This document shows positions 1 to 64,000 of a stretch of DNA of 64,000 bases, one piece after another. A program made the position numbers and the translations under genes. The notes beneath the pieces are model-generated. The model ran no database searches. It was not told where the DNA came from and saw nothing but the letters and a program-made list of their open reading frames with translations. How positions within the stretch are numbered: the first letter of the stretch is position 1; each line of letters starts with the position of its first letter. Source of the stretch: an uncultured Clostridia bacterium (GTDB taxonomy: Bacteria > Bacillota > Clostridia > Lachnospirales > Lachnospiraceae); the NCBI GenBank assembly GCA_947385955.1, contig CANDNA010000006.1:87345-151344 (forward strand), given 5' to 3'.

Positions 1-345
1 ACCACCTGTACCCAGCAGTGTACCGCCAAAATACCGGGTTACCACCGCCGCCACATTGGTCAGCCCTTCCCCCTTCAGCACTTCCAGCATGGGCCTGCCT
101 GCCGTACCGCCGGGTTCCCCGTCATCGCTGTACCGCTCCATCTCTTCCTCCCTGAGCAGATAGGCAAAGCAATTATGCCTTGCATCATAATATTTTCTGC
201 GGATGTCGTCGATAAAGGCAAGTGCTTCTTCCTGGGACGCCGCCGGCTGCAGCGAGGCTATAAATCTGGATTTTTTCTCCACGATCTCTCCATATCCGGC
301 CCCCCTGATCATGCGGCACTCAGATGCCTGTCTGTGTTTTTCCAT
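1..345 (-). CDS. yigZ: YigZ/IMPACT family protein (partial, 3' end outside window)
   Basis: Reading the minus strand from an ATG at 345 gives 115 codons with no stop before the window edge, so the C-terminal part is missing. The visible part has the hallmarks of the YigZ/YvyE (UPF0029, IMPACT N-terminal) family: KSRFIA near residue 25, ARHNCFAY near residue 60, DDGEPGGTAGRP near residue 80 and VTRYFGGTLLGTGG at the edge. An AGGAGAGG ribosome site lies just upstream of the start. The family is linked to translation regulation, but its biochemical role is not settled. It is divergent from the penicillin-binding protein gene. Host gene, family assignment firm. Confidence 0.9.
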   Translation of the reverse strand, partial: MEKHRQASECRMIRGAGYGEIVEKKSRFIASLQPAASQEEALAFIDDIRRKYYDARHNCFAYLLREEEMERYSDDGEPGGTAGRPMLEVLKGEGLTNVAAVVTRYFGGTLLGTGG

Positions 346-547
346 CCTTTTGCCTCTCCTTTACAGTATCCGCCTCTGCCGCCTGCTGATACGGCCTGAC
401 TTTTTCTTAGCATAACAGTTTTTTTCAGATTATGCAAATCATGCCGGGTTTTTATCTCCGGTTGACAGGGGCGCATATGGTCAGGCAGTCCATACCGCAT
501 AAAAAGGGCTCCAAATGTTAACAATTTCTAATGAATCAGGAAAAACC

Positions 548-576
548 TTTATTTACTCCACATAGTTTGTTATAAT
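548..576 (+). promoter_or_regulatory. SigA-type promoter of the PBP1a gene, extended -10
   Basis: TATAAT at 571-576 is preceded by TGT (568-570), an extended -10. A weak -35 (TTTATT, 548-553) lies 17 bases upstream. The promoter is about 60 bases before the chosen start of the penicillin-binding protein gene. Confidence 0.65.
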
Positions 577-637
577 GAACGTTGGTCATCCTATTATGCA
601 TAAGCAATCCACATTTCATTTTCAGGAGGCAATATTC

Positions 638-3469
638 ATGAATTATGGAAAAAAGGGAATACGTAAAAAGAAAAAAGCGCTTCACTCCACTTCTGTAAAG
701 CTGGGGCGCAAACTTACGCTTCTTATAACAAAAGCGGTCCTCACCGGCATCCTTGCCATAGCCGTCATCGGGATCAGTGCCGGCATCGGGGTATTCCGCG
801 GTATTTTAAGCTCCGCACCGGATATTTCACACATCGACGTTTCTCCCACCGGGTTCTCCACCTTTGTCTATGATTCCGAAGGGCATGAACTGGAAAAGCT
901 GGTGGCGGCAGATTCCAACCGAATCCCGGTTACGATGGAACAGATCCCGGAAGATCTGGCACATGCCTTTGTAGCCATTGAGGATGCCCGGTTTTATGAG
1001 CACAACGGCATCGACATCAAGGGGATCATCCGTGCCGGTTTTATTGCCATCAAAGACCGGGATCTGTCTCAGGGCGCCAGTACCATTACACAGCAGCTTC
1101 TGAAAAACAATGTGTTCGAAGGCTGGACAGACGAAACCACCATCGAAAGCATCAAACGTAAAATTCAGGAACAATATCTTGCACTGGAACTGGAGAAAAT
1201 CATGGACAAGGACAAGATATTGGAAAATTATATGAATACCATCAATCTGGGCCAGAATACTCTGGGTGTCCAGGCAGCTTCCCTGCGCTATTTCGGCAAA
1301 CCGGTTTATGAACTGGAACTGTCGGAATGTGCGGTGATTGCAGGCATTACCCAGAATCCGTCCAAATACAATCCGATCTCCCATCCTGAAGAAAATGTAA
1401 AACGCCAGAAAACCGTCCTGGCCTATATGCTGGAGCAGGGCTATATCACACAGGAGGAATATGACGAAGCCATTGAGGACGATGTCTATTCCCGAATCCA
1501 GACCGTGAATGAAAAATCCGAAGATGATTCCGTGTATACATACTTTGTGGATGCACTCACTCAGGATGTGCTGGATGATCTTGTCAATGTGGCCGGCTAT
1601 AATGAAACACAGGCTTACAATCTGCTCTACAGCGGCGGCCTGAGCATCTATTCCACTCAGGACAGCGCCATCCAGGCGATCTGCGACGAAGCATTTTCCA
1701 ATCCGGATAACTTTCCCGCAGACACCAAATGGTATCTGAATTATGAGCTTTCCATCAAAAAGAAAAGCGGTGAAGTGGAAAACCACAGCTCCGAAATGCT
1801 GAAAGCCTATTTCCGACAGGAAAAAAGCTCTTTTAATCTGCTCTATTCCTCTCAGGAAGAAGCCTATGAAGCCATTGAAATTTACAAAGCGGCAGTGATG
1901 CAGCCCGGTGACGAAGAAATCGGCGAATATGTTTCCCTGACACCTCAGCCGGAGGTTTCCATCACGGTAGAGGATCAGAATACCGGCTACGTGGTGGCAA
2001 TGGTAGGCGGCAGAGGGGCCAAAGAAGCCAGCCGTACTCTGAACCGCGCCACCGATACCGCACGTCAGCCCGGCTCCACCTTTAAGGTGGTTTCCACCTA
2101 TGCACCGGCACTGGACAGCGCGGGACTTACACTGGGCGACGTACAGAACGACGCTCCCTATGCCTATGCAGACGGGCGCCCGGTTTCCAACTGGTACAGT
2201 TCCGGCTACCGGGGACTGTGTTCCCTCCGGGAAGGTATCAAAGATTCCCTGAACATCGTAGCGGTAAAAACACTGACACAGATCACCCCTCAGCTTGGAT
2301 ATGACTATCTGATCAACTTCGGATTTACCACACTGAAAGACAGGTATGAAGTAAACGGCAAAGTATTTTCCGATATCCAGCAGTCCCTGGCTCTGGGCGG
2401 CATCACAATGGGTGTCACCAATGAGGAGCTGAACGCCGCTTATGCCACCATCGCCAATGGCGGGACCTACTACAAGCCCACCCTGTATACCAAGGTGGTG
2501 GATCATGACGGCAAAGTGATCCTGGACAACACCAAACCGGAAAGCCACCGTGTCATCAAAGAAACCACCGCTTTCCTTCTCACGGATGCGATGGAGGATG
2601 TGGTCACATCCGGTACCGGCGGTTCTGTCAACTTCGGCAATATGGCCATCGCCGGAAAGACCGGAACTACCTCCGATTATAACGATGTATGGTTTGCAGG
2701 ATACACGCCTTACTATACGGCTACCACCTGGGCCGGCTATGACAACAATACAAAGCTGACCGGCTCCGAAAAGAATCTGGCAAAGGTACTGTGGCGCGCC
2801 GTCATGTCCAAAATTCATGAAGAACTGCCAAATCAGTCCTTTAACCGGCCTTCCGGCATTGTCAGCGCCACCATATGCAGCCAGTCAGGCAGGCTGCCCA
2901 TATCGGGCCTGTGCGACGGCTCTCTGAAAAGCGAATATTTTGCCGAGGGTACCGTACCGTCAGAAAGCTGTGATGTCCACTATTCCGGTATGGTCTGCGC
3001 CTACAGCATGCTGCCGGCTGCCGACGACTGTCCTTTCAGTATGCCCGGCACACTGACACTGCTTCCGGAACGGCTGGAAGGCGGCGGTACGGCCCGTAAA
3101 TCCTCTGCCGCCGACCCGGCCACCGATCCTCTGCAGACAGGAGAAGACCCTCTGCTGAATGCAAATATTGAAAAATGCCAGCACAATGCAGAGTTTATGG
3201 TTCAGCCCGGCGCTGACCTGCTGATTGAACAGCAGCGTCAGGAGCTGATCCTGAATGCACAGCAAAACGGTATTACCCTGCCGGAGTCCATCACCAATCC
3301 ACTGGGGCTTCCTGTGATTCCCGGTACCACGACGCCGATTCCGGGCATTCCCGGACTGGATATACCGATTACCGATCCACAGGTTCCTGTGGTACCGGAT
3401 CCCGGCATACCTGTCACACCGACTCCGGATCCGGCAGTTCCGGCAGCACCGGCTGCGCCGGTTTCGTAA
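638..3469 (+). CDS. Class A penicillin-binding protein (PBP1a-like, bifunctional)
   Basis: This bifunctional peptidoglycan synthase would polymerise glycan strands and cross-link stem peptides at the outer face of the membrane. The ATG at 638 is preferred over the in-frame ATG at 575 because AGGAGG (624-629) precedes it; it gives 943 residues. In order: a very basic cytosolic start, one transmembrane helix at about 25-50, a GT51 transglycosylase domain with EDARFYEHNGID and ASTITQQLLKN, then a transpeptidase domain with the SxxK serine (GSTFK, about residue 480), an SLN motif (about 537) and KTGTT (about 674). The last roughly 100 residues are a Pro/Thr/Val-rich low-complexity tail, common in Clostridia. 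Monocistronic, with its own promoter and terminator. Confidence 0.95.
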   Translation: MNYGKKGIRKKKKALHSTSVKLGRKLTLLITKAVLTGILAIAVIGISAGIGVFRGILSSAPDISHIDVSPTGFSTFVYDSEGHELEKLVAADSNRIPVTMEQIPEDLAHAFVAIEDARFYEHNGIDIKGIIRAGFIAIKDRDLSQGASTITQQLLKNNVFEGWTDETTIESIKRKIQEQYLALELEKIMDKDKILENYMNTINLGQNTLGVQAASLRYFGKPVYELELSECAVIAGITQNPSKYNPISHPEENVKRQKTVLAYMLEQGYITQEEYDEAIEDDVYSRIQTVNEKSEDDSVYTYFVDALTQDVLDDLVNVAGYNETQAYNLLYSGGLSIYSTQDSAIQAICDEAFSNPDNFPADTKWYLNYELSIKKKSGEVENHSSEMLKAYFRQEKSSFNLLYSSQEEAYEAIEIYKAAVMQPGDEEIGEYVSLTPQPEVSITVEDQNTGYVVAMVGGRGAKEASRTLNRATDTARQPGSTFKVVSTYAPALDSAGLTLGDVQNDAPYAYADGRPVSNWYSSGYRGLCSLREGIKDSLNIVAVKTLTQITPQLGYDYLINFGFTTLKDRYEVNGKVFSDIQQSLALGGITMGVTNEELNAAYATIANGGTYYKPTLYTKVVDHDGKVILDNTKPESHRVIKETTAFLLTDAMEDVVTSGTGGSVNFGNMAIAGKTGTTSDYNDVWFAGYTPYYTATTWAGYDNNTKLTGSEKNLAKVLWRAVMSKIHEELPNQSFNRPSGIVSATICSQSGRLPISGLCDGSLKSEYFAEGTVPSESCDVHYSGMVCAYSMLPAADDCPFSMPGTLTLLPERLEGGGTARKSSAADPATDPLQTGEDPLLNANIEKCQHNAEFMVQPGADLLIEQQRQELILNAQQNGITLPESITNPLGLPVIPGTTTPIPGIPGLDIPITDPQVPVVPDPGIPVTPTPDPAVPAAPAAPVS

Positions 3470-3502
3470 GCGGGCAAATACCCCAGTCATCGGCATATAC
3501 CA

Positions 3503-3552
3503 AAAAGCCATAGCCGAATCCTTCTTTGAGATGGATCCTGGCTATGGCTTTT
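3503..3552. terminator. Bidirectional rho-independent terminator
   Basis: AAAAGCCATAGCC (3503-3515) pairs with GGCTATGGCTTTT (3540-3552). The stem is flanked by an A-run and a T-run, so it can end both the PBP gene and the convergent gene at 3578-3856. Confidence 0.85.
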
Positions 3553-3577
3553 ATGATTCCGGCCTGTTATGCTGTTT

Positions 3578-3856
3578 CTATGCTCTGCTGATGTTTTCGA
3601 TCTGTTCCTTCAATGCCTCTGCCCCTCTCTGAGCATCCAGTATGGCTTTGCACTGTTCTGCATATTCACCGTATTCCTCATCCTGATGGCTTTCAAAATA
3701 GGCTTTTCCGATTTCACGGTATTTCTGATCCATCACCTCTTCACAGGTATGGAGCAGATTTTTCAGGCGGGTCACTTCCGCCAGTTCCTTTGCCTTCCGG
3801 CTGATCCCCTGTCCTGTCTCTGTTACCGTTTTTTCCAGTTTGTCAAATAAATTCAT
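3578..3856 (-). CDS. Small coiled-coil protein, unknown function
   Basis: The 92-residue start at 3856 (MNLFDKLEK) is chosen over the longer frame because GGAGGAAAG sits just before it. The protein is charged and helical with heptad-like spacing and has no signal peptide or membrane segment. It resembles the N-terminal part of a group of clostridial proteins that begin MxxFDKLxxT and end in a zinc ribbon, but here no cysteine pairs follow, so the ribbon is absent. It lies 46 bases downstream of the TetR regulator and could be cotranscribed with it. No function can be given. Confidence 0.7.
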   Translation of the reverse strand: MNLFDKLEKTVTETGQGISRKAKELAEVTRLKNLLHTCEEVMDQKYREIGKAYFESHQDEEYGEYAEQCKAILDAQRGAEALKEQIENISRA

Positions 3857-3902
3857 CGTTCTTTCCTCCTGTTCTGACCCGCACCTGTCTCTTATGGGTT
3901 CT

Positions 3903-4466
3903 TTACTCCATCTCTCTGATAATTTCATATAAAGAGTGGTCCTTGATATAATTAAACAGATCCCGCATCTCCTGGGGAGATACAATCATACCGTCCCGTA
4001 TCCAGACGATAAAAATAAAACCAAGAAATTCCGAATAATATCTTGCCAGTGTTTCATGGGACAGCAGCTTATATCTGGACACCTTGTTATCCGAATATTC
4101 TCTGATAAAATCCAGCAGAATCTCATACAGGCTGTCTTTTACAATGCTTTCAAAAGAGTTCTGCCCCTGCAGGCGGTAGACCCTGCCATAAAACTCCTTA
4201 TCCTCCAACATCCGGACAAATATCAGCACCACCGCATCATCCAGCATATCATTCTGTATCAGCGGCTTTACCGGTACGATTACCTCGGACTTGAAAATAT
4301 ATTCCAGAAGCTGATATTTATCCTGAAAATGGTTGTAAAAAGTAGGACGGATCACCCCTGCTCCTTCTGCAATTTCCTGTATCGTGATTTTCTCGATCGG
4401 TATTCTTTTGGCCAGTTCCTTAAAGCTGTCGATCAGTCGTTTTTCTACATTTTCTTTTCTGCGCAT
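3903..4466 (-). CDS. TetR/AcrR family transcriptional regulator
   Basis: The 187-residue protein has a TetR-type helix-turn-helix at residues about 8-55: KITIQEIAEGAGVIRPTFYNHF carries the typical turn and the YxHF motif. The rest is the helical ligand-binding and dimerisation half. The start at 4466 almost abuts the xpt stop (4469), suggesting cotranscription with xpt. Ligand and targets cannot be read from sequence. Host gene. Confidence 0.88.
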   Translation of the reverse strand: MRRKENVEKRLIDSFKELAKRIPIEKITIQEIAEGAGVIRPTFYNHFQDKYQLLEYIFKSEVIVPVKPLIQNDMLDDAVVLIFVRMLEDKEFYGRVYRLQGQNSFESIVKDSLYEILLDFIREYSDNKVSRYKLLSHETLARYYSEFLGFIFIVWIRDGMIVSPQEMRDLFNYIKDHSLYEIIREME

Positions 4467-4468
4467 GA

Positions 4469-5047
4469 TTACCTCCGGAATGTGATTTCCCCGGTAGCCG
4501 CATCCATACCGTCCACAACAGCCAGTGATTCCACACGGATGCCCTGCTCCCGCAGCCGCCTGCCGCCCTCCTGAAAGCCTTTTTCGATAACGATTCCCAC
4601 ACCTTCGATACCGGCTCCGGCGCTTTTCACCAGTTCAATCAAACCGGATACTGCACAGCCGTTTGCCAGAAAATCATCTATAATCAGCACATGATCGTCT
4701 TTTGACAAAAATTTTGTCGATACGATCACATCATATACCCTGTTATGCGTATACGAACGCACACCGGCCGTATAAACCTCACCATCCAGATTGAGACTCC
4801 GGGACTTCTTTGCAAATACCACCGGTACCCCGAAATACTGAGCCGCAATACAGGCAATCCCAATGCCGGATGCCTCTATCGTCAGTATTTTCGTAATCCT
4901 GTCACCGGGAAACAGACGGCGGAACTCCTTTCCGATCTCATTGTACAGTCCGATATCCAACTGATGATTCAGAAAACTGTCCACCTTCAGCACATTTCCC
5001 TCTTTTACCCTTCCGTCCCTGCGTATTCTCTCTTCCAGCAGCTTCAT
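4469..5047 (-). CDS. xpt: Xanthine phosphoribosyltransferase
   Basis: At 192 residues this is the usual length for Xpt, which converts xanthine and PRPP to XMP in purine salvage. It shows the family start (MKLLEERI), [12 protein letters not shown], and a PRPP-binding loop [13 protein letters not shown] at about residues 125-137. No purine-riboswitch core was seen in the 120 bases upstream, unlike Bacillus xpt. Cytosolic host gene, likely first in an operon with the TetR gene. Confidence 0.93.
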
Positions 5048-5170
5048 CGCATCTCTCCTGTCCTTTGCTCTGTCCTCTTTTGCAGTGCAGTATCTGTATC
5101 TAAAGTCCTATTAACAGGGTAACAAAAAAAAGCTGCTTTCACAAGGTTTTTATGCTATTACATATGTTAT

Positions 5171-5350
5171 TTATTTTCCCTCTTCCAACAACATACCATC
5201 TGTGATCCGTACCGTCCGCTCCGCTGCCCCTGCCACATTGGGATCATGCGTAATCATTACGATGGTATGGCCCATCTCATGCAGTTGTCCAAACAGCTTC
5301 AAAACCTCCCGGCCGCTGGCCTGATCCAGTGCTCCGGTGGGTTCGTCCGT
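5171..5350 (-). pseudogene. 3' fragment of a MacB/LolD-type ABC transporter ATPase gene
   Basis: The frame encodes only the C-terminal third of an ABC ATPase: Walker B with D-loop (DEPTGALD), then an H-loop region (GHTIVMITHDP) and the usual ending RITDGML. Walker A, the Q-loop and the LSGGQ signature are missing. Upstream of Walker B (about 5350) the sequence abruptly stops resembling the family, though the frame stays open by chance to 5599. The most economical reading is that the mobile element inserted here and carried the 5' part away to its far end. Confidence 0.75.
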
Positions 5351-5643
5351 AAAATGTACCCCACTCCCGCAATCCCTTGTAAACACTGGCTTTAACGGCA
5401 TACAAAAGTGTGTATTGTGTTCTGTTTTTCTGTCTTTTCCCAAAAGAAAAAGCATGACCGCAGCCATACTCTGACATTTTTCTGTTTCTTCATTATCTAT
5501 ATGTGTGTTTCTATCCTGCCCCGGAGATTCTGTGATTTCCGGCTTATATTGTTTTACAGGATATGTACTCAGATCTCTCTGCCAACGACCAACAGGCATA
5601 CTTTTCTGTATGCTGGCTGTCGGTTCTTACCTTAAAGGCTATG
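5351..5643. other. Junction region without a convincing gene
   Basis: These 293 bases separate the ABC fragment from tnpC. They are more AT-rich than the element and carry only short chance frames. The left attachment site should lie here, but no direct repeat can be identified with only one element end visible. Confidence 0.5.
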
Positions 5644-6027
5644 TTACAGATTCCGGAGCAGTTCCCTGTTCTTCCGCCCCAGCGCTTTTTTCAGCTTTTC
5701 GTTCTCCTGCCGCAGTTCCTCCATTTCCTGCTGCATTGCCCTGACCTGTTTCTGCAGCGACTGGATCTCATTGTTCATCGCCATGTCAAGGATGTTTTTC
5801 CTCGGATGGCTCATGCCGCCCTGCTGTTCCTGCACCTTGTCCAGCGTCTGGCGCACCGGCTGGTTTTTGTAGAAAAAGCCTCTTGAAAGCCCTGTTTTTT
5901 CCATCAGCTTTGGGACCGTGACCTTTTCCCCTTCATCCATCAGTTCAAAGATTGCTTTCCTCGCCCTCTCGATCTTCTCATCGCTGGCTTTCCTGTTACA
6001 TTCCAGCATCTTCTCGTATTTGCTCAT
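5644..6027 (-). CDS. tnpC: TnpC-like protein of Tn554-type transposons (DUF6262-like)
   Basis: The start at 6027 (MSKYEKMLECN) follows GGGAGGAAGA and gives 127 residues, close to the 125 of Tn554 TnpC. The N-terminal half resembles a helix-turn-helix (VTVPKLMEKTGLSRGFFYKN). The C-terminal half is a coiled coil rich in Q, E and K (residues about 85-120). In Tn554 this accessory protein influences the frequency and orientation of transposition. Its 5' end overlaps the end of the upstream recombinase gene by 32 bases, so the genes are probably translationally coupled. Confidence 0.8.
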   Translation of the reverse strand: MSKYEKMLECNRKASDEKIERARKAIFELMDEGEKVTVPKLMEKTGLSRGFFYKNQPVRQTLDKVQEQQGGMSHPRKNILDMAMNNEIQSLQKQVRAMQQEMEELRQENEKLKKALGRKNRELLRNL

Positions 6028-7516
6028 ATTCTTCCTCCCATCCGTCCAGATTCTGCAGGATGATCTCCGACAGCATGTTCCTGACCTCCCGTGTCTCATC
6101 CGCCAGCGTCTGGTTGCTCATCTTCCTGTAATATTTCACGTTCTGGACGCTGCTGTGTCCCAGCAGCTTGGCGATGGTGAAATCGTCCAGATGCATCTCC
6201 GTCAGCTTCACCCCGTAATAATGCCGGTACATATGGCTCCCGAAACCGAACAGCCTGCCATTGTCATCCCGCAGGTTCTCCTTATGGATCATCTCCACCA
6301 CCTTGTTCTGGAGCCGGTTATATGGCAGGGGATTCTCTGGGTTCTTATCGTCCACAAAGATGAACCTGGTCGGCCCGTGCTGTTCCTCCGTGTAAGCTAT
6401 CGCCCTGCGGATCAGTTCCGCAAGCTCGCGGCTCACCGGCTTTTCAAAGGTCTTGGTTTTCATCTGCCGTATCCTTATGATCGTTTCCACGCCGCTCTCG
6501 TACAGGCAGTCCGTCTGGAGCGTCAGTGTGTCGGAGATCCGGGTGCCCAGCATCTGGTGGATGACCATCGCCCTGGCGATCTGCTCATCCATCTTCACGA
6601 TCCCTGCGTTCAGCCTCTGCAGCTCGTCATCAGAATATACCCTGAATTCCGGCTGGCGGGCAGGCGGGATATCCCGGTTCAGGAACAGCAGCTCCAGGTT
6701 GTCATAGCCGCATGCCTTGCCAATGCTTTCCAGGATGGCCCTGAGCCTGTTCAGGTCCGCATGGAAACTCTTGGTCTCTATATCCTCTGTTTTAAGGTAT
6801 GTCAGGTATTCCTCCACGGTCTCCCTGCTGATATCCCGGCAGGACTGCACCTCTTTCTGCCTTTCGGCAAGGTATTTTGACAGGCGGCGCATTGCCGTCA
6901 TCTCCTTCTGTACGCAGGCGATCGCTTCTTTCTGGAGGTTCAGGTATATGCCTTTTTTCAGTTCCTCCCGTATCCCAGGCTGTGATATTTTTGTGAAATT
7001 GACTGTCCTGTAATTCTTGATGGGATTCGCCCTGACCATGATGTCCAGCCTGTCAAGCTCCCATATGTCTTTTTCTGTCTCATCCCCCTGGGTGCCACCC
7101 TGCCCCGTGAATTCCAGTACCTGGATAAAATAATTGAGGAGCCTGCTGGTGCCTGCGCCCACGTTTCCATATACACCGTGTTTTTCAAATGTCAGCGGGA
7201 TGCCTTCCGACAGCATCCACCCCTTAAACTGCCGCAGCCATGTTTCCCTGTCGCGGTCGTGGAGGCTTTCCACACGTTTTGCTCGTTTCTGCAGGAATCT
7301 GCAGACTTTTTTATAAAGCTGCCTTTCCCCATAGACAGTCATCAGCGAGACGCTTTCCACCCTGTGCATGATAAAGGCTGCAAATTCTTCCCGCATCGTT
7401 TCTGCCGGGATGCCGCCCAGGTCATAGTGCGGGTCTTTTCCCATCCGCTGCCGCTGGATTTCCGTTGCCGTTTTGTAGCTTTCCATCTCTTTCAGGCTGA
7501 TCCTGTTCCCCGTCAC
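5996..7516 (-). CDS. Tyrosine recombinase, third member of the set
   Basis: The GTG start at 7516 is supported by AGGAGGGGGAGG just upstream; the product is 506 residues. The C-terminal catalytic domain shows the first Arg in LGTRISDTL (about residue 340), a Lys in RQMKTKTF, the H-x-x-R box HMYRHYYG, GHSS, and the nucleophile Tyr in NVKYYRKM near residue 475. Classical Tn554 has two recombinases (TnpA, TnpB); this is an additional one between tnpB and tnpC. It overlaps tnpB by 95 bases and tnpC by 32, consistent with a tightly coupled unit that integrates and excises the element. Confidence 0.88.
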   Translation of the reverse strand: MTGNRISLKEMESYKTATEIQRQRMGKDPHYDLGGIPAETMREEFAAFIMHRVESVSLMTVYGERQLYKKVCRFLQKRAKRVESLHDRDRETWLRQFKGWMLSEGIPLTFEKHGVYGNVGAGTSRLLNYFIQVLEFTGQGGTQGDETEKDIWELDRLDIMVRANPIKNYRTVNFTKISQPGIREELKKGIYLNLQKEAIACVQKEMTAMRRLSKYLAERQKEVQSCRDISRETVEEYLTYLKTEDIETKSFHADLNRLRAILESIGKACGYDNLELLFLNRDIPPARQPEFRVYSDDELQRLNAGIVKMDEQIARAMVIHQMLGTRISDTLTLQTDCLYESGVETIIRIRQMKTKTFEKPVSRELAELIRRAIAYTEEQHGPTRFIFVDDKNPENPLPYNRLQNKVVEMIHKENLRDDNGRLFGFGSHMYRHYYGVKLTEMHLDDFTIAKLLGHSSVQNVKYYRKMSNQTLADETREVRNMLSEIILQNLDGWEEEYEQIREDAGM

Positions 7517-9254
7517 TGCCTCCCCCTCCTTTCCTTATCTTCAGGTCGGCCGCAAGGCTGCCGTGTTCCCTGAAATATTTTTCGTTTGCTTTCTCTATCT
7601 TCTTTGGCATGTAGTCCACATACTGCTGTGTCATTTCCTCATAAACATGCCCCAGGTAATCCCTCACCCCCTGCAGGGACACCCCGCTGTCATAAAACAG
7701 GGTGGCTATGCCGTGGCGGTAGTCATGGGATTTGAAAATGTACCCGCCGCCCTTAATGCCATTCTTTTCACAGCATTCCTGCATCTTCAGCCGGAATGTG
7801 GCGCTCCGGTAGGCTTCCCCCCGGCCGTTCTTAAATACATACTCATCCGGCCCTGTCTGGTGTTTTTTCAGGTATACCATCATCAGCCGGTACAGGGCGT
7901 ATGGTATGGGTATGCGCTTGTAGCTGCGCATCTTCGTCTGGTAGACCTGTACCCAGGCATCCTTCCCCTGTATGTAATAGGCATCCCCTTTCAGCGTGCA
8001 GACCTCACTGATGCGCAGACCGATGCCCCACAGGTGCAGGTACATCAGCCGGATGTCCTCCGGGAAACCGGGGAGCTTCTGTAATATCTCCGCCCATACA
8101 TCCTCGCCCACGCTCCTGTCATTATGTCCCGGCACCACTTTTTTCAGATAGTAGTCTGCACAGAATGGTGCCCGCTCAATGTATCCCCTCGCGATCAGGA
8201 AGTTGAAAAAATGCTGGATGCTCATGACCTGCGCGTTATAGGATTTCGGCTGAAGCCCTTTGTCTGCCAGTTTCCGGAAATATCCATCCATCTGTTTCCC
8301 TGTGGCTCTGCGGACATCATCCTGCCCCGCCTGTTCTGTTTCTGAAAGGAAATTCCTTACCCATATCATCTCTACCTGGAGGACGCTGATCGACAGGTTG
8401 GTCACCCCTATCCCATAGCGCATGTATTTTTTCAGCAGGTCCCGGTTCCCTTTGTTGGCGACCTCCAGAAAGGACAATGCTTTTACCGGTTTTGCCGGGT
8501 TTAAGCGTTCCGGCTGTATGTGCAGGCGTTCCATGTACCACACGTTGGCATCCCAGCGTATCTCCGGCGCCTGCATAAAAAGCGCTTTCCTGCATAAATC
8601 TATGATCCCGGATGATGCCTTATTTTCCCCGGATGCCCGCATGGCTTCCTCAAATTCCCTCGCCAGCACAGGTTCGATCCCGTCAATGTCACCAATCCCC
8701 CTGCCAATGCAGAATCCGTACAGTTCCCTGAGCCTGTGCAGGTGTACCAGCAGCTGGTCTCCGCTGTAGTTCCCTATGACATAATGCAGGCTGTCAAAAA
8801 TCTGGCGCTTCATCTTCTCCGGCGCTTTCTGCCCGAAATCCCATGCCAGCTTATTTTTGTTGGCCGCGTTGATGAACCGTTCCGCAATCTCCGGGTCCGG
8901 ATGGTACGGCAGGAACAGGATGCTGTTTTCGTATTCCGCTGTGGGCCTTCCCCTGTCCCGCACTGCCCGCACCTGTCCTTTTATGGAGTGCAACTTGACC
9001 AGATCCATTGCCTTCATGTATGCCAGGTAAGCCGTGGAGCGAAACTGTCCCCGCAGGAACTGCTCATACGCCGCCCTCGCCGGATAGTCCAGTTCGCTGA
9101 TATGCCAGATCCCCCTGTCCTCCATGAACGCCCTGAGTTTGTTGCGGTGTGTGGGAAGTACCTCTGTGCATTCCGCCAGTTCCCTCCCCAGCTGTTCCTG
9201 TAATTGTCCTGTGTCCTCCTGCGGCAGCGCCTGCAGGTATTGGTATGCCGGCAT
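7422..9254 (-). CDS. tnpB: Tyrosine recombinase, TnpB-like
   Basis: About 610 residues, near the 630 of Tn554 TnpB. The catalytic half carries Arg in GIGLRISEVCTL, Lys in the TKMRSYKRIP segment, the box HDYRHGIAT, GHVYEEM, and a nucleophile Tyr in QQYVDYMPK. The N-terminal half is the SAM-like core-binding region. An ATG at 9254 with AAAGGGTGG upstream is preferred over the GTG at 9263. The last 30 or so residues are Gly/Asp/Gln-rich low complexity because this stretch also holds the ribosome site of the next recombinase. It starts 15 bases after tnpA ends. Confidence 0.88.
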   Translation of the reverse strand: MPAYQYLQALPQEDTGQLQEQLGRELAECTEVLPTHRNKLRAFMEDRGIWHISELDYPARAAYEQFLRGQFRSTAYLAYMKAMDLVKLHSIKGQVRAVRDRGRPTAEYENSILFLPYHPDPEIAERFINAANKNKLAWDFGQKAPEKMKRQIFDSLHYVIGNYSGDQLLVHLHRLRELYGFCIGRGIGDIDGIEPVLAREFEEAMRASGENKASSGIIDLCRKALFMQAPEIRWDANVWYMERLHIQPERLNPAKPVKALSFLEVANKGNRDLLKKYMRYGIGVTNLSISVLQVEMIWVRNFLSETEQAGQDDVRRATGKQMDGYFRKLADKGLQPKSYNAQVMSIQHFFNFLIARGYIERAPFCADYYLKKVVPGHNDRSVGEDVWAEILQKLPGFPEDIRLMYLHLWGIGLRISEVCTLKGDAYYIQGKDAWVQVYQTKMRSYKRIPIPYALYRLMMVYLKKHQTGPDEYVFKNGRGEAYRSATFRLKMQECCEKNGIKGGGYIFKSHDYRHGIATLFYDSGVSLQGVRDYLGHVYEEMTQQYVDYMPKKIEKANEKYFREHGSLAADLKIRKGGGGSDGEQDQPERDGKLQNGNGNPAAADGKRPAL

Positions 9255-9269
9255 ACCCACCACCCTTTC

Positions 9270-10385
9270 CTATGGCATCTTCCCGATGCCGTAATTGACG
9301 GAATGCTTCTCATAGAACTCGCGGCTTGCCTCCAGCAGCTTGTCATCCAGGATGCCCAGGTATCTGATCGTGGTATCCAGGTGCTTGTGCCCAAGAGCCT
9401 GGCTGATCAGTTCCAGCGGCCAGCCCGCATTCCATCTTGTGACTGCGAAATACCTCCGCAGCATGTGTGGCGTCAGTTCCGTGCCTGTCTTTTCCGCCGC
9501 CCGCTCCAGCATGGCGTAGACGCTGTCCACTTTCAGGGGCTGGCCTGCGGTATCGCCGGAGATATTGATGAACAGGTAGCTCTGGTGCTGGAGCAGTTCC
9601 CGGTATTCCGCAAGGTAGCCCATCAGGAATTCAAAGGCGTCATCGCTGATCTTGGCTTTCCGGTACTCCGCGTTCTTTGCGCGGGCCTCGTTTTCATTGT
9701 CATCGCGGAAATACACGCCGATGGTGTGCCTCTCATAGTCGATGTCCCTGGTGTAATCCACGCCCAGGATCTCCCCGATGCGGAACCCTGTCTCCGCGAT
9801 CAGCAGCAGGAGCAGCTGGTCGCGGCTGTTGGTGCATGCCTGCAGGGTGGCGATGATCTCATCCTCCCCCGCCGCCCTCACGTTGCGTTCCTCCGCTTTC
9901 ATATAGCCGCCGAAGGACCTGCACCGCAGCGTCCGTTTGACGCCCGCCGCATTGGGCACCGTGATCTGGCTGTAGGAGAGCACCCGGAGGCTCGGCACAT
10001 AGCCGCACTCCGACATAAAAAGATAGAACCCGAACACATCCTTTAAGTATGCGTTGCAGGTCCCATTGTCAGCATCCCCTGTTTTCTTTTTCTCCGTATG
10101 GCACCCCTCTTTCAGCCAGTATAAAAACTGTGTGAAGTGGCTGCTCTGTTCCTCATACCCCATGCCGCAGACTGCGGGGAAGTCCAGTTCCTTTTCCGCA
10201 AGGTATTCCATGTAGCAGCACAGGGAAAAGGCATACCGTTTCACCGTGTTCGGGGAAAGGTTTGACTTTATCTTGTGTTTCAGGTATTTGCTTGGGAGCA
10301 GGGCGACCTCCAGTGTCTCCCCGTCCATGATGTAAAAATATTTTGCCGTCCCTTCGGCTGCTGTTTCCACTGTATAGCGTTTCAC
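9270..10385 (-). CDS. tnpA: Tyrosine recombinase, TnpA-like
   Basis: The GTG start at 10385 follows a G-rich ribosome site; 371 residues, matching the 361 of Tn554 TnpA. There is a SAM-like N-terminal domain (NLSPNTVKRYAFSLCCYMEYL) and a catalytic domain with Arg in ETGFRIGEIL, Lys in YRKAKIS, HMLRRYFA, GHKHLDTT and Tyr in IRYLGI. First gene of the recombinase operon, so its upstream region probably controls excision and integration. Confidence 0.9.
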   Translation of the reverse strand: MKRYTVETAAEGTAKYFYIMDGETLEVALLPSKYLKHKIKSNLSPNTVKRYAFSLCCYMEYLAEKELDFPAVCGMGYEEQSSHFTQFLYWLKEGCHTEKKKTGDADNGTCNAYLKDVFGFYLFMSECGYVPSLRVLSYSQITVPNAAGVKRTLRCRSFGGYMKAEERNVRAAGEDEIIATLQACTNSRDQLLLLLIAETGFRIGEILGVDYTRDIDYERHTIGVYFRDDNENEARAKNAEYRKAKISDDAFEFLMGYLAEYRELLQHQSYLFINISGDTAGQPLKVDSVYAMLERAAEKTGTELTPHMLRRYFAVTRWNAGWPLELISQALGHKHLDTTIRYLGILDDKLLEASREFYEKHSVNYGIGKMP

Positions 10386-10414
10386 CTGCCCCCGCCCCCT
10401 TTCCTGACGCCATA

Positions 10415-10428
10415 CACAGTATACCGTG
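10415..10428. promoter_or_regulatory. Candidate operator upstream of tnpA
   Basis: CACAGTATACCGTG is a palindrome with a single mismatched pair and contains TATACT on the minus strand, which could serve as a -10 for the recombinase operon. It lies 30 bases upstream of the tnpA start. No good -35 was found at 17 bases. Confidence 0.35.
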
Positions 10429-10501
10429 TAAGTGTGATGTTATCTATATCCATACCCAACAAACATGGCTGCCGGAAATAAAGCAGAACCGACAAAGGTT
10501 T

Positions 10502-10609
10502 TCAGTCTGTCTGGTAGCTTCCCGCCACGCTGACCGCTATGCCCGCAATCACAAACATAACCGTCAGGAAAAGTATAATGAATATTGCCGCTCCTATGAT
10601 CCACGCCAT
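10502..10609 (-). CDS. Small single-span membrane protein (35 aa)
   Basis: The ATG at 10609 follows a strong GGAAGGAGG site and encodes 35 residues that are almost wholly one hydrophobic helix (residues 3-30) with a short polar end. The ribosome site and clean membrane segment argue it is translated. It lies between the recombinase operon and the resolvase-like gene. Role unknown. Confidence 0.5.
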   Translation of the reverse strand: MAWIIGAAIFIILFLTVMFVIAGIAVSVAGSYQTD

Positions 10610-10797
10610 GTTCCGGCCTCCTTCCAATCTTTTTTTGTCTGGCAATCCGTTTTTTGGATTCCACAGGCTCCATGCCTTACATCTGTATGTGCCGGACAGG
10701 GGCTCCAAGCCCTGCCTCCTGCAGAATCCGGCTGCCAGCGGTTATCTCCTGCCAGCGTTCAAATTCCCTGATATCCATATCCGTCTTCCTTTCCTGG

Positions 10798-11142
10798 CTA
10801 TAACAGTTCCATGGGACCGGTCAGGGGGGAATACACCCGTATGCGGCGCTCCTTTGCCAGTGCCTGGAGCTGCGCCATCTGCATGGATGAATGCGTCAGG
10901 CAGCGGCGGCTTGCCACCAGCAGGATGTCCACTTCCCCACGGGCAGCCGCATCCACAAAGCGTTTGAACCCAGGCCGCTCCCACAGGGGCTTCTGCCCGG
11001 CATCGCTGGAGCTTCCCGCCACTTCAAATCCCATCTGCCCGGCGTATTCCATCAGCTGCCGGCGCTGTTTCTTTAATGTCTCATTTCCATCTTCCGGTGC
11101 GTCGATCGAGCAGTATGCCCACGCCCGTTTCCTGCTTTCCAT
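10798..11142 (-). CDS. Resolvase-domain-like protein, probably catalytically dead
   Basis: The 114-residue protein looks like the N-terminal fold of serine recombinases: RKRAWAYCSIDAPED at the start, KKQRRQLMEYAGQMGFEV, the RPGFKRFVDAA helix and the DILLVASRRCL strand. In true resolvases the first strand reads Y-x-R-x-S with the nucleophilic Ser; here it is Y-C-S-I-D, so neither the Arg nor the Ser is in place. No DNA-binding extension follows. It may have been kept as a regulatory or structural protein. Confidence 0.65.
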   Translation of the reverse strand: MESRKRAWAYCSIDAPEDGNETLKKQRRQLMEYAGQMGFEVAGSSSDAGQKPLWERPGFKRFVDAAARGEVDILLVASRRCLTHSSMQMAQLQALAKERRIRVYSPLTGPMELL

Positions 11143-11186
11143 AAGCCGTCCCCTTTCTGTTCCCCGGCAGGCCTCTGCCGGAGGTT

Positions 11187-11579
11187 CTAATCTTTCCCCG
11201 CCTGCGTTTCCGATCCCTCCTGGGGGAAGAGTATCCCGTCCAGTCCGAAGCTGACCGCAATGGCATGGTCCACATCCCGCATGGTCGCCCTGCCCGCCCG
11301 GCCTATGTATTCCTTTAGCCTGGCACGGTCAATGGTGCGCACCTGCTCCAGCAGTACGGTGGATTCCTGCTCCAGCCCGCGGGGGCTGTCCTCCATCCTG
11401 ATGTGGGTGGGCAGCGGTTTCTTCCCCTGCCTGCTGGTGATTGCCGCCGCAATCACTGTGGGGCTGTGCCGGTTCCCCATGTCGTTCTGTATGATCAGCA
11501 CAGGACGGGTGCCGCCCTGCTCGCTCCCGACCACAGGTGCCAGGTCTGCATAGTAGATATCACCCCGTCTGATATTCAT
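11187..11579 (-). CDS. MazF/PemK-type mRNA endoribonuclease toxin
   Basis: The start at 11579 (MNIRRGDIYYADL) follows AAGGAGAAAA and gives 130 residues. The MazF fold is evident: RRGDIYYADLAPVVGSEQGG at the N-terminus, TRPVLIIQND, PTVIAAAITS, then LEQVRTIDRARL. The conserved Arg of the RGD-type start, a Thr in AAITS and the RTIDRARL region are present. Such toxins cleave mRNA and are usually held by a small antitoxin just upstream. Here the upstream gene encodes a larger 152-residue protein of unknown family, so the partner is unclear. Confidence 0.85.
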   Translation of the reverse strand: MNIRRGDIYYADLAPVVGSEQGGTRPVLIIQNDMGNRHSPTVIAAAITSRQGKKPLPTHIRMEDSPRGLEQESTVLLEQVRTIDRARLKEYIGRAGRATMRDVDHAIAVSFGLDGILFPQEGSETQAGKD

Positions 11580-11620
11580 GTCCGTTTTCTCCTTCCTGCG
11601 GGCCTCCCCGCATCCATTCC

Positions 11621-12079
11621 TTATCCCATGCCACACTCCATGCCGTATTCCGCCATGGTCACAGCCCTGTCCTCCGCCGCAAAATAGGCATCAGCCTGCC
11701 GCCTGTCAAGCTGGAGGATCTCCCCTGCCTCTTTCTCCCCCGCCTGGATCTGCGCCAGGCAGGTAATGACCTTTGTGCGCACACCACGTCCGAGAGTTCC
11801 GCTGATAGTGCCGCCGCTGGCGTCAAGGAGCAGCCTGTCCGCAATGTCCGTGACCGTTACCCTCTGTGCGTCATGGTGGCTGGCGATAAATCCTGCCAGG
11901 TTTTCCGGTGTCGTGGCAATCAGGTATTCTTTCCTGGAACTTCCTTCTCCCGTGGGATGTTCTTCTCCCATGGGATACCCTTCTCCCATTGCCTCCCCGT
12001 CTGCCGGGTACACATAGGCATACCCCATCGTCTCCGTATCCATAATTTTCTCCATCATGTCTATCGTTTTCTGGTCCAT
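11621..12079 (-). CDS. Unrecognised protein upstream of mazF; possible antitoxin
   Basis: The start at 12079 (MDQKTIDMMEK) follows GGAGGGAGC; 152 residues. The first third contains a short near-repeat rich in Gly, Glu, Met and Pro (GEGYPMGEEHPTGEG), visible in DNA as repeats of TTCTCCCATGGGAT. The C-terminal two thirds are predicted helical and alternately charged. It ends 41 bases before mazF and is probably cotranscribed, so an antitoxin role is possible, but I recognise no known antitoxin fold such as RHH or AbrB. Its leader is the structured region at 12120-12650. Confidence 0.55.
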   Translation of the reverse strand: MDQKTIDMMEKIMDTETMGYAYVYPADGEAMGEGYPMGEEHPTGEGSSRKEYLIATTPENLAGFIASHHDAQRVTVTDIADRLLLDASGGTISGTLGRGVRTKVITCLAQIQAGEKEAGEILQLDRRQADAYFAAEDRAVTMAEYGMECGMG

Positions 12080-12119
12080 ATGCTCCCTCCTGTAAAAGCA
12101 GATGCTTCCATGCCCCATC

Positions 12120-12650
12120 TTTCATGACACAAGGACGGCGGCAGGCTCCGGTGCGGCCGTTTGGAATGTCCTCCCGGCTTTCGGCAGCCTGCCGCCGTAG
12201 TTTCTATCATGAAAGCATTTCCCTCCGGAAATTCCCGGCCCGGAAATGCCTGTCCTTCGTTTTTGTTTCAGTCTGCCCCTGTTCGACACTACTCCCCGGA
12301 GCGGACGCGGGATGCGCCCATAGGCAGCAGGCAAAGACCGGCCCTGGCTTATGGCCGTCATGGGACTTTCACCCCTCCGAGGATCTCTCCGAGCCGCCCT
12401 CATTGCGTGTTCCCGCTCCTGCGGGGCTGTGACTGGACGGAAGTATCATTGTAGGCTGTCCATGTCATGGCAAACGGCCCGCCACAGGCCGTCTTGGGAC
12501 GGACATTTGCCGCTCTGCACCTTTGATGTCATCTTTTTGACAGGTTTCCCTGCAGGTGGTCCTGGCGTGTCCTCCGCTCCGCTTAGCTCTTTCAAGCTGG
12601 ACAGCTAACGTATCTATGCTGCTGGATATGACCGCCTCGCGGCGGTATTT
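12120..12650 (-). ncRNA. Candidate large structured RNA or leader
   Basis: More than 500 bases without a convincing gene but dense in inverted repeats. TTTCATGA (12120-12127) pairs with TCATGAAA (12207-12214). Nested inside, a 13-base arm ACGGCGGCAGGCT (12135-12147) pairs with AGCCTGCCGCCGT (12186-12198). GCATTTCC and GGAAATGC bound a hairpin at 12215-12249. ACCGCC and GGCGGT form a stem near 12631-12646. On the minus strand GGGGTGAAAGTCCC (about 12369) resembles a motif common in group II intron domain I, but no intron reverse transcriptase and no domain V were found. It lies directly upstream of the 152-residue gene and downstream of the sigma-like gene, so it may be a leader, a free RNA or a decayed ribozyme. 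Confidence 0.4.
12248..12263. repeat. 16-base inverted repeat, copy 1
   Basis: GCCTGTCCTTCGTTTT here is the exact reverse complement of 13210-13225. This copy is inside the structured region. Confidence 0.75.
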
Positions 12651-12725
12651 TTCAACGGGCAGAGGGGAGAAAAAATCCCCCTCTACTTACTTCCACGTTG
12701 GCAGAGCATTTTGCACACCCTGAAA

Positions 12726-13178
12726 TCAAAAATTTTCCAAAAAATTTTTCAGCTTCTCCAGGATGCGGTTTTTCCGCTTGTGTACGGCATTGCGGTATAT
12801 CCCCATTTCCGCTGCCGCCTCCCGCTCGGTCTGCCCCTGAAAAAACAGGCGGTCCACCAATTCACGCTCATCATCAGAGAGCAGGGAAATCGCCTTATGT
12901 AGCTGTGCGTACTGGAGCCTGCGCAGCACGGTTTCCTCCACGCCCTCCGTGTCTGCGGCAAACTGCACTTCCTGCTCCGCCAGCCGTTCAAGGGAATCTT
13001 CCCTGCTGGGTATTGTGGTTATGGTCTGGTCCTCCTGGTTTATGACGGTCTGCTCCGTCTTGAGGTCATATTCCTGGTACTGCATTTTCCTTTCTGTGGT
13101 TCTCAGCACAGCGATCACTTCCTCGCCGGCCTCCGGATACATCTTCTTATAGTCCGGGATTCTGTATGCCTTTGCCAT
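12726..13178 (-). CDS. Sigma-70-family-like protein (region 4 HTH)
   Basis: The start at 13178 (MAKAYRIPDY) has GAAGGAGGACA upstream; 150 residues. The C-terminal half matches sigma region 4: LLSDDERELVDRLFFQG followed by the helix-turn-helix QTEREAAAEMGIYRNAVHKRKNRI. The N-terminal half is charged and not like sigma region 2. Such short sigma-like proteins are common in Firmicute conjugative elements, where they are thought to activate element genes. Its leader holds one arm of a 16-base inverted repeat whose other arm is in the structured region downstream. Confidence 0.8.
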   Translation of the reverse strand: MAKAYRIPDYKKMYPEAGEEVIAVLRTTERKMQYQEYDLKTEQTVINQEDQTITTIPSREDSLERLAEQEVQFAADTEGVEETVLRRLQYAQLHKAISLLSDDERELVDRLFFQGQTEREAAAEMGIYRNAVHKRKNRILEKLKNFLENF

Positions 13179-13209
13179 AGGCTTGTCCTCCTTCATTTCC
13201 AGATTTCAG

Positions 13210-13225
13210 AAAACGAAGGACAGGC
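13210..13225. repeat. 16-base inverted repeat, copy 2
   Basis: AAAACGAAGGACAGGC is complementary to copy 1 at 12248-12263. It lies 31 bases upstream of the sigma-like start, within its untranslated leader. Confidence 0.75.
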
Positions 13226-13254
13226 GGCGGGCTGCGGCATCTTCCCATGACAGC

Positions 13255-13292
13255 AAAAGAGCGCGGACCTTTTTTGCAGGGTGCGCTCTTTT
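13255..13292. terminator. Hairpin with terminator features, upstream of the sigma-like gene
   Basis: AAAAGAGCGC (13255-13264) pairs exactly with GCGCTCTTTT (13283-13292), with A- and T-runs forming the base of the stem. On the minus strand it would act in the leader of the sigma-like gene as a terminator or attenuator. Confidence 0.6.
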
Positions 13293-13714
13293 GTAGGATT
13301 TTGTTTTTTTCTATATGACAGGGCAGAAAAGGCGGGAAATGTGTCGAACATAAAAAGTCCGCAGCCCCTCTGGGAACTGCGGTGTGTATGGATAATATAT
13401 GATATCCTGCCTTATGCGGCACAAACTCCTGCCCTGTCTGTTTTATGGTTATGGTGTCCCCTTTCCGGGGACATTCGGCTTTCTACTGCATCTTTTCCCC
13501 TGGCAATCTGCCAATGGGGAGATTATAAACTGCACAAAGGTAGGCTAAGTGTATGGCAGGTGTAGCGTTGGTGTAGGAAAACGCAAGTTACGACACAGGC
13601 AGGCGGCGCTTTGTCGGATAAGGCATATTTTTACAAAAATGTGCGGATCAGCCCTAAAAATGGGCAAAAAAAAGAGCGGCCCGAACTGTATATCCAAGCC
13701 ACCGTTTGTATATT
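13293..13714. other. Regulatory-looking gap without a gene
   Basis: About 420 bases with no supported gene. It holds small hairpins (TGTCCCC/GGGGACA near 13456-13473; CCGCAG/CTGCGG near 13361-13382) and repeated GTGTA(G/T) words at 13548-13580. The promoter of the sigma-like gene is expected here but was not identified. Confidence 0.4.
13666..13702 (-). terminator. Probable terminator of the OmpR-type regulator gene
   Basis: On the minus strand GTGGCT pairs with GGCCGC (two G-U pairs) and is followed by TC and eight T residues. It lies just after the stop of the gene at 13715-14131. Confidence 0.5.
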
Positions 13715-14131
13715 TTATTCCGGCACCACCTCAAAACAATACCCTACTTCCCTGACACAGCGGATCGTAAAGGGGGCATCCGGCAATGCCTTATACAGCT
13801 TCTCACGCAGGTTCCTGATCTGGCATTTCACCGCATTGTTCTCCCGGCCGATCGCCTCATCTCCCCATACCTTCTGGTATATCTGTCCATAAGTGAGGAC
13901 CTGCCCCCTGTTCACCACCAGCAGATAAAAAAGGTCATATTCCTTTGTTGTAAGATTGATTTCTTTCCGCCCGCGGTATATCTTCCTGCGGCTTGGGTAG
14001 ATCTCCAGCCCTGGCACTGACAGTATCGAATCATCATTCATCTGCACATATCCAAAGTCAGGGTAGCGTTTCAGGACTTCCATCACTTCATCAAACGCCG
14101 GGGATTCCTGTTTATTAAACTCAACTATCAA
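13715..14131 (-). CDS. OmpR-type winged-helix DNA-binding protein without receiver domain
   Basis: 138 residues with a Trans_reg_C winged helix at about 40-136: LEIYPSRRKIYRGRKEINLTTKEYDLFYLL, then the recognition helix region NAVKCQIRNLREKL and the wing VREVGYCFEV. The receiver domain of a normal response regulator is absent, although the codons just upstream read RILIVE, like the start of one, suggesting descent by internal deletion. The only start codon is TTG at 14131, with AAGGTGAT about 14 bases upstream, so the start is uncertain. Likely a regulator of the accessory cluster or the recombination genes. Confidence 0.8.
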   Translation of the reverse strand: MIVEFNKQESPAFDEVMEVLKRYPDFGYVQMNDDSILSVPGLEIYPSRRKIYRGRKEINLTTKEYDLFYLLVVNRGQVLTYGQIYQKVWGDEAIGRENNAVKCQIRNLREKLYKALPDAPFTIRCVREVGYCFEVVPE

Positions 14132-14279
14132 TATGCGTCCGATACTATCACCTTCTACGTCCTTTTATCTTCTATACTTCAATGCGTCTATTGGTATCTC
14201 CCAACAAACGCTCTTACCATAGTTTCATTATGCTCATTATCATTTGCCTTCAGCATATTCCGCATTATATCAATTCTTC

Positions 14280-14804
14280 CTATGCTCTTGCGTCAAAGCC
14301 ACCCTGCGCTTTCATTCCGGCAATGCCGGAATTTATCTCCTGCCTTGCCGCATGGTACGCATCATAGTAGGCAGCCTTCAAAGCGCCATGCACTTCCGTT
14401 TCCGCCTTCGACTCCTTCTCATGCCAGCCCACGCCTGCGGTGTATGTAAGGATTTCGTCACCGTTTTCATCATACACATGGACTCCGCCGCCGGACTGGA
14501 ACTCGGCTTCATACGGCTCGCCAAACAGGATGCACAGCCACCTCCTGTCCGCCTCCTCTATCTGCTTCATATCAGCCGTGGCCCGGTTCATTCTGCCGAT
14601 CAGTGCAGCCCTGTCCGGCGCGACTTTTGCAACCTCGCTTTTCCGCAGGGCGAGGAACTGATTCCCCATATAGACATTCTGCGCCGCATCCTCTTTTGCA
14701 AGCACCGTTATCTTCTCCCGGAGAGAGTCTGTCAGCTTCCAGCCTTTCTTGGATGATGCCTTTCCTGCTGCCGGATGTGTATTCTTAATTCCTGTTATCT
14801 CCAT
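14280..14804 (-). CDS. MEITGIK-type cluster protein, copy 1
   Basis: 174 residues, unrecognised. The start (MEITGIKN) resembles the short N-terminal motif of four other proteins in this cluster. No signal peptide or transmembrane helix is visible. The middle has a helical segment, a central VHVYDENGDEILTYTAGVGWHEKES stretch and a C-terminal helix with AAYYDAYHAARQEIN. It is a close paralogue of the gene at 16332-16859: nearly all residues after position 20 agree and about 230 bases are almost identical. Last gene (3' end) of the cluster. Confidence 0.75.
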   Translation of the reverse strand: MEITGIKNTHPAAGKASSKKGWKLTDSLREKITVLAKEDAAQNVYMGNQFLALRKSEVAKVAPDRAALIGRMNRATADMKQIEEADRRWLCILFGEPYEAEFQSGGGVHVYDENGDEILTYTAGVGWHEKESKAETEVHGALKAAYYDAYHAARQEINSGIAGMKAQGGFDARA

Positions 14805-14924
14805 ACAAAAAATGTCCTTTCAGAACAGGGAAACCAGCCTGTCCACCGATTCCCTCTTATCGTTTGTGCATTATTTGTTTTCTTCCATGGTACTTATGTA
14901 TCAGAACTGCCTGTGCAGTACATA

Positions 14925-16226
14925 CTAATCATCCGCAATCTTTATGTTCGAGCCAGCCACCTCGTATCTTACTTTGTAGCCAGAGAGCGCATCCATCCCA
15001 TACACCCGCCCATAATCATAGAGCATCAGTATGTCATCCCTTAACTGCTCATACCGGCCATTGCTTTCCTGTGAATTTAGCAGCTGGCACATCTTTTCGG
15101 GAAGCCCGCTGATCTTTCCGTTCCCGTCTACTGAAATATCATTCCATGAAAACTGTCCTCCCGTTGATTTTCCGAGAAAACCGGAAAGCTCCTTATATGC
15201 ATTGATCCGGTTGAATTCCTCCGTGGTATAATCAGACGCCTGCATATGGCAGTCCCAAAGTTCATCTGAAAACTGTTCTTCCAGTATTCCTGCAGTTCTC
15301 CGCTTTTCTTCCTCCGGTAAATCCCCGGTAATTGTTATCTTCCCATAAATATCCATTTCTATGGCATACTCTTTCCCCTGCACATCAATCCCCGCCTTTT
15401 CCAATGCTTCCTGCATCTTTGGGAGCAGCATGTTTTGTATCCTTCCATGAGCAGCCGCCAGCTCATAATCGTGCAGGTTCGCAAAGATTTTCAGGTATGC
15501 CTCCTCCTGCTTATCCAGCGGTTCACCGGATGCCTTTTTCTCCAACAGTTCTTCCACGCTTTTTGTACCTGTATAGCGTTCATCTTCCGGCAGGGAATCA
15601 TACTGCTCCCTGTGCAGCTTTTCGATTTCATCCCTGTATTCCTGCCCGCCATCTGCCTTCTCCTGCTTCTGGTACTTTTCTTCCGTAATCCGGATTCGGT
15701 ATGGCGCTTCTGTATTCACATTCCCGCCGCCGTGGTTTTCCACCTTAATGGTATAACTCTCTGAGCTATCCCAATCCGGCAGGGTAAGTTCCCTGCTGCC
15801 GTCACCGTTATCCTTCGCTATCCCTATCTGGCTGCCCTGCCTGTCATAAACAACCAGGTCATAGTTACAGCCCTCCGGAATATTTTCCAGCCGGATCGTT
15901 ACCTTCGTTCCTATGCCCATCTTCTCATAAAAGCCCTTCTGGGCATAAGAGAAGGAATAGCAGTCCACGTCCCCGTTTGCATCCAGTTTTCCTTCCAGAT
16001 AGCTGTCACGGTTCTGCAGCAATATGCCTAAATCATATGTGCTGTAATAGCTGTCTACCCTGTCATCGTATTTTGTTTTCTGACGGTAGCTGTCATTCTT
16101 ATTTTCCTCACAGTTTTCTACCAGAACAGTCTGTTCATTCAGTTCTTTCATGGGAGAGGCAAAACGCCCGCCCCCATAATGAGAGCCATTTATCAACGGA
16201 CTGCTAATATAGTGCGTATAGCTCAT
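14925..16226 (-). CDS. Cluster protein with a PPC-like beta domain
   Basis: 433 residues; GGAGGACA precedes the start. Residues about 65-190 resemble the bacterial prepeptidase C-terminal (PPC) domain: DSYLEGKLDANGDVDCYSF, a beta strand VTIRLENIPEGCNYDLVVYD, and SYTIKVENHGG. PPC domains normally occur in secreted proteins, yet there is no classical signal peptide. The C-terminal half is helical, with a region (EYAIEMDIYGKITITGDL) that echoes the 474-residue neighbour at 18728. It sits between the two MEITGIK paralogues, and its leader contains a type B repeat. Confidence 0.7.
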   Translation of the reverse strand: MSYTHYISSPLINGSHYGGGRFASPMKELNEQTVLVENCEENKNDSYRQKTKYDDRVDSYYSTYDLGILLQNRDSYLEGKLDANGDVDCYSFSYAQKGFYEKMGIGTKVTIRLENIPEGCNYDLVVYDRQGSQIGIAKDNGDGSRELTLPDWDSSESYTIKVENHGGGNVNTEAPYRIRITEEKYQKQEKADGGQEYRDEIEKLHREQYDSLPEDERYTGTKSVEELLEKKASGEPLDKQEEAYLKIFANLHDYELAAAHGRIQNMLLPKMQEALEKAGIDVQGKEYAIEMDIYGKITITGDLPEEEKRRTAGILEEQFSDELWDCHMQASDYTTEEFNRINAYKELSGFLGKSTGGQFSWNDISVDGNGKISGLPEKMCQLLNSQESNGRYEQLRDDILMLYDYGRVYGMDALSGYKVRYEVAGSNIKIADD

Positions 16227-16272
16227 TTCTCAAATGTCCTCCATTTCCTGTTTTCTTCCTCTGCCATCCGCC

Positions 16273-16310
16273 AAAGCCGCCCCTGTCCCCCGGATTTGCC
16301 GGAAACTGGG
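16273..16310 (-). repeat. Leader repeat type B, copy 1
   Basis: On the minus strand a CCCAGTTTCCGG segment followed by a G-rich block ending in GGCGGCTTT lies upstream of the 433-residue gene. It is shorter and more divergent than the other two type B copies. Confidence 0.55.
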
Positions 16311-16331
16311 AACGCTTGCACACGGATCTAC

Positions 16332-16859
16332 TTACGCCCTCGCGTCAAACCCGCCATGTGCTTCCATCCCAGAATTTATCTCCTGCCTTGCCGCATGGTA
16401 CGCATCATAGTAGGCCGCCTTCAAAGCGCCATGCACTTCCGTCTCCGCCTTCGACTCCTTCTCATGCCAGCCCACGCCTGCGGTGTATGTAAGGATTTCG
16501 TCACCGTTTTCATCATACACATGGACTCCGCCGCCGGACTGGAACTCGGCTTCATACGGCTCGCCAAACAGGATGCACAGCCACCTCCTGTCCGCCTCCT
16601 CTATCTGCTTCATGTTCCCCATATCGCCGGACATGGCCCGGTTCATTCTTCCGATCAGCGCCGCCCTGTCCGGCGCGACTTTGGCTACCTCGCTTTTCCG
16701 CAAGGAGAGGAACTTATTCCCCATATAGACATTCTGCGCCGCATCCTCTTTCGCAAGCGCAGTTACCTTCTCCCGGAGGGAGTCCGTCAGCTTCCAGCCT
16801 TTCTTGGATGATGCTTTTGATGTTAATGGGTGTATATTCTTAATTCCCGTTATCTCCAT
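16332..16859 (-). CDS. MEITGIK-type cluster protein, copy 2
   Basis: The start at 16859 (MEITGIKN) follows GAAAGGATAT and gives 175 residues. It is a paralogue of the gene at 14280-14804, differing mainly near the N-terminus, by a small insertion (SGDMGN) and near the C-terminus. The very high DNA identity in the middle implies a recent duplication or gene conversion. Function unknown. Confidence 0.75.
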   Translation of the reverse strand: MEITGIKNIHPLTSKASSKKGWKLTDSLREKVTALAKEDAAQNVYMGNKFLSLRKSEVAKVAPDRAALIGRMNRAMSGDMGNMKQIEEADRRWLCILFGEPYEAEFQSGGGVHVYDENGDEILTYTAGVGWHEKESKAETEVHGALKAAYYDAYHAARQEINSGMEAHGGFDARA

Positions 16860-16878
16860 GATACAATATCCTTTCTGC

Positions 16879-16930
16879 AAAAAGCCGCCCCCTGCTCCCC
16901 GAATTTGCCAATCTACCGGAAATCGGGGAT
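16879..16930 (-). repeat. Leader repeat type B, copy 2
   Basis: On the minus strand CATCCCCGATTTCCGG is followed by AGATTGGCAAATTCGGGG and GCAGGGGGC. CCCCGA and TCGGGG can pair. It lies in the leader of the gene at 16332-16859. Confidence 0.65.
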
Positions 16931-17041
16931 GACTGCCCTGTCCGACTGTAGCTTATTGTTGATATGGGGCGGAAATATTCCGCCCCATTTATACCTGCCA
17001 GTCTGCTTCACCTAATTCCCATTCCGGGAGTATGTAAAGCA

Positions 17042-17686
17042 TCACTGCTCTGAGGAAAACATAGCTTTCTGGATATTCTTCTGCCAATATGAGCTGTCAA
17101 AGTAATTTCCGCTTTTCGGCAGGTTCCTGAACATATTCATGATCATGTCATATGTCATGGATGAAGTGTCAAGAAACAGTTCTTTCCCATCTTTTCCTTT
17201 AATTGCTGTACCGTTCGTCCCCACAAATGCAGTCGTGTTGTCATCAAGGTGTTGAATTGTTCCTGTCATTTCCGCAAACTTTTTTAACCACGACTCTCCT
17301 GTTTCCTTGCACATTTCCTTTAACTTCTTTGCATCCTCCCCCGTCATGTAAGGATGTTTTCCATCCCTGACATACCATGAAAAACCTGTTTCCGGATCAG
17401 TATATTTCGGGTCTGTTGCTGCCCATTCCTCTAAAGGCTTGCCCTTATACCATACTTGCAGCCCGCTGTCATTTGATACAGTGCCTTCCTCCTGTCCCAT
17501 TAACGGATTTGTTGATTTGAGTGAATCATATATATCCTGCACATTGGCATTCTGCCTTGCACCTGTGGGAGCGGATGCCTCTGCTGCCTGTTTCTGCGGA
17601 TAGAACTGTCCGGTCCTGCTCCTGTTATACTTGTTCGTTGATACATTGTTCTGATAAAAATTCTGTCCTATTCCATTTACGCTCAT
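17042..17686 (-). CDS. Cluster protein with MSVNGIG start (214 aa)
   Basis: 214 residues, unrecognised. It begins MSVNGIGQNFYQNNVST, almost the same as the start of the gene at 20945. The rest is polar with aromatic residues (LQVWYKGKPLEEWAATDPKY, TGFSWYVRDG) and no membrane segment. GGAGGATTTG precedes the start. Its leader contains both a type A and a type B repeat. Confidence 0.75.
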   Translation of the reverse strand: MSVNGIGQNFYQNNVSTNKYNRSRTGQFYPQKQAAEASAPTGARQNANVQDIYDSLKSTNPLMGQEEGTVSNDSGLQVWYKGKPLEEWAATDPKYTDPETGFSWYVRDGKHPYMTGEDAKKLKEMCKETGESWLKKFAEMTGTIQHLDDNTTAFVGTNGTAIKGKDGKELFLDTSSMTYDMIMNMFRNLPKSGNYFDSSYWQKNIQKAMFSSEQ

Positions 17687-17719
17687 TTTTCAAATCCTCC
17701 ATTGTTGTCATTTTTTCAC

Positions 17720-17770
17720 GGCTCCTCTGTCGTTCCGAGCCACTCCTGCTCCCTCGCAATAAGTCCGAGC
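17720..17770 (-). repeat. Leader repeat type A, copy 1
   Basis: On the minus strand a GCTCGGACTT word is followed by a hairpin built from GGCTCGGAACGACAGAGGAG and CC. The same arrangement recurs at 18547, 20193 and 20878. Confidence 0.65.
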
Positions 17771-17868
17771 AGCATATTACTTGATATAGACATACAGCCT
17801 AACTTCCCCCGTCATAATACATATCCAACACCTCCCTTCGCTGGAATTATTTTCTTCCCCCATCCATC

Positions 17869-17920
17869 AAAGCCCCCTGCTCCCCGATTTGCCAATCTGC
17901 CGGAAACCGGGGATGCCTGC
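17869..17920 (-). repeat. Leader repeat type B, copy 3
   Basis: On the minus strand CATCCCCGGTTTCCGG, then AGATTGGCAAATCGGGG and GCAGGGGGCTTT. Nearly identical to copy 2, about 950 bases away, although the coding sequences beside them are unrelated. Confidence 0.65.
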
Positions 17921-17969
17921 TTATCCTCTGTGGGGTATTGGGGATATACCTGCCTAACAGATTTTCTGC

Positions 17970-18515
17970 TTATGACTTTCCTTTGCAGAAAGTCAGGATA
18001 TCATTGATCCATTTACCATACCGCAGATAACCGTCCCAATTTCCAAGCGTTTTCATATCACTCATAAGCGCATACGCCGCCGATATCCAATCGGTTTTCT
18101 CATGGTAGGAAGATGTGCTTGCTTTATCCTTCATGATAGCCATGCTAAGAAAATTGCTGTCTGATCTATTCCCGGTATGTGCATTTAACGCAAGCATCTC
18201 CGTGTAAGAACAGCTATTAGGATTCACCTTGCTTACATCTACTGTCTGCTCATATTCATTTCCGTTTTTGTCCATGCCTTTTACAAGATAAACCGGATTA
18301 TCCTCTGAATAATCATCTGCCTTATATACATTTGCACTTTCCCCTGTCTTTGCATCATAGATAGAAAATAATGCATCCGGAGTAATATGAACCACATTTT
18401 TTGCTCCTGCCGCCCCTTTCACATTCGCCCCGAAATCGCCCTTTGCACTGCTCTCTGCCTTCCTTGTACCGTACCATGCCGGATATCCTGTTGTTCCAAT
18501 TCCATTTACGCTCAT
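17970..18515 (-). CDS. Cluster protein with MSVNGIG start (181 aa)
   Basis: 181 residues, unrecognised. It starts MSVNGIGTTGYPAWYG. The middle contains VVHITPDALFSIYDAKTGE and PVYLVKGMDKNGNEYEQTVDVSKVNPNSCSYTEMLALNA, a segment reminiscent of a group of clostridial proteins of unknown function. No signal peptide or membrane helix. Its ribosome site and leader resemble those of the neighbouring cluster genes. Confidence 0.75.
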   Translation of the reverse strand: MSVNGIGTTGYPAWYGTRKAESSAKGDFGANVKGAAGAKNVVHITPDALFSIYDAKTGESANVYKADDYSEDNPVYLVKGMDKNGNEYEQTVDVSKVNPNSCSYTEMLALNAHTGNRSDSNFLSMAIMKDKASTSSYHEKTDWISAAYALMSDMKTLGNWDGYLRYGKWINDILTFCKGKS

Positions 18516-18546
18516 TTTTCAAGTCCTCCATATATTTTAATCTTAC

Positions 18547-18598
18547 AGCTCATCTGTCAGTCAGAGCCGTCCCTGCTCCCTCTGTTATAAGTCCGAGC
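18547..18598 (-). repeat. Leader repeat type A, copy 2
   Basis: On the minus strand GCTCGGACTT is followed by GGCTCTGACTGACAGATGAG. A further partial copy (CTCTGTCGGTCAGA on the plus strand) lies at about 18714-18727, at the end of the next gene. Confidence 0.6.
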
Positions 18599-18727
18599 AA
18601 TTTATTACTTCATGCAAACATATAGCCTAACTTCCCCTATCAAACTTCATGACAAACACCTCCCTTCTGCTTATAACACGAGACGACCCTCAAAAAAGTT
18701 TCATACATCCCCTCTGTCGGTCAGAAC

Positions 18728-20152
18728 TCATGCTTTTACATCAAGCCCACCCTGCGTTACCTCCCTGCCCGGAAGATGCAGGATTTCTTTTGTAAGAGGC
18801 ATGATTCTCCCATTGCTGACCGCATAATCCAATAGCTGCTGCATCGCTTTCATGTCCGGCTGTGACAGCAGTGTCCCGTTCTTTCCATATGTCCTGTTCC
18901 CAAGCTCCGAAAGGATCTCATCCGTATATGCCATCTGTCCGTCCAGCCATCTTTCATATGCCGATGGCACGGCTTTTTCCCTGCTCAGGGTTTCCTCCCG
19001 TTCCCTGCGGTAATTTTTCCAGTACTGGTCACGCTCTTTTCCGGCATCCTCCAGCCATCCTCTCTGTCCCGGGCCATATCCATATTCCGTGTCGATGTCA
19101 TAAAGGCTGCCGTTCCTATAGCCGATGGTAAGCCCGCGCTCATCTTCCTTATCCCATCCCTCTTTTACAAAGACCTGATAATCTTCATACAGTGCTGACA
19201 TGGGCAGCGCATCTATCTCACCGTTTGCCCGCTTTTCATTATACCGCTCCGTCACCACATCCCACAGGTTCCGCCCTTCCGGCGTATAAATTACCCCATC
19301 CCGGTTTTCCAGTTCCCTCATATCCAGCCCCGTCATGTCATTGACAAAATGCCACATGACAGCCTTCTCCTGATAAGCCGTGTCATATAAATACTGCTTT
19401 GGCTGCCCGAATCCGTTCCTTGCAGGATTGCACCAGCGCAGATGCTCATACAGGTATCTCCCGTTATTTCCCCTGTTCAGGGCTTCTTCTATCTGCCTTG
19501 CCAGGGCTTCGTCTACACCGTCCGCATGGATTATATACTCATACGGGTCAACCCTGAGACGCAGGTCTGCATCCTCCGGAATGACGATCCCGTTTTCCTC
19601 AAAAAGACGGTTGACGGATTCGTTTATGCCGCTGCGCACCTCATCGTTCCATTCTTCATCGCTCATGATCCCGCCAAAAGCCTTCTGGATGACCGGGTCA
19701 TAACTGTTTACAGCAGCCGGAAGCCCGTTCAGGACACGTTTTTCGGCTTCCGCACATATTTCACGTTCCCTCTGCGTCAGCCCTTTTACATAATAAGGGG
19801 ATTTTGTATTATAATATTTATCCCATATATGCTTTGAAGGGTTGGCAAATTTTTTATTTTCTTCATTCACCTTTGCATAATGCTCATCGATGGATTTCGC
19901 ATATTTCTCATACTTGGCAATGATGGATGATATGGGGAAGGTGGTTCCGCTGTTTTGGGTTGCAAGGTCATCCGGCTGCTGTACCCGTTCTGCGTAGACC
20001 GGAACTGTGTCCTGTTCCCGGTACGTTTTTACCGCCTTGTCAGCCACAGGTTCTTTTGCTTCCCCAGATCTGGGACAGGAAGCAGCCGCCTTGCTGCCAT
20101 ATACGGCGGAATAATCCCTTATCACATTGCTGCCAATTCCACTAATACTCAT
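18728..20152 (-). CDS. Cluster protein with MSISGIG start (474 aa)
   Basis: 474 residues, the largest of the cluster. It starts MSISGIGSNVIRDYSAVYG. A helical region at about 80-150 carries IIAKYEKYAKSIDEHYAKVNEENKKFANP, a conserved-looking segment reads DADLRLRVDPYEYIIHADGVDE, and the C-terminal third has a charged coiled-coil stretch. No signal peptide or membrane helix. It may belong to the clostridial DUF4885-like group, but I am not certain. Regulation probably involves the type A leader repeat just upstream. Confidence 0.72.
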   Translation of the reverse strand: MSISGIGSNVIRDYSAVYGSKAAASCPRSGEAKEPVADKAVKTYREQDTVPVYAERVQQPDDLATQNSGTTFPISSIIAKYEKYAKSIDEHYAKVNEENKKFANPSKHIWDKYYNTKSPYYVKGLTQREREICAEAEKRVLNGLPAAVNSYDPVIQKAFGGIMSDEEWNDEVRSGINESVNRLFEENGIVIPEDADLRLRVDPYEYIIHADGVDEALARQIEEALNRGNNGRYLYEHLRWCNPARNGFGQPKQYLYDTAYQEKAVMWHFVNDMTGLDMRELENRDGVIYTPEGRNLWDVVTERYNEKRANGEIDALPMSALYEDYQVFVKEGWDKEDERGLTIGYRNGSLYDIDTEYGYGPGQRGWLEDAGKERDQYWKNYRREREETLSREKAVPSAYERWLDGQMAYTDEILSELGNRTYGKNGTLLSQPDMKAMQQLLDYAVSNGRIMPLTKEILHLPGREVTQGGLDVKA

Positions 20153-20192
20153 TTCCTGATTTCCTCCAATGCTGTCAATTCTTCTTAATCCC

Positions 20193-20232
20193 GCAGCCCC
20201 TCTGTCGTTCAGAGCCGCCCATAAGTCCGGGC
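20193..20232 (-). repeat. Leader repeat type A, copy 3
   Basis: On the minus strand GCCCGGACTT, then GGCGGCTCTGAACGACAGAG and GGGCTGC. CTCTG and CAGAG form a 5-bp stem around an AACGA loop. Confidence 0.68.
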
Positions 20233-20377
20233 ATTCCGCAGGGCAAAGTTTTATGCGCCTCTGTAGAAATGACTCCTTTTAACATTCTAGTAACATACTT
20301 TTTGGCGAATCCTATTGATTTACACCATTCCAAATCCGTGCATCGCCAAGCCCTGCAATATACAATAATTACACGGA

Positions 20378-20842
20378 TTACTCTGAACCAAGTATTATAT
20401 AGCGGACTAATATTGCATTTATACTTTCTTTTTCTTTAGCTGTTACAGATAAATTCTGATTGTTCATTTTGTCATTAAATGTTCCACATTCCGAATGATA
20501 ATAATATGTTCTTTCATCAATTATAAGTTTGCAATCATTAGCACATTCGGCAACCCCTTCTGTATTCCAAGTGCCATTTTCAATAATGTCTGCAATTATT
20601 TTTACTTCTTCTTCGGTTAAATCATAAATTTTTTCTTCATCTATACGAGTAATTGTTCCATTTCTACTTTCTACAATCGCTTGCTGTGTCTGTTCTGTTT
20701 CACCAGAAACATTTTCACCAACCTCAAGCATGTCTGAAACCGCACCATCTGTTACAGGTTCTTCACTACCAGTTGTTTTACCGCAAGCAACTAATGACAG
20801 CGTACAAGTCAATACCAAAAATAACGCCAAGACCTTTTTCAT
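20378..20842 (-). CDS. Small lipoprotein, unknown function
   Basis: 154 residues with a lipoprotein signal: MKK, a hydrophobic core and a lipobox LVAC with Cys at residue 20. It should be lipidated and held on the outer face of the membrane. The mature part is acidic, with EEVKIIADIIENGTWN and two Cys (ANDCKLII, SECGTF). It is distinctly more AT-rich than its neighbours, which suggests separate acquisition, yet it carries the same type A leader repeat, so it appears wired into the cluster. Confidence 0.78.
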   Translation of the reverse strand: MKKVLALFLVLTCTLSLVACGKTTGSEEPVTDGAVSDMLEVGENVSGETEQTQQAIVESRNGTITRIDEEKIYDLTEEEVKIIADIIENGTWNTEGVAECANDCKLIIDERTYYYHSECGTFNDKMNNQNLSVTAKEKESINAILVRYIILGSE

Positions 20843-20877
20843 GCGATTACCTCCTTGATAAAATCTTTATTTTGAAT

Positions 20878-20931
20878 GGCGGCCCCTCTGTCATTCAAAG
20901 CCGCCCATGCCCCCTTATGGTAAGTCCGGGC
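20878..20931 (-). repeat. Leader repeat type A, copy 4
   Basis: On the minus strand GCCCGGACTT, then GGCGGCTTTGAATGACAGAG and GGGCCGCC; GGCGGC and GCCGCC extend the stem. It precedes the lipoprotein gene. Confidence 0.68.
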
Positions 20932-20944
20932 ATAATGCCCTTCA

Positions 20945-21619
20945 TCAGCCAAGCATGGAAGCACTGCCCGCAGCAGTTTCCGTCATAACATTGGCATCAT
21001 AGGCATTTGTCGCTTTTGCCATCTGCCTCTCACTGCTCCATGACTGCGACAGTCTGCTTTTCTCCAGTTCCATCTTTGCAATCTTTTCATTCAGCATTTC
21101 CTGCTGCTGTTTTTTCGCCTGCGCCCTCTTTTCCAGATATTCCTCCAGAATCTCCTTCTGCCTGTCTTTCTTTTCACTTGTCTTCTTAAAAAAACTGTTC
21201 CCAGAACGGGCATAAAATTCCGAATCATAACCGACAGGCCACGAATCGCCCCGATATTCTTTTATTGTTGCGCCAACTGTAAACACTCCAGAACAGTTTC
21301 TTGGCGCCAGCGAACTCCCCAAATCCCTTTTGAGCAATGAAAGGATTTTTTCCCTGTATTCCGGGTCATCTTTCATAGCCTTAAACCCTGCTTCTGAAAT
21401 ATTGATAGCAACATTGTTTAATGTCTTATGTATTGTTATCTTGGAAAGGTCTTCATAGAATTCCTTCTTGAATAATTCCATTTCTTCCGCTTCCGATAAT
21501 TCCTCTGTTTCGCCTGTTTTCTCCAATGCAAATTTCTCCGTGCCATTCACATTTTTTGTGTTTTTCGTTGTTGCCACATTGTTCTGATAATAATTCTGTC
21601 CTACTCCGCTGATTGCCAT
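20945..21619 (-). CDS. Cluster protein with MAISGVG start (224 aa)
   Basis: 224 residues. It begins MAISGVGQNYYQNNVAT, sharing Q-N-x-Y-Q-N-N-V with the gene at 17042. The C-terminal half is a long charged coiled coil (about residues 140-205). No signal peptide or membrane helix. It resembles a clostridial family seen beside signalling genes (possibly DUF6033), not confirmed. It is the first gene of the cluster after the kinase, 42 bases downstream of the kinase stop. Confidence 0.72.
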   Translation of the reverse strand: MAISGVGQNYYQNNVATTKNTKNVNGTEKFALEKTGETEELSEAEEMELFKKEFYEDLSKITIHKTLNNVAINISEAGFKAMKDDPEYREKILSLLKRDLGSSLAPRNCSGVFTVGATIKEYRGDSWPVGYDSEFYARSGNSFFKKTSEKKDRQKEILEEYLEKRAQAKKQQQEMLNEKIAKMELEKSRLSQSWSSERQMAKATNAYDANVMTETAAGSASMLG

Positions 21620-21661
21620 TTTCTAATCCTCCATTTTTTGTTTTCAGTTAATAGCATCCTG

Positions 21662-23080
21662 TTACTTATTCTTTTCCGCTTCCACCTCCCCCTGCTGCAG
21701 CATGACCGTCACATGGAATACATCCCCTTTCACTTTTATGTTTACACCCCCAAAATACCGCTCCGCCATCTCCCTTACATTGGAAAGCCCAATCCCATGC
21801 TCCGTGATGATTCCGGGCAGGGTACTCTGTTTCGTTGTAGGCGGTGCCAATCCTCCACGCACCTGCACAGGCACAGCCCCGTCAAAGCTGTTCTCCACAT
21901 CCAGCAGCAAAAACTGTTTCTTCCGTTTCAGGACAAGGCGTATGAACCCTTTTCCCGGCTCCAGTTTCTCACAGGCTTCTATTGCGTTATCCAGAAGGTT
22001 GTTCAGGATGATTCCCATGTCAAATACCGGGATTTCCCCGCCGTACCGGAAATCAGCTTCAAACCGGATGCCCGCCTTCTCCGCCCTGCGGCATTTGTCA
22101 TTGATGATGACGTCCGTCACCGCATTTCCCGTCACATATTTATACTCCAGCTCCTGCATGGTCTCATCCATCCTGCGGACATAGTCCTCGATCTCCCCGT
22201 ACTCCCCGGCTCCTGCCAGTCCCTTGATGTTCGCCATGTGGTTCTTCATCTCATGGCGCACCTTCCGGATACTGCCGTAAAAATTCTCTGCTTCCTCCAG
22301 CCGCTTTTTCATGGCTTTGACCTGCTGTTCCTCCACAAAATGCTTCTGCCTTTCATCAAGCAGAATACGGTATCTCTGCCAGAAATAGATCAGTGCGATC
22401 TCCCCTGCAAATATGAGGACTGCTATCATGGGAACTTTCCAGAGCAGATCCGGCTTTTCATCAAACAGGATAAACGCACCGTTTCCTATATTTACAATCA
22501 GCAGGCTGCTTACCACACCTGCAATCATGCTTCCCACAAAATTCAGCACGGAAAGCAGAAGGACGTCCTGCCATGCCATTATGCCCGCCCCTTTGATGAT
22601 CCTGCGCAGAATGACCGCCATCGCCACAAATAATGCCGTATAAAGGAAAACAGATAAAGCCATCCCGACTGCTATGCAATGGTACACCTGCTGTTGATAA
22701 TTCCCCGATAAAGCATCCAAATCCTTCATCATCATGTCTGTTATTTTTATATAAATGCTATTTGCTATCAGAAAGCTCAGGCAGTGGAGGTTATAAAAGC
22801 CAAGCATTACAAAGACCGTTTTACCTATCTGCTCTTTATAGTTCACTGCCCCATATCCCAATATTGCCAAAGCTAAAACGGCATACCTTACCCAAGAAGC
22901 ACATGGCAGAAACCATAATCCCATATTTGCAAGCATGAATATGACTGCCGCAATGCCATCCCTTTTCCCTTTCTTTACATTGAAAGCTGCCGCCCACAAA
23001 ACAAGGAACATTATGGCTTGTATGACGATCTTCCATATATCCAATACGCTGTTTATCATTTCAAATGCTGGCTGGCTCAT
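21662..23080 (-). CDS. AgrC-like GHKL sensor histidine kinase
   Basis: 472 residues. The first about 220 hold six or seven hydrophobic helices. A coiled coil and a histidine region follow (KVRHEMKNHMANIKGL, phosphoacceptor His in RHEMKNH, about residue 275), then a GHKL ATPase domain with the N box NLLDNAIEACEKL and the G box GIGLSNVREMAERYFGG. This is the architecture of the AgrC/ComD/VirS peptide-sensing kinases. Its start overlaps the response regulator stop by four bases. No AgrB peptidase or AgrD-like precursor was found nearby, so the signal is unknown. Confidence 0.88.
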   Translation of the reverse strand: MSQPAFEMINSVLDIWKIVIQAIMFLVLWAAAFNVKKGKRDGIAAVIFMLANMGLWFLPCASWVRYAVLALAILGYGAVNYKEQIGKTVFVMLGFYNLHCLSFLIANSIYIKITDMMMKDLDALSGNYQQQVYHCIAVGMALSVFLYTALFVAMAVILRRIIKGAGIMAWQDVLLLSVLNFVGSMIAGVVSSLLIVNIGNGAFILFDEKPDLLWKVPMIAVLIFAGEIALIYFWQRYRILLDERQKHFVEEQQVKAMKKRLEEAENFYGSIRKVRHEMKNHMANIKGLAGAGEYGEIEDYVRRMDETMQELEYKYVTGNAVTDVIINDKCRRAEKAGIRFEADFRYGGEIPVFDMGIILNNLLDNAIEACEKLEPGKGFIRLVLKRKKQFLLLDVENSFDGAVPVQVRGGLAPPTTKQSTLPGIITEHGIGLSNVREMAERYFGGVNIKVKGDVFHVTVMLQQGEVEAEKNK

Positions 23081-23805
23081 AGGCTCTCCTCCGAAATGTA
23101 ATCCATATACGCCTGCACAAAGCCGTCATACTTATACCTTGAAAGCAGGAGCTTATCCCCATTCGCCATCCTTACCTCTGTCTTATCGTACCCCTCCACA
23201 TGGAAAAGGTTGATAAGATAACCCCGGTGGATGCGGTAAAACTGCCCCGCCAGTTCTTCCTCCAGATCACCAATCTTCGCATAATACTCTATATTTCCGC
23301 TTTTCAGGTACAGGACGATATTATGGTTCCGGCTCTCCATGTAATAAATGTCATTCAGCGGTATGGCTTTTCCCTCGCCCGCATACTGGATCACAAGTTT
23401 CTTCTTTCCCTGTTCTGCTTCGGATAAAATCTGCCCCACCGCCCGGCCAAACACCTCCGAAAACTTCTGTTCATCCACGGGCTTCACCAGATACTGGAAT
23501 GCCCCTACGTCAAAGGCATCATAAACATATTTTTCATAGCCCGTGACAAATATGATGATTGGCTGCCCGCGGGCATCCATGCCCCGGATATGCCTTGCCA
23601 GCCCCATGCCATCCAGTTCCGCGCCGGGGCCTCCCATCTCTATATCCAGAAACACCAGATCATGCTCTTTCCCGTCCGACAGATACCCGTCAGCAGAGGC
23701 ATATTCCGTGATGCTGCATTCTGCACCCTGCTTTTTGATGAGCGAAACAAGATAGGCCCTTATATTTTTTTCATCATCACATACTGCAATTTTTACCGTG
23801 TCCAC
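23077..23805 (-). CDS. LytTR-family response regulator (AgrA-like)
   Basis: About 242 residues. The receiver domain has the acidic pair in IAVCDDEKN, the phosphoacceptor Asp in LVFLDIEMGG (about residue 56) and a Lys in YLVKPVD. The C-terminal LytTR DNA-binding domain (about 140-242) includes IYYMESRNHNIVLYLKSG, FYRIHRGYLINLFHV and LLLSRYKYDGF. Two consecutive GTG codons (23808, 23805) follow GGAGG; the second gives better spacing. Translationally coupled to the kinase. It probably activates the accessory cluster. Confidence 0.88.
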   Translation of the reverse strand: MDTVKIAVCDDEKNIRAYLVSLIKKQGAECSITEYASADGYLSDGKEHDLVFLDIEMGGPGAELDGMGLARHIRGMDARGQPIIIFVTGYEKYVYDAFDVGAFQYLVKPVDEQKFSEVFGRAVGQILSEAEQGKKKLVIQYAGEGKAIPLNDIYYMESRNHNIVLYLKSGNIEYYAKIGDLEEELAGQFYRIHRGYLINLFHVEGYDKTEVRMANGDKLLLSRYKYDGFVQAYMDYISEESL

Positions 23806-23954
23806 CACCTCCAGTCTTCAACTAACTTATCGGAAAAAACAGGGTAATTTCTAACGCCTACTTCGTGAATGGTTAATCTGGCTACGTGAATCGCAGATTT
23901 TTCATCTTTGGGGTCTAATATTTTTCGCTTTTCATCCGATAGAGCCTTCTGCAT
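23793..23954 (-). CDS. Possible 53-aa leader ORF overlapping the response regulator start
   Basis: An ATG at 23954 with AGAGGTAAT upstream opens 53 codons that end inside the first codons of the response regulator. The predicted peptide is polar with an ARLTIHEVGVRNYPVF stretch and no signal sequence. It could couple translation to the regulator or be the remnant of a larger gene. Weakly supported. Confidence 0.3.
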   Translation of the reverse strand: MQKALSDEKRKILDPKDEKSAIHVARLTIHEVGVRNYPVFSDKLVEDWRWWTR

Positions 23955-24010
23955 ATTACCTCTAACCTCCCCAACTGCCAAGCCAATAATCCAGTGTGGG
24001 GAAAATGACA

Positions 24011-24048
24011 GACCGCCGCGTATGGGGCGATTTCCCATAGCGGCGGTC
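24011..24048 (-). terminator. Strong hairpin after the MBL-fold gene
   Basis: GACCGCCGC and GCGGCGGTC, with an inner TATGGG/CCCATA extension and one bulged base, form a long stem ten bases after the MBL gene stop. The minus-strand T-run is short (TCATTTTC). Confidence 0.6.
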
Positions 24049-24057
24049 TTATTACTG

Positions 24058-24822
24058 TCAAATATGTATCTGAAAATCTCCAAAGTCAAATACACCGTTT
24101 CCCTGTTTCAGTTTCCCTTCATCTGATAATTTGCTGAATCCATTTTCAATCCTGCTAATTATATCCACAGGAATACCTAACTGATGATGTCCGGGCAAAA
24201 TCCGGTTTACACTTAGCTTCTGTATTTTTCTTACAGACTGAAAAAATAGTTGTGAATCTGTAGACGGATAAAACGCATCAAGACAGCCCTCATATATCAA
24301 ATCACCGGAAAACAAATATTTTCTATCCGGCTCATAAAAACAGCAATGTCCCGGTGAATGTCCGGGAGTATGGATAACCTTTAATTTCCGGTTTCCCAAG
24401 TCCAGACAATCTCCATCATGTAAAACCTGTTGCGGCATTCCCTTGAAAATTTGGTAATCCTCAATCATAAAATTCTTCGGAAAATCACATGGTTTACACA
24501 TCAGATTTCTTTTTACCACCTGTAAAGGGATTGGAAATCTGACTGATAACCAGTCTTTTTCTACCTCATGAACTGCGATATTATCAAAATATTTATGCCC
24601 GCCAATATGATCCCAATGGATGTGAGTAGTAACCACCATGACAGGCAACGTTGTTAACCCATCCACAATGTTTCTTATATTTGCAACTCCTAAGCCTGTA
24701 TCAATCAGAATAGCTTTTTCTGTTCCACATAACAAGTAGCAATGCGTTTCTTCCCAATGCTTATATTCGCTGATGGCAAAAGTGTCCTTATCTATCATGT
24801 CAACCGTAAACCAATCCGTCAT
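24058..24822 (-). CDS. MBL-fold metallohydrolase
   Basis: 254 residues from the ATG at 24822, which has GGAGG at ideal spacing. The metallo-beta-lactamase signature THIHWDHIGG (about residue 83) is present with downstream ligands HTPGHSPGHC and SGDLIYEG, and a final GHH. It is a hydrolase-fold enzyme of the glyoxalase II/lactonase type; substrate unknown. A lactonase or quorum-quenching role is only a thought. The gene is AT-richer than its neighbours and flanked by a terminator and a repeat array, so it may be a separate cargo insertion. Confidence 0.87.
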   Translation of the reverse strand: MTDWFTVDMIDKDTFAISEYKHWEETHCYLLCGTEKAILIDTGLGVANIRNIVDGLTTLPVMVVTTHIHWDHIGGHKYFDNIAVHEVEKDWLSVRFPIPLQVVKRNLMCKPCDFPKNFMIEDYQIFKGMPQQVLHDGDCLDLGNRKLKVIHTPGHSPGHCCFYEPDRKYLFSGDLIYEGCLDAFYPSTDSQLFFQSVRKIQKLSVNRILPGHHQLGIPVDIISRIENGFSKLSDEGKLKQGNGVFDFGDFQIHI

Positions 24823-24990
24823 ATTCATTCCTCCCACAAGGCTCCACTTGCGCTACATATAGGCTTTCAGATTTTCCGTGCTTTGCCGATATGCTTCACA
24901 AGCCACTCTCCTATTACTTCGGCAGAATACCGTTCCGGCTAAAGTAACCACACCTACTGAATTTTACAATTTTCAACAGCATTTTCAGAC

Positions 24991-25223
24991 AATTTAGCGA
25001 AACCCTTATACCTTTTGGCAAAACCCTATAAAATTTGGCAAAACCATACAATTTGGCAAAAGTCCGGGGTTTCGCCAAATTGTATCCGTAATTTCCCAAT
25101 CGCCATATTCACAGCCCTATCCAAAACGCAAAAAAGAGGAGCCCACCAGCCACCCCGGTGAACCCCTCCAAGCCTGAAAAGCCTTGATTTCAAGCCATTT
25201 CTATATACTTTCGCCAAATTGTA
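24991..25223. repeat. Iteron-like TTTGGCRAAA repeat array
   Basis: Copies of (A)ATTTGGC(A/G)AAA(CC) occur at about 24991, 25012, 25032 and 25051 in one orientation. The inverted form TTTCGCCAAATTGTA occurs twice exactly, at 25070-25084 and 25209-25223. Direct copies are spaced about 20 bases apart, near two helical turns. It could be a protein-binding array, for example for replication or regulation, or decayed palindromic repeat DNA. Confidence 0.65.
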
Positions 25224-25317
25224 CTCAAATTCCTATGGCATCAATTATTGATAGCCGCCTGTGCCGCTGTTAATGATTTTTACCCCCTGAATGACACAAA
25301 TTCGTATCGTTAAAATT

Positions 25318-25343
25318 TGCACCCAAACTCATGCTTGGGTGCA
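25318..25343. repeat. Perfect 9-bp hairpin
   Basis: TGCACCCAA (25318-25326) pairs with TTGGGTGCA (25335-25343) over an 8-base loop. No clear T-run, so the role is uncertain. Confidence 0.5.
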
Positions 25344-25498
25344 TTGTATAAAATTATGGTACGCAAGCCAGTAAGGGGATATTCCGTTTCAAATTCATAT
25401 CACCAGATTGCTCCAACTGTAGCACATCAAAGTTTGTAGTTGCTTTTCTTCTGTTTCAGAGTTAACATACACCAACCGTGAAAGGAGGAATTGCACTT

Positions 25499-25807
25499 AT
25501 GGATAAAAATTCCGTATTATACCTGCTGATGGGTATGCGAATGAACAGTGTCATGAACGGAATCACCGAACAGGACAGGGACTACCAGGGACTGCTCCAA
25601 GAAGTTGACAAGTATATCGAAAAACTGGAAGCCCTGCATCTTCCCAAGGAAACCATGCACCTGATCGACCAGTGCGTAAGCGGGCATAACGCCATCGGCA
25701 GCCGCTACGGGATGCTGGCGTACATGCTGGGATTCTCCGACTGCCGAGAGCTTCTTCTCGGCACTGCCTGCCCTGGAAAGGAGGCGCTGCCCGATGGACT
25801 CCTATAA
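25499..25807 (+). CDS. Small helical protein of conjugative elements (possibly DUF6809)
   Basis: 102 residues from the ATG at 25499 with AAAGGAGG upstream. The protein is helical, with a pattern (QGLLQEVDKYIEKLEALHLPKETMHLIDQCVSGHNAIGSRYGMLAYMLGF) similar to small element proteins I know as DUF6809-like. It is one of very few plus-strand genes in the element and overlaps the next gene by 14 bases, so the two are coupled. Function unknown. Confidence 0.65.
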   Translation: MDKNSVLYLLMGMRMNSVMNGITEQDRDYQGLLQEVDKYIEKLEALHLPKETMHLIDQCVSGHNAIGSRYGMLAYMLGFSDCRELLLGTACPGKEALPDGLL

Positions 25808-26372
25808 CCTTTCCTATACTCCCGGCTTTGAACAGCAGAAAAGGCTTTCAGACCTTGCCAGACGGTGCAGGGGTATCAACGGCTGGGGTGTGCAGGAGCT
25901 TCTCCAGCATGCCGCCACCGCCAACTCCAAGGCTGAGATCGAACTGAAACTGGATTTCCTGGAGGATGAGGTAGTTCGTCTGGAAACCGAGGACCATGTT
26001 GCGGCAGTCAAGGAACGCCTGTGCATCACTGACGGGGAGCGGGCAGGATGCCTGAGGGTGGTGGAGGCATTCAGGGAGTTATACAGCATTGACCTCATGG
26101 TCCTTGATGCCGGCAGGTACGGCTTTGTGAAACTCCAGTATTACCACCACCCCTTCGGCTTTGACGAGACCGGCATCTTCACATCCGCCGGCGACCTGTT
26201 CAACGAATTGTGGAATGAGTGGCTGACCATCCGGCTCCTTGCCCTTTCCAAAGGCACACCCATGGCGGACCTTGACTATCAGGATATGTTCCAGTGCCTG
26301 CCAGCAGAGACGCAGCAGAAATTCATGGATAAGCGGAACGATTTCCTTGACCGTTCTGGAATCAGCCTCTGA
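25794..26372 (+). CDS. Hypothetical protein coupled to the preceding gene
   Basis: 192 residues, no recognised domain. It is acidic and mostly helical with an aromatic-rich segment (YGFVKLQYYHHPFGFDETGIF) and no membrane helix or signal. The start overlaps the upstream gene; GGAAAGGAGG lies just before it inside that gene. The pair forms a short plus-strand operon ending at the terminator at 26501-26545. Confidence 0.68.
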   Translation: MDSYNLSYTPGFEQQKRLSDLARRCRGINGWGVQELLQHAATANSKAEIELKLDFLEDEVVRLETEDHVAAVKERLCITDGERAGCLRVVEAFRELYSIDLMVLDAGRYGFVKLQYYHHPFGFDETGIFTSAGDLFNELWNEWLTIRLLALSKGTPMADLDYQDMFQCLPAETQQKFMDKRNDFLDRSGISL

Positions 26373-26500
26373 GGGCGCCTTATGAACAAAACCGAATGGA
26401 TCAGACAGGGGATTCCCCTCCCAATCATATTCTTTCTCTGCCGGTAAAATATTTCTTAGGGTGATACCTTCACTGCTTGTGTCATCATGGCATATCCCTT

Positions 26501-26545
26501 ATGCCGCCAAGTGGGCGCACTTCCCCCCTGGCGGCATTTCTTTTT
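26501..26545 (+). terminator. Rho-independent terminator of the plus-strand pair
   Basis: ATGCCGCCA (26501-26509) pairs with TGGCGGCAT (26529-26537), followed by TTCTTTTTC. Confidence 0.8.
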
Positions 26546-26550
26546 CAAAA

Positions 26551-26811
26551 TCAGCCGCCTTTCAGTGTAAAGAGCAGGCTGCTCCGCCCGCCGTTCTCCC
26601 GCCATCGCTGTTCTTTCGTGACAAGCCCAGCCCGCACCAGATCGTCAATGGCCCTCTCCACCGTCCGCCGGGAGAGCTGCAGTTCCCTTGCGATGGTTCT
26701 GATGGACGGGTAGCACTGTCCTTCCCTGTTGCTGCGGTCTTTCAGGTACATATAGACAGCCTTTGCCCGGTGCGGCAGTTCCTGATGATAGATTTCCGTA
26801 AAATACCCCAT
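26551..26811 (-). CDS. Small winged-helix protein
   Basis: 86 residues forming one helix-turn-helix: HRAKAVYMYLKDRSN, then CYPSIRTIARELQLSRRTVERAIDDLVRAGLVTKEQR, the usual helix_turn_helix_36 pattern found in replication initiators and element regulators. It ends the long minus-strand transfer operon, 9 bases after the coupling protein gene, and may regulate it. Confidence 0.8.
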   Translation of the reverse strand: MGYFTEIYHQELPHRAKAVYMYLKDRSNREGQCYPSIRTIARELQLSRRTVERAIDDLVRAGLVTKEQRWRENGGRSSLLFTLKGG

Positions 26812-26820
26812 AGGCGCCCC

Positions 26821-28635
26821 CTAATCTGTCCGCAGGGGCTGGCGCCTGGGCAGATGCCGGTGTTCCTTCTCCTGGTCCATGGGTGTGTGGCCCTGGCCGC
26901 CTGTGCGGGCAGAGCCGGGAGGCAGGGGCGGCTCATCAGGCAGCCCGTCCTCCATCCCGTCATCGTCACGGCGGCGCACGATCTCCTGCTCCAGTTCAAA
27001 GCGGTCCGCATAGAGGACTTCCCTTGCCGCCCTCTCCGGCACTTCGTATGCCTCCCCGAATACGATCCCCCATTTTAAGAACAGGGGCAGCCTTGTCTGC
27101 ATGGGGCAACACCCGGTCTTGGCAAGGATGAACTGCCCCTTTGGAAGTGTCTTTAGTTCATCCGGCGACATCAGCGGGCGGCTCATCATCTGCAGGCTCT
27201 GGCTGGGGTCGTTCTTCCCCCTGGAGATGGAGCCGGACAACACCGTCCGGTTCCCCAGGGCTTTGGAGAGGATGTCCGCGCTCTCCGAGTTGGGCGCAAA
27301 GCCGCCGAACAGGATATCCTGGCAGTTGTCGATGATGATGCTGGAGCCTTCCTTGCCATAATTCTTCTGCAGCTGGGCAAAGCTCTGGATGATGGGCACC
27401 ATGCTGATCCGCCGGGAACGGCCTGCGGAGAACATCATCTCCATGGATTCGATCTTCGGTATCGTTCCGATCTCGTCCGCAAACACCATGACGCGGTTCG
27501 GCAGCTTTCCCCCATGCTCGTCCGCAATGGAGAGCATCTCCCGGTAGAGCTGCTGGAGGAATAAGGACACCATGAAATACTTTGTGTTATCTTCCTCCGG
27601 CAGCACGATGAAGATTGCCGCCTTTCTGGTGCAGAAGGTTTCCGTATCCAGGGCGCTGTCAAAACAGAGGATCTGCTCCATCTCGCTGTCAAGGAATGCG
27701 TTCAGGCGGCTCATGGCAGTGGAAAGCACGGAGGCCATTGCCTGCTCCGCACTGTTCAGCGCCGCACCCGCAAACCATCTTGCCTTGTGTTCGGCGGGCA
27801 GCTTATCCATCAGCAGCTGGAACAGGTTCCTGTTCTTTACCGGCGAGGGCGCCATCAGGTCCTGGAGCAGCTTGAACACAGAGACGATGTGGCGCTTTGG
27901 GGGCGGGCAGTATTCCGCGATCAGCAGGATCACGGATGCCAGAAGCCCCTCGGCGGCGTCATAAAAGAATGCGTTCTGCCCGTAGCTGCTGGCCTGCGCG
28001 CCATCGGAGCAGATGATGGTCTTTGCCGTGATCTTGGCGTATTTCTCCGCCCTGGCCTTGGCTGCCAGGTTCCCTGTGTCGGCAAGATATTCATCCATGT
28101 ATTTGTTCACCATGGTCAGGATGTTGCCGCCGTCCGAGCGGGTGGGGTTGCGCAGGTCAAGGATGGATACCTCATACCCGTAGTGTTCCTTTGCAATCCC
28201 CGCATAGTTGCGGAACAGGTCGCCCTTGGTGTCCGTGGTCACGAAGCTCATCCCGGAGGCGCAGGCGTATTCGATGTTGGGGTATAAAAAGTTTGCGGTC
28301 TTTCCAACGCCTGCGGCGCCGATCATCAGGCAGTGGATATCCCCCTCGTCCACCAGGGCGGTGATGTTTCCCCCATGCTTTTTGTAGCCCACCACCAGCC
28401 CCTGTGCCGTTGGCAGGTTCTCTCCTTTGCGCCATTTTTCCGGCTCGTAGGGGACATGGGCATAGGTTTCCCGGATCTCCTTTTCCGTGGCAAACCGCGC
28501 CGTGCCATGCTGGCCGTCCCCCACGGTCCGGGACTTGATCCCGTTTAAGGTATAATAATGGGACAGCAGGGATATCCCGCCGATGACGGCGAACATGCCT
28601 GCGCCCATCAGTATCAGTATCACGACTGGCTGCAT
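26821..28635 (-). CDS. VirD4/TraG-type coupling protein
   Basis: Type IV coupling ATPase that would bring the relaxosome to the mating channel at the inner membrane. The start at 28635 (MQPVVILILM) has GGAGGGAT upstream and gives 604 residues. One N-terminal membrane helix (about 3-27) is followed by a nucleotide-binding domain with Walker A GAAGVGKT (about residue 105) and Walker B VMVFADEIGT (about residue 382), plus the motif SRRISMVPIIQSFAQLQKNYG. This short single-helix form is typical of Firmicute elements. The start overlaps the end of the primase-like gene by 16 bases. Confidence 0.92.
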   Translation of the reverse strand: MQPVVILILMGAGMFAVIGGISLLSHYYTLNGIKSRTVGDGQHGTARFATEKEIRETYAHVPYEPEKWRKGENLPTAQGLVVGYKKHGGNITALVDEGDIHCLMIGAAGVGKTANFLYPNIEYACASGMSFVTTDTKGDLFRNYAGIAKEHYGYEVSILDLRNPTRSDGGNILTMVNKYMDEYLADTGNLAAKARAEKYAKITAKTIICSDGAQASSYGQNAFFYDAAEGLLASVILLIAEYCPPPKRHIVSVFKLLQDLMAPSPVKNRNLFQLLMDKLPAEHKARWFAGAALNSAEQAMASVLSTAMSRLNAFLDSEMEQILCFDSALDTETFCTRKAAIFIVLPEEDNTKYFMVSLFLQQLYREMLSIADEHGGKLPNRVMVFADEIGTIPKIESMEMMFSAGRSRRISMVPIIQSFAQLQKNYGKEGSSIIIDNCQDILFGGFAPNSESADILSKALGNRTVLSGSISRGKNDPSQSLQMMSRPLMSPDELKTLPKGQFILAKTGCCPMQTRLPLFLKWGIVFGEAYEVPERAAREVLYADRFELEQEIVRRRDDDGMEDGLPDEPPLPPGSARTGGQGHTPMDQEKEHRHLPRRQPLRTD

Positions 28636-30128
28636 ACCTGTGCGATCCCTCCTTCCTGTTTCTGTAGTTTCTGCTGTTCCTGTTGTTCCTGGCCCTGCTG
28701 TTTTTGTTCCTGTTGTTTCTGCATCTGCTGTTTCAGATCCTGCATTTTTCCGGCCACAAAAATATGGGCCCTGATGCATTCCATCGTAAGGCCCACACAT
28801 TTTTTGACCAGTGTTTCTTTTTCCGCATCCGTTTCCGGTCCTGCCCCCGCAAAGCATGCCATCACGCCCTCAAAGGCTTCCTGCAGGTCTGCCAGCCGGG
28901 ATTTCAGGCTTCCCTTGTCCTTGTGGGGCCTGTACCTGCCGCACAGGTTGTCGATGATCTGCCCGGACGTCACCTCCCGCCCCAGCTCCCTGCCGTATTT
29001 CTCCATGATCCTGACAGCGATCCCCGCCAGGAGCAGCCCGTCCCCGTCAAAGGCGTCCTCCAGCTGTTCCGTGCCGGTTCCTTCCTTCAGTGTCTGGTAT
29101 ATGCCGAAATGATACCGCTTTAAGGATTCTGCAGTGGCATATTTGGGGGCGATGCTCTCTGCCATCTCCTTGAGGATTCCGCACCATGCCCTGCACTCCG
29201 ATATCCCCGGATGCTCCTGTGCGGGGATCGGCTCTATCCCGTTTTCTGCTTTCAGATCCTCGTTCCAGTCCTTGTTGGCGGGCTGCAGCATCCGCACACG
29301 GATATTGCCCTGGCTTTCCTTTACGGCATCCGCCAGACGGTAGCTGTTCTCTATGCCTGCGGGGTCATGGTCCAGACACAGGACTACCGTGTCAATGCGG
29401 GGCTGGTCTTTCAGCAGCTGCAGCATGGCATGTGCGGATATGCCGTTCAGCGCCACATAGCTGTTTTCCTGCCAGTCCTTTTTGTGGAACGTGATAAAGG
29501 ACAGCATGTCGATGGGCGCCTCAAACACATAGGCGGTATTTCCTTTCCCCAGGTACCGGAAGCTGTACCTGGGATCGCTGCCGTCCACGTTGCCCTTGAA
29601 TGCGTCCCCCTTTGTATAGCTCCCCCGCTTATGGGCATGGCGGGCTGTGCCGTCTGCGTCATACCCCACAAACACCGCGTTGTGGTATTTTGCATCCTCA
29701 TAGATGATCTTTTCTTTTGCGAAAGCGGAAACCACCTCCCGGTCCAGGCAGCGGGTCTTTGTCAGGTAGGCGTACACCCGCCGCATGTCCTGGTTCGCCT
29801 TCGGCAGCGCAAAGGGTTTCTGCTCCTTTTCCTGCTCCGGTGCGCTGGCCCGGTATGCCTGCCCCTGTTCCCCGCCAAGGAGCAGGGTGACTGCCTCCGG
29901 GAAAGTGCTGTTGTAGCGCATCTGCACAAAGTCAATGGCACAGCCGCCGGTTCCTGCCGCATGGTCATACCAGCGGTTGCCCCGCACCGTGATGCTGTGG
30001 TCGCTTGCCAGCCTTTTCTCCCTGCCGGAGCGCAGCAGCTTCTCCCCCTGCCTGGAAAGGAAGTCCTCCAGGTCTACCTCATTTGCCCTCTGTTTCTGCT
30101 CATCCGTAAAATAAACAAATCCTGCCAT
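28620..30128 (-). CDS. Toprim/DUF3991-type primase-like protein
   Basis: 502 residues. The N-terminal part resembles DnaG-like zinc-region replacements (NEVDLEDFLSRQGEKL, WYDHAAGTGGCAIDFVQ), then a DUF3991-type segment (YAYLTKTRCLDREVVSAF) and a Toprim core with FEAPIDMLSF and CLDHDPAG (about residue 270). It may prime complementary-strand synthesis after transfer. The C-terminus is a Gln/Lys/Glu-rich low-complexity tail that overlaps the coupling protein start. Assignment by motif; biochemical activity inferred. Confidence 0.83.
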   Translation of the reverse strand: MAGFVYFTDEQKQRANEVDLEDFLSRQGEKLLRSGREKRLASDHSITVRGNRWYDHAAGTGGCAIDFVQMRYNSTFPEAVTLLLGGEQGQAYRASAPEQEKEQKPFALPKANQDMRRVYAYLTKTRCLDREVVSAFAKEKIIYEDAKYHNAVFVGYDADGTARHAHKRGSYTKGDAFKGNVDGSDPRYSFRYLGKGNTAYVFEAPIDMLSFITFHKKDWQENSYVALNGISAHAMLQLLKDQPRIDTVVLCLDHDPAGIENSYRLADAVKESQGNIRVRMLQPANKDWNEDLKAENGIEPIPAQEHPGISECRAWCGILKEMAESIAPKYATAESLKRYHFGIYQTLKEGTGTEQLEDAFDGDGLLLAGIAVRIMEKYGRELGREVTSGQIIDNLCGRYRPHKDKGSLKSRLADLQEAFEGVMACFAGAGPETDAEKETLVKKCVGLTMECIRAHIFVAGKMQDLKQQMQKQQEQKQQGQEQQEQQKLQKQEGGIAQVCSQS

Positions 30129-30206
30129 CCCTCTCCTTTCTGCCCGCTCCGGCGGGCGGCAGTCCAGGTAAAGGGCGCCGCTCCTGCGCCACTTTCACAT
30201 TTCCTG

Positions 30207-33122
30207 TCATACCTGTTGCTGCACAGGCTCCCTGTCATCCCTCTTATGCCCCTGGGTCTGTTTCTTCTCCGCCAGCCTGCGGCGGCGCTTCCGGTCGATA
30301 TGGAACGGGCTGCCCCCTGCGGCCCTGTGTACATCCTCCCGGAACAGCTTTTCCAGCCGGTGCATCAGGCGGGTTGCCGCCAGGAACAGGTCAGGGTCCT
30401 GGAACGAGTCCATATGCTCCAGCAGGAATGCCGCATAAATGTTTCCCTGGCCGGCGGCTGCCTGCAGGTACCCTGTGGCTTTTTCCCTGTCACGGGGAAC
30501 ATCCTGCCCGCAGAGGTACAGTTTCCCCAATGCGTACTGCGCATACTGGTTACCCTGATCGGCGGACTGCTCCAGCCAGAAAACAGCCTTTTGTATGTCT
30601 TTTGGAGCATCCTCTCCGGATAAATACAGCCTGCCAAGCACATATTGGGCATACTGGTTTCCCTGCCCGGCGGACTTCTCCAGCCAGTGGACGGCTCTTT
30701 CCACATCCTTTGGGATATCCTCCCCCGAAAGGTACAGCTTTCCGAGGGTGTATTGGGCGTACTGGTTCCCTTTTTCTGCGGAGAGCAGCAGCCAGCGGAC
30801 GGCCGCCGCCGTATCCTCTGGGATTTCTTCCCCGGAAAGGTACAGGCGCCCCAGCCGGTACGCTGCGTATTCATTTCCCTGCTCCGCCGATAAAGTGAAT
30901 AATTCCACAGCCCTTGCAGCATTCTTTTCCACTGCTTCCCCTGCAATCAGGAGTTTCCCCAGCGTATATTGGGCGGCGGCATTCCCCGCCTCTGCCGCTT
31001 TCGTGATCCATCTGACCGCCTGGGCAGTATTGCCGCTCCCGTTTTCCAGCCACAGCTTCCCCAGGGCATACTGCGCATGGACGTTCCCCAGCTTTGCCGC
31101 CCGTTCCCAGTAAACTGCGGCCTCTGCGTCATCCCTTTCGGTTCCCGTCCCTGTGTGGAGCATCTGCCCCAGGCGGTACTGCAGCCTGTCATCGCTGCCC
31201 CCTGCCTCCATCTGCAAGAAGCCGTCAAAGGCATGCCGGAAATACATCCCTGCCTGTGCGCTGTCTTTCTGTGTCCCGGTGCCGTCCCTGTACATCTTTG
31301 CCAGCTCATGGTCCGCATAGGGGTTGCCCTGCTTTGCCGAACATCCATACAGCCGGAATGCCTCTGCGTCATCCTGCTCCACCCCATGCCCCCGGTGGTA
31401 AAGCCCCGCAAGGGAATACTGCGCATACTTATGCCCTGCCGCTGCCGCCCTTGACAGCCAGCGGGCCGCCGCATCATAGTCCTGCCCGGTTCCAAGGCCG
31501 GCGGCGTACATCTTCCCGATGCGGTACTGCAGGTAGGGGCGTTTCCGTTCCCTGGCTTGTTTCTCTGCCGATTGGAAAGCCTCCAGCGCTTTGGCATACC
31601 ATCCCTGTGCCGCATCCTGGTCTGCCTCCCGCCCAAGTCCGTCTGCGCACATCCTGCCCAGGTCATGCATCGCCAGAGCGTTGCCGTTCTCCGCTTCCTG
31701 CATCAGCAGAGAAAATGCCTTTGTGAAATCCTGCCCGATACCTTTTTCCCCATAAAGATACCGGCGGGCCAGCTTGTAGCCCCTGCTCCACTCTGCATAA
31801 AATTTACATGGATTTCTTTTCATCTGCTTTTCCGGCTGCCCGGATTCGTCACCTTGAAAGCCGTGTTCCTCCCAGGCATCCGTATCCTCCGGAAAGCTGT
31901 CTGGTATTTCCTCCGCGCCAGAGGCAAACACTCCCTCCAGGTACAAGTCCTCCCTGTCCTCCGCTTCCACCTGATTCGGTGCTTCCTCATCTTCAAAAAT
32001 AAAGCCGCCGCTCCCCAGCTTCAGCGCCTCTGCGATTACCATATTTTTCAGGCTCTTGAATTGGGGCTGGCTGGATAAGGGCGGCAGGGGCGATGTGTCG
32101 TTTTGGTAGGCCAGCAGGATCTCATCCTGCCATTTTCCCCATGCCCGGTACAGGGCATCCACCTGCGCATCCTTTGCCAGTTCATCCACGATCCGGTCTA
32201 TCAGGTTTTTCACATCCCGCTTGAGGTACCCGTACACTTTTTTCCCGCCTGTGTTCTGCAGGCGCTTTGCCAGCTGCGCCATCATTTTTTCTATCTCTGT
32301 GCTGGCTGCCGTGCCGGACCGCAGCGCATCCATCATCTCCCGCATCACATCCCCGGCGCCTGTTTTCAGTTCCCTGCGGGACTGGTTCTGGTTCTCATAG
32401 ATGTGTGCGAAATCCTGGCGGAAGATATCATGCGCCAGTTCCGAGCGCATGGCCTCGATGGATTCTTTTGTCAGGTACCCGTCATTGTCTTTGGCGGAAT
32501 AGACCAGCAGGTGTACATGGGGGTGGTGCCCCTCGTTGTGGAATGCGGCATACCAGCGCAGGTTGGCGCTGTCGATCTTCATGTGCTTGCAGAGCATGGC
32601 ACGCTTTCCCCGCAGCAGCGCCATCCACTGTGCGGCGCTGTCATAGCCCAGCCTTGCGGCATCCTCACGCCGCAGGGAGATCACATGGGTCCAGACCGCG
32701 CCCTTATGGTTTGCGGCTTCCTCCTGCACCTGTTTTAGCACCACCGCTTTCCCTGCGTCCGTGAACAGGCCGTGTTCCCCTACCCGCTCCACCCTGGGGC
32801 GGTTTGCGATGTAATCCACATAGTTTTCACGCTTCCCGATGAGATCCAGGTTCTGCTCCATGGCGCAGGAGATAAATTCCGAGGCGTTCCCCATGGTGGG
32901 GTGCAGCAGAAAGTCTGTGTACTCCAGCATCTCCTTTGCGGAGGGGATGTCACGGACGATCTGGCGGATCAGTTCTTTCTGCTGCGCCGTGGAGGGCAGG
33001 TTTTCCCTGCTCCCCTCCACCTTCTCCACACCCTCACGGGTACTGACGTAACGGACATAGTTCTCCAGCTGTGCCGGAGGCGCATCCCGCAGGTAGCGGG
33101 AGGTAAGGATTATTTTTGGCAT
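30207..33122 (-). CDS. MobP-type relaxase with Sel1-repeat tail
   Basis: The start at 33122 (MPKIILTSRYL) follows GGGGAGAAA; 971 residues. The N-terminal about 300 residues match MobP3-like relaxases: YVRYVSTREGVE, NYVDYIANRPRVE, WTHVISLRREDA and the metal-binding three-His motif HHPHVHLLVY (about residue 200). This enzyme would nick oriT and lead the strand into the recipient. After an acidic linker, about residues 440-895 consist of roughly a dozen Sel1-like repeats (YAQYALGKLYLSGE, AVRWLLLSAEKGN) that usually bind proteins. The fusion is unusual and could dock the relaxase to the channel. Confidence 0.9.
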   Translation of the reverse strand: MPKIILTSRYLRDAPPAQLENYVRYVSTREGVEKVEGSRENLPSTAQQKELIRQIVRDIPSAKEMLEYTDFLLHPTMGNASEFISCAMEQNLDLIGKRENYVDYIANRPRVERVGEHGLFTDAGKAVVLKQVQEEAANHKGAVWTHVISLRREDAARLGYDSAAQWMALLRGKRAMLCKHMKIDSANLRWYAAFHNEGHHPHVHLLVYSAKDNDGYLTKESIEAMRSELAHDIFRQDFAHIYENQNQSRRELKTGAGDVMREMMDALRSGTAASTEIEKMMAQLAKRLQNTGGKKVYGYLKRDVKNLIDRIVDELAKDAQVDALYRAWGKWQDEILLAYQNDTSPLPPLSSQPQFKSLKNMVIAEALKLGSGGFIFEDEEAPNQVEAEDREDLYLEGVFASGAEEIPDSFPEDTDAWEEHGFQGDESGQPEKQMKRNPCKFYAEWSRGYKLARRYLYGEKGIGQDFTKAFSLLMQEAENGNALAMHDLGRMCADGLGREADQDAAQGWYAKALEAFQSAEKQARERKRPYLQYRIGKMYAAGLGTGQDYDAAARWLSRAAAAGHKYAQYSLAGLYHRGHGVEQDDAEAFRLYGCSAKQGNPYADHELAKMYRDGTGTQKDSAQAGMYFRHAFDGFLQMEAGGSDDRLQYRLGQMLHTGTGTERDDAEAAVYWERAAKLGNVHAQYALGKLWLENGSGNTAQAVRWITKAAEAGNAAAQYTLGKLLIAGEAVEKNAARAVELFTLSAEQGNEYAAYRLGRLYLSGEEIPEDTAAAVRWLLLSAEKGNQYAQYTLGKLYLSGEDIPKDVERAVHWLEKSAGQGNQYAQYVLGRLYLSGEDAPKDIQKAVFWLEQSADQGNQYAQYALGKLYLCGQDVPRDREKATGYLQAAAGQGNIYAAFLLEHMDSFQDPDLFLAATRLMHRLEKLFREDVHRAAGGSPFHIDRKRRRRLAEKKQTQGHKRDDREPVQQQV

Positions 33123-33209
33123 GGTGTTTCTCCCCTGAAAAAGAAAAAAGGAAAGCATTCCGCTCTCCATTTTTCTCACCACTCTATTTTATTTTTTCTT
33201 CATATGGCT

Positions 33210-34532
33210 TTAGTCCCTGTTGTGCCTCCAGTCCTCCAGCCAGTCAACCATCATTTTCCCTTTTCGTAGTTCCTCCGTTATCAGCTGGAAACACTTATTT
33301 TCCGGGTTTGCAAAGTTGATTACCAATCCCGGAGTGTTTTTCACCAGTTGCGCAATGGCTTCCGTTGTGGAGGGATCACCGTATCTTTCATAGACGCCGA
33401 TTTCCGTCTGCCGGATGCGTTCTAATGCTTTTCCCTGCAACTTTTCTTTGTTCTTTCCCGGCATATACGGAGGTATCCCATTGCTTCTGACATATTCTCT
33501 GAATTCCTCATGCTCCGCATCGTTCTTATATACCGGAATCACCCGCAGGAACATCTCCCTTGCCTCTGACGAATAATTGAAACTCCAATACCTAAATACA
33601 AATTCAAACATCAGATATCGGAAGCTGTCCTCGATGTAATATGGGTCTACCACACTAAACTCCGGCGGCACCACACTGGTTCTTCCTTCGTCCACACTTT
33701 CTATCACACTTGAAAACAGCGGAACCTCCTTGTAATATAAAACCACTTTGCTCCGGCAGGAATACCCTGTGTGATAGCTCACATTGCAGAATGCAAATAA
33801 ATAATAGGACTGCGTTCCAACCGCATTATCATTGACATCTTTCGCATAAGCCAAGCCATCATCCGTTTCATCTTCGTGAACAAAATAAACCGTGTAATCA
33901 GGATCAGGTCTGTAAAAAAGGAAACTGTCCTCTCTGCCAGACTTATCTGTTTCTCCATCGACTTCTTCCCAGTTATCCAAATCTTTTAAATAAAATTTTG
34001 CCCGCTGGGATGGATTGTACAATAACCCAAATCTCCGTTTCCACAAGAGTTCTGTATCATGCAGATCGGCGGTCTCTGTCTTTGGTGTATTTGTGTCCCC
34101 TTTTCTGGTATAGACTGCTCCCTTAAAAATTGGTGGTCCTTCACTTTTATAATCCTTCAGCAAATAAAACGGTGTGTTATCACTCTGTTTGACAACTACT
34201 ACGTCTATCTCCTTATCCGCTATGGAAATCGTTTTGACATACACCTCTGGTATATATCCGCCAGCCCATGACGGTTTTTGCCGGAGCAGGTCTATCACGT
34301 TCTGCTGGTTCTTACGGTTCTCACCGCTTACTCCCAAAATATTATAACTTCCATCTTCTACCCCGATAATAATATAACAGTCCCTGTTGGCAGGACTATT
34401 TGCCATGCAGATAATATCGTGGAGCAGGTCAGCATTGCACGAATGCCACTGCTGTTTGAAATCCCAATACTCTCCTTCCGCATGGCGCTCTATTAACTCC
34501 TGTATTTCACACCGCAGATCAGTACTTTCCAT
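33210..34532 (-). CDS. Schlafen AlbA_2-domain protein
   Basis: The start at 34532 (MESTDLRCEIQ) has CTGGAGGGCAAG upstream; 440 residues. Residues about 5-150 match the Schlafen AlbA_2 domain (EGEYWDFKQQWH, IICMANSPANRDCYIIIGVEDG, PPIFKGAVYTRKGDTN), a nucleic-acid-binding fold seen in defence proteins and regulators. The remaining 290 residues are unrecognised and rich in aromatic residues. The gene is AT-richer than its flanks and interrupts the transfer operon, so it looks like cargo, perhaps a defence gene. Confidence 0.8.
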   Translation of the reverse strand: MESTDLRCEIQELIERHAEGEYWDFKQQWHSCNADLLHDIICMANSPANRDCYIIIGVEDGSYNILGVSGENRKNQQNVIDLLRQKPSWAGGYIPEVYVKTISIADKEIDVVVVKQSDNTPFYLLKDYKSEGPPIFKGAVYTRKGDTNTPKTETADLHDTELLWKRRFGLLYNPSQRAKFYLKDLDNWEEVDGETDKSGREDSFLFYRPDPDYTVYFVHEDETDDGLAYAKDVNDNAVGTQSYYLFAFCNVSYHTGYSCRSKVVLYYKEVPLFSSVIESVDEGRTSVVPPEFSVVDPYYIEDSFRYLMFEFVFRYWSFNYSSEAREMFLRVIPVYKNDAEHEEFREYVRSNGIPPYMPGKNKEKLQGKALERIRQTEIGVYERYGDPSTTEAIAQLVKNTPGLVINFANPENKCFQLITEELRKGKMMVDWLEDWRHNRD

Positions 34533-34698
34533 CTTGCCCTCCAGTCTTTGGTACTTTGACACTTGGCCTGTCCTTTACTCAAATCATAAACGCATTCTGT
34601 CTTGCACTTATTTTAGCATGGATCTATTTTTGCGTCATTCCCTTTTGCCATGTTTCATATATTTTTTACGCAGTACTGATAAATCCCAACTACCTCAC

Positions 34699-35112
34699 TC
34701 AGGTTTCCCGCCTCTGATACCTGTACGCATCCTCAAACTCTACCGCACCGTTGATCCGTTTCACTTCCTCCACGCACTTTGCATGGAGGCGGCTTAGTGA
34801 TTCCTCATCCACATCATGGGTGTAGGCAATCACCTGTGAGAGTTTGGAAAGCTCCACCGCTATCTTAAAGTCCATCCGCGCCAAACGGTTCTCGCTGTCC
34901 TGCACCGTTCCGGTCACGGCAGAGGACAGTGACTGGAGCAGGTAGTCCTCCGCCTTCCCTGCCATGAGGTATCCCAGGTAGAACCGCAGCGCATCCCTGA
35001 TCAGTTCCGTGCGGTTCCTTGCCGCCCCGTTCCCGATGCAGGAGTCAGCCAGTTCCAGAAGCTGTGTATCCACCCGTATGGAAAATTTGGTCTTTTCCTC
35101 ATTTGCTCCCAT
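34699..35112 (-). CDS. Ribbon-helix-helix mobilisation-type protein
   Basis: The start at 35112 (MGANEEKTKFSIRV) follows AAGGAGGGATG; 137 residues. The N-terminal RHH (KFSIRVDTQLLELADSCIGNGAARNRTELIRDALRFYL) is followed by a helical region. RHH proteins beside relaxases usually bind oriT as relaxosome accessory factors (MobC/NikA type). Its upstream region is the best oriT candidate in the window. Confidence 0.82.
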   Translation of the reverse strand: MGANEEKTKFSIRVDTQLLELADSCIGNGAARNRTELIRDALRFYLGYLMAGKAEDYLLQSLSSAVTGTVQDSENRLARMDFKIAVELSKLSQVIAYTHDVDEESLSRLHAKCVEEVKRINGAVEFEDAYRYQRRET

Positions 35113-35558
35113 AGCATCCCTCCTTTTTCCCGCCTGCTTTCCCAAAGCCACCCCGGAAATTTCCCCTTTTCCTGCCGTTTTCCCCGCCAAGCCACCTGAT
35201 TTTCGGAAAACCTGCATCCGTGGGTGGCATTTTCCTTTCCCGCACGGCTTTGCCGGGCGGTGTGAACCGGGCGAGGGGGCTTGCAAAAGCCACCCGCCCT
35301 TTAACCTGCACACATTTCGACCCTTGCATTTCTCCCTCCGTTCCAGCCCGGTTTTTTGGCCACCCGGCACTCCCCGCCGGCGGTATCTGGTGTTGTTTCC
35401 TCCAAATCGCCCCAAACAGGGCAGAAATAGTGTCAGGCGGTCAGTTTATCCACTTTTCCAAAACGGGGGCACAAATCGCCTCACGGACGGCCACAGGGGG
35501 GGGTAACAGGAGGCTTTGCCGCACTCCGCACCGCCATCTGTTCGGTAATCGCAGGAAA
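35113..35558. other. Candidate oriT region (no gene)
   Basis: 446 gene-free bases between two relaxosome-like genes. It carries five GCCACC(C) words: 35147, 35191, 35289 and 35359 in one orientation, and 35222 inverted as GGGTGGC. GGGTGGC at 35222 and GCCACCC at 35289 can pair across a GC-rich loop. No classical IncP nick motif (ATCCTG) was seen. Position next to an RHH gene and a few kb from the relaxase supports oriT; the nick site is not identified. Confidence 0.4.
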
Positions 35559-35789
35559 TCAGGCGTTTCCTCCGCCTGCCTGTAATCTGGCCGGCCTGCG
35601 GGCAGAGGGCTGCGCATCCTCCCTGCTCTCGATATATTCCCGGACTGCCTGGGGGACATACTTTTCATATAGCTTCCCCATCACTTCAGTTAGTTCCCCT
35701 TCAAAATCCACATTTCTTTTGCCCATATACTGTCTGATGGCGCTTAATTTTTCCTCGTCATATTTCACAGTGAATGTTGTCTGTTTCAT
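35559..35789 (-). CDS. Small DUF6103-like protein
   Basis: 76 residues from the ATG at 35789 (MKQTTFTVKYDEEKL) with GGAGAACTG upstream. KLSAIRQYMGKRNVDFEGELTEVMGKLYEKYVP matches a small family found in conjugative elements (DUF6103, from memory), probably a DNA-binding helical protein. The C-terminal 15 residues are Ala/Arg-rich. Confidence 0.7.
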   Translation of the reverse strand: MKQTTFTVKYDEEKLSAIRQYMGKRNVDFEGELTEVMGKLYEKYVPQAVREYIESREDAQPSARRPARLQAGGGNA

Positions 35790-35823
35790 GCAGTTCTCCT
35801 TTCCTGCTGTGTGTCCCGCACCC

Positions 35824-36684
35824 TCACATGGACGGGAGCATCCCCGGTGTCTCCACCGGCACATTTGTCTGGCAGCTTTTCAGGTTCCCCTGATAAGCCT
35901 GCCATGCCTGCCGTTCCACCCCGAACATGCCGTCATGCCCTGTGATCTCATCCCTGCTTTCTGCCGTGCGCTCCGTCCCGTCCGGCATCAGGAGAAAGAC
36001 TTCCACTCCCGCCTCCGCCAGTCCCAATGCCCTCTCCCTGCCCAGCGGGAACATCCCCTCCCAGGCATATCCGTAACCATGCATTTCTTCCATGCTGATC
36101 CCGTCCGGCAGTTCCTCCTGGGCAGATCCTTTCCGGCAGCCCGGACAGAAATCAAGGTGGTATGCCACATCAAACCGCCCGTCCTCAATGGTTAAATCCG
36201 CCACCTCCGGGCGGCTGCAGAGCATATCTCCCAAGGTTTCCTGCAGGAACGGCCGGCCCTCCACGCACAGCCCGGTCATCCCCTCCAGATCCTCAAAGCT
36301 GACCGTCCAGTTCCCCTCAGTGGTCAGGCTGGTGCCCTCGGCAATGATGGCATCCACAGCCGCCGCCAGCTCCCGGTTCAGCCTGGAGAGCGATGGGTAC
36401 CGCAGGGCTGTGGCCTCCGGCACATAGGAGGCATACCGGGCATAGCCGCTGCCTCCGCTCTCCACCAGCAGCCCGTCTGCCCTGCCTTCCCCGGTGACCA
36501 GCAGGCAGTGGTACACGCCGTTCCCGTCCACACCCATCACCCCTGCGTTTTCCAGAATGGCTTCATGGCAGCGCATCGGGTGGCACAGCATTTCCTCCAG
36601 CCTGCCTGCCGGGATTGTGACAGTTTTCTCTACGGTAAATTCCCGGAAAGCAAAATCCGGCTTGTGTTCAAACACTGTTTTCAT
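35824..36684 (-). CDS. DUF6329-like element protein, copy 1
   Basis: 286 residues with GGAGG before the start. The conserved block is GVYHCLLVTGEGRADGLLVESGGSGYARYASYVP, nearly repeated in the next gene upstream. A C-x-x-C pair (FCPGCRK) may bind metal. No membrane segment. Such proteins recur in gut Firmicute conjugative elements (DUF6329, from memory); function unknown. Confidence 0.72.
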   Translation of the reverse strand: MKTVFEHKPDFAFREFTVEKTVTIPAGRLEEMLCHPMRCHEAILENAGVMGVDGNGVYHCLLVTGEGRADGLLVESGGSGYARYASYVPEATALRYPSLSRLNRELAAAVDAIIAEGTSLTTEGNWTVSFEDLEGMTGLCVEGRPFLQETLGDMLCSRPEVADLTIEDGRFDVAYHLDFCPGCRKGSAQEELPDGISMEEMHGYGYAWEGMFPLGRERALGLAEAGVEVFLLMPDGTERTAESRDEITGHDGMFGVERQAWQAYQGNLKSCQTNVPVETPGMLPSM

Positions 36685-36749
36685 ATCCTGTAACCTCCAT
36701 TATCCGTGGCCGCCAGGTGCCAGGGAAGGACAGCCCCGCCCTTTCACTT

Positions 36750-37715
36750 TCACATGGACTGGACTGGCGTTTCCCCCTGGCCGCCGTCCGAAAATTCTTC
36801 CAGCACACCCTCCCTGGACATGGGGAGAATATCGTGGACACTTCCACCCGCCGCCAGGTGTTCTGCCGCCAGCTTCATCTCCCAAGGGAAGATGCAGGAG
36901 CGGATTTCTGCGAGGGATACCACCTCCCCGGCAACCGCATCCCCATGCCTCTCCTGGATGGCGTGGAAGCATCTGGCAAACTCACACAGGAATTCCTCCG
37001 CTGTCCTGCCTGCCCTTTCAGGCTCCCCGCCCTTATCATATCCCTCCATCTCTTTTGCCCACTCATACCAGAGTGCGGCCGCCTTCCCGCTCTCCGGACG
37101 GATGGCATTCAGCACCTCCGCAAACGCCCCGTATCCCATCCGCCGGTTTTCGGATATTTTTTCTTTCTGGCAGTCATGGCATAACTCCGGGCAGCGTTGC
37201 ACACGGAAACATTCCCCATAGATACCCACTGACGCCACCTCCGGCCTCTCTGCGATCATGTCTGCCATAAGCTCCCGCAGGAATTCATTTTCCCCAAGTT
37301 CCAGGCCGGACTGCTCACGGATTTCCGCAAAGCTGATCTCCCATGACGCTCCCGCCCCTTTTGTGACAAACTGATCCACCAGGCAGGAAAGCCTGTACCC
37401 CATCTCCGACAGGGAATCGTAGGAAAAGGCCGCCACATCCGGCACGTGGGAGGCATACCTTGCGTAGCCGTATCCCTCCGCCTCCACCAGCACTCCATCC
37501 CTGCGGCCTTCCCCGGTGACCAGCAGGCAGTGGCACACGCCTTTTTCATCCATGTGCATCAGCCCGGTGTTCCCCTGTATAAATTCCTGGTTGTCCATGG
37601 GGTTCTGTAAAAATTCCTCAAATTCCTTCTCCCCAAGGCGGATGACCTTCTCCACCTTTGCGGGACGGAATTCAAAGTATTGCTTAAACTGAAAATTCAC
37701 TTCTACCGGATTCAT
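36750..37715 (-). CDS. DUF6329-like element protein, copy 2
   Basis: 321 residues; AGGAGGGACG precedes the start. It shares CHCLLVTGEGRRDGVLVEAEGYGYARYASHVP, the helical block after it and a C-x-x-C (LCHDCQKEK) with the neighbouring copy, so the two are tandem paralogues. Unlike copy 1 it continues with an extra helical C-terminal domain (AEEFLCEFARCFHAIQERHGDAV). Function unknown. Confidence 0.72.
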   Translation of the reverse strand: MNPVEVNFQFKQYFEFRPAKVEKVIRLGEKEFEEFLQNPMDNQEFIQGNTGLMHMDEKGVCHCLLVTGEGRRDGVLVEAEGYGYARYASHVPDVAAFSYDSLSEMGYRLSCLVDQFVTKGAGASWEISFAEIREQSGLELGENEFLRELMADMIAERPEVASVGIYGECFRVQRCPELCHDCQKEKISENRRMGYGAFAEVLNAIRPESGKAAALWYEWAKEMEGYDKGGEPERAGRTAEEFLCEFARCFHAIQERHGDAVAGEVVSLAEIRSCIFPWEMKLAAEHLAAGGSVHDILPMSREGVLEEFSDGGQGETPVQSM

Positions 37716-37724
37716 ACGTCCCTC

Positions 37725-38738
37725 CTAATCCAAAAGCCGGCCGAACGCAAAAAAATGGCCTTTCCAGTACGCTGTCTCAATGCTGGTGTAACCGATAGGC
37801 GAACCGCAGTGCAGCATCCTTCCCCCGCCGACATAGATCCCCACATGGCTTACTGGCCCGCTGCAGGCATAGGTGCCGCTGAAGAACACCAGGTCGCCGG
37901 GTTTTGCTTCTTCCCGCGGCACGATGGCGCACTGGTTATAGATCCCCGTGGCCGTGGTGCGGGACAGGGGATAGGCGCCGGAATGGGTGTACACCCAGCA
38001 CACGAACCCGGAGCAGTCAAAGGACGTCTCCGGCGTCGATCCTCCCCACACATAAGGGTAGCCCAGATATTTTTCCCCTTCCGCGATCAGCACCGCAAAG
38101 CTGCCGTCCCCCATGGCCTCGCCGGGCGGCAGTCCGCTGCCCGGCCCTGCCTGCCCGTATTTTGCCAGCACATAGATGCGCTGGGCGTTGGCCCTGTTCT
38201 CATCTGTGATATCCCGCCCAAGCAGGGAGGACAGGTTCCCGTACACGATCCCCATATCCGTGATGGGGATCGCCGCCATGTACGTTTCCCCTTCCTCATC
38301 CTCCCGTTCCTCATAGGCCACGAAACAGTCTGCAAATCCCCTGTAGTCATCATCGTTCATCCTGGGCTGATCCGCGCCGAAAAACAGAGAGTAAAAAATG
38401 GCCTTGACCCGGTACCCGTCCACCGCTCCATCCTCTGCCATCCCGTTAATCTCGGCCAGGGCCGCATCCAGTTCCCGGAAACTCTCCCGCATCTTCTCGA
38501 TGTACATCCGGTAATCCGCCGGGAGTCCTGACGACAGATAGCCGCCATTGAACGCCAGATCCACAGCGGCATTGTTATGCCCTGCCGTGCCGGACAGCAC
38601 GCACAGAATCATCACCACGATTAAAATAAAGGGCGTCAGGACTGCCGCCACCAGGGTGGCTATGGCTGTCCGCCCTCTTTTGTCTGCTGCCGCAGCCAGG
38701 ACTGCTTTGGCCGCCAGCACAGCTGCCGGTGCCGCCAT
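37725..38738 (-). CDS. NlpC/P60 cell-wall hydrolase of the transfer system
   Basis: Starting at 38738 (MAAPAAVLAAK), 337 residues. A membrane helix at about 28-50 is followed by an extracellular region and a C-terminal NlpC/P60 (C40) domain with catalytic Cys in FDCSGFV (about 238) and His in SHVGIYVG (about 301). Membrane-anchored D,L-endopeptidases of this sort (Tn916 Orf14, TcpG analogues) open peptidoglycan for the mating channel. A lysozyme-like domain, often fused in Tn916-type proteins, is not evident. Confidence 0.88.
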   Translation of the reverse strand: MAAPAAVLAAKAVLAAAADKRGRTAIATLVAAVLTPFILIVVMILCVLSGTAGHNNAAVDLAFNGGYLSSGLPADYRMYIEKMRESFRELDAALAEINGMAEDGAVDGYRVKAIFYSLFFGADQPRMNDDDYRGFADCFVAYEEREDEEGETYMAAIPITDMGIVYGNLSSLLGRDITDENRANAQRIYVLAKYGQAGPGSGLPPGEAMGDGSFAVLIAEGEKYLGYPYVWGGSTPETSFDCSGFVCWVYTHSGAYPLSRTTATGIYNQCAIVPREEAKPGDLVFFSGTYACSGPVSHVGIYVGGGRMLHCGSPIGYTSIETAYWKGHFFAFGRLLD

Positions 38739-38753
38739 GGACATCCCCCCTTT

Positions 38754-39281
38754 CTATTCCATCGGTTTCATCCCGCCGTTCCCATACAGCCCCTGGTATC
38801 CCGGCTCGGCCAGCCCCTGTTCCTGCTGGAAAGCCATGGCGTAGGCCTTGTTGATGGCATCCTCCAGGGGCTTTGTGTCCAGCCCGCACTGCTCATAGCC
38901 CTCCCATATGACATCCGCATAGCCGTCCGAAGGGATGCCGAATTCATGGCCGGGCGTCATGACATACCCCATCACGGACACTTCCTTCCCCTCCAGCTCC
39001 ACCTGCAGCATCTGCTTTTCATAAAACCTGGGATACCCTTCATAACGGTCCAGCGCTTCCTCATCCGCCTGCCGTATCTTCCACAGAAGCACAGGCACCG
39101 AGCTGCCCTCCTTCGGCTCCACGGTGGCGACTGCTCCCCTGCGGCCGCCCTTAAACAGCAGCTCGTACCCTTTCAGTTCGCTGGTCCCCACCACCTTTGC
39201 CGTGGGGCATCGGAACGCCATCTGTGTCTGGTTCATGTTGCTGCCGTATGCCAGGTACAGCTTCTCCTTTTTCCTTCCCAT
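38754..39281 (-). CDS. Gamma-glutamylcyclotransferase-like (GGCT/AIG2) protein
   Basis: The start at 39281 (MGRKKEKLYLAYGSNM) follows AAAGGAGCAGATC; 175 residues. The GGCT fold is shown by LYLAYGSNMNQTQM at the start and by EEALDRYEGYPRFYEKQM with the conserved acidic residue. These enzymes cleave gamma-glutamyl amides. It lies 63 bases from an amidoligase gene; comparative genomics has linked the two families as a pathway that makes and removes gamma-glutamyl or similar amide links. Confidence 0.85.
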   Translation of the reverse strand: MGRKKEKLYLAYGSNMNQTQMAFRCPTAKVVGTSELKGYELLFKGGRRGAVATVEPKEGSSVPVLLWKIRQADEEALDRYEGYPRFYEKQMLQVELEGKEVSVMGYVMTPGHEFGIPSDGYADVIWEGYEQCGLDTKPLEDAINKAYAMAFQQEQGLAEPGYQGLYGNGGMKPME

Positions 39282-39344
39282 ATCCTGATCTGCTCCTTTC
39301 TTTCTGCCTGCGCGGTTCTTCACAGGCACACCTTTATGGATTTC

Positions 39345-40412
39345 CTACATGCTCATCACCATCGATGGCATCCCTTCCGTTTCCTGTCCGGACTCCAATG
39401 CTGCGGCGGGCGCCTCTGGCGCTGTGGCAGGAGTCTCCGTTTCCAGCGCCTGGGTCTCCTGCTCCGCCCTCTCTTTTTCCCTTTTCTGTCTTAGCCGCTC
39501 CTTCTGTGCCTCTGCCTGGGCCGGGTCCCGCCATGCGATGCAGCCCGGCAGCTCCGCCAGCAGGTGCTGCCTTGCGGTGGCGAATTCGTCCCCGATCATC
39601 CCCAGGCGCAGCAGCCATGTGCGGAATGTATATTTCTCATTGGTGGTATGGGTTTTCCTCCTGCTGGCGCATGCCTGGTTCAGCGCCTGCGCGCTGATGG
39701 CAAGGCTGAACTGGATATACGCCTTGATCTTTCCCGCATGGAGCGTCCCATTGAACAGGCGGAATTCCACTGTCCCTTTCTGGAACACGGAATGGAGGTT
39801 CAGGCAGTGATACCGGCTGTCGTCATAATGCCGGCTCCTGCGGCTGCTGCCGTTATACCAGATCCGCTCCACCCCGTCTAAGGTTTTCGGTTTCTTCTGG
39901 TTCAATTCCTCCAGGAACCGTTCCTCCACCTTCTGGCAGTACTGGTTCTCGCGGGCAACGGATATCTTCAGGGCCTTGTAGATCAGATCCTCCTTTGAGG
40001 CCATGATGTTCGTGATATTGCGCAGCGTCCTGGCGTCAAAGGGCGAGGCATCCACATGCACGTGGATGCCGCAGGATTTGTTGGTGATCGCCCCATGCCT
40101 TTTCAGTTCACGGATGATCTCCTGGATAGGGATGATGTCCTCGTAACGGCAGATGGGGCTGACCATCTCGGTGCTGTAATCACTGCCTGCACCCACCCGC
40201 CGGTCCCCTGCCTTCCGCTCCGTGTCAATACTGCCATCGCTCATGAATTTCCACTGCCTCCCCTGCCGGTCCAGCGCCGCATAGGTGTCATAGGACGTCC
40301 CCACATATCTGCTTTCCGTCCCAAAGTATGCGGCAGTCACCCTGGCGGCTTCCTCCCGCGTGATCCCGGTCATCTCGATTTCAATGCCGAACCGCTGTTC
40401 CTTAAGCTCCAA
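39345..40412 (-). CDS. Amidoligase-family enzyme
   Basis: 355 residues from a TTG at 40412 with GGAAGGAGGGGAC upstream. It has the amidoligase (glutamine-synthetase-like fold) start FGIEIEMTGI, the central NKSCGIHVHVD with the conserved HVH metal-binding part, and TVEFRLFNGTLHAGKI, where E-x-R belongs to the active site. Such ATP-dependent ligases form amide bonds, perhaps on peptides or proteins. The C-terminal 70 residues are an Ala/Glu/Gln-rich tail. Confidence 0.87.
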   Translation of the reverse strand: MELKEQRFGIEIEMTGITREEAARVTAAYFGTESRYVGTSYDTYAALDRQGRQWKFMSDGSIDTERKAGDRRVGAGSDYSTEMVSPICRYEDIIPIQEIIRELKRHGAITNKSCGIHVHVDASPFDARTLRNITNIMASKEDLIYKALKISVARENQYCQKVEERFLEELNQKKPKTLDGVERIWYNGSSRRSRHYDDSRYHCLNLHSVFQKGTVEFRLFNGTLHAGKIKAYIQFSLAISAQALNQACASRRKTHTTNEKYTFRTWLLRLGMIGDEFATARQHLLAELPGCIAWRDPAQAEAQKERLRQKREKERAEQETQALETETPATAPEAPAAALESGQETEGMPSMVMSM

Positions 40413-40447
40413 CCATGTCCCCTCCTTCCTGCAGAAACAATCAGTGA

Positions 40448-40535
40448 GAAGAATCGCTTCCCTTGCGATTCTTCAGTGTGGGATTTAGAATTTCTTAGCC
40501 TGCGTACTTTGCAGGCTTAGGAATTCTTCCCACAC
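40448..40535. repeat. Two adjacent strong hairpins between amidoligase and virB4 genes
   Basis: First: GAAGAATCGC (40448-40457) and GCGATTCTTC (40465-40474). Second: GTGTGGGA (40476-40483) and TCCCACAC (40528-40535), with inner AGCCTGC/GCAGGCT (40497-40503, 40511-40517). No T-run, so mRNA processing or protection is likelier than termination. Confidence 0.65.
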
Positions 40536-42380
40536 TTACCTTCCGCCTGCCTTTCCGAACAGCCTCGCCTTATGCTCCGGGGCGTTGACCATCAGGTTGT
40601 ACCGCTCATTGCCGCACTTATACAGGCACACGCCCCTCTGGGGGTAACGGATCAGGCTGTATTCGCTTTCCTCCAGCTGGAGGGTGTCGGTATAGAATTT
40701 TGCGTCAATGCTGCCCGCGTTGAACAGGAACTGGTGCGTGGGGATGGAGAACAGCGGCTTGGTGTATTCCCTGACGCCGTCCAGGTTGAAGTCCTCCAGG
40801 TTCTGGCTGGCGATGATCACCGCCGAGTCCTTCTTGCGCACACGTTTCATGAAATTGCGGACGTACTCCACGGCGGTAAGGTTGGAGAGGAACAGGTAGA
40901 ACTCATCCAGGCTGGCCGCTGTATTGCCAACGGTCAGCAGTTCATCGCTCATAAAGGAGAGCACGTTGAACAGCAGGGCGTCCTTGAGGCTCCGGCTGGC
41001 CTGCAGCAGCCCCTTCACGCCGAAAGTGATAAAGCTGGAATCCGTGATGTTGGTATGGCCGTTGAAGAACTTGCTCTCCGCCCCCACACACATGGAATGC
41101 AGCCCCAGCAGGATGCCCCGCAGCATCTCTGCTGTATAGAGCTGCCTTGCCTCCATGTCAAACGCCTTGTACTCCGCCTCCATAAAGGCATACAGGTCGG
41201 AAAGGATGGGGTAATCCTCCGGCGCCAGCCTGTCAAAATCGCTCTGGTCGGTGATGCCCCATCCCGCATACAGCTTCTGGAGCATGATCTCTATGACATC
41301 AATCTCCCGGTCCGTGAAGTCCTTGTAGCTGCGGAAAAAATCCTTCAGGAAACTGATGTGCTGGGACAGGCGGGAGCGGATGCGGAAGGTCTGCGGCGCG
41401 TCCATGTCCTCCGGGCCTGCGGCGTCATCCCAGGTTTTCGGCTCCAGGGGGTTTATGATATACCGGCCGCCCATCAGGTCGATAAAGCACCCGCCCAGGT
41501 TATCCGTCAGATCCTCGTACTCCATCTCAGGGTCCAGGGCACATATGCGCATCCCTGATTCCCGCAGGTTGGTCAGAAGCAGCTTTAACAGGTAGCTCTT
41601 GCCCTGGCCGCTGTTGCCCAGGATCAGGATGTTGGCGTTGGTCTTGTCATCCGCCCTGCGGTTGAAATCCACCAGCACGTTGCTGCCGAACTTGTCCCGC
41701 CCGATATAAAAGCCCTGGGGGTCGGTCTTTCCCGAATAATTGAAAGGGTAAAGGTTCGCCACGCTGCTGGCAGGCAGCACCCGTTCAAACTGGTCCCGGA
41801 ACAGGTTGAAACCGGTGGGCATCACGCACTGGAACCCCTGCTGCTGGCGGAGCATCAGCCGGTCCACGTTGAGCTTGGAGCGGATCAGCTCCGTCAGCAC
41901 CTCCGTCTGCAGGAGCTTCAGCTGGTCTAAGTCATGGGCGCACAGTTCCAGGTAGACCGCCGTGTGCAGGAGCGGCTCCCTGTTGCGGTGCATCTGCGCC
42001 ACAATGGCCGCCACATCCTGCAGGTTGCTCTCTGCCAGCACCGTGGCCTGCAGGTCGCTCGTATTGCTGTCCATGCGGTTCTTGTTTGCCGCGTTGCTGA
42101 TGATCTTGCGTTCCTCCACCGGCGTCACATGGCGGGTGTAGATGCGCAGGGTCACGCCGTCCTTCTCCCCAAGGTGGGACAGGATCGCCTGCTCATCGGT
42201 GGATGTGGGGTATTCCCGCAGCGCCCACACACAGCGGAATGTGTTCCCGCAGATAAAATGGTCCGTCTCAAACTTGATGACGGAGGGTGCAATCATATCC
42301 AGAAATTCCTGGATATGCCCATCCCCCGATGTCCCTCCGTGAACATTTGCCCCCATAGGGATATTTTCTTCTCTTTTCAA
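40536..42380 (-). CDS. VirB4/TraE-like conjugation ATPase
   Basis: The TTG start at 42380 with GGAGGTGCTTA upstream gives 614 residues. The N-terminal CagE/TrbE-like region (FLDMIAPSVIKFETDHFICG) is followed by an ATPase domain with Walker A GNSGQGKS (about residue 250), ALDPEMEYEDL after it, a DEFYLFLSN Walker-B-like strand and IIASQNLEDF. It would energise assembly of the mating channel at the membrane. The closing portion holds SEYSLIRYPQRGVCLYKCG, common in Firmicute TraE proteins. Confidence 0.92.
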   Translation of the reverse strand: MKREENIPMGANVHGGTSGDGHIQEFLDMIAPSVIKFETDHFICGNTFRCVWALREYPTSTDEQAILSHLGEKDGVTLRIYTRHVTPVEERKIISNAANKNRMDSNTSDLQATVLAESNLQDVAAIVAQMHRNREPLLHTAVYLELCAHDLDQLKLLQTEVLTELIRSKLNVDRLMLRQQQGFQCVMPTGFNLFRDQFERVLPASSVANLYPFNYSGKTDPQGFYIGRDKFGSNVLVDFNRRADDKTNANILILGNSGQGKSYLLKLLLTNLRESGMRICALDPEMEYEDLTDNLGGCFIDLMGGRYIINPLEPKTWDDAAGPEDMDAPQTFRIRSRLSQHISFLKDFFRSYKDFTDREIDVIEIMLQKLYAGWGITDQSDFDRLAPEDYPILSDLYAFMEAEYKAFDMEARQLYTAEMLRGILLGLHSMCVGAESKFFNGHTNITDSSFITFGVKGLLQASRSLKDALLFNVLSFMSDELLTVGNTAASLDEFYLFLSNLTAVEYVRNFMKRVRKKDSAVIIASQNLEDFNLDGVREYTKPLFSIPTHQFLFNAGSIDAKFYTDTLQLEESEYSLIRYPQRGVCLYKCGNERYNLMVNAPEHKARLFGKAGGR

Positions 42381-42570
42381 ATAAGCACCTCCGATCAGAT
42401 ATGGCGGCGGCAGCCTGCCGTTCCGCCTGGTTTACAGGCAATCGGGCAGGAAAAACTTCCCCTGCCCGATTCACCGCAAGTGGACATTCCGCACTCCGTG
42501 CTCCATGTCCCTGCACCCGTCAAATGGGCATCCGTGCAAGCACGATGCCCGCATGACGGGTTTTTGCCAC

Positions 42571-42603
42571 AAAAAAACACCGGACACATTTCTGCATCCG
42601 GCG
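42571..42603 (-). terminator. Terminator after the Fic gene
   Basis: On the minus strand GCCGGA pairs with TCCGGT, imperfectly extended by TGCA/TGTG, and seven T residues follow. It lies in a gene-free gap (42381-42706); I see nothing else in that gap. Confidence 0.65.
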
Positions 42604-42706
42604 CCCTGCCGTTTCTTTTCTTTTTTCTGTTTTTTATACCGTATTCCCGTGCGCTGCTGCGCACATGGGATCAGAAGCTGGCACAATGCCTTTCTGTACC
42701 AGCATT

Positions 42707-43474
42707 TTACTGCATTGTCTGGGACTGTCCCATCCCCTGCTGCGGCCCGGAGATCTCAATGTACTTCTCCATCTGCCTGTCCACAAGCCCTGCCACCAGG
42801 TCGGCAAACGGCTGCAGGCTTCCCTCCACCGCATAAACATCCAGCGCCTTGAAATATTCCAGCCTGTCCTCCTTCGCGACCGATATGGCGGGGAACCCTT
42901 CCGACAGGAGCTGGTAATTCATGATGAGCCTTGATGTCCTCCCGTTCCCGTCCCGGAACGGGTGTATCTTCACAAACTCCGCATGGGTCCATGCCGCCAG
43001 TTCTATCTGGTTCAGTTCCTTCCCTTTCCACTGCAGATCCGCATAAAAATTCTTTACCTGCTGGTACATCAGGGACGGCGGCGGGGGCATGTGCCGCGCG
43101 CCTGAAATATATACCTGCACGTCCCGGTACACTCCCCCCACCATGATGTTTTCCATCAGCATGGCATGGATGTCCTTTAGTATCTTTTCATCCAGGGGCA
43201 TTCCCTTACTGATGCAGTCTTTCACATAGCGGTATGCCTTCCTGTGGTTGACCGCCTCATAGATCTCCCGCAGGTCCTTCCCCCCGATGGATATCCCGTC
43301 CTCCAGAAGCACTTTGGTCTCGATCAGGGACAGGGTGTTCCCCTCAATGGCAGTGGAATTGTGGGTATATTCTATCTCAAATGCCTGCTCGAACGTAAAC
43401 AGCGTATATTCAGGGGTGGATGCCCTGCACTGGCTGTACAGTTCCTTTTTCCGCAATAATTCCTGGTAGTCCAC
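42707..43474 (-). CDS. Fic-domain AMP transferase with built-in inhibitory helix
   Basis: A GTG at 43474 following GGAGGGCTG gives 255 residues. The Fic motif HPFRDGNGRTSR (about residue 180) is complete, so NMP transfer to a target hydroxyl is expected. An N-terminal S-T-A-I-E-G (about residue 45) fits the (S/T)xxxE(G/N) inhibitory helix of class II Fic proteins, so no separate antitoxin is needed. A beta-hairpin-like GVYRDVQVYISGARHMPPPP precedes the active site. It interrupts the transfer genes between virB4 and its partner. Confidence 0.88.
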   Translation of the reverse strand: MDYQELLRKKELYSQCRASTPEYTLFTFEQAFEIEYTHNSTAIEGNTLSLIETKVLLEDGISIGGKDLREIYEAVNHRKAYRYVKDCISKGMPLDEKILKDIHAMLMENIMVGGVYRDVQVYISGARHMPPPPSLMYQQVKNFYADLQWKGKELNQIELAAWTHAEFVKIHPFRDGNGRTSRLIMNYQLLSEGFPAISVAKEDRLEYFKALDVYAVEGSLQPFADLVAGLVDRQMEKYIEISGPQQGMGQSQTMQ

Positions 43475-43584
43475 AAAACAGCCCTCCTTTTTTCCGTAGG
43501 TTTCCCTTACAGTATAGCACATTTTCCCGCAATAGTAAGCTGTAACAAAGGGAAAAATTTTCCCTTGGAAAAAATTTCCGCCGC

Positions 43585-44175
43585 CTATTCCTCCGGCATG
43601 ATCCAGCGCTCCCCGTCAAAGTCCTCGAACCTCTCCGTGGTCACGTTCTGCTCATAATACACCGCCAGGATGCGCTTGATGTCCTCCCGGTCCGCCCTCT
43701 TTACGGAAAATCCCTGCTCTTTTAAGGATTTCTCGATGCGGGACAGGTAGGGGAACACCTCCGACTCCTTTTCCTCCCGCAGGCGGACCATGATCAGGAA
43801 TTCACGGGCGGTCGCCATCTGCACCTGTATCCGGTCAAGGTGGGCCTGGTCCTTTTCAAGGAGTCTGCGCACCACGGGGTTTTCCTCCGCCTCCATGCGG
43901 GAGCGCAGGAACCGTTTGTTGTCCTCAAAGCTCTCCCGGCTGTTTAAGCACAGCATCTCGATCTCCGCCACGCCTTTTAACACCGTCATCAGCGCATAGA
44001 CCCTTGCCCCCACGCTGGAGGGTGACAGGACGGAGATGTTGGAGGGCTTCACGATGAAATACACCAGCTCCCCATGCCCGTAGGTCACCAGGCTGTAATC
44101 CGTGATCTCCCCTGCCCCGATCAGCTGGCGGGTGGACGCCCTCTGCCTCTGTTCCCTTTTTTCTTTTCTGCTCAT
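43585..44175 (-). CDS. Conjugal transfer protein resembling a VirB4 N-terminal domain
   Basis: 196 residues, basic start, no membrane segment. The order of strands and helices (ISVLSPSSVGARVYALMTVLKGVAEIEMLCLNSRESFEDNKRFLRSR) resembles the N-terminal domain of TrbE/VirB4, without an ATPase. Its start overlaps the stop of the VirB3-like gene (ATGA), so the two are coupled. In similar elements such a protein lies beside VirB3 and VirB4, probably as part of the channel base. Assignment by pattern only. Confidence 0.65.
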   Translation of the reverse strand: MSRKEKREQRQRASTRQLIGAGEITDYSLVTYGHGELVYFIVKPSNISVLSPSSVGARVYALMTVLKGVAEIEMLCLNSRESFEDNKRFLRSRMEAEENPVVRRLLEKDQAHLDRIQVQMATAREFLIMVRLREEKESEVFPYLSRIEKSLKEQGFSVKRADREDIKRILAVYYEQNVTTERFEDFDGERWIMPEE

Positions 44176-44435
44176 TTAGTAAACCTCCATTCAAAGAATT
44201 GCTGGCGCACGAAAAAGAACGCACAGGCATACCTGATGAAGTCCAGGATGCTGGTGTCCTCAAAGCGGATCGTCAGAAAGGCATAAACCGCCGTGAACAC
44301 GACAGGCACAAAAAGATGTGCCTGTGTCAGCGCCAGGATGGAGCACAGCGCGCACACGCCGATGATCCCGATGTCCTTAAGCTGCCAGAGCCACAGTGTG
44401 GCCTTTGCTTTTAAATTGTCAGGGTAAATATACAA
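44172..44435 (-). CDS. VirB3/PrgI-like membrane protein
   Basis: A TTG at 44435 preceded by GGAAGGAGGCGG gives 87 residues. Two adjacent hydrophobic helices at about 22-42 and 44-60 are followed by a conserved-looking RFEDTSILDFIRYACAFFF. This is the usual look of PrgI/VirB3-like proteins in Gram-positive conjugation systems, which contact VirB4. The longer upstream frame lacks ribosome-site support. Confidence 0.75.
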   Translation of the reverse strand: MYIYPDNLKAKATLWLWQLKDIGIIGVCALCSILALTQAHLFVPVVFTAVYAFLTIRFEDTSILDFIRYACAFFFVRQQFFEWRFTK

Positions 44436-44601
44436 CTGACCGCCTCCTTCCAAAACTGATAGATATCTGCCCCATGCATGGGTACATGGCTGCGGCCGCC
44501 TGCCATGCGCAGACAGTCCTGCCACGAAAAAACCGCCCTGCCCTTAAGCCCCGGCGGCCTTTTCCTGTATCCGGGTTCCTTTTCCCCGGCATTTCCTCCT
44601 G

Positions 44602-44949
44602 CTACGCAGGCTGCTCCCCCTGTGCATCTGCCGGAGCCCCTTCCTCCTGCGCCGCTTTTGCCTCCGCATCCTTCAGCGCCTGCTCGATCAGGCCGATCAC
44701 GAATTCCTTCTGGCTTAAGCCTGTTGCCTTCAGGTGATCCTTTATCCTCCCGAAAAGTTCCTCCGATACCTGGAATGCCAGTGTCCTTGTTGTCCCGTTT
44801 GCCATATTCTTTCCTCCGTTCTCAAAGTGTTCCTTCAGCACCATCTCGACATATTGGCTGAGTGTCAGCTGCATCTGCTCCTGCTCTGTCCGGGCCTGTG
44901 TATGCAGGCTCTCCGGGATCATCGCGCATAAGTTTTTACGGTTTTCCAT
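44602..44949 (-). CDS. Double ribbon-helix-helix-like protein with internal start
   Basis: 115 residues from 44949 (MENRKNLCAMIPESLHTQ). Two RHH-like units follow each other: NLCAMIPESLHTQARTEQEQMQLTLSQYVEMVL and TLAFQVSEELFGRIKDHLKATGLSQKEFVIGLI. An in-frame ATG at 44805, exactly between the units, has its own GGAGGAAAG site, so a second product of 67 residues carrying only the C-terminal RHH is likely. The Ala/Glu-rich tail is low complexity. Probably an autoregulator or relaxosome protein. Confidence 0.75.
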   Translation of the reverse strand: MENRKNLCAMIPESLHTQARTEQEQMQLTLSQYVEMVLKEHFENGGKNMANGTTRTLAFQVSEELFGRIKDHLKATGLSQKEFVIGLIEQALKDAEAKAAQEEGAPADAQGEQPA

Positions 44950-45063
44950 GCCCATTTTCTCCTTTCTCCGTTCCTTACAAGCCAAGTATAAAGGCAATGC
45001 ATGGGGAAAGCTATACCAATACCCAACAAGGATTTCCCGCAAAAGGATGCAGGACCACCAATG

Positions 45064-47295
45064 TTATACATCCTCCGGGGCCTGCCCCCTGCCCTCCCGT
45101 TTCCGCAGGAAATAAGCGATCCCGCGCAGCACGAAATCCACGCAGGGGATCGCCACGCTGTTGCCAAGGGCCTTGTACCTTGCGCTGTCCGATGCGCCGG
45201 GGATGTCCGTCCAGCCGTCAGGGAACCCCTGCAGGCGCTCGCATTCCAGGGGCGTCAGGCGCCGGATCAGGTTCCGCTTCTCCACGATGCACTTGTCCTG
45301 GCTGACATACTGGTTGCCGATGCCTTTCTCATCCCCCCGGCACAGCGCCCCTACCAGTTCCTGATAGGGTCCTGCCCCATCCTCCTTTTTTTCTCCTGCC
45401 GTTATCTGCCCCTCCGGGGCATCCTGCCCGCCGTCCTGGGGTGAGAACACCGCATGGTGGTCCATTGCCGTCAGCGTATAGGAAATGTCCTGCTGGTACC
45501 CGAAACCGTTCCCGCCGTTCTGGGGCTGCCGGTCAATGATGTTCCCCGCTATGCAGAATGTTTCCTGCAGGATGGCGATGCCGCCCTGGTTCTTGCTGGG
45601 GTCCGGGTTCGTGGTGTCTATGGTCCTGGCCGTGTCCGTCTCCCGGCATCCAGAATACGGGTTGGATGACTTCATGCTGTTGGATTCCTTTGAGTCCAGG
45701 GAAAACACAGCCGGAGGGCGCAGAGCCGTCCCATCCCCATGTTCCCTGGCATCCTGCCGCTCCATGCTGCTGTTTACGAACAGCACCGGCTGGTTGTTCC
45801 CGCTGGTACCTGCCGCGCTTGTGATGGTGGGGCATATCCCCTCCCCGATCCCGGCATGCCCCTGCTGGGAGGCCAGCACAAGGGGCTGGTTGTTGCCTCC
45901 CATCCCGAAGCCGGCGGACACTGTCTGGGAGATCCCCACCGGCCCCCTGAAACGGGAATCCTGCCCGTGGTTATCAAACACAAGGGGCTGGTGCCCATGC
46001 TCCTGCGCCCGCAGGGTGCCTGTCTTATCTTCTGTCAGGTGCATCTGGCTGCCGCCCTGATCGTTTAAGCACAGCACACAGGGGTATCCCTGCCCCGCCT
46101 GGCCGCCGCCCCCTGTAAGCGACGTATGGCTCTCCGGCGTCAGGAAACAGTCCCCGTTCCCCTTGCTGACCACGCCGAAAGCGGGCCGCTGCGCCACAAA
46201 TGTCTGCATCTGCATGTTCCTTGTCGCCATGAGCGCGCCTGATATCCCGCCCAGGTCTATGACCTCATCCCTCTGGTTCACATGGAAGCTGCTGACGGCA
46301 GGCGGGCACACAGGCCCCTCCCCCGGCTGTGCCACCAGGGGCTGGTGGCTGCCCATGCCTGCCCGCAGGGTCGCCGCCACATCCTCCGTGACGTCCATCC
46401 GTTCCCCGCCCTGGTCGTTTAAGCACAGCAGCGCTTCCGTCCTTCTTTCTTCTGCCTGCAGGTACCCATGCCCGCCGCCTTCCCCGCCATACAGGGCCGG
46501 CCATGTGCCGGACTCCCCGAATATGCGGCGGCTCTGCACATCCCATGGTGTCAGGCAAGACCCGCCTGCGCCATCAGCGCCTCCTTCAGCTGCGGCGGCA
46601 GCTCCTTGCCCCTCTCCCCCGCCCGCCGCAGGATTCCCTGGCAGGCTGTCCTGCTTAAATAATATTTCATGTGCGGTGAGGCCTCCAAAATCTGCGACAA
46701 GGAAGATGCGGCGGCGTCTCTGGGCGACTCCCCAGAATTGAGCGTCCAGCACTCTCCAAGCCAGGCTGAATTTATCTCCCAGTACGGCCGCCCCAGCAGG
46801 TCCCCAGCGCCCGGCGTCAGGTCGAGGCACATGACAGGAACAGTCCTTAATTCTGACGATTTCTTCGATGACCGCCCGGAAGTCCTCGCCGCCCGCGGAG
46901 CTGAAGGCTCCGGGGACATTTTCCCAAACGAGGTATCGAGGTCGGACAAGGTCATCTGGTATACCCCTTCTCCCATCGGCTTCCCTCATCTCCTTTACTA
47001 TGCGTACCTGCTCCATGAACAGCCCGGAGCGCTCCCCCGCAAGCCCCTGGCGCTTCCCCGCCACGGACAGGTCCTGGCAGGGCGATCCCCCGCAGATGAC
47101 GTCCACGGGGGGCAGCCTGCCCCCGTCCAGCTTTGTGATGTCCCCCACATGGAGCATGCCGGGAAACCTTATCTTTGTCACTTCCATGGGGAATGCCTCG
47201 ATCTCGCTGGCCCATGCCGGGGTGATCCCGTTATGCACGGCGGCCAGCGGGAAGCCCCCTATGCCGTCAAACAGGCTGCCCATCATCATAGGCAT
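45064..47295 (-). CDS. DNA (cytosine-5) methyltransferase with expanded recognition region
   Basis: About 743 residues from 47295. C5-methyltransferase motifs: I GSLFDGIGGF, IV GGSPCQDLSVAG with catalytic Cys, VI ENVPGAF, VIII QRRRRIFLV, IX RRLTPLECERLQGFPDGW and X ALGNSVAIP. Between VIII and IX lie more than 400 residues containing several degenerate repeats (TLRAxxxxHQPLV, CLNDQGG twice, GNNQPV twice). Multispecific phage methyltransferases also enlarge this region. It would protect the element from host restriction. The start overlaps the end of the DUF4406-like gene. Confidence 0.9.
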   Translation of the reverse strand: MPMMMGSLFDGIGGFPLAAVHNGITPAWASEIEAFPMEVTKIRFPGMLHVGDITKLDGGRLPPVDVICGGSPCQDLSVAGKRQGLAGERSGLFMEQVRIVKEMREADGRRGIPDDLVRPRYLVWENVPGAFSSAGGEDFRAVIEEIVRIKDCSCHVPRPDAGRWGPAGAAVLGDKFSLAWRVLDAQFWGVAQRRRRIFLVADFGGLTAHEILFKQDSLPGNPAAGGGEGQGAAAAAEGGADGAGGSCLTPWDVQSRRIFGESGTWPALYGGEGGGHGYLQAEERRTEALLCLNDQGGERMDVTEDVAATLRAGMGSHQPLVAQPGEGPVCPPAVSSFHVNQRDEVIDLGGISGALMATRNMQMQTFVAQRPAFGVVSKGNGDCFLTPESHTSLTGGGGQAGQGYPCVLCLNDQGGSQMHLTEDKTGTLRAQEHGHQPLVFDNHGQDSRFRGPVGISQTVSAGFGMGGNNQPLVLASQQGHAGIGEGICPTITSAAGTSGNNQPVLFVNSSMERQDAREHGDGTALRPPAVFSLDSKESNSMKSSNPYSGCRETDTARTIDTTNPDPSKNQGGIAILQETFCIAGNIIDRQPQNGGNGFGYQQDISYTLTAMDHHAVFSPQDGGQDAPEGQITAGEKKEDGAGPYQELVGALCRGDEKGIGNQYVSQDKCIVEKRNLIRRLTPLECERLQGFPDGWTDIPGASDSARYKALGNSVAIPCVDFVLRGIAYFLRKREGRGQAPEDV

Positions 47296-47681
47296 GCCCC
47301 TGTATATTCCATGGGCTGTGCCTGCCCTTCCATATCCGGCTCCGGCTGCAGGAATTCCGCCACCCGCTCCCAGGGGATGCGGCGGACCGGCACACGGTGC
47401 CTCCATGCCGCCTTCAGTTCCTCCTGCATCCCGTCAGAGACACGGCTGCCGCACAGCCACAGTTCACTGCATGCCTCCAGCAGCTTAAGCCCCATCCTGA
47501 TCCCAAGCTCCCGCTGTTCCGGGATACTGTCATCCAGCATCTGCGGGTACAAAAGGTGCGCCGCTACCGGGGTGCTTCCTTCTTCCATTGCCAGGCGGCA
47601 GGCTGCTTTTGCAAACCTGATATTGTTTTCTATATCCCCCGCATAGGGGGATGCGATATATACGATCTTTCCTTCTGCCAT
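47286..47681 (-). CDS. DUF4406-like nucleoside-deoxyribosyltransferase-fold protein
   Basis: 131 residues. IVYIASPYAGDIENNIRFAKAACRLAMEEGSTPVAAHLLYPQML and ELWLCGSRVSDGMQEELKAA are typical of the DUF4406/YtoQ-like group related to nucleoside 2-deoxyribosyltransferases, often found in phages and conjugative elements. It may process nucleotides or bases. Overlaps the methyltransferase start. Confidence 0.8.
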   Translation of the reverse strand: MAEGKIVYIASPYAGDIENNIRFAKAACRLAMEEGSTPVAAHLLYPQMLDDSIPEQRELGIRMGLKLLEACSELWLCGSRVSDGMQEELKAAWRHRVPVRRIPWERVAEFLQPEPDMEGQAQPMEYTGACL

Positions 47682-47693
47682 GTCCCGCCTCCT

Positions 47694-48593
47694 TTACTTG
47701 ACTACCTGCACGATGGTCTTTGTCAGGTTCACTGCGCCCTGCGCCGCATAGACCGCCCCCATCACGTTGGCCCTGGTGCCGGTATCCAGCCCGAACTGCC
47801 CCGCGATACGGGGTACCTCCCCCGCGGACAGCATCAGCCCAAGCCCCAGCAGGGCATGGTCCTTTACCACCATCAGCCCCGCCACCAGGATGACCGCCTG
47901 CAGGAACGTGGTCAGGCACAGCCCGATGACCTGCTTGCACCAGCCGGTGAAGCCGTCAATGTACCCCCTGGGGACGCTGAACATGTAAAGGCTCCCCACC
48001 GCGATCTGGATGAGCAGGATGCCGCCCCTTTTCAGGTTGCCGAAAAACACCTTGATCACGGCATAGCCCATGAGGATCAGGATGAATATCATCAGGATCG
48101 GGCTGGTGATGCTCCCAATCCCCCCGAACACCCCCGCTGACGCGGCATCCTGCCATGTCCCCGCATCCTTTAAGGATTCTATCGTGCTTAAGGCAACCGC
48201 CCCGAAGTCCGAACCGAACCCCGTGATCCCTGCCGTGAAGCTGCCCTGCAGGGACACGCACAGCTTATAAAGCTCCACCGGCACGGTGGTGAACATCCCC
48301 GCCGCCAGGAACCCCTTGATGGCGTTCAGCCCCGTCTCCCGGACGCTGCCGCGCCCGCTCTGGCATTCGATCCCGCACTCGAACACGGCCACCACCAGCC
48401 CGGTGGCATACAGCGCCCATGCCAGGTAAGAGAAAAACAGCACGATGGACTGGACCCATCCCATCTCAAACAGGTCTGCACCCATGTTTCCCATCTGCAT
48501 AAAAAAATCGCCTAAAAACCCTACTATCTGGCCGTAGATCCAGTCAATGATCTGGCCAAGCACGGTGTCGGCGATAAAGTCCCATATGAACAC
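47694..48593 (-). CDS. VirB6/TrbL-like polytopic channel protein
   Basis: 299 residues from a GTG at 48593 preceded by CGGAGGAA. Six or so hydrophobic helices (about 60-85, 100-125, 160-190, 195-220, 230-255) are spread over the protein, with ILMIFILILMGYAVIKVFFGNLKRGG in the middle. This matches the TrbL/VirB6-like membrane component of Firmicute conjugation systems, which forms the inner membrane part of the channel. Confidence 0.82.
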   Translation of the reverse strand: MFIWDFIADTVLGQIIDWIYGQIVGFLGDFFMQMGNMGADLFEMGWVQSIVLFFSYLAWALYATGLVVAVFECGIECQSGRGSVRETGLNAIKGFLAAGMFTTVPVELYKLCVSLQGSFTAGITGFGSDFGAVALSTIESLKDAGTWQDAASAGVFGGIGSITSPILMIFILILMGYAVIKVFFGNLKRGGILLIQIAVGSLYMFSVPRGYIDGFTGWCKQVIGLCLTTFLQAVILVAGLMVVKDHALLGLGLMLSAGEVPRIAGQFGLDTGTRANVMGAVYAAQGAVNLTKTIVQVVK

Positions 48594-48659
48594 TTCCTCC
48601 GCTCACTTCCTTCCCCGGATATGGATATCCGTTCTTTCTTTTCTGCCGTTTCTGCCATG

Positions 48660-49088
48660 TCAGCACATCCTCTGCCCCATCTGCTGCTCCTGCGCCGGCT
48701 CCCGGAACACATCCAGGTACCCTGCAGCCGCTTCGGAAAACCGCTTATAGTCAGTCTCCGTGGGCTTGTATACATACCATTCCGCTTTCCCGCCGTCTTT
48801 CCAGATATGCGGGCAGATGCCGTCACGGAAGTTGGGGTTTGCCACCTTTTTCCTCCCCAGCAGGTCGGAAAAATGCAGCGACACGCTGTCAATCACACCC
48901 TCCCGGCGGTTGAGCATCGTGATCTTGAGCATCTCATAATTGTCCGCCACCCTGCCCGTGGCAAAATATGCCTTCATGCGGATATCCCCGGAGAGCCTGC
49001 CGTAGCAGGCATTCCCCACGATCCTGATATCCGAAAGCCCCATGCCTTTCCCGAAGATCTTCTGTAATTCCTGTTCAAAAAAAGTCAT
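48660..49088 (-). CDS. Hypothetical conjugation-operon protein
   Basis: The start at 49088 (MTFFEQELQKIFG) has GGAGGGATGG upstream; 142 residues. It is a soluble alpha/beta protein with YGRLSGDIRMKAYFAT and LKITMLNRREGVIDSVSLHFSDLLG. No known domain recognised. It sits between the VirB2-like and VirB6-like genes, so it may be a cytosolic channel factor. Confidence 0.7.
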   Translation of the reverse strand: MTFFEQELQKIFGKGMGLSDIRIVGNACYGRLSGDIRMKAYFATGRVADNYEMLKITMLNRREGVIDSVSLHFSDLLGRKKVANPNFRDGICPHIWKDGGKAEWYVYKPTETDYKRFSEAAAGYLDVFREPAQEQQMGQRMC

Positions 49089-49098
49089 GCCATCCCTC

Positions 49099-49434
49099 CT
49101 ACATCCCAAGGATCTGCCAGATATAGAGCGGCGCGGTCAGCGTGAACACCAGGCAGGCGAACAGGATGGCCGGCGCTGCCCACTCGAACTGCCCGTGCTT
49201 GCGGTAATCAAAATATGCCGTCCCCAGCTTGGCAAAGAAAAACACGGCCAGGATCAGGTCGATGGCGGGGAACACCACGTTGTTCACCACCGTCTTGATC
49301 TGCGCCGAGGCAGTGGTCCATGTCCCCTCGATTGCCCCTGCCACATCTCCGGAAGCAGCGTATGCAGGGACACAGCAGATGCCTGCGGCAAGGACCGCCG
49401 CGCACAGTAAAAGAGCCATTTTCTTCATTTTCAT
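49099..49434 (-). CDS. VirB2-like pilin/membrane protein (DUF3852-like)
   Basis: 111 residues. A Sec signal peptide with A-Y-A-A cleavage near residue 26 is followed by two hydrophobic helices (about 50-70, 87-107) joined by a short basic loop (YFDYRKHGQFEW). This size and layout match VirB2-like subunits and the DUF3852 family of Firmicute elements (family name from memory). Likely a channel or pilus component. Confidence 0.75.
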   Translation of the reverse strand: MKMKKMALLLCAAVLAAGICCVPAYAASGDVAGAIEGTWTTASAQIKTVVNNVVFPAIDLILAVFFFAKLGTAYFDYRKHGQFEWAAPAILFACLVFTLTAPLYIWQILGM

Positions 49435-49534
49435 AGGTTATCTCCCTTCTTTTTGGGGAAAAGGAAAGCCGCAGACGGTACAGGCCTGCAGCCTTTTCTC
49501 TTTCCCTGATGATATTTTCTTTCCGCCCCGCCGG

Positions 49535-51277
49535 TCAGTCCGGGTTCTGCGGGGCGATATGCCAGTCGCTCCAGAGGTTCCCGCTTATGGTCACGGAATC
49601 CGTCAGGTCCATGGAGAGCATCCCCGCAGGCGTCCAGCAGTCTATGAGCCACGTGTAGGCCGTATATCCCCCGTCCGGGTACCATATGGGCGTGAAGTGG
49701 GTGCGGCGGTGGTAGGTGCTATAGGGGTTTTCCTTGAATTCATGCCCCATGTCATATCCCCCTCCCATGCGCTCCAACAGCCGCCAGTAGCCCTGGTAGC
49801 CGAACTCCGGGAAATAAGTGACCGCGTTCTGCGCCGCCGTGACTGCGGAAGCCTGGCTTGTGCTGACATGGGTATCCACCCTCTCCTGGATGCCGTACCC
49901 GGATTTCAATATCCTGCCGCCTGCCGTGGGCGATTTCCCGTCCGGCGTGATGGCCATGGATGCGGAAAGGCTGGCGGAGTACCGGTCAAAGTCAAACTCC
50001 CACCAGCCGTGGTCGCACCAGTACCCCTCATCCTCGCCAAGCTCGTTATAATCGCTGTGCCATACCCAGTGTGCTTTCCACCAGGGGCGCCATACTCCCC
50101 AGCTGGACGAAGTGGCCTGTCCCTTTGCGGGGATTGGCGCACTGGCAAAAGCGTCATTCCTGTCATCCGCATTGGGGTCCGGGGGAGGGTTCGCATCCAG
50201 GTTCACGATATTTGCCCGGATCGTCCCCTTACTGGCCGAACCGCCGCCCTGGACATCCACTGTGATCGTCATGACCTGCGGCTCCCTGGGCGTCCTCCAG
50301 CGCACCCATGCCAGCTGGCTCTCCCCTTCCGGGTAATAAACACTGCTTACCGTATAGCTGCTCCCTGCGATGCGGAACGTGACGGATACCGGGTGGTCTG
50401 GGTCGCTCTGGCCGCCGCTTACCCATACCGCCGTGATGACCTCCGTGTCGGTTCGGTATTCATAGTCACAGTCGGTCACTACCGGTATCTGCGGCGGCAT
50501 GTCCTTGAAACGCACAATGCCGATGCCAAGGCTGGACCTGATGTCCGCGTTGGACGCCGCCGTGCTCCTGCTCCCGCCCCATGCCGGGAAACCTAGGTCT
50601 GCCGTTTCCAGGAACAGGGCCAGGGGCAGGTTCTTATGCGACAGGGACACCATCTTCCGGCGCAGGCCCCCGCCCAGCATTTCATCATAGAGGGCCGCCT
50701 CCGTGGCCGTGGTGGCGATAAAGGTGCCCTGGAACGTATAGTAGGCGATTGGCTCAATTAACAGCCGGTACTCCCCGTTTGTCAGTACATCAAAATCCAT
50801 CCCTGTCAGGCCGGCAATGCTGCGCACCACCTGCTCATCCGTGAAATAGCTCTTGATGGCGGCGATGCTGCTGTTGCCGCTGGAGCTGACGATCCTGGGC
50901 AGGGCCTGTGAGGGGTTCGTATAGCTGTAGCCGCCCTGCGCCGGGGAAAGCCCTGCGCCGCCGCTGTACTGCAGCTTGCTCACTTTCCCGAAATGGTAAA
51001 CGCTGCCGGGGATGGACTTGTTCGTCAGGTCAATGGGCGTTGTCACCACCGCGTGGTCGCTTGCCCTTACCACGCTCACCCTTACCCCGTCATACCCCGG
51101 CGTCCATTTGTTCTGGCTGGTCCCCTGCCCCATGCCGCCCCCGCCGCCGTCCATGTTCCCCTCCCCTGTCGCATAAACAGGCACGGCGGACAGCAGGGAA
51201 CAGAGCAGGGACAATGCCAGCCGGGAGATGATCCCTTTTCCTGTTTTTCCGCCCTGTTTCAAGAACATCCTTTTCAA
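49535..51277 (-). CDS. Large secreted protein of the transfer operon
   Basis: 580 residues from a TTG at 51277 preceded by GGAAGGAGGTAACGA. A signal peptide (about 1-36, ending VPVYA) leads into a Gly-rich linker (DGGGGGMGQG). Most of the rest is beta-rich: VTFRIAGSSYTVSSVYYPEGESQ and MTITVDVQGGGSASKG look like immunoglobulin-like strands. A Trp-rich stretch (GVWRPWWKAHWVWHSDY) stands out. No sortase motif or C-terminal anchor. Perhaps a surface or pilus-associated protein. Confidence 0.72.
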   Translation of the reverse strand: MKRMFLKQGGKTGKGIISRLALSLLCSLLSAVPVYATGEGNMDGGGGGMGQGTSQNKWTPGYDGVRVSVVRASDHAVVTTPIDLTNKSIPGSVYHFGKVSKLQYSGGAGLSPAQGGYSYTNPSQALPRIVSSSGNSSIAAIKSYFTDEQVVRSIAGLTGMDFDVLTNGEYRLLIEPIAYYTFQGTFIATTATEAALYDEMLGGGLRRKMVSLSHKNLPLALFLETADLGFPAWGGSRSTAASNADIRSSLGIGIVRFKDMPPQIPVVTDCDYEYRTDTEVITAVWVSGGQSDPDHPVSVTFRIAGSSYTVSSVYYPEGESQLAWVRWRTPREPQVMTITVDVQGGGSASKGTIRANIVNLDANPPPDPNADDRNDAFASAPIPAKGQATSSSWGVWRPWWKAHWVWHSDYNELGEDEGYWCDHGWWEFDFDRYSASLSASMAITPDGKSPTAGGRILKSGYGIQERVDTHVSTSQASAVTAAQNAVTYFPEFGYQGYWRLLERMGGGYDMGHEFKENPYSTYHRRTHFTPIWYPDGGYTAYTWLIDCWTPAGMLSMDLTDSVTISGNLWSDWHIAPQNPD

Positions 51278-51365
51278 TCGTTACCTCCTTCCGTTTTTCG
51301 GCACAATAAAAGCAGCCATTTCTGGCCGCCTTGTTGCACTGTCACATGATATCCCGCCAAATATT

Positions 51366-51680
51366 CTATATGGCATCCATCCTTGCCAGTCTTTCATTGA
51401 ATTGTTCTGAAAAATCCAGCCCCTCCAATATGGACTCGTCCTGTAAATTGAATCGTTCCTTATACCTGCTCATAATATCCTGCATCAGCAGAAAGCAATC
51501 CTGGTAATATAAGAGGCTTATCAGGCACAACAGTTCGCTTTCACTAAGTTCCTCAATCCGGAAATAATTCTCAAAATCATAATCATTCGCAAACCGACAG
51601 AACGCAAGTTTTTCCAGCAGTATATTCTTGTCCTCATCAGCAGGTGATTGTATCCGTTGAAGCATCTGTTCTTTTTCCAT
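51366..51680 (-). CDS. Hypothetical small acidic protein
   Basis: 104 residues, acidic, helical, with GGAGAAGAAAG before the start and its own promoter. No recognised domain. AT-rich compared with the transfer operon and paired divergently with a small HTH gene, so it may be a later insertion. An immunity or antitoxin-type role is possible but unsupported. Confidence 0.6.
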   Translation of the reverse strand: MEKEQMLQRIQSPADEDKNILLEKLAFCRFANDYDFENYFRIEELSESELLCLISLLYYQDCFLLMQDIMSRYKERFNLQDESILEGLDFSEQFNERLARMDAI

Positions 51681-51735
51681 CTTTCTTCTCCTTTTCGCAT
51701 TTTAATCTCCGATTTTGGTAACTATAACCATCTCC

Positions 51736-51764
51736 ATTATAGGAGCATAATGAAATTAAATCAA
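51736..51764 (-). promoter_or_regulatory. SigA-type promoter, minus strand
   Basis: Reading the minus strand, TTGATT (51759-51764) is followed after 17 bases by TATAAT (51736-51741). It points to the gene at 51366-51680. Confidence 0.72.
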
Positions 51765-51793
51765 TAGAAAGCAGGAGAAAGCCACCGCAAATT

Positions 51794-52015
51794 ATGATTA
51801 AATTCGACAAACTTTTTAAGACCTTGAAAGAAAACGGCATAAGCCAGTACAGTCTTTACACTCATCACGGAATAAGCAGGTCGCAGATTCAAAGATTGAA
51901 AACCAACCAATCTGTCACTACCCATACGCTGAATATGATATTGAATATTTTAGGCAAAGACTTTACTCTTGATGATATTGCAGAGTTTATACCAGATGAA
52001 AAAGAGGGAAAATAA
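51794..52015 (+). CDS. Small XRE/Cro-type helix-turn-helix protein
   Basis: 73 residues: KLFKTLKENGISQYSLYTHHGISRSQIQRLKTNQSVTTHTLNMILNILG is a Cro/C1-type HTH typical of YoaZ/XRE_26 regulators. It is divergent from the 104-residue gene and is likely its regulator. AT-rich. The GGAGAAAG site is rather far upstream (about 18 bases), so the start is not certain. Confidence 0.78.
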   Translation: MIKFDKLFKTLKENGISQYSLYTHHGISRSQIQRLKTNQSVTTHTLNMILNILGKDFTLDDIAEFIPDEKEGK

Positions 52016-52104
52016 TCTGTTATATGCCTTCTTCCTATTTCCGTACAAAAGGCACCGCACATTCTGACCTGCACGGCGCCCCATTTTTATAGCCCTTATC
52101 CGTT

Positions 52105-52671
52105 TTAATCCATGCTTCCAATCTTGTTCCCGTTCTCATACATGTCACCTGCCTGGGTTGCGGTGTTTGCACCCAGGTTAGGCACATTATCAAAACCGGG
52201 CAGCCCTCCGCCGCTGTTCCCTCCCCCGTCATCCGCAGGCGGCACATAGGTGTCATGGTCCACAGGCTCCGGTGTCCCCTCCACCTTTGTCCCGTCCGGC
52301 TTTTCTTCCGGGTTGGCCAGGGTTTCTGCATCCGGCTGCTGGGGCTTTTCCACCTCCGGCTGGATGCCCTGTGCAGGCTGTTCGGTCAGTATCGGCGTTT
52401 CGGTTGGCGTTGGTGTTTCTGTCGGTGCAGGCGTTTCTGTCCGTACCGGCTGGATGGTCAGTTCCATGCTTCCCCCTTCATCCCCGCTTTCTTCCGAGGC
52501 ATGGGATGGGTCAACAATGGCCTCCGCCATACCGCTTTCCTTTCCGGGAAGCATATCCTCCCCGGCAGACGGCTTTGCAAACTGCAGGCTGATTGCAGCG
52601 ACCAGCCCTGCGCAGATGGCGATGCCTCCCCCGACTGCCAGCCTTCTCTTTGTCTTTTCTGTCATCTTCAT
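52105..52671 (-). CDS. Membrane-anchored Pro/Thr/Glu-rich protein (DUF6550-like)
   Basis: The start at 52671 (MKMTEKTKRRLAVGGG) follows AAAGGAGGGATTT; 188 residues. One N-terminal membrane helix (about 12-32) is followed by a long disordered extracellular region with TPTPTETP-type repeats. It resembles a family recurring in such loci (DUF6550, from memory). It ends the Tad-like block and may be a surface spacer or pilus accessory protein. Confidence 0.72.
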   Translation of the reverse strand: MKMTEKTKRRLAVGGGIAICAGLVAAISLQFAKPSAGEDMLPGKESGMAEAIVDPSHASEESGDEGGSMELTIQPVRTETPAPTETPTPTETPILTEQPAQGIQPEVEKPQQPDAETLANPEEKPDGTKVEGTPEPVDHDTYVPPADDGGGNSGGGLPGFDNVPNLGANTATQAGDMYENGNKIGSMD

Positions 52672-52769
52672 AGAAATCCCTCCTTTGGTGGATGTTATTA
52701 TTCCGTTCTCTTTTGTGTGGTTTGTACGATACACCATACTACATAGTTCACGCAAAGTCTAGCTTAATT

Positions 52770-53330
52770 TTAGAACACTTCTATATATCCCGCCTGCACT
52801 TTTATGGTGATGTGCATGGAGGAGAGGAGCATACCGCCAAAGCGCACAGGCACCTCCAGCCTGATGACGGCATCCGCCTCAAACCTTGCCGCATTCTGCG
52901 GGTCGGAAGGTGCAAGGGGCGCGTTCCTGACCGTGACGGACAGGCTGTCGATGGCAAACTCCATCGCACCGCCGCCATCCCCTGCATATTTGACATGCCT
53001 GCCGCCGTCCTCCTGTGTCCCAAGGGTAAGGTCAAGAAAGGAATAAATATCCCCTTCATTAATTGCCGCCTCCCATGCACCGCCGCCATCCGGCAGGTAA
53101 TTCCCTGAATATCCCTCCCTTACCCCATGGTACACGCCATAGTAGTTGTCATTGACGGTGGAGATGATGGCATCCTCCGTGGCGTCCCGGACACCTGCGG
53201 CGATCAGCTGCAGGCGGAAATATTCCGATATGCCGCAGAAGATGATGAGCAGCGCCAGGACAGCGGCAATGGCAAGGGGAAAGGACGCTCCCCGCCTGTC
53301 CTTTAATATCTTCCATATCTTTTTAGCCAA
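52770..53330 (-). CDS. TadE-like pseudopilin (possible DUF4320)
   Basis: 186 residues from a TTG at 53330. A short basic start (KDRRGASFP) followed by a hydrophobic helix (LAIAAVLALLIIFCGI) and a polar helix is the usual look of TadE/TadG minor pilins, with possible prepilin cleavage after the RRG. The rest is a beta-rich extracellular domain (SLSVTVRNAPLAPSD, RLEVPVRFGG). It sits at the end of the Tad-like operon beside a second pseudopilin. Confidence 0.73.
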   Translation of the reverse strand: MAKKIWKILKDRRGASFPLAIAAVLALLIIFCGISEYFRLQLIAAGVRDATEDAIISTVNDNYYGVYHGVREGYSGNYLPDGGGAWEAAINEGDIYSFLDLTLGTQEDGGRHVKYAGDGGGAMEFAIDSLSVTVRNAPLAPSDPQNAARFEADAVIRLEVPVRFGGMLLSSMHITIKVQAGYIEVF

Positions 53331-53339
53331 TCCCCCACC

Positions 53340-53762
53340 TCACTTCCAGTACACTTCCGATTTCCCGGTGGCCTGCGCGCGCAGTGTGACCGGGAAAGAG
53401 CCGAAGTTCCCAAAAAGCCCGATATTCTTCTGCAGCGTCAGTGTCACCGTCACCTCCTGGTTCAGCTGGATCTGCCCGCTGTCAGACCATGAGATCTGCG
53501 GGTCGATCCCCGTCTTTTCCCGCAGGACGGCGGCACGCCTGTCGGTCTCAGAGCCTATGCGCCCGGAAATCTCCGCCTCCCGCATCAGTTCCGTGGCAAA
53601 GGTGTCAAGCTGCTGTTTTGCAATGAACACCGGCAGCACCCGCAGGGCCAGCGCCAGCACCAGCATCACGCAGAGCACCAGCACCGCCACATCCACATAC
53701 CCCTCCGCCCGCCGTTCTTTTATGGTACGGTAAAACCATTTTATTAAATCTTTTACCTGCAT
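53340..53762 (-). CDS. TadE-like pseudopilin (DUF4320-like)
   Basis: 140 residues; GGAGGGAAACGG before the start. Basic N-terminus with ERRAEGYVDVAVLVLCVMLVLALALRVL, one hydrophobic helix at about 22-45, then a polar part. The EGYVD(V/T)AV segment is the same as in the small pilin-like protein at 59792, suggesting a shared processing signal. Likely a minor pilin or initiation factor of the Tad-like machine. Confidence 0.75.
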   Translation of the reverse strand: MQVKDLIKWFYRTIKERRAEGYVDVAVLVLCVMLVLALALRVLPVFIAKQQLDTFATELMREAEISGRIGSETDRRAAVLREKTGIDPQISWSDSGQIQLNQEVTVTLTLQKNIGLFGNFGSFPVTLRAQATGKSEVYWK

Positions 53763-53774
53763 CCGTTTCCCTCC

Positions 53775-54647
53775 TTAAAACATCCCGCCGAGGCTCTGGA
53801 GCGCCACATAGCAGATGATCGCCAGATAGGTCAGCAGGAAACATACCAGCATGACAAATGAGAACACCCTGATCTTCGGCGGTATCTTCTGCGCCTGGGC
53901 TTTCAGCCTCTGCAGCTCCATCTGCTTGAAATCATGGGCCAGCATCTGGAAATACACTGCGCTGTCATCCCCCCGCAGCACCCCGATCAGCCCCCTCACC
54001 ACATCCGAGAGCATGGGGGAGTTGAGCCTTGCCTCGAACCGGGTCAGTGCCGCCTCATAGTTGGACGAGCGCATATCCGCCAGCAGGATGTCAAGTTCCC
54101 CTGTCAGGGCCTCGCCCGCATTCCCCCGGAAACGCTCCAGCATGCCAATGACGTTCCTGCTGGCTTTCAGTTCCTGCTCGATGGTCGCCACCATCCTGGG
54201 CAGCTCCCCTTCGATCTCCTCCCGCTTCGCCTTCAGCTGCTCATCCGCTTTTCCCATCTCCTTAAAATACAGCAGGAGGGCAAGGACCACCACGAAGGGC
54301 GACAAAAGCGGCATTAAAAAAAGGCAGGGGACCACGGCCAGGAGCGCTGCGCCCGCTTTCACAAGGGCGTATGACTGGTAGACCTCCGGCTCCATGCCCA
54401 TGCCGCCGGCCTTCAGCACATTTGCCATCCGGCTTTTCTTATATTCATCCATGCGGATGTATTTCGACAGCTTTACCGCCAGGAACATCAGGCAGGCTTC
54501 CACGGTCTTTGCCGCCTTCTTTTCCTGTTTTGCCGTCCCCAGCATGGCCCTGGATGCGCCGGTGGTCGGCAGGCGCAGGAATGCGGCCGCAAGGTAAAAC
54601 AGCCCAAGGGCCAGAAAGATTCCGAATAAAAATAATAATCCTGTCAT
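53775..54647 (-). CDS. tadC: TadC-like inner membrane platform protein
   Basis: 290 residues from the ATG at 54647 (AGGAGGTGACC upstream). T2SSF-type layout: N-terminal helix, a cytosolic region with KSRMANVLKAGGMGMEPEVYQSYALVK, a helix pair at about 105-145, a second cytosolic domain (LPRMVATIEQELKASRNVIGMLERFR) and a C-terminal helix. Tad platforms have two such halves, TadB and TadC, as here. Confidence 0.82.
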   Translation of the reverse strand: MTGLLFLFGIFLALGLFYLAAAFLRLPTTGASRAMLGTAKQEKKAAKTVEACLMFLAVKLSKYIRMDEYKKSRMANVLKAGGMGMEPEVYQSYALVKAGAALLAVVPCLFLMPLLSPFVVVLALLLYFKEMGKADEQLKAKREEIEGELPRMVATIEQELKASRNVIGMLERFRGNAGEALTGELDILLADMRSSNYEAALTRFEARLNSPMLSDVVRGLIGVLRGDDSAVYFQMLAHDFKQMELQRLKAQAQKIPPKIRVFSFVMLVCFLLTYLAIICYVALQSLGGMF

Positions 54648-54652
54648 GCCGG

Positions 54653-55582
54653 TCACCTCCTGTATTCAATTGGCCGGGTCAGCTTCACCACAAAACCTGC
54701 GGACACGAAGATTGCTGCGGCCGTTGCGGACAGGATGAACTGTCCTAACGGCGTGTGCATCAGCACATGGTACCAGTCCTTGTTCAGCAGGTACATCAAA
54801 GGGATGTTGCCCACCACGAAGATGACCATGATTAAAAATTCCTTGCGCGGCTCCGCGATCAGGTATTCCAGTTCCGCGTTCACGTTGCGCATGTCCGATA
54901 ATTTCGCCACGATGGGCGTCAGGGTTGTTTTCAGGCTCCTGTCATGCTGGCAGTCGCTGACGGCGTCGCACCACTCCCGGAACACTTCGTTGTCGATCCT
55001 CCCCCGCATGGTTTTCAGCGCCGCCTCCACATCCGGGCTGACCATCTTGATCTGCATCAGGAAGTCCTTGAACACTTTTGAGACCGGCGGGTTCAGATAT
55101 GCCGTATTTTCCTCCACGGCGGTCACGATGTCCTCCGTCCGCAGGTAGGCCGTGGTGATGACGGACAATGCCGTCTCCAGTTCCGCCGACACGTCACGCT
55201 TATAGTGGCTGGCCGTCAGCTTCACATACCAGAACGGCAGGAACAGGAACCCCACCGCCATGACTGGGGCAAGGAAGAAATTCCCCAGAAGGATGGCAAT
55301 GGAGCCTCCCGTACAGAACAGCGCCAGTGCCGCCGCGCATACCAGGGAAAACCGGCGGCCGCGCCCCGTCATCTCCAGCACGCCCTGGGCCTCCAGTATC
55401 TCCCGCCGCAGGGGGCCGGGCTTCTTCCGCCCGGAGGTTTCCCGGATATCCTCCCTGAGGCTCCCCTTCGGCCTTATCAGAAAGGCAAACAGCCCGTCCG
55501 TGAATTCCGTGGGCTTTAAGCCCAGGATCAAAAAAACGCCGGTGATCAGTCCGGCGCATGCCAACAGCTGGATCGCTGTCAT
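54653..55582 (-). CDS. tadB: TadB-like inner membrane platform protein
   Basis: 309 residues with GGAAGGAGGGGG before the start. Hydrophobic helices at about 5-22, 80-120 and 250-300 enclose a cytosolic T2SSF-like domain with LETALSVITTAYLRTEDIVTAVEENTAYL. Partner of the TadC-like protein. Its first codons overlap the TadA stop by four bases. Confidence 0.8.
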   Translation of the reverse strand: MTAIQLLACAGLITGVFLILGLKPTEFTDGLFAFLIRPKGSLREDIRETSGRKKPGPLRREILEAQGVLEMTGRGRRFSLVCAAALALFCTGGSIAILLGNFFLAPVMAVGFLFLPFWYVKLTASHYKRDVSAELETALSVITTAYLRTEDIVTAVEENTAYLNPPVSKVFKDFLMQIKMVSPDVEAALKTMRGRIDNEVFREWCDAVSDCQHDRSLKTTLTPIVAKLSDMRNVNAELEYLIAEPRKEFLIMVIFVVGNIPLMYLLNKDWYHVLMHTPLGQFILSATAAAIFVSAGFVVKLTRPIEYRR

Positions 55583-57405
55583 AGTACATCCCCCTCCTTC
55601 CTTTCCTCTTTCTGCCCCGGCACTGCCAGGAGCCGCCGGAGCATCTCCTGGGGCATCCCGTTCTCCATCAGGCGGCGGGCCAGCCCCTCCGAGATGGGGT
55701 TCACCTGTTTATGGCTCCCCCTGATGATGAATTTCCCGTTTTCCACCCGGTTCTCCGTGATCTGGTACTGGAACAGTGGGCGGAACTTCCTTGTGCCGTC
55801 CGGCAGGATCTCGCATTCCATGATCTCCATCAGGCGGCGCTCCTTATTTTCAAGCTGTTTGCAGAACGCCACGATGGGGTATGCCTCCGTGACAAATCCC
55901 ATCAGGGTCTCATCCCCCATGTCAACAGCCCTCTTGCAGAGGGACACCATACGCCTGTAAGTGGCATCGCAGCTCATGGAGTGTATGGTGGTGACCACGG
56001 CCACGCCGGTACGGGCGGCTTCCTGCGCCGCATTCGCCTCCGGTCCCCGCATCTCCCCCACCACGATGATGTCCGGGTTGAAACGCAGCGCCATGTCGAG
56101 CAGGGCGATCTGGTCCACCCTCTGGCGCTCATTCTCGCTGTCACGGGTCAGGGTATGGATGACGGAATTGACCACCCTCCCCTCCTTCCTGCGCACCAGC
56201 GCCAGTTCCCTGGAGCCGTTCTCTATGCTGTAGATGCGCTTGCCGTCCGGGATGGTGGTAAGGAGCCACCCAAGGAGGGTGGTCTTGCCGGAACTGGTCG
56301 CCCCCGCCACACACACGGAGATGCCGTACCGGATGCACTCCGCCAGGAAGTCCAGCATCTGCCCTGTGGCTGTGCCGCCCTTTATGAAGTCCTGCTTTTT
56401 CATGCTCTGGGGGTTGACGATACGGATGCTGGCCGCCACGCCCACATCCTCATCCACAATGGGCGTTTTTAATACGGCGATACGGATGTTCTTGGAAAGG
56501 TGCCCAAGCACGCTGGGGCTTGCGTCATCCAGCACCATGCCGGAGACATGCAGCATGCGCCGCACTACGTTGACGGCGTGTTCCGGGCTGTCAAAATGCT
56601 CCGTGAGTTTCTCCGTCACGCCGCCCGCAAACTGCACTTCCACATCATCCCATGCGTTGATGTCGATCTCCTCAATGCCCTCCCCATAGATATATTTTGT
56701 CAGGAAACCGAATTCCGCCATCTCCGAATAGATGGCGGCGATCAGTTCTTCCGTATCCATTCCCGGCACGGATATCCGGTGGTCCTGGATGTATTTGCCC
56801 GCAAACCGCCTGATCTGCGCCCTGGCATCCTCACTTCCCTCCGCTGTGACCAGGCTGCTGTATTCTTTGGAAAGGTATGCCTGAACCTCCTTTAACACCG
56901 AGGGAAAATCCCGCCCCTCTGCATCCGCCTCAAAGAACAGGCCGTGGGTGCGCAGTGTCCTGGCCTCCCTCCTGGGTGCGGCAATGGTTTCCCCGCTTTC
57001 AGGCAGTTCCTCCCCGGAGGGTTCCATATCTCCTGTTGTGATATGCTGTGTATCCTCTGCCACAGATCTGTGTATTTCCTTCGTCCGGTTCCCGGCATCT
57101 CCCCGGATCTGCCTGCTTTCATCTGTATCTGCAGGAGCCGTTTCGTTGCCTGCACCCGTTGCTTCTCCTGTACTTTCAGGGCATCCGTCCGGCTCCATGC
57201 CGAGACAGCCATTTAGCAGGCTGTCCAGATATGCCTCCCCGGTCAGCATTAGAACCGGCTTTTCTGCCCCTGCACCCCCTGTGCTTGTATATCCTTTTCC
57301 TGTATTTTCTGCCTCCGGTTTTCCATGTGCCGCACATCCCACTGCCTGAACACTTTCCCCGGAATCCTCCTGGAATGCCGCCCGGCTCCGTTTTTCCCCT
57401 AACAT
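55579..57405 (-). CDS. tadA: TadA/CpaF-type secretion ATPase
   Basis: 608 residues. The first about 150 are low-complexity and variable; the rest is a CpaF-type type II/IV secretion ATPase: YGEGIEEIDINAWDDVEV, then Walker A GATSSGKTTLL (about residue 365), the Asp box DIIVVGEMRGPEA (Walker B) and the His box VVTTIHSMS. It would power pilus assembly. GGAGGTGTTCGG precedes the ATG. Overlaps the TadZ-like gene. Confidence 0.92.
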   Translation of the reverse strand: MLGEKRSRAAFQEDSGESVQAVGCAAHGKPEAENTGKGYTSTGGAGAEKPVLMLTGEAYLDSLLNGCLGMEPDGCPESTGEATGAGNETAPADTDESRQIRGDAGNRTKEIHRSVAEDTQHITTGDMEPSGEELPESGETIAAPRREARTLRTHGLFFEADAEGRDFPSVLKEVQAYLSKEYSSLVTAEGSEDARAQIRRFAGKYIQDHRISVPGMDTEELIAAIYSEMAEFGFLTKYIYGEGIEEIDINAWDDVEVQFAGGVTEKLTEHFDSPEHAVNVVRRMLHVSGMVLDDASPSVLGHLSKNIRIAVLKTPIVDEDVGVAASIRIVNPQSMKKQDFIKGGTATGQMLDFLAECIRYGISVCVAGATSSGKTTLLGWLLTTIPDGKRIYSIENGSRELALVRRKEGRVVNSVIHTLTRDSENERQRVDQIALLDMALRFNPDIIVVGEMRGPEANAAQEAARTGVAVVTTIHSMSCDATYRRMVSLCKRAVDMGDETLMGFVTEAYPIVAFCKQLENKERRLMEIMECEILPDGTRKFRPLFQYQITENRVENGKFIIRGSHKQVNPISEGLARRLMENGMPQEMLRRLLAVPGQKEERKEGDVL

Positions 57406-58199
57406 CCGAACACCTCCCCCGCGATGGCCTCCAGCGATTTCCGGAACGCCCTGCTGTCCTTCAGCCCCAGCTCCTTAAGCAGGTTCCCCTCCAGTACCTG
57501 GGAGGCAACCTCCCCGGAATGGGGGATCTGGAACGAAACGCTGCCCAGCACCTGCTCCATATGCCCGCTTGCCTCGTTAGGGTACACGTTGCTTGCCACC
57601 TTATACTGTTTCTCCGCATCCCATCTGCTCTCCTTTAACAGGGGCAGCTGGCTGGACAGGTAGCTGATGGATTTTAAGTCGCAGTTTACCATCCGCAGCA
57701 CCGCGTCGGACTTTAACAGGGCGATGGCGGAGAGGATGTCATTGGCGATGGCGCTGCCGCAGTCAATGATGACATAGGGCGCGATGTTCCTTAATGCCTG
57801 CAGCAGTTCCTCCGCCTGGGTCCGCTCATAGGGCGGGTAGGTGTACTCGTTCTCCCCCTTCCGCATGCCGATGATGGCAAGGTGGCGGAACCGCTTATGG
57901 GTGATGCAGTTATGGCGCACCAGGGACTCGGACACATGGCTGGCCGCAAGGATGCTCCCCAGGGAATGTTCTTCCTCCAGGTCCCCCGGCGGGCAGATGC
58001 AGGGGAGCATGGGCGTGTTCATGTCGCATAAGAGCAGCGCCACGTCCTTCTTCTGCTGTGCCAGGTATGCCGCCAGCTTGACGGCCACCGTTGTCTTGCC
58101 GCAGCCGGGGCTTCCCCACACCGCCAGCACCTGGTTTGCCCTTTCCGGCGCTGTGCGGGCATCCTCCCCGCTGCCGCGGCTGAATATGCTGTTTTTCAT
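57399..58199 (-). CDS. TadZ/CpaE-like ParA-family ATPase
   Basis: About 266 residues from 58199. Deviant Walker A VWGSPGCGKTTVAVKLA, YVIIDCGSAI and a final KELGLKDSRAFRKSLEAI put it in the ParA/MinD-like group found as TadZ in pilus loci, which places the machine at a cell pole or site. The N-terminal receiver-like domain of many CpaE proteins is absent. Position upstream of TadA supports the role. Confidence 0.8.
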   Translation of the reverse strand: MKNSIFSRGSGEDARTAPERANQVLAVWGSPGCGKTTVAVKLAAYLAQQKKDVALLLCDMNTPMLPCICPPGDLEEEHSLGSILAASHVSESLVRHNCITHKRFRHLAIIGMRKGENEYTYPPYERTQAEELLQALRNIAPYVIIDCGSAIANDILSAIALLKSDAVLRMVNCDLKSISYLSSQLPLLKESRWDAEKQYKVASNVYPNEASGHMEQVLGSVSFQIPHSGEVASQVLEGNLLKELGLKDSRAFRKSLEAIAGEVFGC

Positions 58200-58211
58200 A
58201 AAATTCAAGAC

Positions 58212-59084
58212 CTATTCCACCCCGCTTCCCGACAATGCTTCCTCCGCTTTCCCGATTTCTTCCTCCATGGACTGGCTGTCTTTGGTTTCCCCGCCGTTTT
58301 CCCCTGTTTCCTGGGGACCGTCTGCGGCTTCCTCCCCGGTTTCTTCCTCCACGGGCGCGTACAGTTCCTCCAGCACGGCCTCCTGCGCCTCAATGAACCT
58401 GGCGGCGTTCCCTGCATCCCCGCGGTATACCAGGGACAGGTGCAGCTTGCCGTCCGCCTCCAGATCCGCCAATACCCTTGACTGCTCCGGCGTGACTAAG
58501 AGCGTCACTGTGGAGGGCAGCTCCCTTTCTGAGTCCTCATCCTCCCGCTCCCCGGTATTGGCGTCATACCCGCTGTTGGCCGTCACCGCAATGACCTCCA
58601 CATACTGGAGTTCGGGCGGGATCACGGTCACCCCCTGCTTTTTATAGTCCGGGGCAATGACGGATACGATGTCGCCGCTCTGCAGCTTCCCGGACAGCCC
58701 GTTGGCAAACGCCTTGACCGTCACGGACATGGCCTGTTTCTCCCCGTTTAAGCTGTAAAGGTAGGCGTTTTCCGCGGCAGGCTCATCCGCGATCTTGGAG
58801 GCGATGATGTAATCCCCCGGCGCAAAATCGGCGGAGGCGTACCTGCCGATGGCGGTTTCAGGGTTGCGCACCACATCCTCCGGCAGGTTGTACCCGCCTA
58901 CCTCCACCGCCTTCACCTGCGCCGCCGTGATCTCATCGCCCTTATTGATTTCCCTGACCACCCGCACGATCTGCGTCTTTTCGCTGATACTTTTATTAAA
59001 CAGCGGCGTGACCGCAAAGCATATGACAAGCGACAGGATGATGCAGGCCACCCCTATGACGATCCTGTTCTTCAAAATCTGCAT
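58212..59084 (-). CDS. cpaB: CpaB/RcpC-like pilus assembly protein (SAF domain)
   Basis: 290 residues. N-terminal membrane helix (about 8-28), then a SAF domain (IVRVVREINKGDEITAAQVKAVEVGG, GRYASADFAPGDYI) and an RcpC-type domain (MSVTVKAFANGLSGKLQSGDIVSVIA, VTLLVTPEQSRVLADLEADGKLHLSLV). The C-terminal 60 residues are very acidic. CpaB-like proteins may modify or stabilise the pilus at the outer face. Confidence 0.85.
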   Translation of the reverse strand: MQILKNRIVIGVACIILSLVICFAVTPLFNKSISEKTQIVRVVREINKGDEITAAQVKAVEVGGYNLPEDVVRNPETAIGRYASADFAPGDYIIASKIADEPAAENAYLYSLNGEKQAMSVTVKAFANGLSGKLQSGDIVSVIAPDYKKQGVTVIPPELQYVEVIAVTANSGYDANTGEREDEDSERELPSTVTLLVTPEQSRVLADLEADGKLHLSLVYRGDAGNAARFIEAQEAVLEELYAPVEEETGEEAADGPQETGENGGETKDSQSMEEEIGKAEEALSGSGVE

Positions 59085-59178
59085 TCTTATACCTCCCTGC
59101 CCGCTCCGGCGGGCATCCTTTCAATATTTGGATGGGACGTCCAGACTGTTCCCTCCTGAAAATATTCTTTTTAGCCGC

Positions 59179-59205
59179 GGGCGGGCCTTCCCTGAAAGCC
59201 CGCCC
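59179..59205. repeat. Intercistronic GC-rich hairpin
   Basis: GGGCGGGC (59179-59186) pairs with GCCCGCCC (59198-59205). It separates the CpaB gene from the genes upstream. A smaller stem, CCCGCTCCGGCGGG, is at about 59100-59113 and recurs exactly near 30144. Confidence 0.55.
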
Positions 59206-59212
59206 CTTTTTA

Positions 59213-59311
59213 CTACCGCACAGCGTATCTTTTTCTGCGGCTGCGCAAGAACGCCGCCAATGCCACAACCGGCACAGCGGCACAAAATGTGATGATGATT
59301 TTCTTTTTCAT
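59213..59311 (-). CDS. Very small membrane protein (32 aa)
   Basis: ATG at 59311 with TGGAGGATGGATC upstream encodes 32 residues: a lysine-rich start, one hydrophobic helix (about 5-22) and an Arg/Lys-rich end. It overlaps the prepilin peptidase stop by four bases. The ribosome site supports expression; role unknown, perhaps a tiny accessory of the pilus system. Confidence 0.5.
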   Translation of the reverse strand: MKKKIIITFCAAVPVVALAAFLRSRRKRYAVR

Positions 59312-59802
59312 ATGATCCATCCTCCAATCTCCATAAAATAGGCTGCGGCTGCCCCTGCGGCCAGGAACGGCCCCGCGGGGTAGGCAGCCCTCCCTGCCCG
59401 CCCCGTGAGCCTCCTTACGCAGGAACAGGTAATCCCGTAAACGATAAAAGCCGACAGCCCCATGACGGAAGCCGCCACACCGCCCGGCAGTCCCAGCACG
59501 ATCCCAATGGCTGCCGCCAGCTTGATGTCCCCGCCGCCGATCCCGGCTGTCCTGCTCCCGGACATCGCCACGATGAGATAGGGCAGCGCCGTAAATGCCC
59601 CGGCAAGGTTCCAGGGGGAAAAGCGCAGCAGGGAAAGCAGTGCAACGGCCGCCTGCAGGCTGTCCGGGATCTCCCTTTTTTTGATGTCCCAAGCGGACAC
59701 CATGACCAGCAGAAAAGGGAACAGCACAGCCTGCAGCAACATCGGTACTGTCATGCCAAAAGCTGCGCCCATTCCCCCGCAGTCTGCGGCATTATCCGGC
59801 AT
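59308..59802 (-). CDS. Prepilin peptidase (A24, CpaA/TadV-like)
   Basis: Up to 164 residues. The two catalytic Asp are in SAWDIKKREIPD and in the GIGGGDIKLAAAIG loop (GxGD). Five hydrophobic helices are visible. It is the short TadV/CpaA form without the N-methyltransferase domain and would process the pilin-like proteins of this locus. The start is uncertain; in-frame alternatives lie near 59772 and 59757. Confidence 0.87.
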   Translation of the reverse strand: MPDNAADCGGMGAAFGMTVPMLLQAVLFPFLLVMVSAWDIKKREIPDSLQAAVALLSLLRFSPWNLAGAFTALPYLIVAMSGSRTAGIGGGDIKLAAAIGIVLGLPGGVAASVMGLSAFIVYGITCSCVRRLTGRAGRAAYPAGPFLAAGAAAAYFMEIGGWII

Positions 59803-60031
59803 AATTGAACATCTGCTGGATGCGGTTTACCAGCGTGGGCAGCACCGTATCCTTGAACAGGGCATACAGTCCTGCCAGCAGGAGTGCGCCCAGCACTACT
59901 GCGATTAAGATTTTTACTGCCGTGTCCACATAGCCCTCCCCGGAACGCTCTGCCAGCTTCCTCTTAGCCTCCATGGTCTTTCCTGCAATAACGCCGCACA
60001 TCCTGTTCATCTGGTTTCTGATTTTTTTCAT
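59792..60031 (-). CDS. Flp-type pilin candidate (DUF6133-like)
   Basis: The start at 60031 (MKKIRNQMNRM) follows GGAGGGACCATC; 79 residues. A basic leader up to ERSGEGYVD is followed by a single hydrophobic helix (TAVKILIAVVLGALLLAGLYALF) and a short polar tail (LPTLVNRIQQMF). This is the organisation of Flp major pilins, with cleavage plausible after the Gly of RSG. It overlaps the prepilin peptidase gene, a strong functional link. Confidence 0.75.
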   Translation of the reverse strand: MKKIRNQMNRMCGVIAGKTMEAKRKLAERSGEGYVDTAVKILIAVVLGALLLAGLYALFKDTVLPTLVNRIQQMFNYAG

Positions 60032-60078
60032 TGATGGTCCCTCCATTTTTGTTTTCTGATTTTGACATTGTCATCCTG

Positions 60079-60423
60079 TTACATTCCTGCCATCTGCTGG
60101 CCTTCCTGGGGCGCTTCCTCCCCGGCTGCCTCCTGCTGGGCAGGGGGCGCCTGTGCCATCGTGAGCGCCTGCTGGTAGGCGTCCATCACGGCATTGTGGA
60201 GCTGGCTGCGGAACTCTGCAGTCACGGGGAAGCACACCTCCTTGTAACCGTCCACCGTCTTGCGGCTGGGCATGGATACAAACAGGCCGTCCCTGCCGCC
60301 CTCCACCACCTTGATCCCACGCACGGCAAAGCAGCCGTCTATGGTCGCCGAGGCATAGGCCCTCGTCCCGCCCTGCTGTCCGGGCGGATACATGGAATTG
60401 ATCTTGATTTCCAGTGTAGGCAT
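60079..60423 (-). CDS. SpoVG-family protein
   Basis: 114 residues with GAAGGAGG upstream. The SpoVG fold appears as LEIKINSMYPPGQQGG, RAYASATIDGCFAVRGIKVVEGGRDGLFVSMPSRK and YKEVCFPVTAEFR, with an Ala/Gln-rich extension. SpoVG proteins bind DNA or RNA and regulate. It is an element copy, so it may regulate transfer genes. First gene upstream of the Tad block. Confidence 0.87.
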   Translation of the reverse strand: MPTLEIKINSMYPPGQQGGTRAYASATIDGCFAVRGIKVVEGGRDGLFVSMPSRKTVDGYKEVCFPVTAEFRSQLHNAVMDAYQQALTMAQAPPAQQEAAGEEAPQEGQQMAGM

Positions 60424-60511
60424 ATAAAATCCTCCTTCTTTTTCTGCCTTTTATAAGGCATTGATAAAATCTATCCAGCAGACAGGTCTGCAGCATGGAA
60501 AGCCGCGCCTG

Positions 60512-61075
60512 TTAAAGCTGCATTGTCTGGCCCTGGGCCTGCTGCGGGGCGGCAAACTCTATTTCCTGAAAACCGATGCGGTCCACATAATGGAAACTGC
60601 TCCCCCCGCTGTCGTAAAGCTCCAGCACATCGCTCATGGACAGGGAATGCCCCTTATATCCGGCTGGGAGGGCGCTGCCGTCATTCCCGAATTTCCCATA
60701 CAGCGCCTCCAGGTCGTTGGTCTCCACCGCCCCGTCATACACGGCCTGGTAGTTCTCCCGGTCCGGCAGGCCGAACCTTTTGCACATTTCCCCGTACCCG
60801 ATGAATTTCATATATACATCCACATCGGGTTTCAGTTGCCAGACACGGACGTTTTTAAGCCCCTGCCCCGCACAGCTTTCCGCTCCCCCGGCCATGAGGC
60901 GGTCAAACATCCCGTCCATCCATTTGATTTCACTGATATGCCGCTGTCGCTCCAGAAAGCCGGAGAGTTCCTGCCCCCTGAACATGGGATCTACCACGGC
61001 GCAGCCGTCCTCCACCCTGCCGGCCCTGTTCCCGTAAAACAGGATGATCCCGTTATCTATCCGGATTGAATTCAC
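60512..61075 (-). CDS. YodL-domain-like protein
   Basis: 187 residues from a GTG at 61075 with AAGGAGGAAAG upstream. The segment VYMKFIGYGEMCKRFGLPDRENYQAVYDG and the block GHSLSMSDVLELYDSGGSSFHYVDRIGFQEI resemble the YodL domain seen in conjugative elements of gut Firmicutes. Function unknown; perhaps establishment after transfer. Confidence 0.65.
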   Translation of the reverse strand: MNSIRIDNGIILFYGNRAGRVEDGCAVVDPMFRGQELSGFLERQRHISEIKWMDGMFDRLMAGGAESCAGQGLKNVRVWQLKPDVDVYMKFIGYGEMCKRFGLPDRENYQAVYDGAVETNDLEALYGKFGNDGSALPAGYKGHSLSMSDVLELYDSGGSSFHYVDRIGFQEIEFAAPQQAQGQTMQL

Positions 61076-61103
61076 ATCTTTCCTCCTTCTTTTCACACTT
61101 CCC

Positions 61104-61664
61104 TTACGTCATGGTCATCCCCCCGCCCTGCCCCTGCTGGAACTCGACAAGTGCCTGTTCATCCGGATATATGAGTTTTCCGTTTATGACTTCCATCACC
61201 GCAAAATCATCCCGGTCGCAGATCAGCACCCGGTGCTGGTAAGGTTTCTGCATCTCCACATAGTCTGAGACCTCCTGCGGGCTGCACAGCCATACGCCGG
61301 ATGCATACCGCCCGTCCCGCAGGAAACTGTACCCGGAATACTGCGGCTCATTTTCCGACAGATCCTTTGCCCCGGCAGGGCGGATCTGTGAGAGCATCAG
61401 CTTTTCTTCATCCGGCAGAAGTTCCGGCTTTAACGTTCCTGTCACATCCCTGCGCATAAACCGGCAGTTTTCCCCGTTTGTGAGGGAGACAAGGAACACG
61501 CTCCGCCCGATGGGGTTGGGGTTTGCACCGTTCCCTCCCATGCAGAAAAAAAGCTGCCCCGGATGCTCCGGCGGCAGTGCCGCCCTGTCCAGCACCACGA
61601 CTTTCCCTTTCAGGGAGAAATCATACCCGGTCTGGCTGCAGTCATCTCTGGTATATTCACGCAT
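61104..61664 (-). CDS. Hypothetical protein of the establishment block
   Basis: 186 residues; AGGAGGTGTGACGG precedes the ATG. Beta-rich, with KVVVLDRAALP, FFCMGGNGANPNPIGRSVFLVSL and HRVLICDRDDFAVMEVINGKLIYPDEQ. No known domain recognised. It is between the YodL-like and AbrB genes. Confidence 0.68.
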   Translation of the reverse strand: MREYTRDDCSQTGYDFSLKGKVVVLDRAALPPEHPGQLFFCMGGNGANPNPIGRSVFLVSLTNGENCRFMRRDVTGTLKPELLPDEEKLMLSQIRPAGAKDLSENEPQYSGYSFLRDGRYASGVWLCSPQEVSDYVEMQKPYQHRVLICDRDDFAVMEVINGKLIYPDEQALVEFQQGQGGGMTMT

Positions 61665-61668
61665 ACCG

Positions 61669-61947
61669 TCACACCTCCTTCTTCTGGAGCAGCCCGCTCA
61701 GTTCCGCCAGAAACTCCAGCTTTGTGCTGTCCGGCATGGTTTTCAAGGCCGCATGCACATACGCCTCTACCGCCTCCGGCGACTGGTCTCCGGGTTCTAT
61801 CACATCCACCCTGCGGACGGTCACCTTCCCCTCCGACAGCCCAAGCCGCACGATGCCTCCGTATTCCAGGTTTGCCGCCTCCCGCAGCGCCTTGGGGATC
61901 AGCACCCTGCCCTTGCCGTCCACCAGCTTATAGATCGCATTGCCCAT
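61669..61947 (-). CDS. AbrB/SpoVT-type DNA-binding protein
   Basis: 92 residues from 61947 (MGNAIYKLVDGKGRVLIP) with GGAGGAGAC upstream. A swapped-hairpin AbrB domain (GRVLIPKALREAANLEYGGIVRLGLSEGKVTVRR) covers the first half. It is probably a transition-state-type regulator of element genes. Overlaps the methylase gene by 20 bases. Confidence 0.87.
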   Translation of the reverse strand: MGNAIYKLVDGKGRVLIPKALREAANLEYGGIVRLGLSEGKVTVRRVDVIEPGDQSPEAVEAYVHAALKTMPDSTKLEFLAELSGLLQKKEV

Positions 61948-62956
61948 AGTCTCCTCCTTCCTGGGCGGTTCCCATGATTCCATAGCCGCCCTCCCCTTCA
62001 CTGCCGCATAGCCCGAACAAACTCATCTGCATGGGCTGCGCCCTTTCCCGCTCCTTCGGGTCATAATTGGTGATCAGCACCTCCGGGAACTCACAGCCCC
62101 CGTCATAGCGCTGTGCCAGGTTGTTGATGCGGGTCACCGCCGTGATGGTGTACCCGGCGTATAGATCCCGTATGAAATCACAGTCATTGTAGCTGACCAT
62201 CCACTTCCCCCTGCACCCGGACAGCACGTTCCGCAACCTTGCGTGGTCCTCTTTGCGGAACACCACCGCATAATGCCCTTCCGTCTCGTAATAGGGCGGG
62301 TCGCAGTAGAAAAAGGCGCTGTCCCGGTCGTACTGCCGGATCAGCGCCTCAAAGTCCTTATTCTCCACCACCGTGTCCGCAAGCCTGCGGGATGCCTGCC
62401 AGATGGTGTCAAAGCATTTGCGCACGTCAAAGTTCTTGCAGCCGTAAGACGTGCAGCCGCTCCCGTAGCTGTAGCGGATCAGCTTGAAAAATGCCGCCGC
62501 CCGCTTCACATCCGTCACCTCCGCATTCTCCAGCAGTATGGCGCGGATTTCTTCAAAATCAGGCTCCGGCAGGGAAACCTGCGCCAGTTCCAGTTCCTCC
62601 GCAAGGAACGGGGCGTCAAACTCCTGCTTGTCTAAAAACCTGCGGATCACGGCAAACTCATCCCTGCTGTTGACCGGCAGGAAACCGAGTTCCTTAAGGA
62701 ACGCCCATGTCCTGTCCTTCACGCAGCCAAACAGGTTGGCGAGGTTGGAGTTATAGTCGTTGTAGACCTCCATGCACCTGCAGTCAGGCGGTTTCCCAAA
62801 CAGCACCCACCCGCCACCGCCGAACACCTCGATATAGCGGTCAAAACTTACGGGGAACATTGTGTAAATCAGCTTCCGGAGGGCTTTCTTCCCGCCCACC
62901 CATGAGATAAAGCTGTCTATGCCGCACCACCTCCTTTCCCGCGGCGACCCTGTCAT
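61928..62956 (-). CDS. DNA adenine methyltransferase (Dam/D12 class)
   Basis: 342 residues. N6-adenine methylase D12 features: FISWVGGKKALRKLI (SAM-binding FxGGK), YIEVFGGGGWVLFGK, and the catalytic DPPY in FYCDPPYYETEGHY. The last 40 residues are a Gly-rich tail. It could protect the transferred DNA from host restriction. The start overlaps the upstream ArdA-like stop (ATGA) without a clear ribosome site, so it depends on coupling. Confidence 0.9.
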   Translation of the reverse strand: MTGSPRERRWCGIDSFISWVGGKKALRKLIYTMFPVSFDRYIEVFGGGGWVLFGKPPDCRCMEVYNDYNSNLANLFGCVKDRTWAFLKELGFLPVNSRDEFAVIRRFLDKQEFDAPFLAEELELAQVSLPEPDFEEIRAILLENAEVTDVKRAAAFFKLIRYSYGSGCTSYGCKNFDVRKCFDTIWQASRRLADTVVENKDFEALIRQYDRDSAFFYCDPPYYETEGHYAVVFRKEDHARLRNVLSGCRGKWMVSYNDCDFIRDLYAGYTITAVTRINNLAQRYDGGCEFPEVLITNYDPKERERAQPMQMSLFGLCGSEGEGGYGIMGTAQEGGDYGQCDL

Positions 62957-64000
62957 TTCATTTCCATGCCCTGTCCGGGCATCTGCTCCGGTTCTGTATA
63001 CTCATGCACAAACTCCTGCCCGTTCCGGGAAATGGCTCCATACGGGGTGAGTATATAGCCTGCCTGTTCCAGATGCCGCCTCCCATACCCATAAAAATCG
63101 AAACATACAAAAGCAGGATCATTTGTATCAATCCCGGCACTCTGCAGGACATACTCACCATATGCGTCGGTTGAAAGAATATCGGGGCTGTAATCGTAGC
63201 AGCCCAGGTTAGCGGCAATATCCAGTTCCATATTCAGGTCAGGATACTGTTCCAACTCCAGTACCGCCTTATACTTCATAAGCATCATGTCATCCGGTGC
63301 CCCCTGCTGCAGATCCTGCAAACGCTTTGCCAGCGTATTGAGTTTCCCAATGTCCTCATCCCCTGCCAGCTGGTACTGGAACAGCATAACAGCGCTCTTT
63401 GCCTCCGCAATCCAGCATGACTCAAAGGATTCCTCTCCAATGGATACCAGCGCCCACCGTAGGGCCTTTTCGTCTGCGGGCAGTTCCAGCCACACGCCGC
63501 TGTCCGCATCAGGGGCATCCAGCTTTTCTATCCGCAGAGACAGCAGACCCTGATGGTTCTTTCCGCAGGGCGGCAGATGTTCCCCATCATAGAAGTCCTG
63601 CCGGGCGGCAGTGGTTCCCCGGTAAACATAGCCCCTAGAGGTGAATGTTCCCCGGTCGCTGTGCCGCAGTGCCTTCCCGACTTTTGCAGGGTCCAATAAT
63701 TCCGCCACCTCATCCGGCAGGCTCTCCACCAGATCCAGCATACCTTCCTCCATGCAGACCCGCCCAAGGTGGAAGTCATTGGTCACGCCGGGCTGGAATT
63801 CATAATCATCCAGGCAGGCGGAAATATTGACCAATTCTTTCAGGGTAGCTGTTTTCTTCCCCGTTTCTTTCAGATGCAGCTGTAAGGCCCCTTCAAAAAT
63901 CTCTATCTGTATCTCATCCATGCGGCATACGGCATCCGCCAGCAGGTTCAGTTCCCCCAGGGCATTTTTCCCCGAAATGGAATCAGCGTTGAACAGTGCC
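62953..64000 (-). CDS. ArdA-like antirestriction protein (5' end outside window)
   Basis: At least 349 residues; the frame remains open to the window edge, so the ATG at 63921 is internal or an alternative start. Two ArdA-like units can be seen: LDDYEFQPGVTNDFHLGRVCMEEG and DIAANLGCYDYSPDILSTDAYGEYVLQSAGI with DFYGYGRRHLEQAGYILTPYGAI. ArdA proteins mimic bent DNA and inhibit type I restriction and modification complexes. Together with the two methyltransferases it forms a restriction-evasion set. Family assignment by pattern. Confidence 0.68.
   Translation of the reverse strand, partial: ALFNADSISGKNALGELNLLADAVCRMDEIQIEIFEGALQLHLKETGKKTATLKELVNISACLDDYEFQPGVTNDFHLGRVCMEEGMLDLVESLPDEVAELLDPAKVGKALRHSDRGTFTSRGYVYRGTTAARQDFYDGEHLPPCGKNHQGLLSLRIEKLDAPDADSGVWLELPADEKALRWALVSIGEESFESCWIAEAKSAVMLFQYQLAGDEDIGKLNTLAKRLQDLQQGAPDDMMLMKYKAVLELEQYPDLNMELDIAANLGCYDYSPDILSTDAYGEYVLQSAGIDTNDPAFVCFDFYGYGRRHLEQAGYILTPYGAISRNGQEFVHEYTEPEQMPGQGMEMK

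Follow-up and report, generated by a model that had tools for sequence, protein, structure and literature searches.

Type IV pili of two conjugative systems of diderm hosts are used in mating: the IncI pilus helps in liquid and the PAPI-1 pilus is essential (available text of PMC12857230). The one possible Gram-positive pilus-like exception given in that 2025 review is a T4SS of Patescibacteria with a cluster of VirB2-like pilins, and its available text has no match for 'Tad'. Elsewhere in Gram-positive bacteria, a tad locus adjoins T4SS genes on plasmids of Cutibacterium acnes, a functional link called unclear by its authors in the accessible part of PMC5696575. A different solution is found on pLS20, where the thioester adhesin TIEpLS20 is needed for efficient conjugation, by about 1,000-fold in liquid and 15-fold on solid medium (PMC8092201, in excerpt). 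According to PMC11730352 (in excerpt), this plasmid also carries a virB11 gene. We found no report of a Tad system in a clostridial conjugative element among the titles and abstract openings listed by searches of open-licence literature.

The locus described here lies in a window of 64,000 nucleotides (the whole stretch of DNA that was analysed) from an uncultured member of the Clostridia (Table 1). It is part of an element of about 65.8 kb that runs on for about 7.2 kb beyond the window, on contig C9, and of which both ends were located. The target of the insertion is an ABC-transporter gene, and the same gene is unbroken in three relatives (the empty site). With an integrase, defined ends, an empty site, a relaxase, VirD4 and VirB4, the element is a predicted ICE. 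The Tad operon falls between the two ends, which bears out the claim of the first-pass annotation that a Tad machine is built into a conjugative element and excludes a Tad block with element boundaries of its own. We considered a tRNA-Arg at 60975-61066 as attachment site and discarded it, since it falls within YodL, in the orientation of that gene, and Rfam gives no tRNA there. Promoter-like sites (10, shuffle mean 7.4) and terminator-like sites (15, shuffle mean 14.0) were uninformative.

Table 1. Features of the element within the window, by position.
Feature	Position	Strand	Basis
Left end of the element, within ABC-transporter ATPase gene	5344..5350	.	CGTCCG at 5344, element from 5350
Integration module: DUF6262 protein and three tyrosine recombinases (506, 613, 371 aa)	5644..10385	-	Pfam
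VirD4 coupling protein, CD1115 family	26821..28857	-	T4SS-DNA_transf 1.1e-46; NF045973 260 bits, over cut-off
MobP3/MobL relaxase with Sel1 repeats	30207..33182	-	MobP3 1.8e-114, over cut-off; MobL 6.8e-33
NlpC/P60 wall hydrolase	37725..38744	-	1.5e-23; putative VirB1-type role
VirB4 ATPase	40536..42380	-	P-loop_TraG 5.1e-8; NCBIfam VirB4 models below cut-off
VirB3-like protein	44172..44525	-	Position and hydrophobic profile; TraL 0.059, below cut-off
TrbL/VirB6	47694..48593	-	TrbL_5 1.7e-148
DUF3852, VirB2-like small membrane protein	49099..49434	-	4.5e-48; VirB2 likeness by eye
BIG, conserved secreted 580-aa protein tied to Tad, predicted Ig-like beta domains	49535..51277	-	
DUF6550, Pro/Thr-rich, one N-terminal hydrophobic stretch	52105..52755	-	7.3e-8
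TadE-like pseudopilin, 186 aa	52770..53330	-	Position; 68/80 relatives
DUF4320, pseudopilin-like	53340..53762	-	Pfam 8e-38
TadC	53775..54656	-	T2SSF 0.0016 (below Pfam cut-off); 74/80 relatives
TadB	54653..55582	-	Position and conservation, 80/80 relatives
TadA/CpaF motor ATPase, 608 aa	55579..57405	-	Pfam T2SSE 2.3e-23
TadZ (ParA/MinD-like ATPase)	57399..58208	-	AAA_31 1.4e-8, CbiA; Walker A
CpaB/RcpC	58212..59084	-	RcpC/CpaB 3.4e-18, SAF 9.3e-7
TadV-type A24 prepilin peptidase	59308..59802	-	Peptidase_A24 3.3e-11; both aspartate motifs present
Candidate Flp-type major pilin (DUF6133), 84 aa	59792..60046	-	Pfam DUF6133 1.4e-32
Upstream neighbours SpoVG (60079-60423), YodL, Dam-type methylase, ArdA	60079..63921	-	SpoVG 1.2e-24

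The catalytic motifs of the machinery are intact in TadA (GATSSGKTT, VVGEMR and TIHS: Walker A, Walker B and a His-box-like motif), in TadV (WDIKKREIPD and GGGD) and in TadZ (GSPGCGKT, its Walker A). Together with the Pfam matches and the recurrence of the genes in relatives, they confirm the Tad genes named at this place by the first-pass annotation. TadB has no Pfam or NCBIfam name and the T2SSF match of TadC is below cut-off, so the two are candidate platform proteins, each conserved beside TadA. TadA gives 117 bits with TIGR03819 and 112 with VirB11 among the NCBIfam models, both below cut-off, and its N-terminal part is without match in most relatives. The pilin-like trio was recognised on uneven grounds: two members by DUF6133 and DUF4320, the third, which matches nothing in Pfam (TadE included) or NCBIfam, by position and conservation in relatives. 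Prepilin-type leaders (G/XXXXE) have a Glu at +5. The DUF6133 protein has the leader and the hydrophobic stretch, but Asp at +5 (GEGYVD); this residue is Asp in two of the trio and absent from the third. The DUF6133 motif GEGYVDTAVKIL lies at the predicted cleavage site and recurs in 92 of 108 profile matches, the DUF4320 motif [GA]EGY[VI]DV in 83 of 90. In the TadE-like protein, RRGASFPLAIA precedes a hydrophobic stretch, a motif that, as formulated, is present in 52 of 90 matches. No outer-membrane secretin (RcpA/CpaC) was found among the ORFs scanned with Pfam; it is not required of monoderm Tad members, because it is a diderm trait reported as lost in them (PMC6668835, in excerpt).

The Tad genes had been described as following the channel genes in the same direction. 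The direction is right and the order is reversed: Tad is upstream of the channel, and since the genes all lie on the minus strand, it is transcribed before the T4SS genes. The operon runs from Flp (60046) to TadE (52770), then through DUF6550, BIG, the VirB2-like DUF3852, TrbL and the VirB3-like gene, conserved at this place, to VirB4. From Flp to DUF6550, neighbouring genes overlap or leave no more than 14 bp between them, with one exception of 223 bp; after DUF6550 the gaps are 424, 88 and 100 bp on to the VirB2-like gene. BIG, a candidate tip or wall protein, has no match in the PDB by sequence. Foldseek returned mostly Ig-like chains for it, with TM-scores by query length of at most 0.16 among the 50 matches listed, and VIA gave a single Ig/PKD/CARDB-like domain at 260-360; on this basis we assign it to no family. 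A relative of BIG is also present in one genome (G165) where Tad is not visible.

The association of these genes extends well beyond this genome. Around TadA, in the best 80 of 163 loci, many of them cut by contig ends, we found TadB in 80, TadZ in 79, CpaB in 77, TadV in 75, TadC in 74, Flp in 72, DUF4320, TadE and DUF6550 in 68 each, and BIG in 67, a grouping that is not due to chance. Linkage to VirB4 was tested in 59 of the 80 loci, picked by us. The co-occurrence of tadA and virB4 that the first-pass annotation proposed to survey was found: 58 genomes contain 75 close TadA copies, and for 47 of these the contig also carries a close VirB4 no more than 45 kb away, downstream and on the same strand in all 47. 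Eight TadA rows, namely the 65% fragment G716:C84 and seven rows at 35-47%, were omitted from this count, as were various VirB4 fragments and distant rows; including the G716:C84 fragment, it becomes 47/76. These numbers rule out a host-chromosomal Tad that is merely near an element. No close VirB4 lies within 45 kb of the other 28 copies, of which 20 are in genomes with a close VirB4 elsewhere and 8 in seven genomes without. In one of these seven, Hungatella hathewayi, a T4SS of another type lies about 30 kb from TadA, with CD1110-type VirB4 and CD1115 VirD4 downstream of Tad on the same strand. Tad copies are thus near two further T4SS types, since the plasmids pTPHSE1 and pCd5_2 carry Tad with pLS20-type genes and MobP2. 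As for other pLS20-type plasmids, p_TW11 has a SpaA protein (6.3e-43) in front of VirD4, plus a sortase, and no Tad match in the 25 kb examined, and pBS72 encodes a CpaF/VirB11-like ATPase but not the other members of this Tad set; two pBS72 proteins that resemble TadB and TadC by eye were not supported by profiles or Pfam.

When VirB4 is taken as the anchor, the position of Tad appears as a slot with exchangeable content. Surveys of 295 and 391 genomes gave 53 distinct VirB4 places, of which 42 were examined and 11 left out. Of the 40 close ones (57-100% identity), 36 were examined (left out: G606:C69, G606:C70, G652 and one of G498) and the slot was readable in 27. It holds Tad in 18, a sortase with a giant thioester/SpaA LPxTG protein in 8, and a thioester sortase-pilus cassette in 1; Tad and a sortase cassette never occur together (0/27). 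All 11 genes sought, from TadV to the VirB2-like gene, are present in the 18 Tad elements, and in every one the Tad block is directly upstream of the VirB2-like gene. DUF6550 is in 18/18 Tad elements versus 0/8 sortase-type ones. The proteins of the sister slot match Sortase (3.3e-20), SpaA repeats and TED (1.3e-15), and all eight giant proteins have LPxTG[YF] at the end and a [YF]C.. thioester-type motif. Two of the 18 (G123, G440) have TadA broken into two frames, so some Tad copies may be dead. The nine close but unreadable places are G179C33, the third G301 copy, G262, G573, G606C10, G406, G589 and two G440C32 pieces; G179 has a 91%-identical VirB4 and no TadA at E<=1e-20, on a contig that begins just upstream. 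Among the six distant places examined, G053C17 and G229C8 are of the sortase type, G114 is in broken pieces, and G165, G362C33 and G368 have neither cassette (left out: G210, G257:C93, G229:C21, G095:C14, G053:C18, one of G498, and G442). G053 also has a 53% TadA, on a contig other than that of its sortase-type element. The counts from TadA loci and from VirB4 places are not independent, because they share several genomes (among them G301/G693 and G186/G702).

In the VirB4 tree, from which 6 of 45 rows were excluded as short, partial or remnant and whose long outgroup branches are flagged, the 20 Tad rows fall within one clade (support 100/99). At least two slot changes are needed, and the preferred reading is that Tad was gained once and lost once. 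Divergence in the Tad proteins goes along with that in the channel proteins (r 0.65-0.92): in the same 17 elements, TadB-VirB4 gives 0.82, TadC-VirB4 0.84, CpaB-TrbL 0.84 and BIG-TrbL 0.92, with TrbL-VirB4 at 0.63. Other genes of the element behave likewise (MobL 0.63-0.89, Toprim 0.64-0.86, amidoligase 0.58-0.91, RHH 0.53-0.71), and such joint divergence, which any block of genes inherited together should show, is no peculiarity of Tad. The VirB2-like protein shows weak correlation with all the proteins compared (0.43-0.57). Dam (-0.02 to 0.18, n=10), NlpC (0.19-0.33, n=16) and VirD4 (0.04-0.24, n=10) do not co-diverge; in a larger set that includes duplicate records, Dam reaches r 0.37, above all permutations.

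We propose, with a probability of roughly 0.7, that the operon is of the secretin-free Tad (Flp) kind and encodes a predicted donor mating pilus, an exchangeable cell-contact module. Since Tad takes the slot of the sisters' giant predicted surface protein, the element likely makes a partner-catching filament; the shared slot and the inheritance with the channel give this reading indirect support. The A24 peptidase would trim DUF6133 as major pilin and DUF4320 and the TadE-like protein as minor pilins, and TadA, on a TadB/TadC platform, would polymerise and retract the fibre, as in Caulobacter, where one ATPase, CpaF, is reported to serve both extension and retraction. CpaB and DUF6550 might guide the fibre through the wall, with BIG most likely as its tip or recipient-binding part. 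The pilus would bind the recipient, retraction would draw the cells together, and the T4SS would then pass the relaxase-bound DNA. Pilus and thioester adhesin would be alternative mating-pair modules on one conjugation chassis. We favour, somewhat less firmly, the broader view that clostridial grappling modules are interchangeable (a sortase-held covalent thioester adhesin, a sortase pilus with a thioester tip, or a Tad pilus driven by a motor and bearing BIG as its own secreted tip protein), Tad being a dedicated retractile Gram-positive mating pilus joined to at least three T4SS types.

A Tad pilus could also be cargo for host fitness, acting in adhesion, biofilm or colonisation and not in mating, as might be suggested by the role of Tad of Bifidobacterium breve in gut colonisation and by the adhesion discussed for the tad-bearing C. 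acnes plasmid (both told in the available part of PMC5696575). Such cargo would be expected to vary in both presence and position, whereas Tad keeps its place directly upstream of the VirB2-like gene in all 18 elements, tracks the channel and alternates with a cassette that has a thioester-adhesin relative with a role in conjugation. Elements of this kind in records of Desulfosporosinus, Acidaminobacter, Sedimentibacter and Dethiobacter, mostly environmental genera, further weaken the colonisation role offered by the first-pass annotation. We therefore regard the cargo explanation as unlikely.

We think it similarly improbable that the Tad proteins are parts of the transfer channel, with TadA as a VirB11-type ATPase and the pilin-like proteins as a short pseudopilus for opening or crossing the wall, and with no long filament. 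TadA does score nearly equally for TIGR03819 ('TadA family conjugal transfer-associated ATPase') and VirB11, PAPI-1 is described as pairing VirB4/VirD4 transfer with a type IV pilus (PMC12857230, in excerpt), and a virB11/CpaF-like gene is in the transfer operon of pLS20 and pBS72. Yet sister elements with the same VirB2-like, TrbL, VirB3-like and VirB4 proteins are found in genomes without TadA at E<=1e-20, so this channel type needs no TadA, and the set, with its pilin, peptidase, CpaB and TadZ, is a pilus operon. Finally, transformation of Micrococcus luteus requires a tad locus (told in the available part of PMC5696575), and the apparatus might take up or release DNA or protein and be mobile by coincidence; this seems very improbable, with no competence gene among the ORFs scanned and with linkage and slot exchange that point to mating.

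Gram-positive conjugation is said to do without a partner-catching filament, a view that a Tad-bearing T4SS lineage across many Clostridia would change. The Tad and thioester sister elements would offer a natural comparison of two mating-pair routes, and how Gram-positive donors find recipients could be tested by deleting single genes. For BIG and the unnamed families DUF6133, DUF4320 and DUF6550, a predicted role would follow.

Compared with known systems, R64 (IncI) and PAPI-1 are alike in that the mobile element also bears an operon for a type IV filament, one unrelated to the pilus of the T4SS itself; they differ in their diderm hosts, whereas the present system has Tad-type families, no secretin found, mostly Clostridia as hosts, and a predicted role in mating. 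The Patescibacteria case has the T4SS's own VirB2-like pilins and no type IV filament operon, and no DNA transfer between donors and recipients is ascribed to it. The C. acnes plasmids likewise join a Gram-positive tad locus to VirB4- and TcpC-like genes, but are actinobacterial, with an FtsK/TraB-like protein, and no slot exchange is described for them in the available part of PMC5696575. TIEpLS20, a donor-side protein encoded in the conjugation operon, is comparable to the thioester/SpaA protein in the Tad slot of the sister elements; it is a single adhesin, not a motor-driven pilus, and pLS20 lacks a sortase gene (PMC8092201, in excerpt), in contrast to the sisters. Finally, monoderm Tad/Flp pili share TadA, TadZ, CpaB, TadV and, as candidates here, TadB, TadC and Flp (PMC6668835, in excerpt), and the present clade differs from other monoderm Tad systems in being linked to a T4SS and in bringing DUF6550 and BIG.

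Both ends of the element could be located, and the Tad genes therefore lie within it, in agreement with the first-pass annotation, which had described a Tad-like pilus machine built into a conjugative element. On the left, homology between the flank and sister genomes stops at the conserved DEPTGALD motif of an ABC-transporter ATPase gene; the remaining half of this gene is found on another contig (C9), and the gene is intact in three relatives (L188, L189 and L190). The window (C6, 87345-151344) extends on the right as far as its contig does. C6 and C9 adjoin, since the end of the former and the start of the latter have 55 identical bases in common. This gives an element of about 65.8 kb, of which about 58.65 kb is in the window, with CGTCCG at both junctions and the ends TAAAATG and CATTTTA. 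Matches to ArdA-like, PAPS-reductase and Imm51 proteins were found in the C9 portion, and none of the six proteins scanned there is a recombinase. The recombinases of the left end (see table) are, with DUF6262, reminiscent of Tn554 or recombinase-in-trio modules.

The gene order establishes the composition of the Tad block and its place in the element. On the minus strand, the order of transcription begins with ArdA, a Dam-type methylase, an unnamed gene, YodL and SpoVG, followed by the Tad block itself: DUF6133 (Flp-like pilin), A24 peptidase (TadV), CpaB, TadZ, TadA, TadB, TadC, DUF4320 and a TadE-like protein. Neighbouring genes in the block either overlap or are separated by no more than 14 bp, apart from a single 223-bp gap. 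DUF6550, an unnamed 104-aa gene, a secreted 580-aa protein (hereafter BIG) and DUF3852 (VirB2-like) come next, then an unnamed gene, TrbL/VirB6, a Dcm-type methylase, VirB3-like and VirB4, and finally, with other genes interspersed, amidoligase, GGACT, NlpC/P60, the MobP3 relaxase, Toprim and VirD4.

Coordinates of features in the window and in related loci
Sequence	Position	Feature
Window	5344	Element junction, left
Window	5349	End of left-flank homology with sister genomes
Locus with the element's other end (L196)	~7209	Element junction, other end
Window	5344-10385	Element's left end, with DUF6262 and three tyrosine recombinases
Window	11187-12452	PemK-like toxin gene near a pemK RNA element
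Window	21662-23808	Pair of peptide-quorum type in the element's left part: GHKL histidine kinase, LytTR response regulator
Window	30207-33182	MobP3 relaxase with ~9 fused Sel1 repeats
Window	38754-40412	Amidoligase and gamma-glutamylcyclotransferase-like genes; such genes repeatedly adjoin VirB4 or relaxase, in Tad and sortase elements alike
Window	60975-61066	tRNA-Arg (ARAGORN) inside YodL; very likely a false call
Sister element (L086)	9033-14534	Giant thioester/SpaA protein; here and in 7 other sister elements LPxTG[YF] is the very end, with no hydrophobic tail, unusual for a sortase substrate
L196	3289-4173	PAPS-reductase-like gene close to Tad (found in elements of three T4SS types)
Related locus (L061)	17860-18741	Same
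pCd5_2 (L200)	2929-3429	Same
pBS72 (L201)	11987-14987	CpaF/VirB11-like ATPase and flanking genes

A TadA search of GTDB contigs gave 163 relatives, and in the best 80 of these, taken as loci, the Tad module keeps its order on a single strand up to contig limits. The 58 genomes tested contain 75 copies of TadA with at least 60% identity (76 counting one excluded fragment). For 47 of them, a VirB4 with at least 55% identity lies no more than 45 kb away on the contig, always downstream and on the same strand (47/47), at 8-29 kb. Distant pairs (TadA at 42-52%, VirB4 at 26-29%) occur too: 4 of 12 TadA copies of this kind have the VirB4 partner 6-13 kb away on the same contig and strand. Unexplained by the mating-pilus reading, and counting against it, are six Tad-bearing genomes in which no close VirB4 was found and one Tad-less genome (G179) that has a close VirB4 at a contig start. 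The same holds for another (G165), which has a BIG relative beside a distant VirB4 with no visible Tad, on a contig that stops ~1.7 kb further, and for the split TadA frames of two genomes (G123, G440).

The place between Dam and the VirB2-like gene can hold something else. A VirB4-based search matched 22 of 295 genomes at the order level and 18 of 391 at the class level (the window's own genome counted in both), and 42 of 53 VirB4 places were fetched. One clade, whose VirB4 is 57-64% identical, shares synteny with the element of the window over the stretch read (Dam, VirB2-like, TrbL, VirB3-like, VirB4, NlpC, relaxase, VirD4), and encodes in this slot a 391-aa protein, a sortase and a giant protein with an N-terminal thioester domain, SpaA repeats and a C-terminal LPxTG[YF]. 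Of the eight sortase-type places, seven fall in this clade, and the remaining one (G474) has a VirB4 at 68%; four of the eight also have a CHAP protein. DUF6550 and BIG are present in 18/18 Tad elements vs 0/8 sortase-type elements; no sortase-cassette match was found in the 18 Tad elements, nor any TadA in the genomes of sortase-type elements (E<=1e-20; E<=1e-60 for G474). In the VirB4 tree (39 rows), all 20 Tad rows fall within one clade (support 100/99), which also holds three unread rows and G338, an element nested among them that is without Tad and has a thioester/SpaA protein, an LPxTG pilin and two sortases directly upstream of the ArdA and Dam genes. The two states need two changes on this tree, and two distant outgroup rows are of the sortase type. 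Most likely, Tad displaced the sortase cassette on one occasion and was itself displaced on one other.

The distances of TadA, TadB, TadC, CpaB and BIG correlate with those of TrbL and VirB4 (0.65-0.92, common set of 17 elements; 0.63 for TrbL vs VirB4). In subsets of these elements, MobL, Toprim, amidoligase and RHH correlate too (0.53-0.91), and Dam, NlpC and VirD4 are uncorrelated (-0.02 to 0.33); the VirB2-like protein correlates weakly (0.43-0.57). Larger sets, which include some duplicate records, gave 0.72 for TadA-TrbL (n=56), 0.85 for TadA-VirB4 (n=23), 0.87 for BIG-TrbL (n=56) and 0.37 for TadA-Dam (n=60), with 0/2000 permutations equally high for each pair. This shows that Tad is inherited jointly with the element core, although co-divergence alone does not prove a joint function.

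Tad also occurs with T4SSs of other kinds. In Hungatella hathewayi, the Tad-DUF6550-BIG block is followed downstream on the same strand by a CD1115-family VirD4 (473 bits, ~24 kb from TadA) and a CD1110-family VirB4 (790 bits, ~30 kb), both over the cut-off. In the plasmids pTPHSE1 and pCd5_2, Tad and BIG lie upstream of transfer genes of the pLS20 type and of a MobP2 relaxase; their MOB-suite type in PLSDB is 'non-mobilizable', despite the MobP2, VirD4 and VirB4-like genes. Cultured carriers of Tad include Terrisporobacter petrolearius, the host of pTPHSE1, and Acetatifactor muris DSM 23669 (L008). With the same transfer genes, p_TW11 has a SpaA protein ahead of VirD4 and a class B sortase; the 25 kb read of this 42-kb plasmid gave no match to Tad. 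A MobP3 element (G095) has Tad and BIG in a different gene order. In pBS72, a pLS20-type plasmid, a CpaF/VirB11-like ATPase (T2SSE 1.2e-24) lies between two membrane proteins, without the rest of the Tad set, and is a further unexplained point against the mating-pilus reading; the by-eye likeness of the latter to TadC/TadB is unsupported by profiles and Pfam.

The Tad block would build a Flp-type filament, with BIG as a putative tip or wall protein. TadA would drive the filament's retraction; Caulobacter CpaF is reported to drive both extension and retraction (PMC11300603). The filament would probably act in mating, and the key argument is substitution: in one transfer lineage, the Tad block takes the place that a thioester/SpaA surface protein has in the other, and pLS20 transfer needs, by experiment, a thioester adhesin encoded in a conjugation operon (PMC8092201). 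Other sources report type IV pili used in mating by Gram-negative IncI plasmids and PAPI-1 (PMC12857230), and tad together with VirB4 on Cutibacterium acnes plasmids, the functional link being left open (PMC5696575). The open-licence literature searched yielded no account of the present Tad-carrying T4SS lineage or of its slot exchange.
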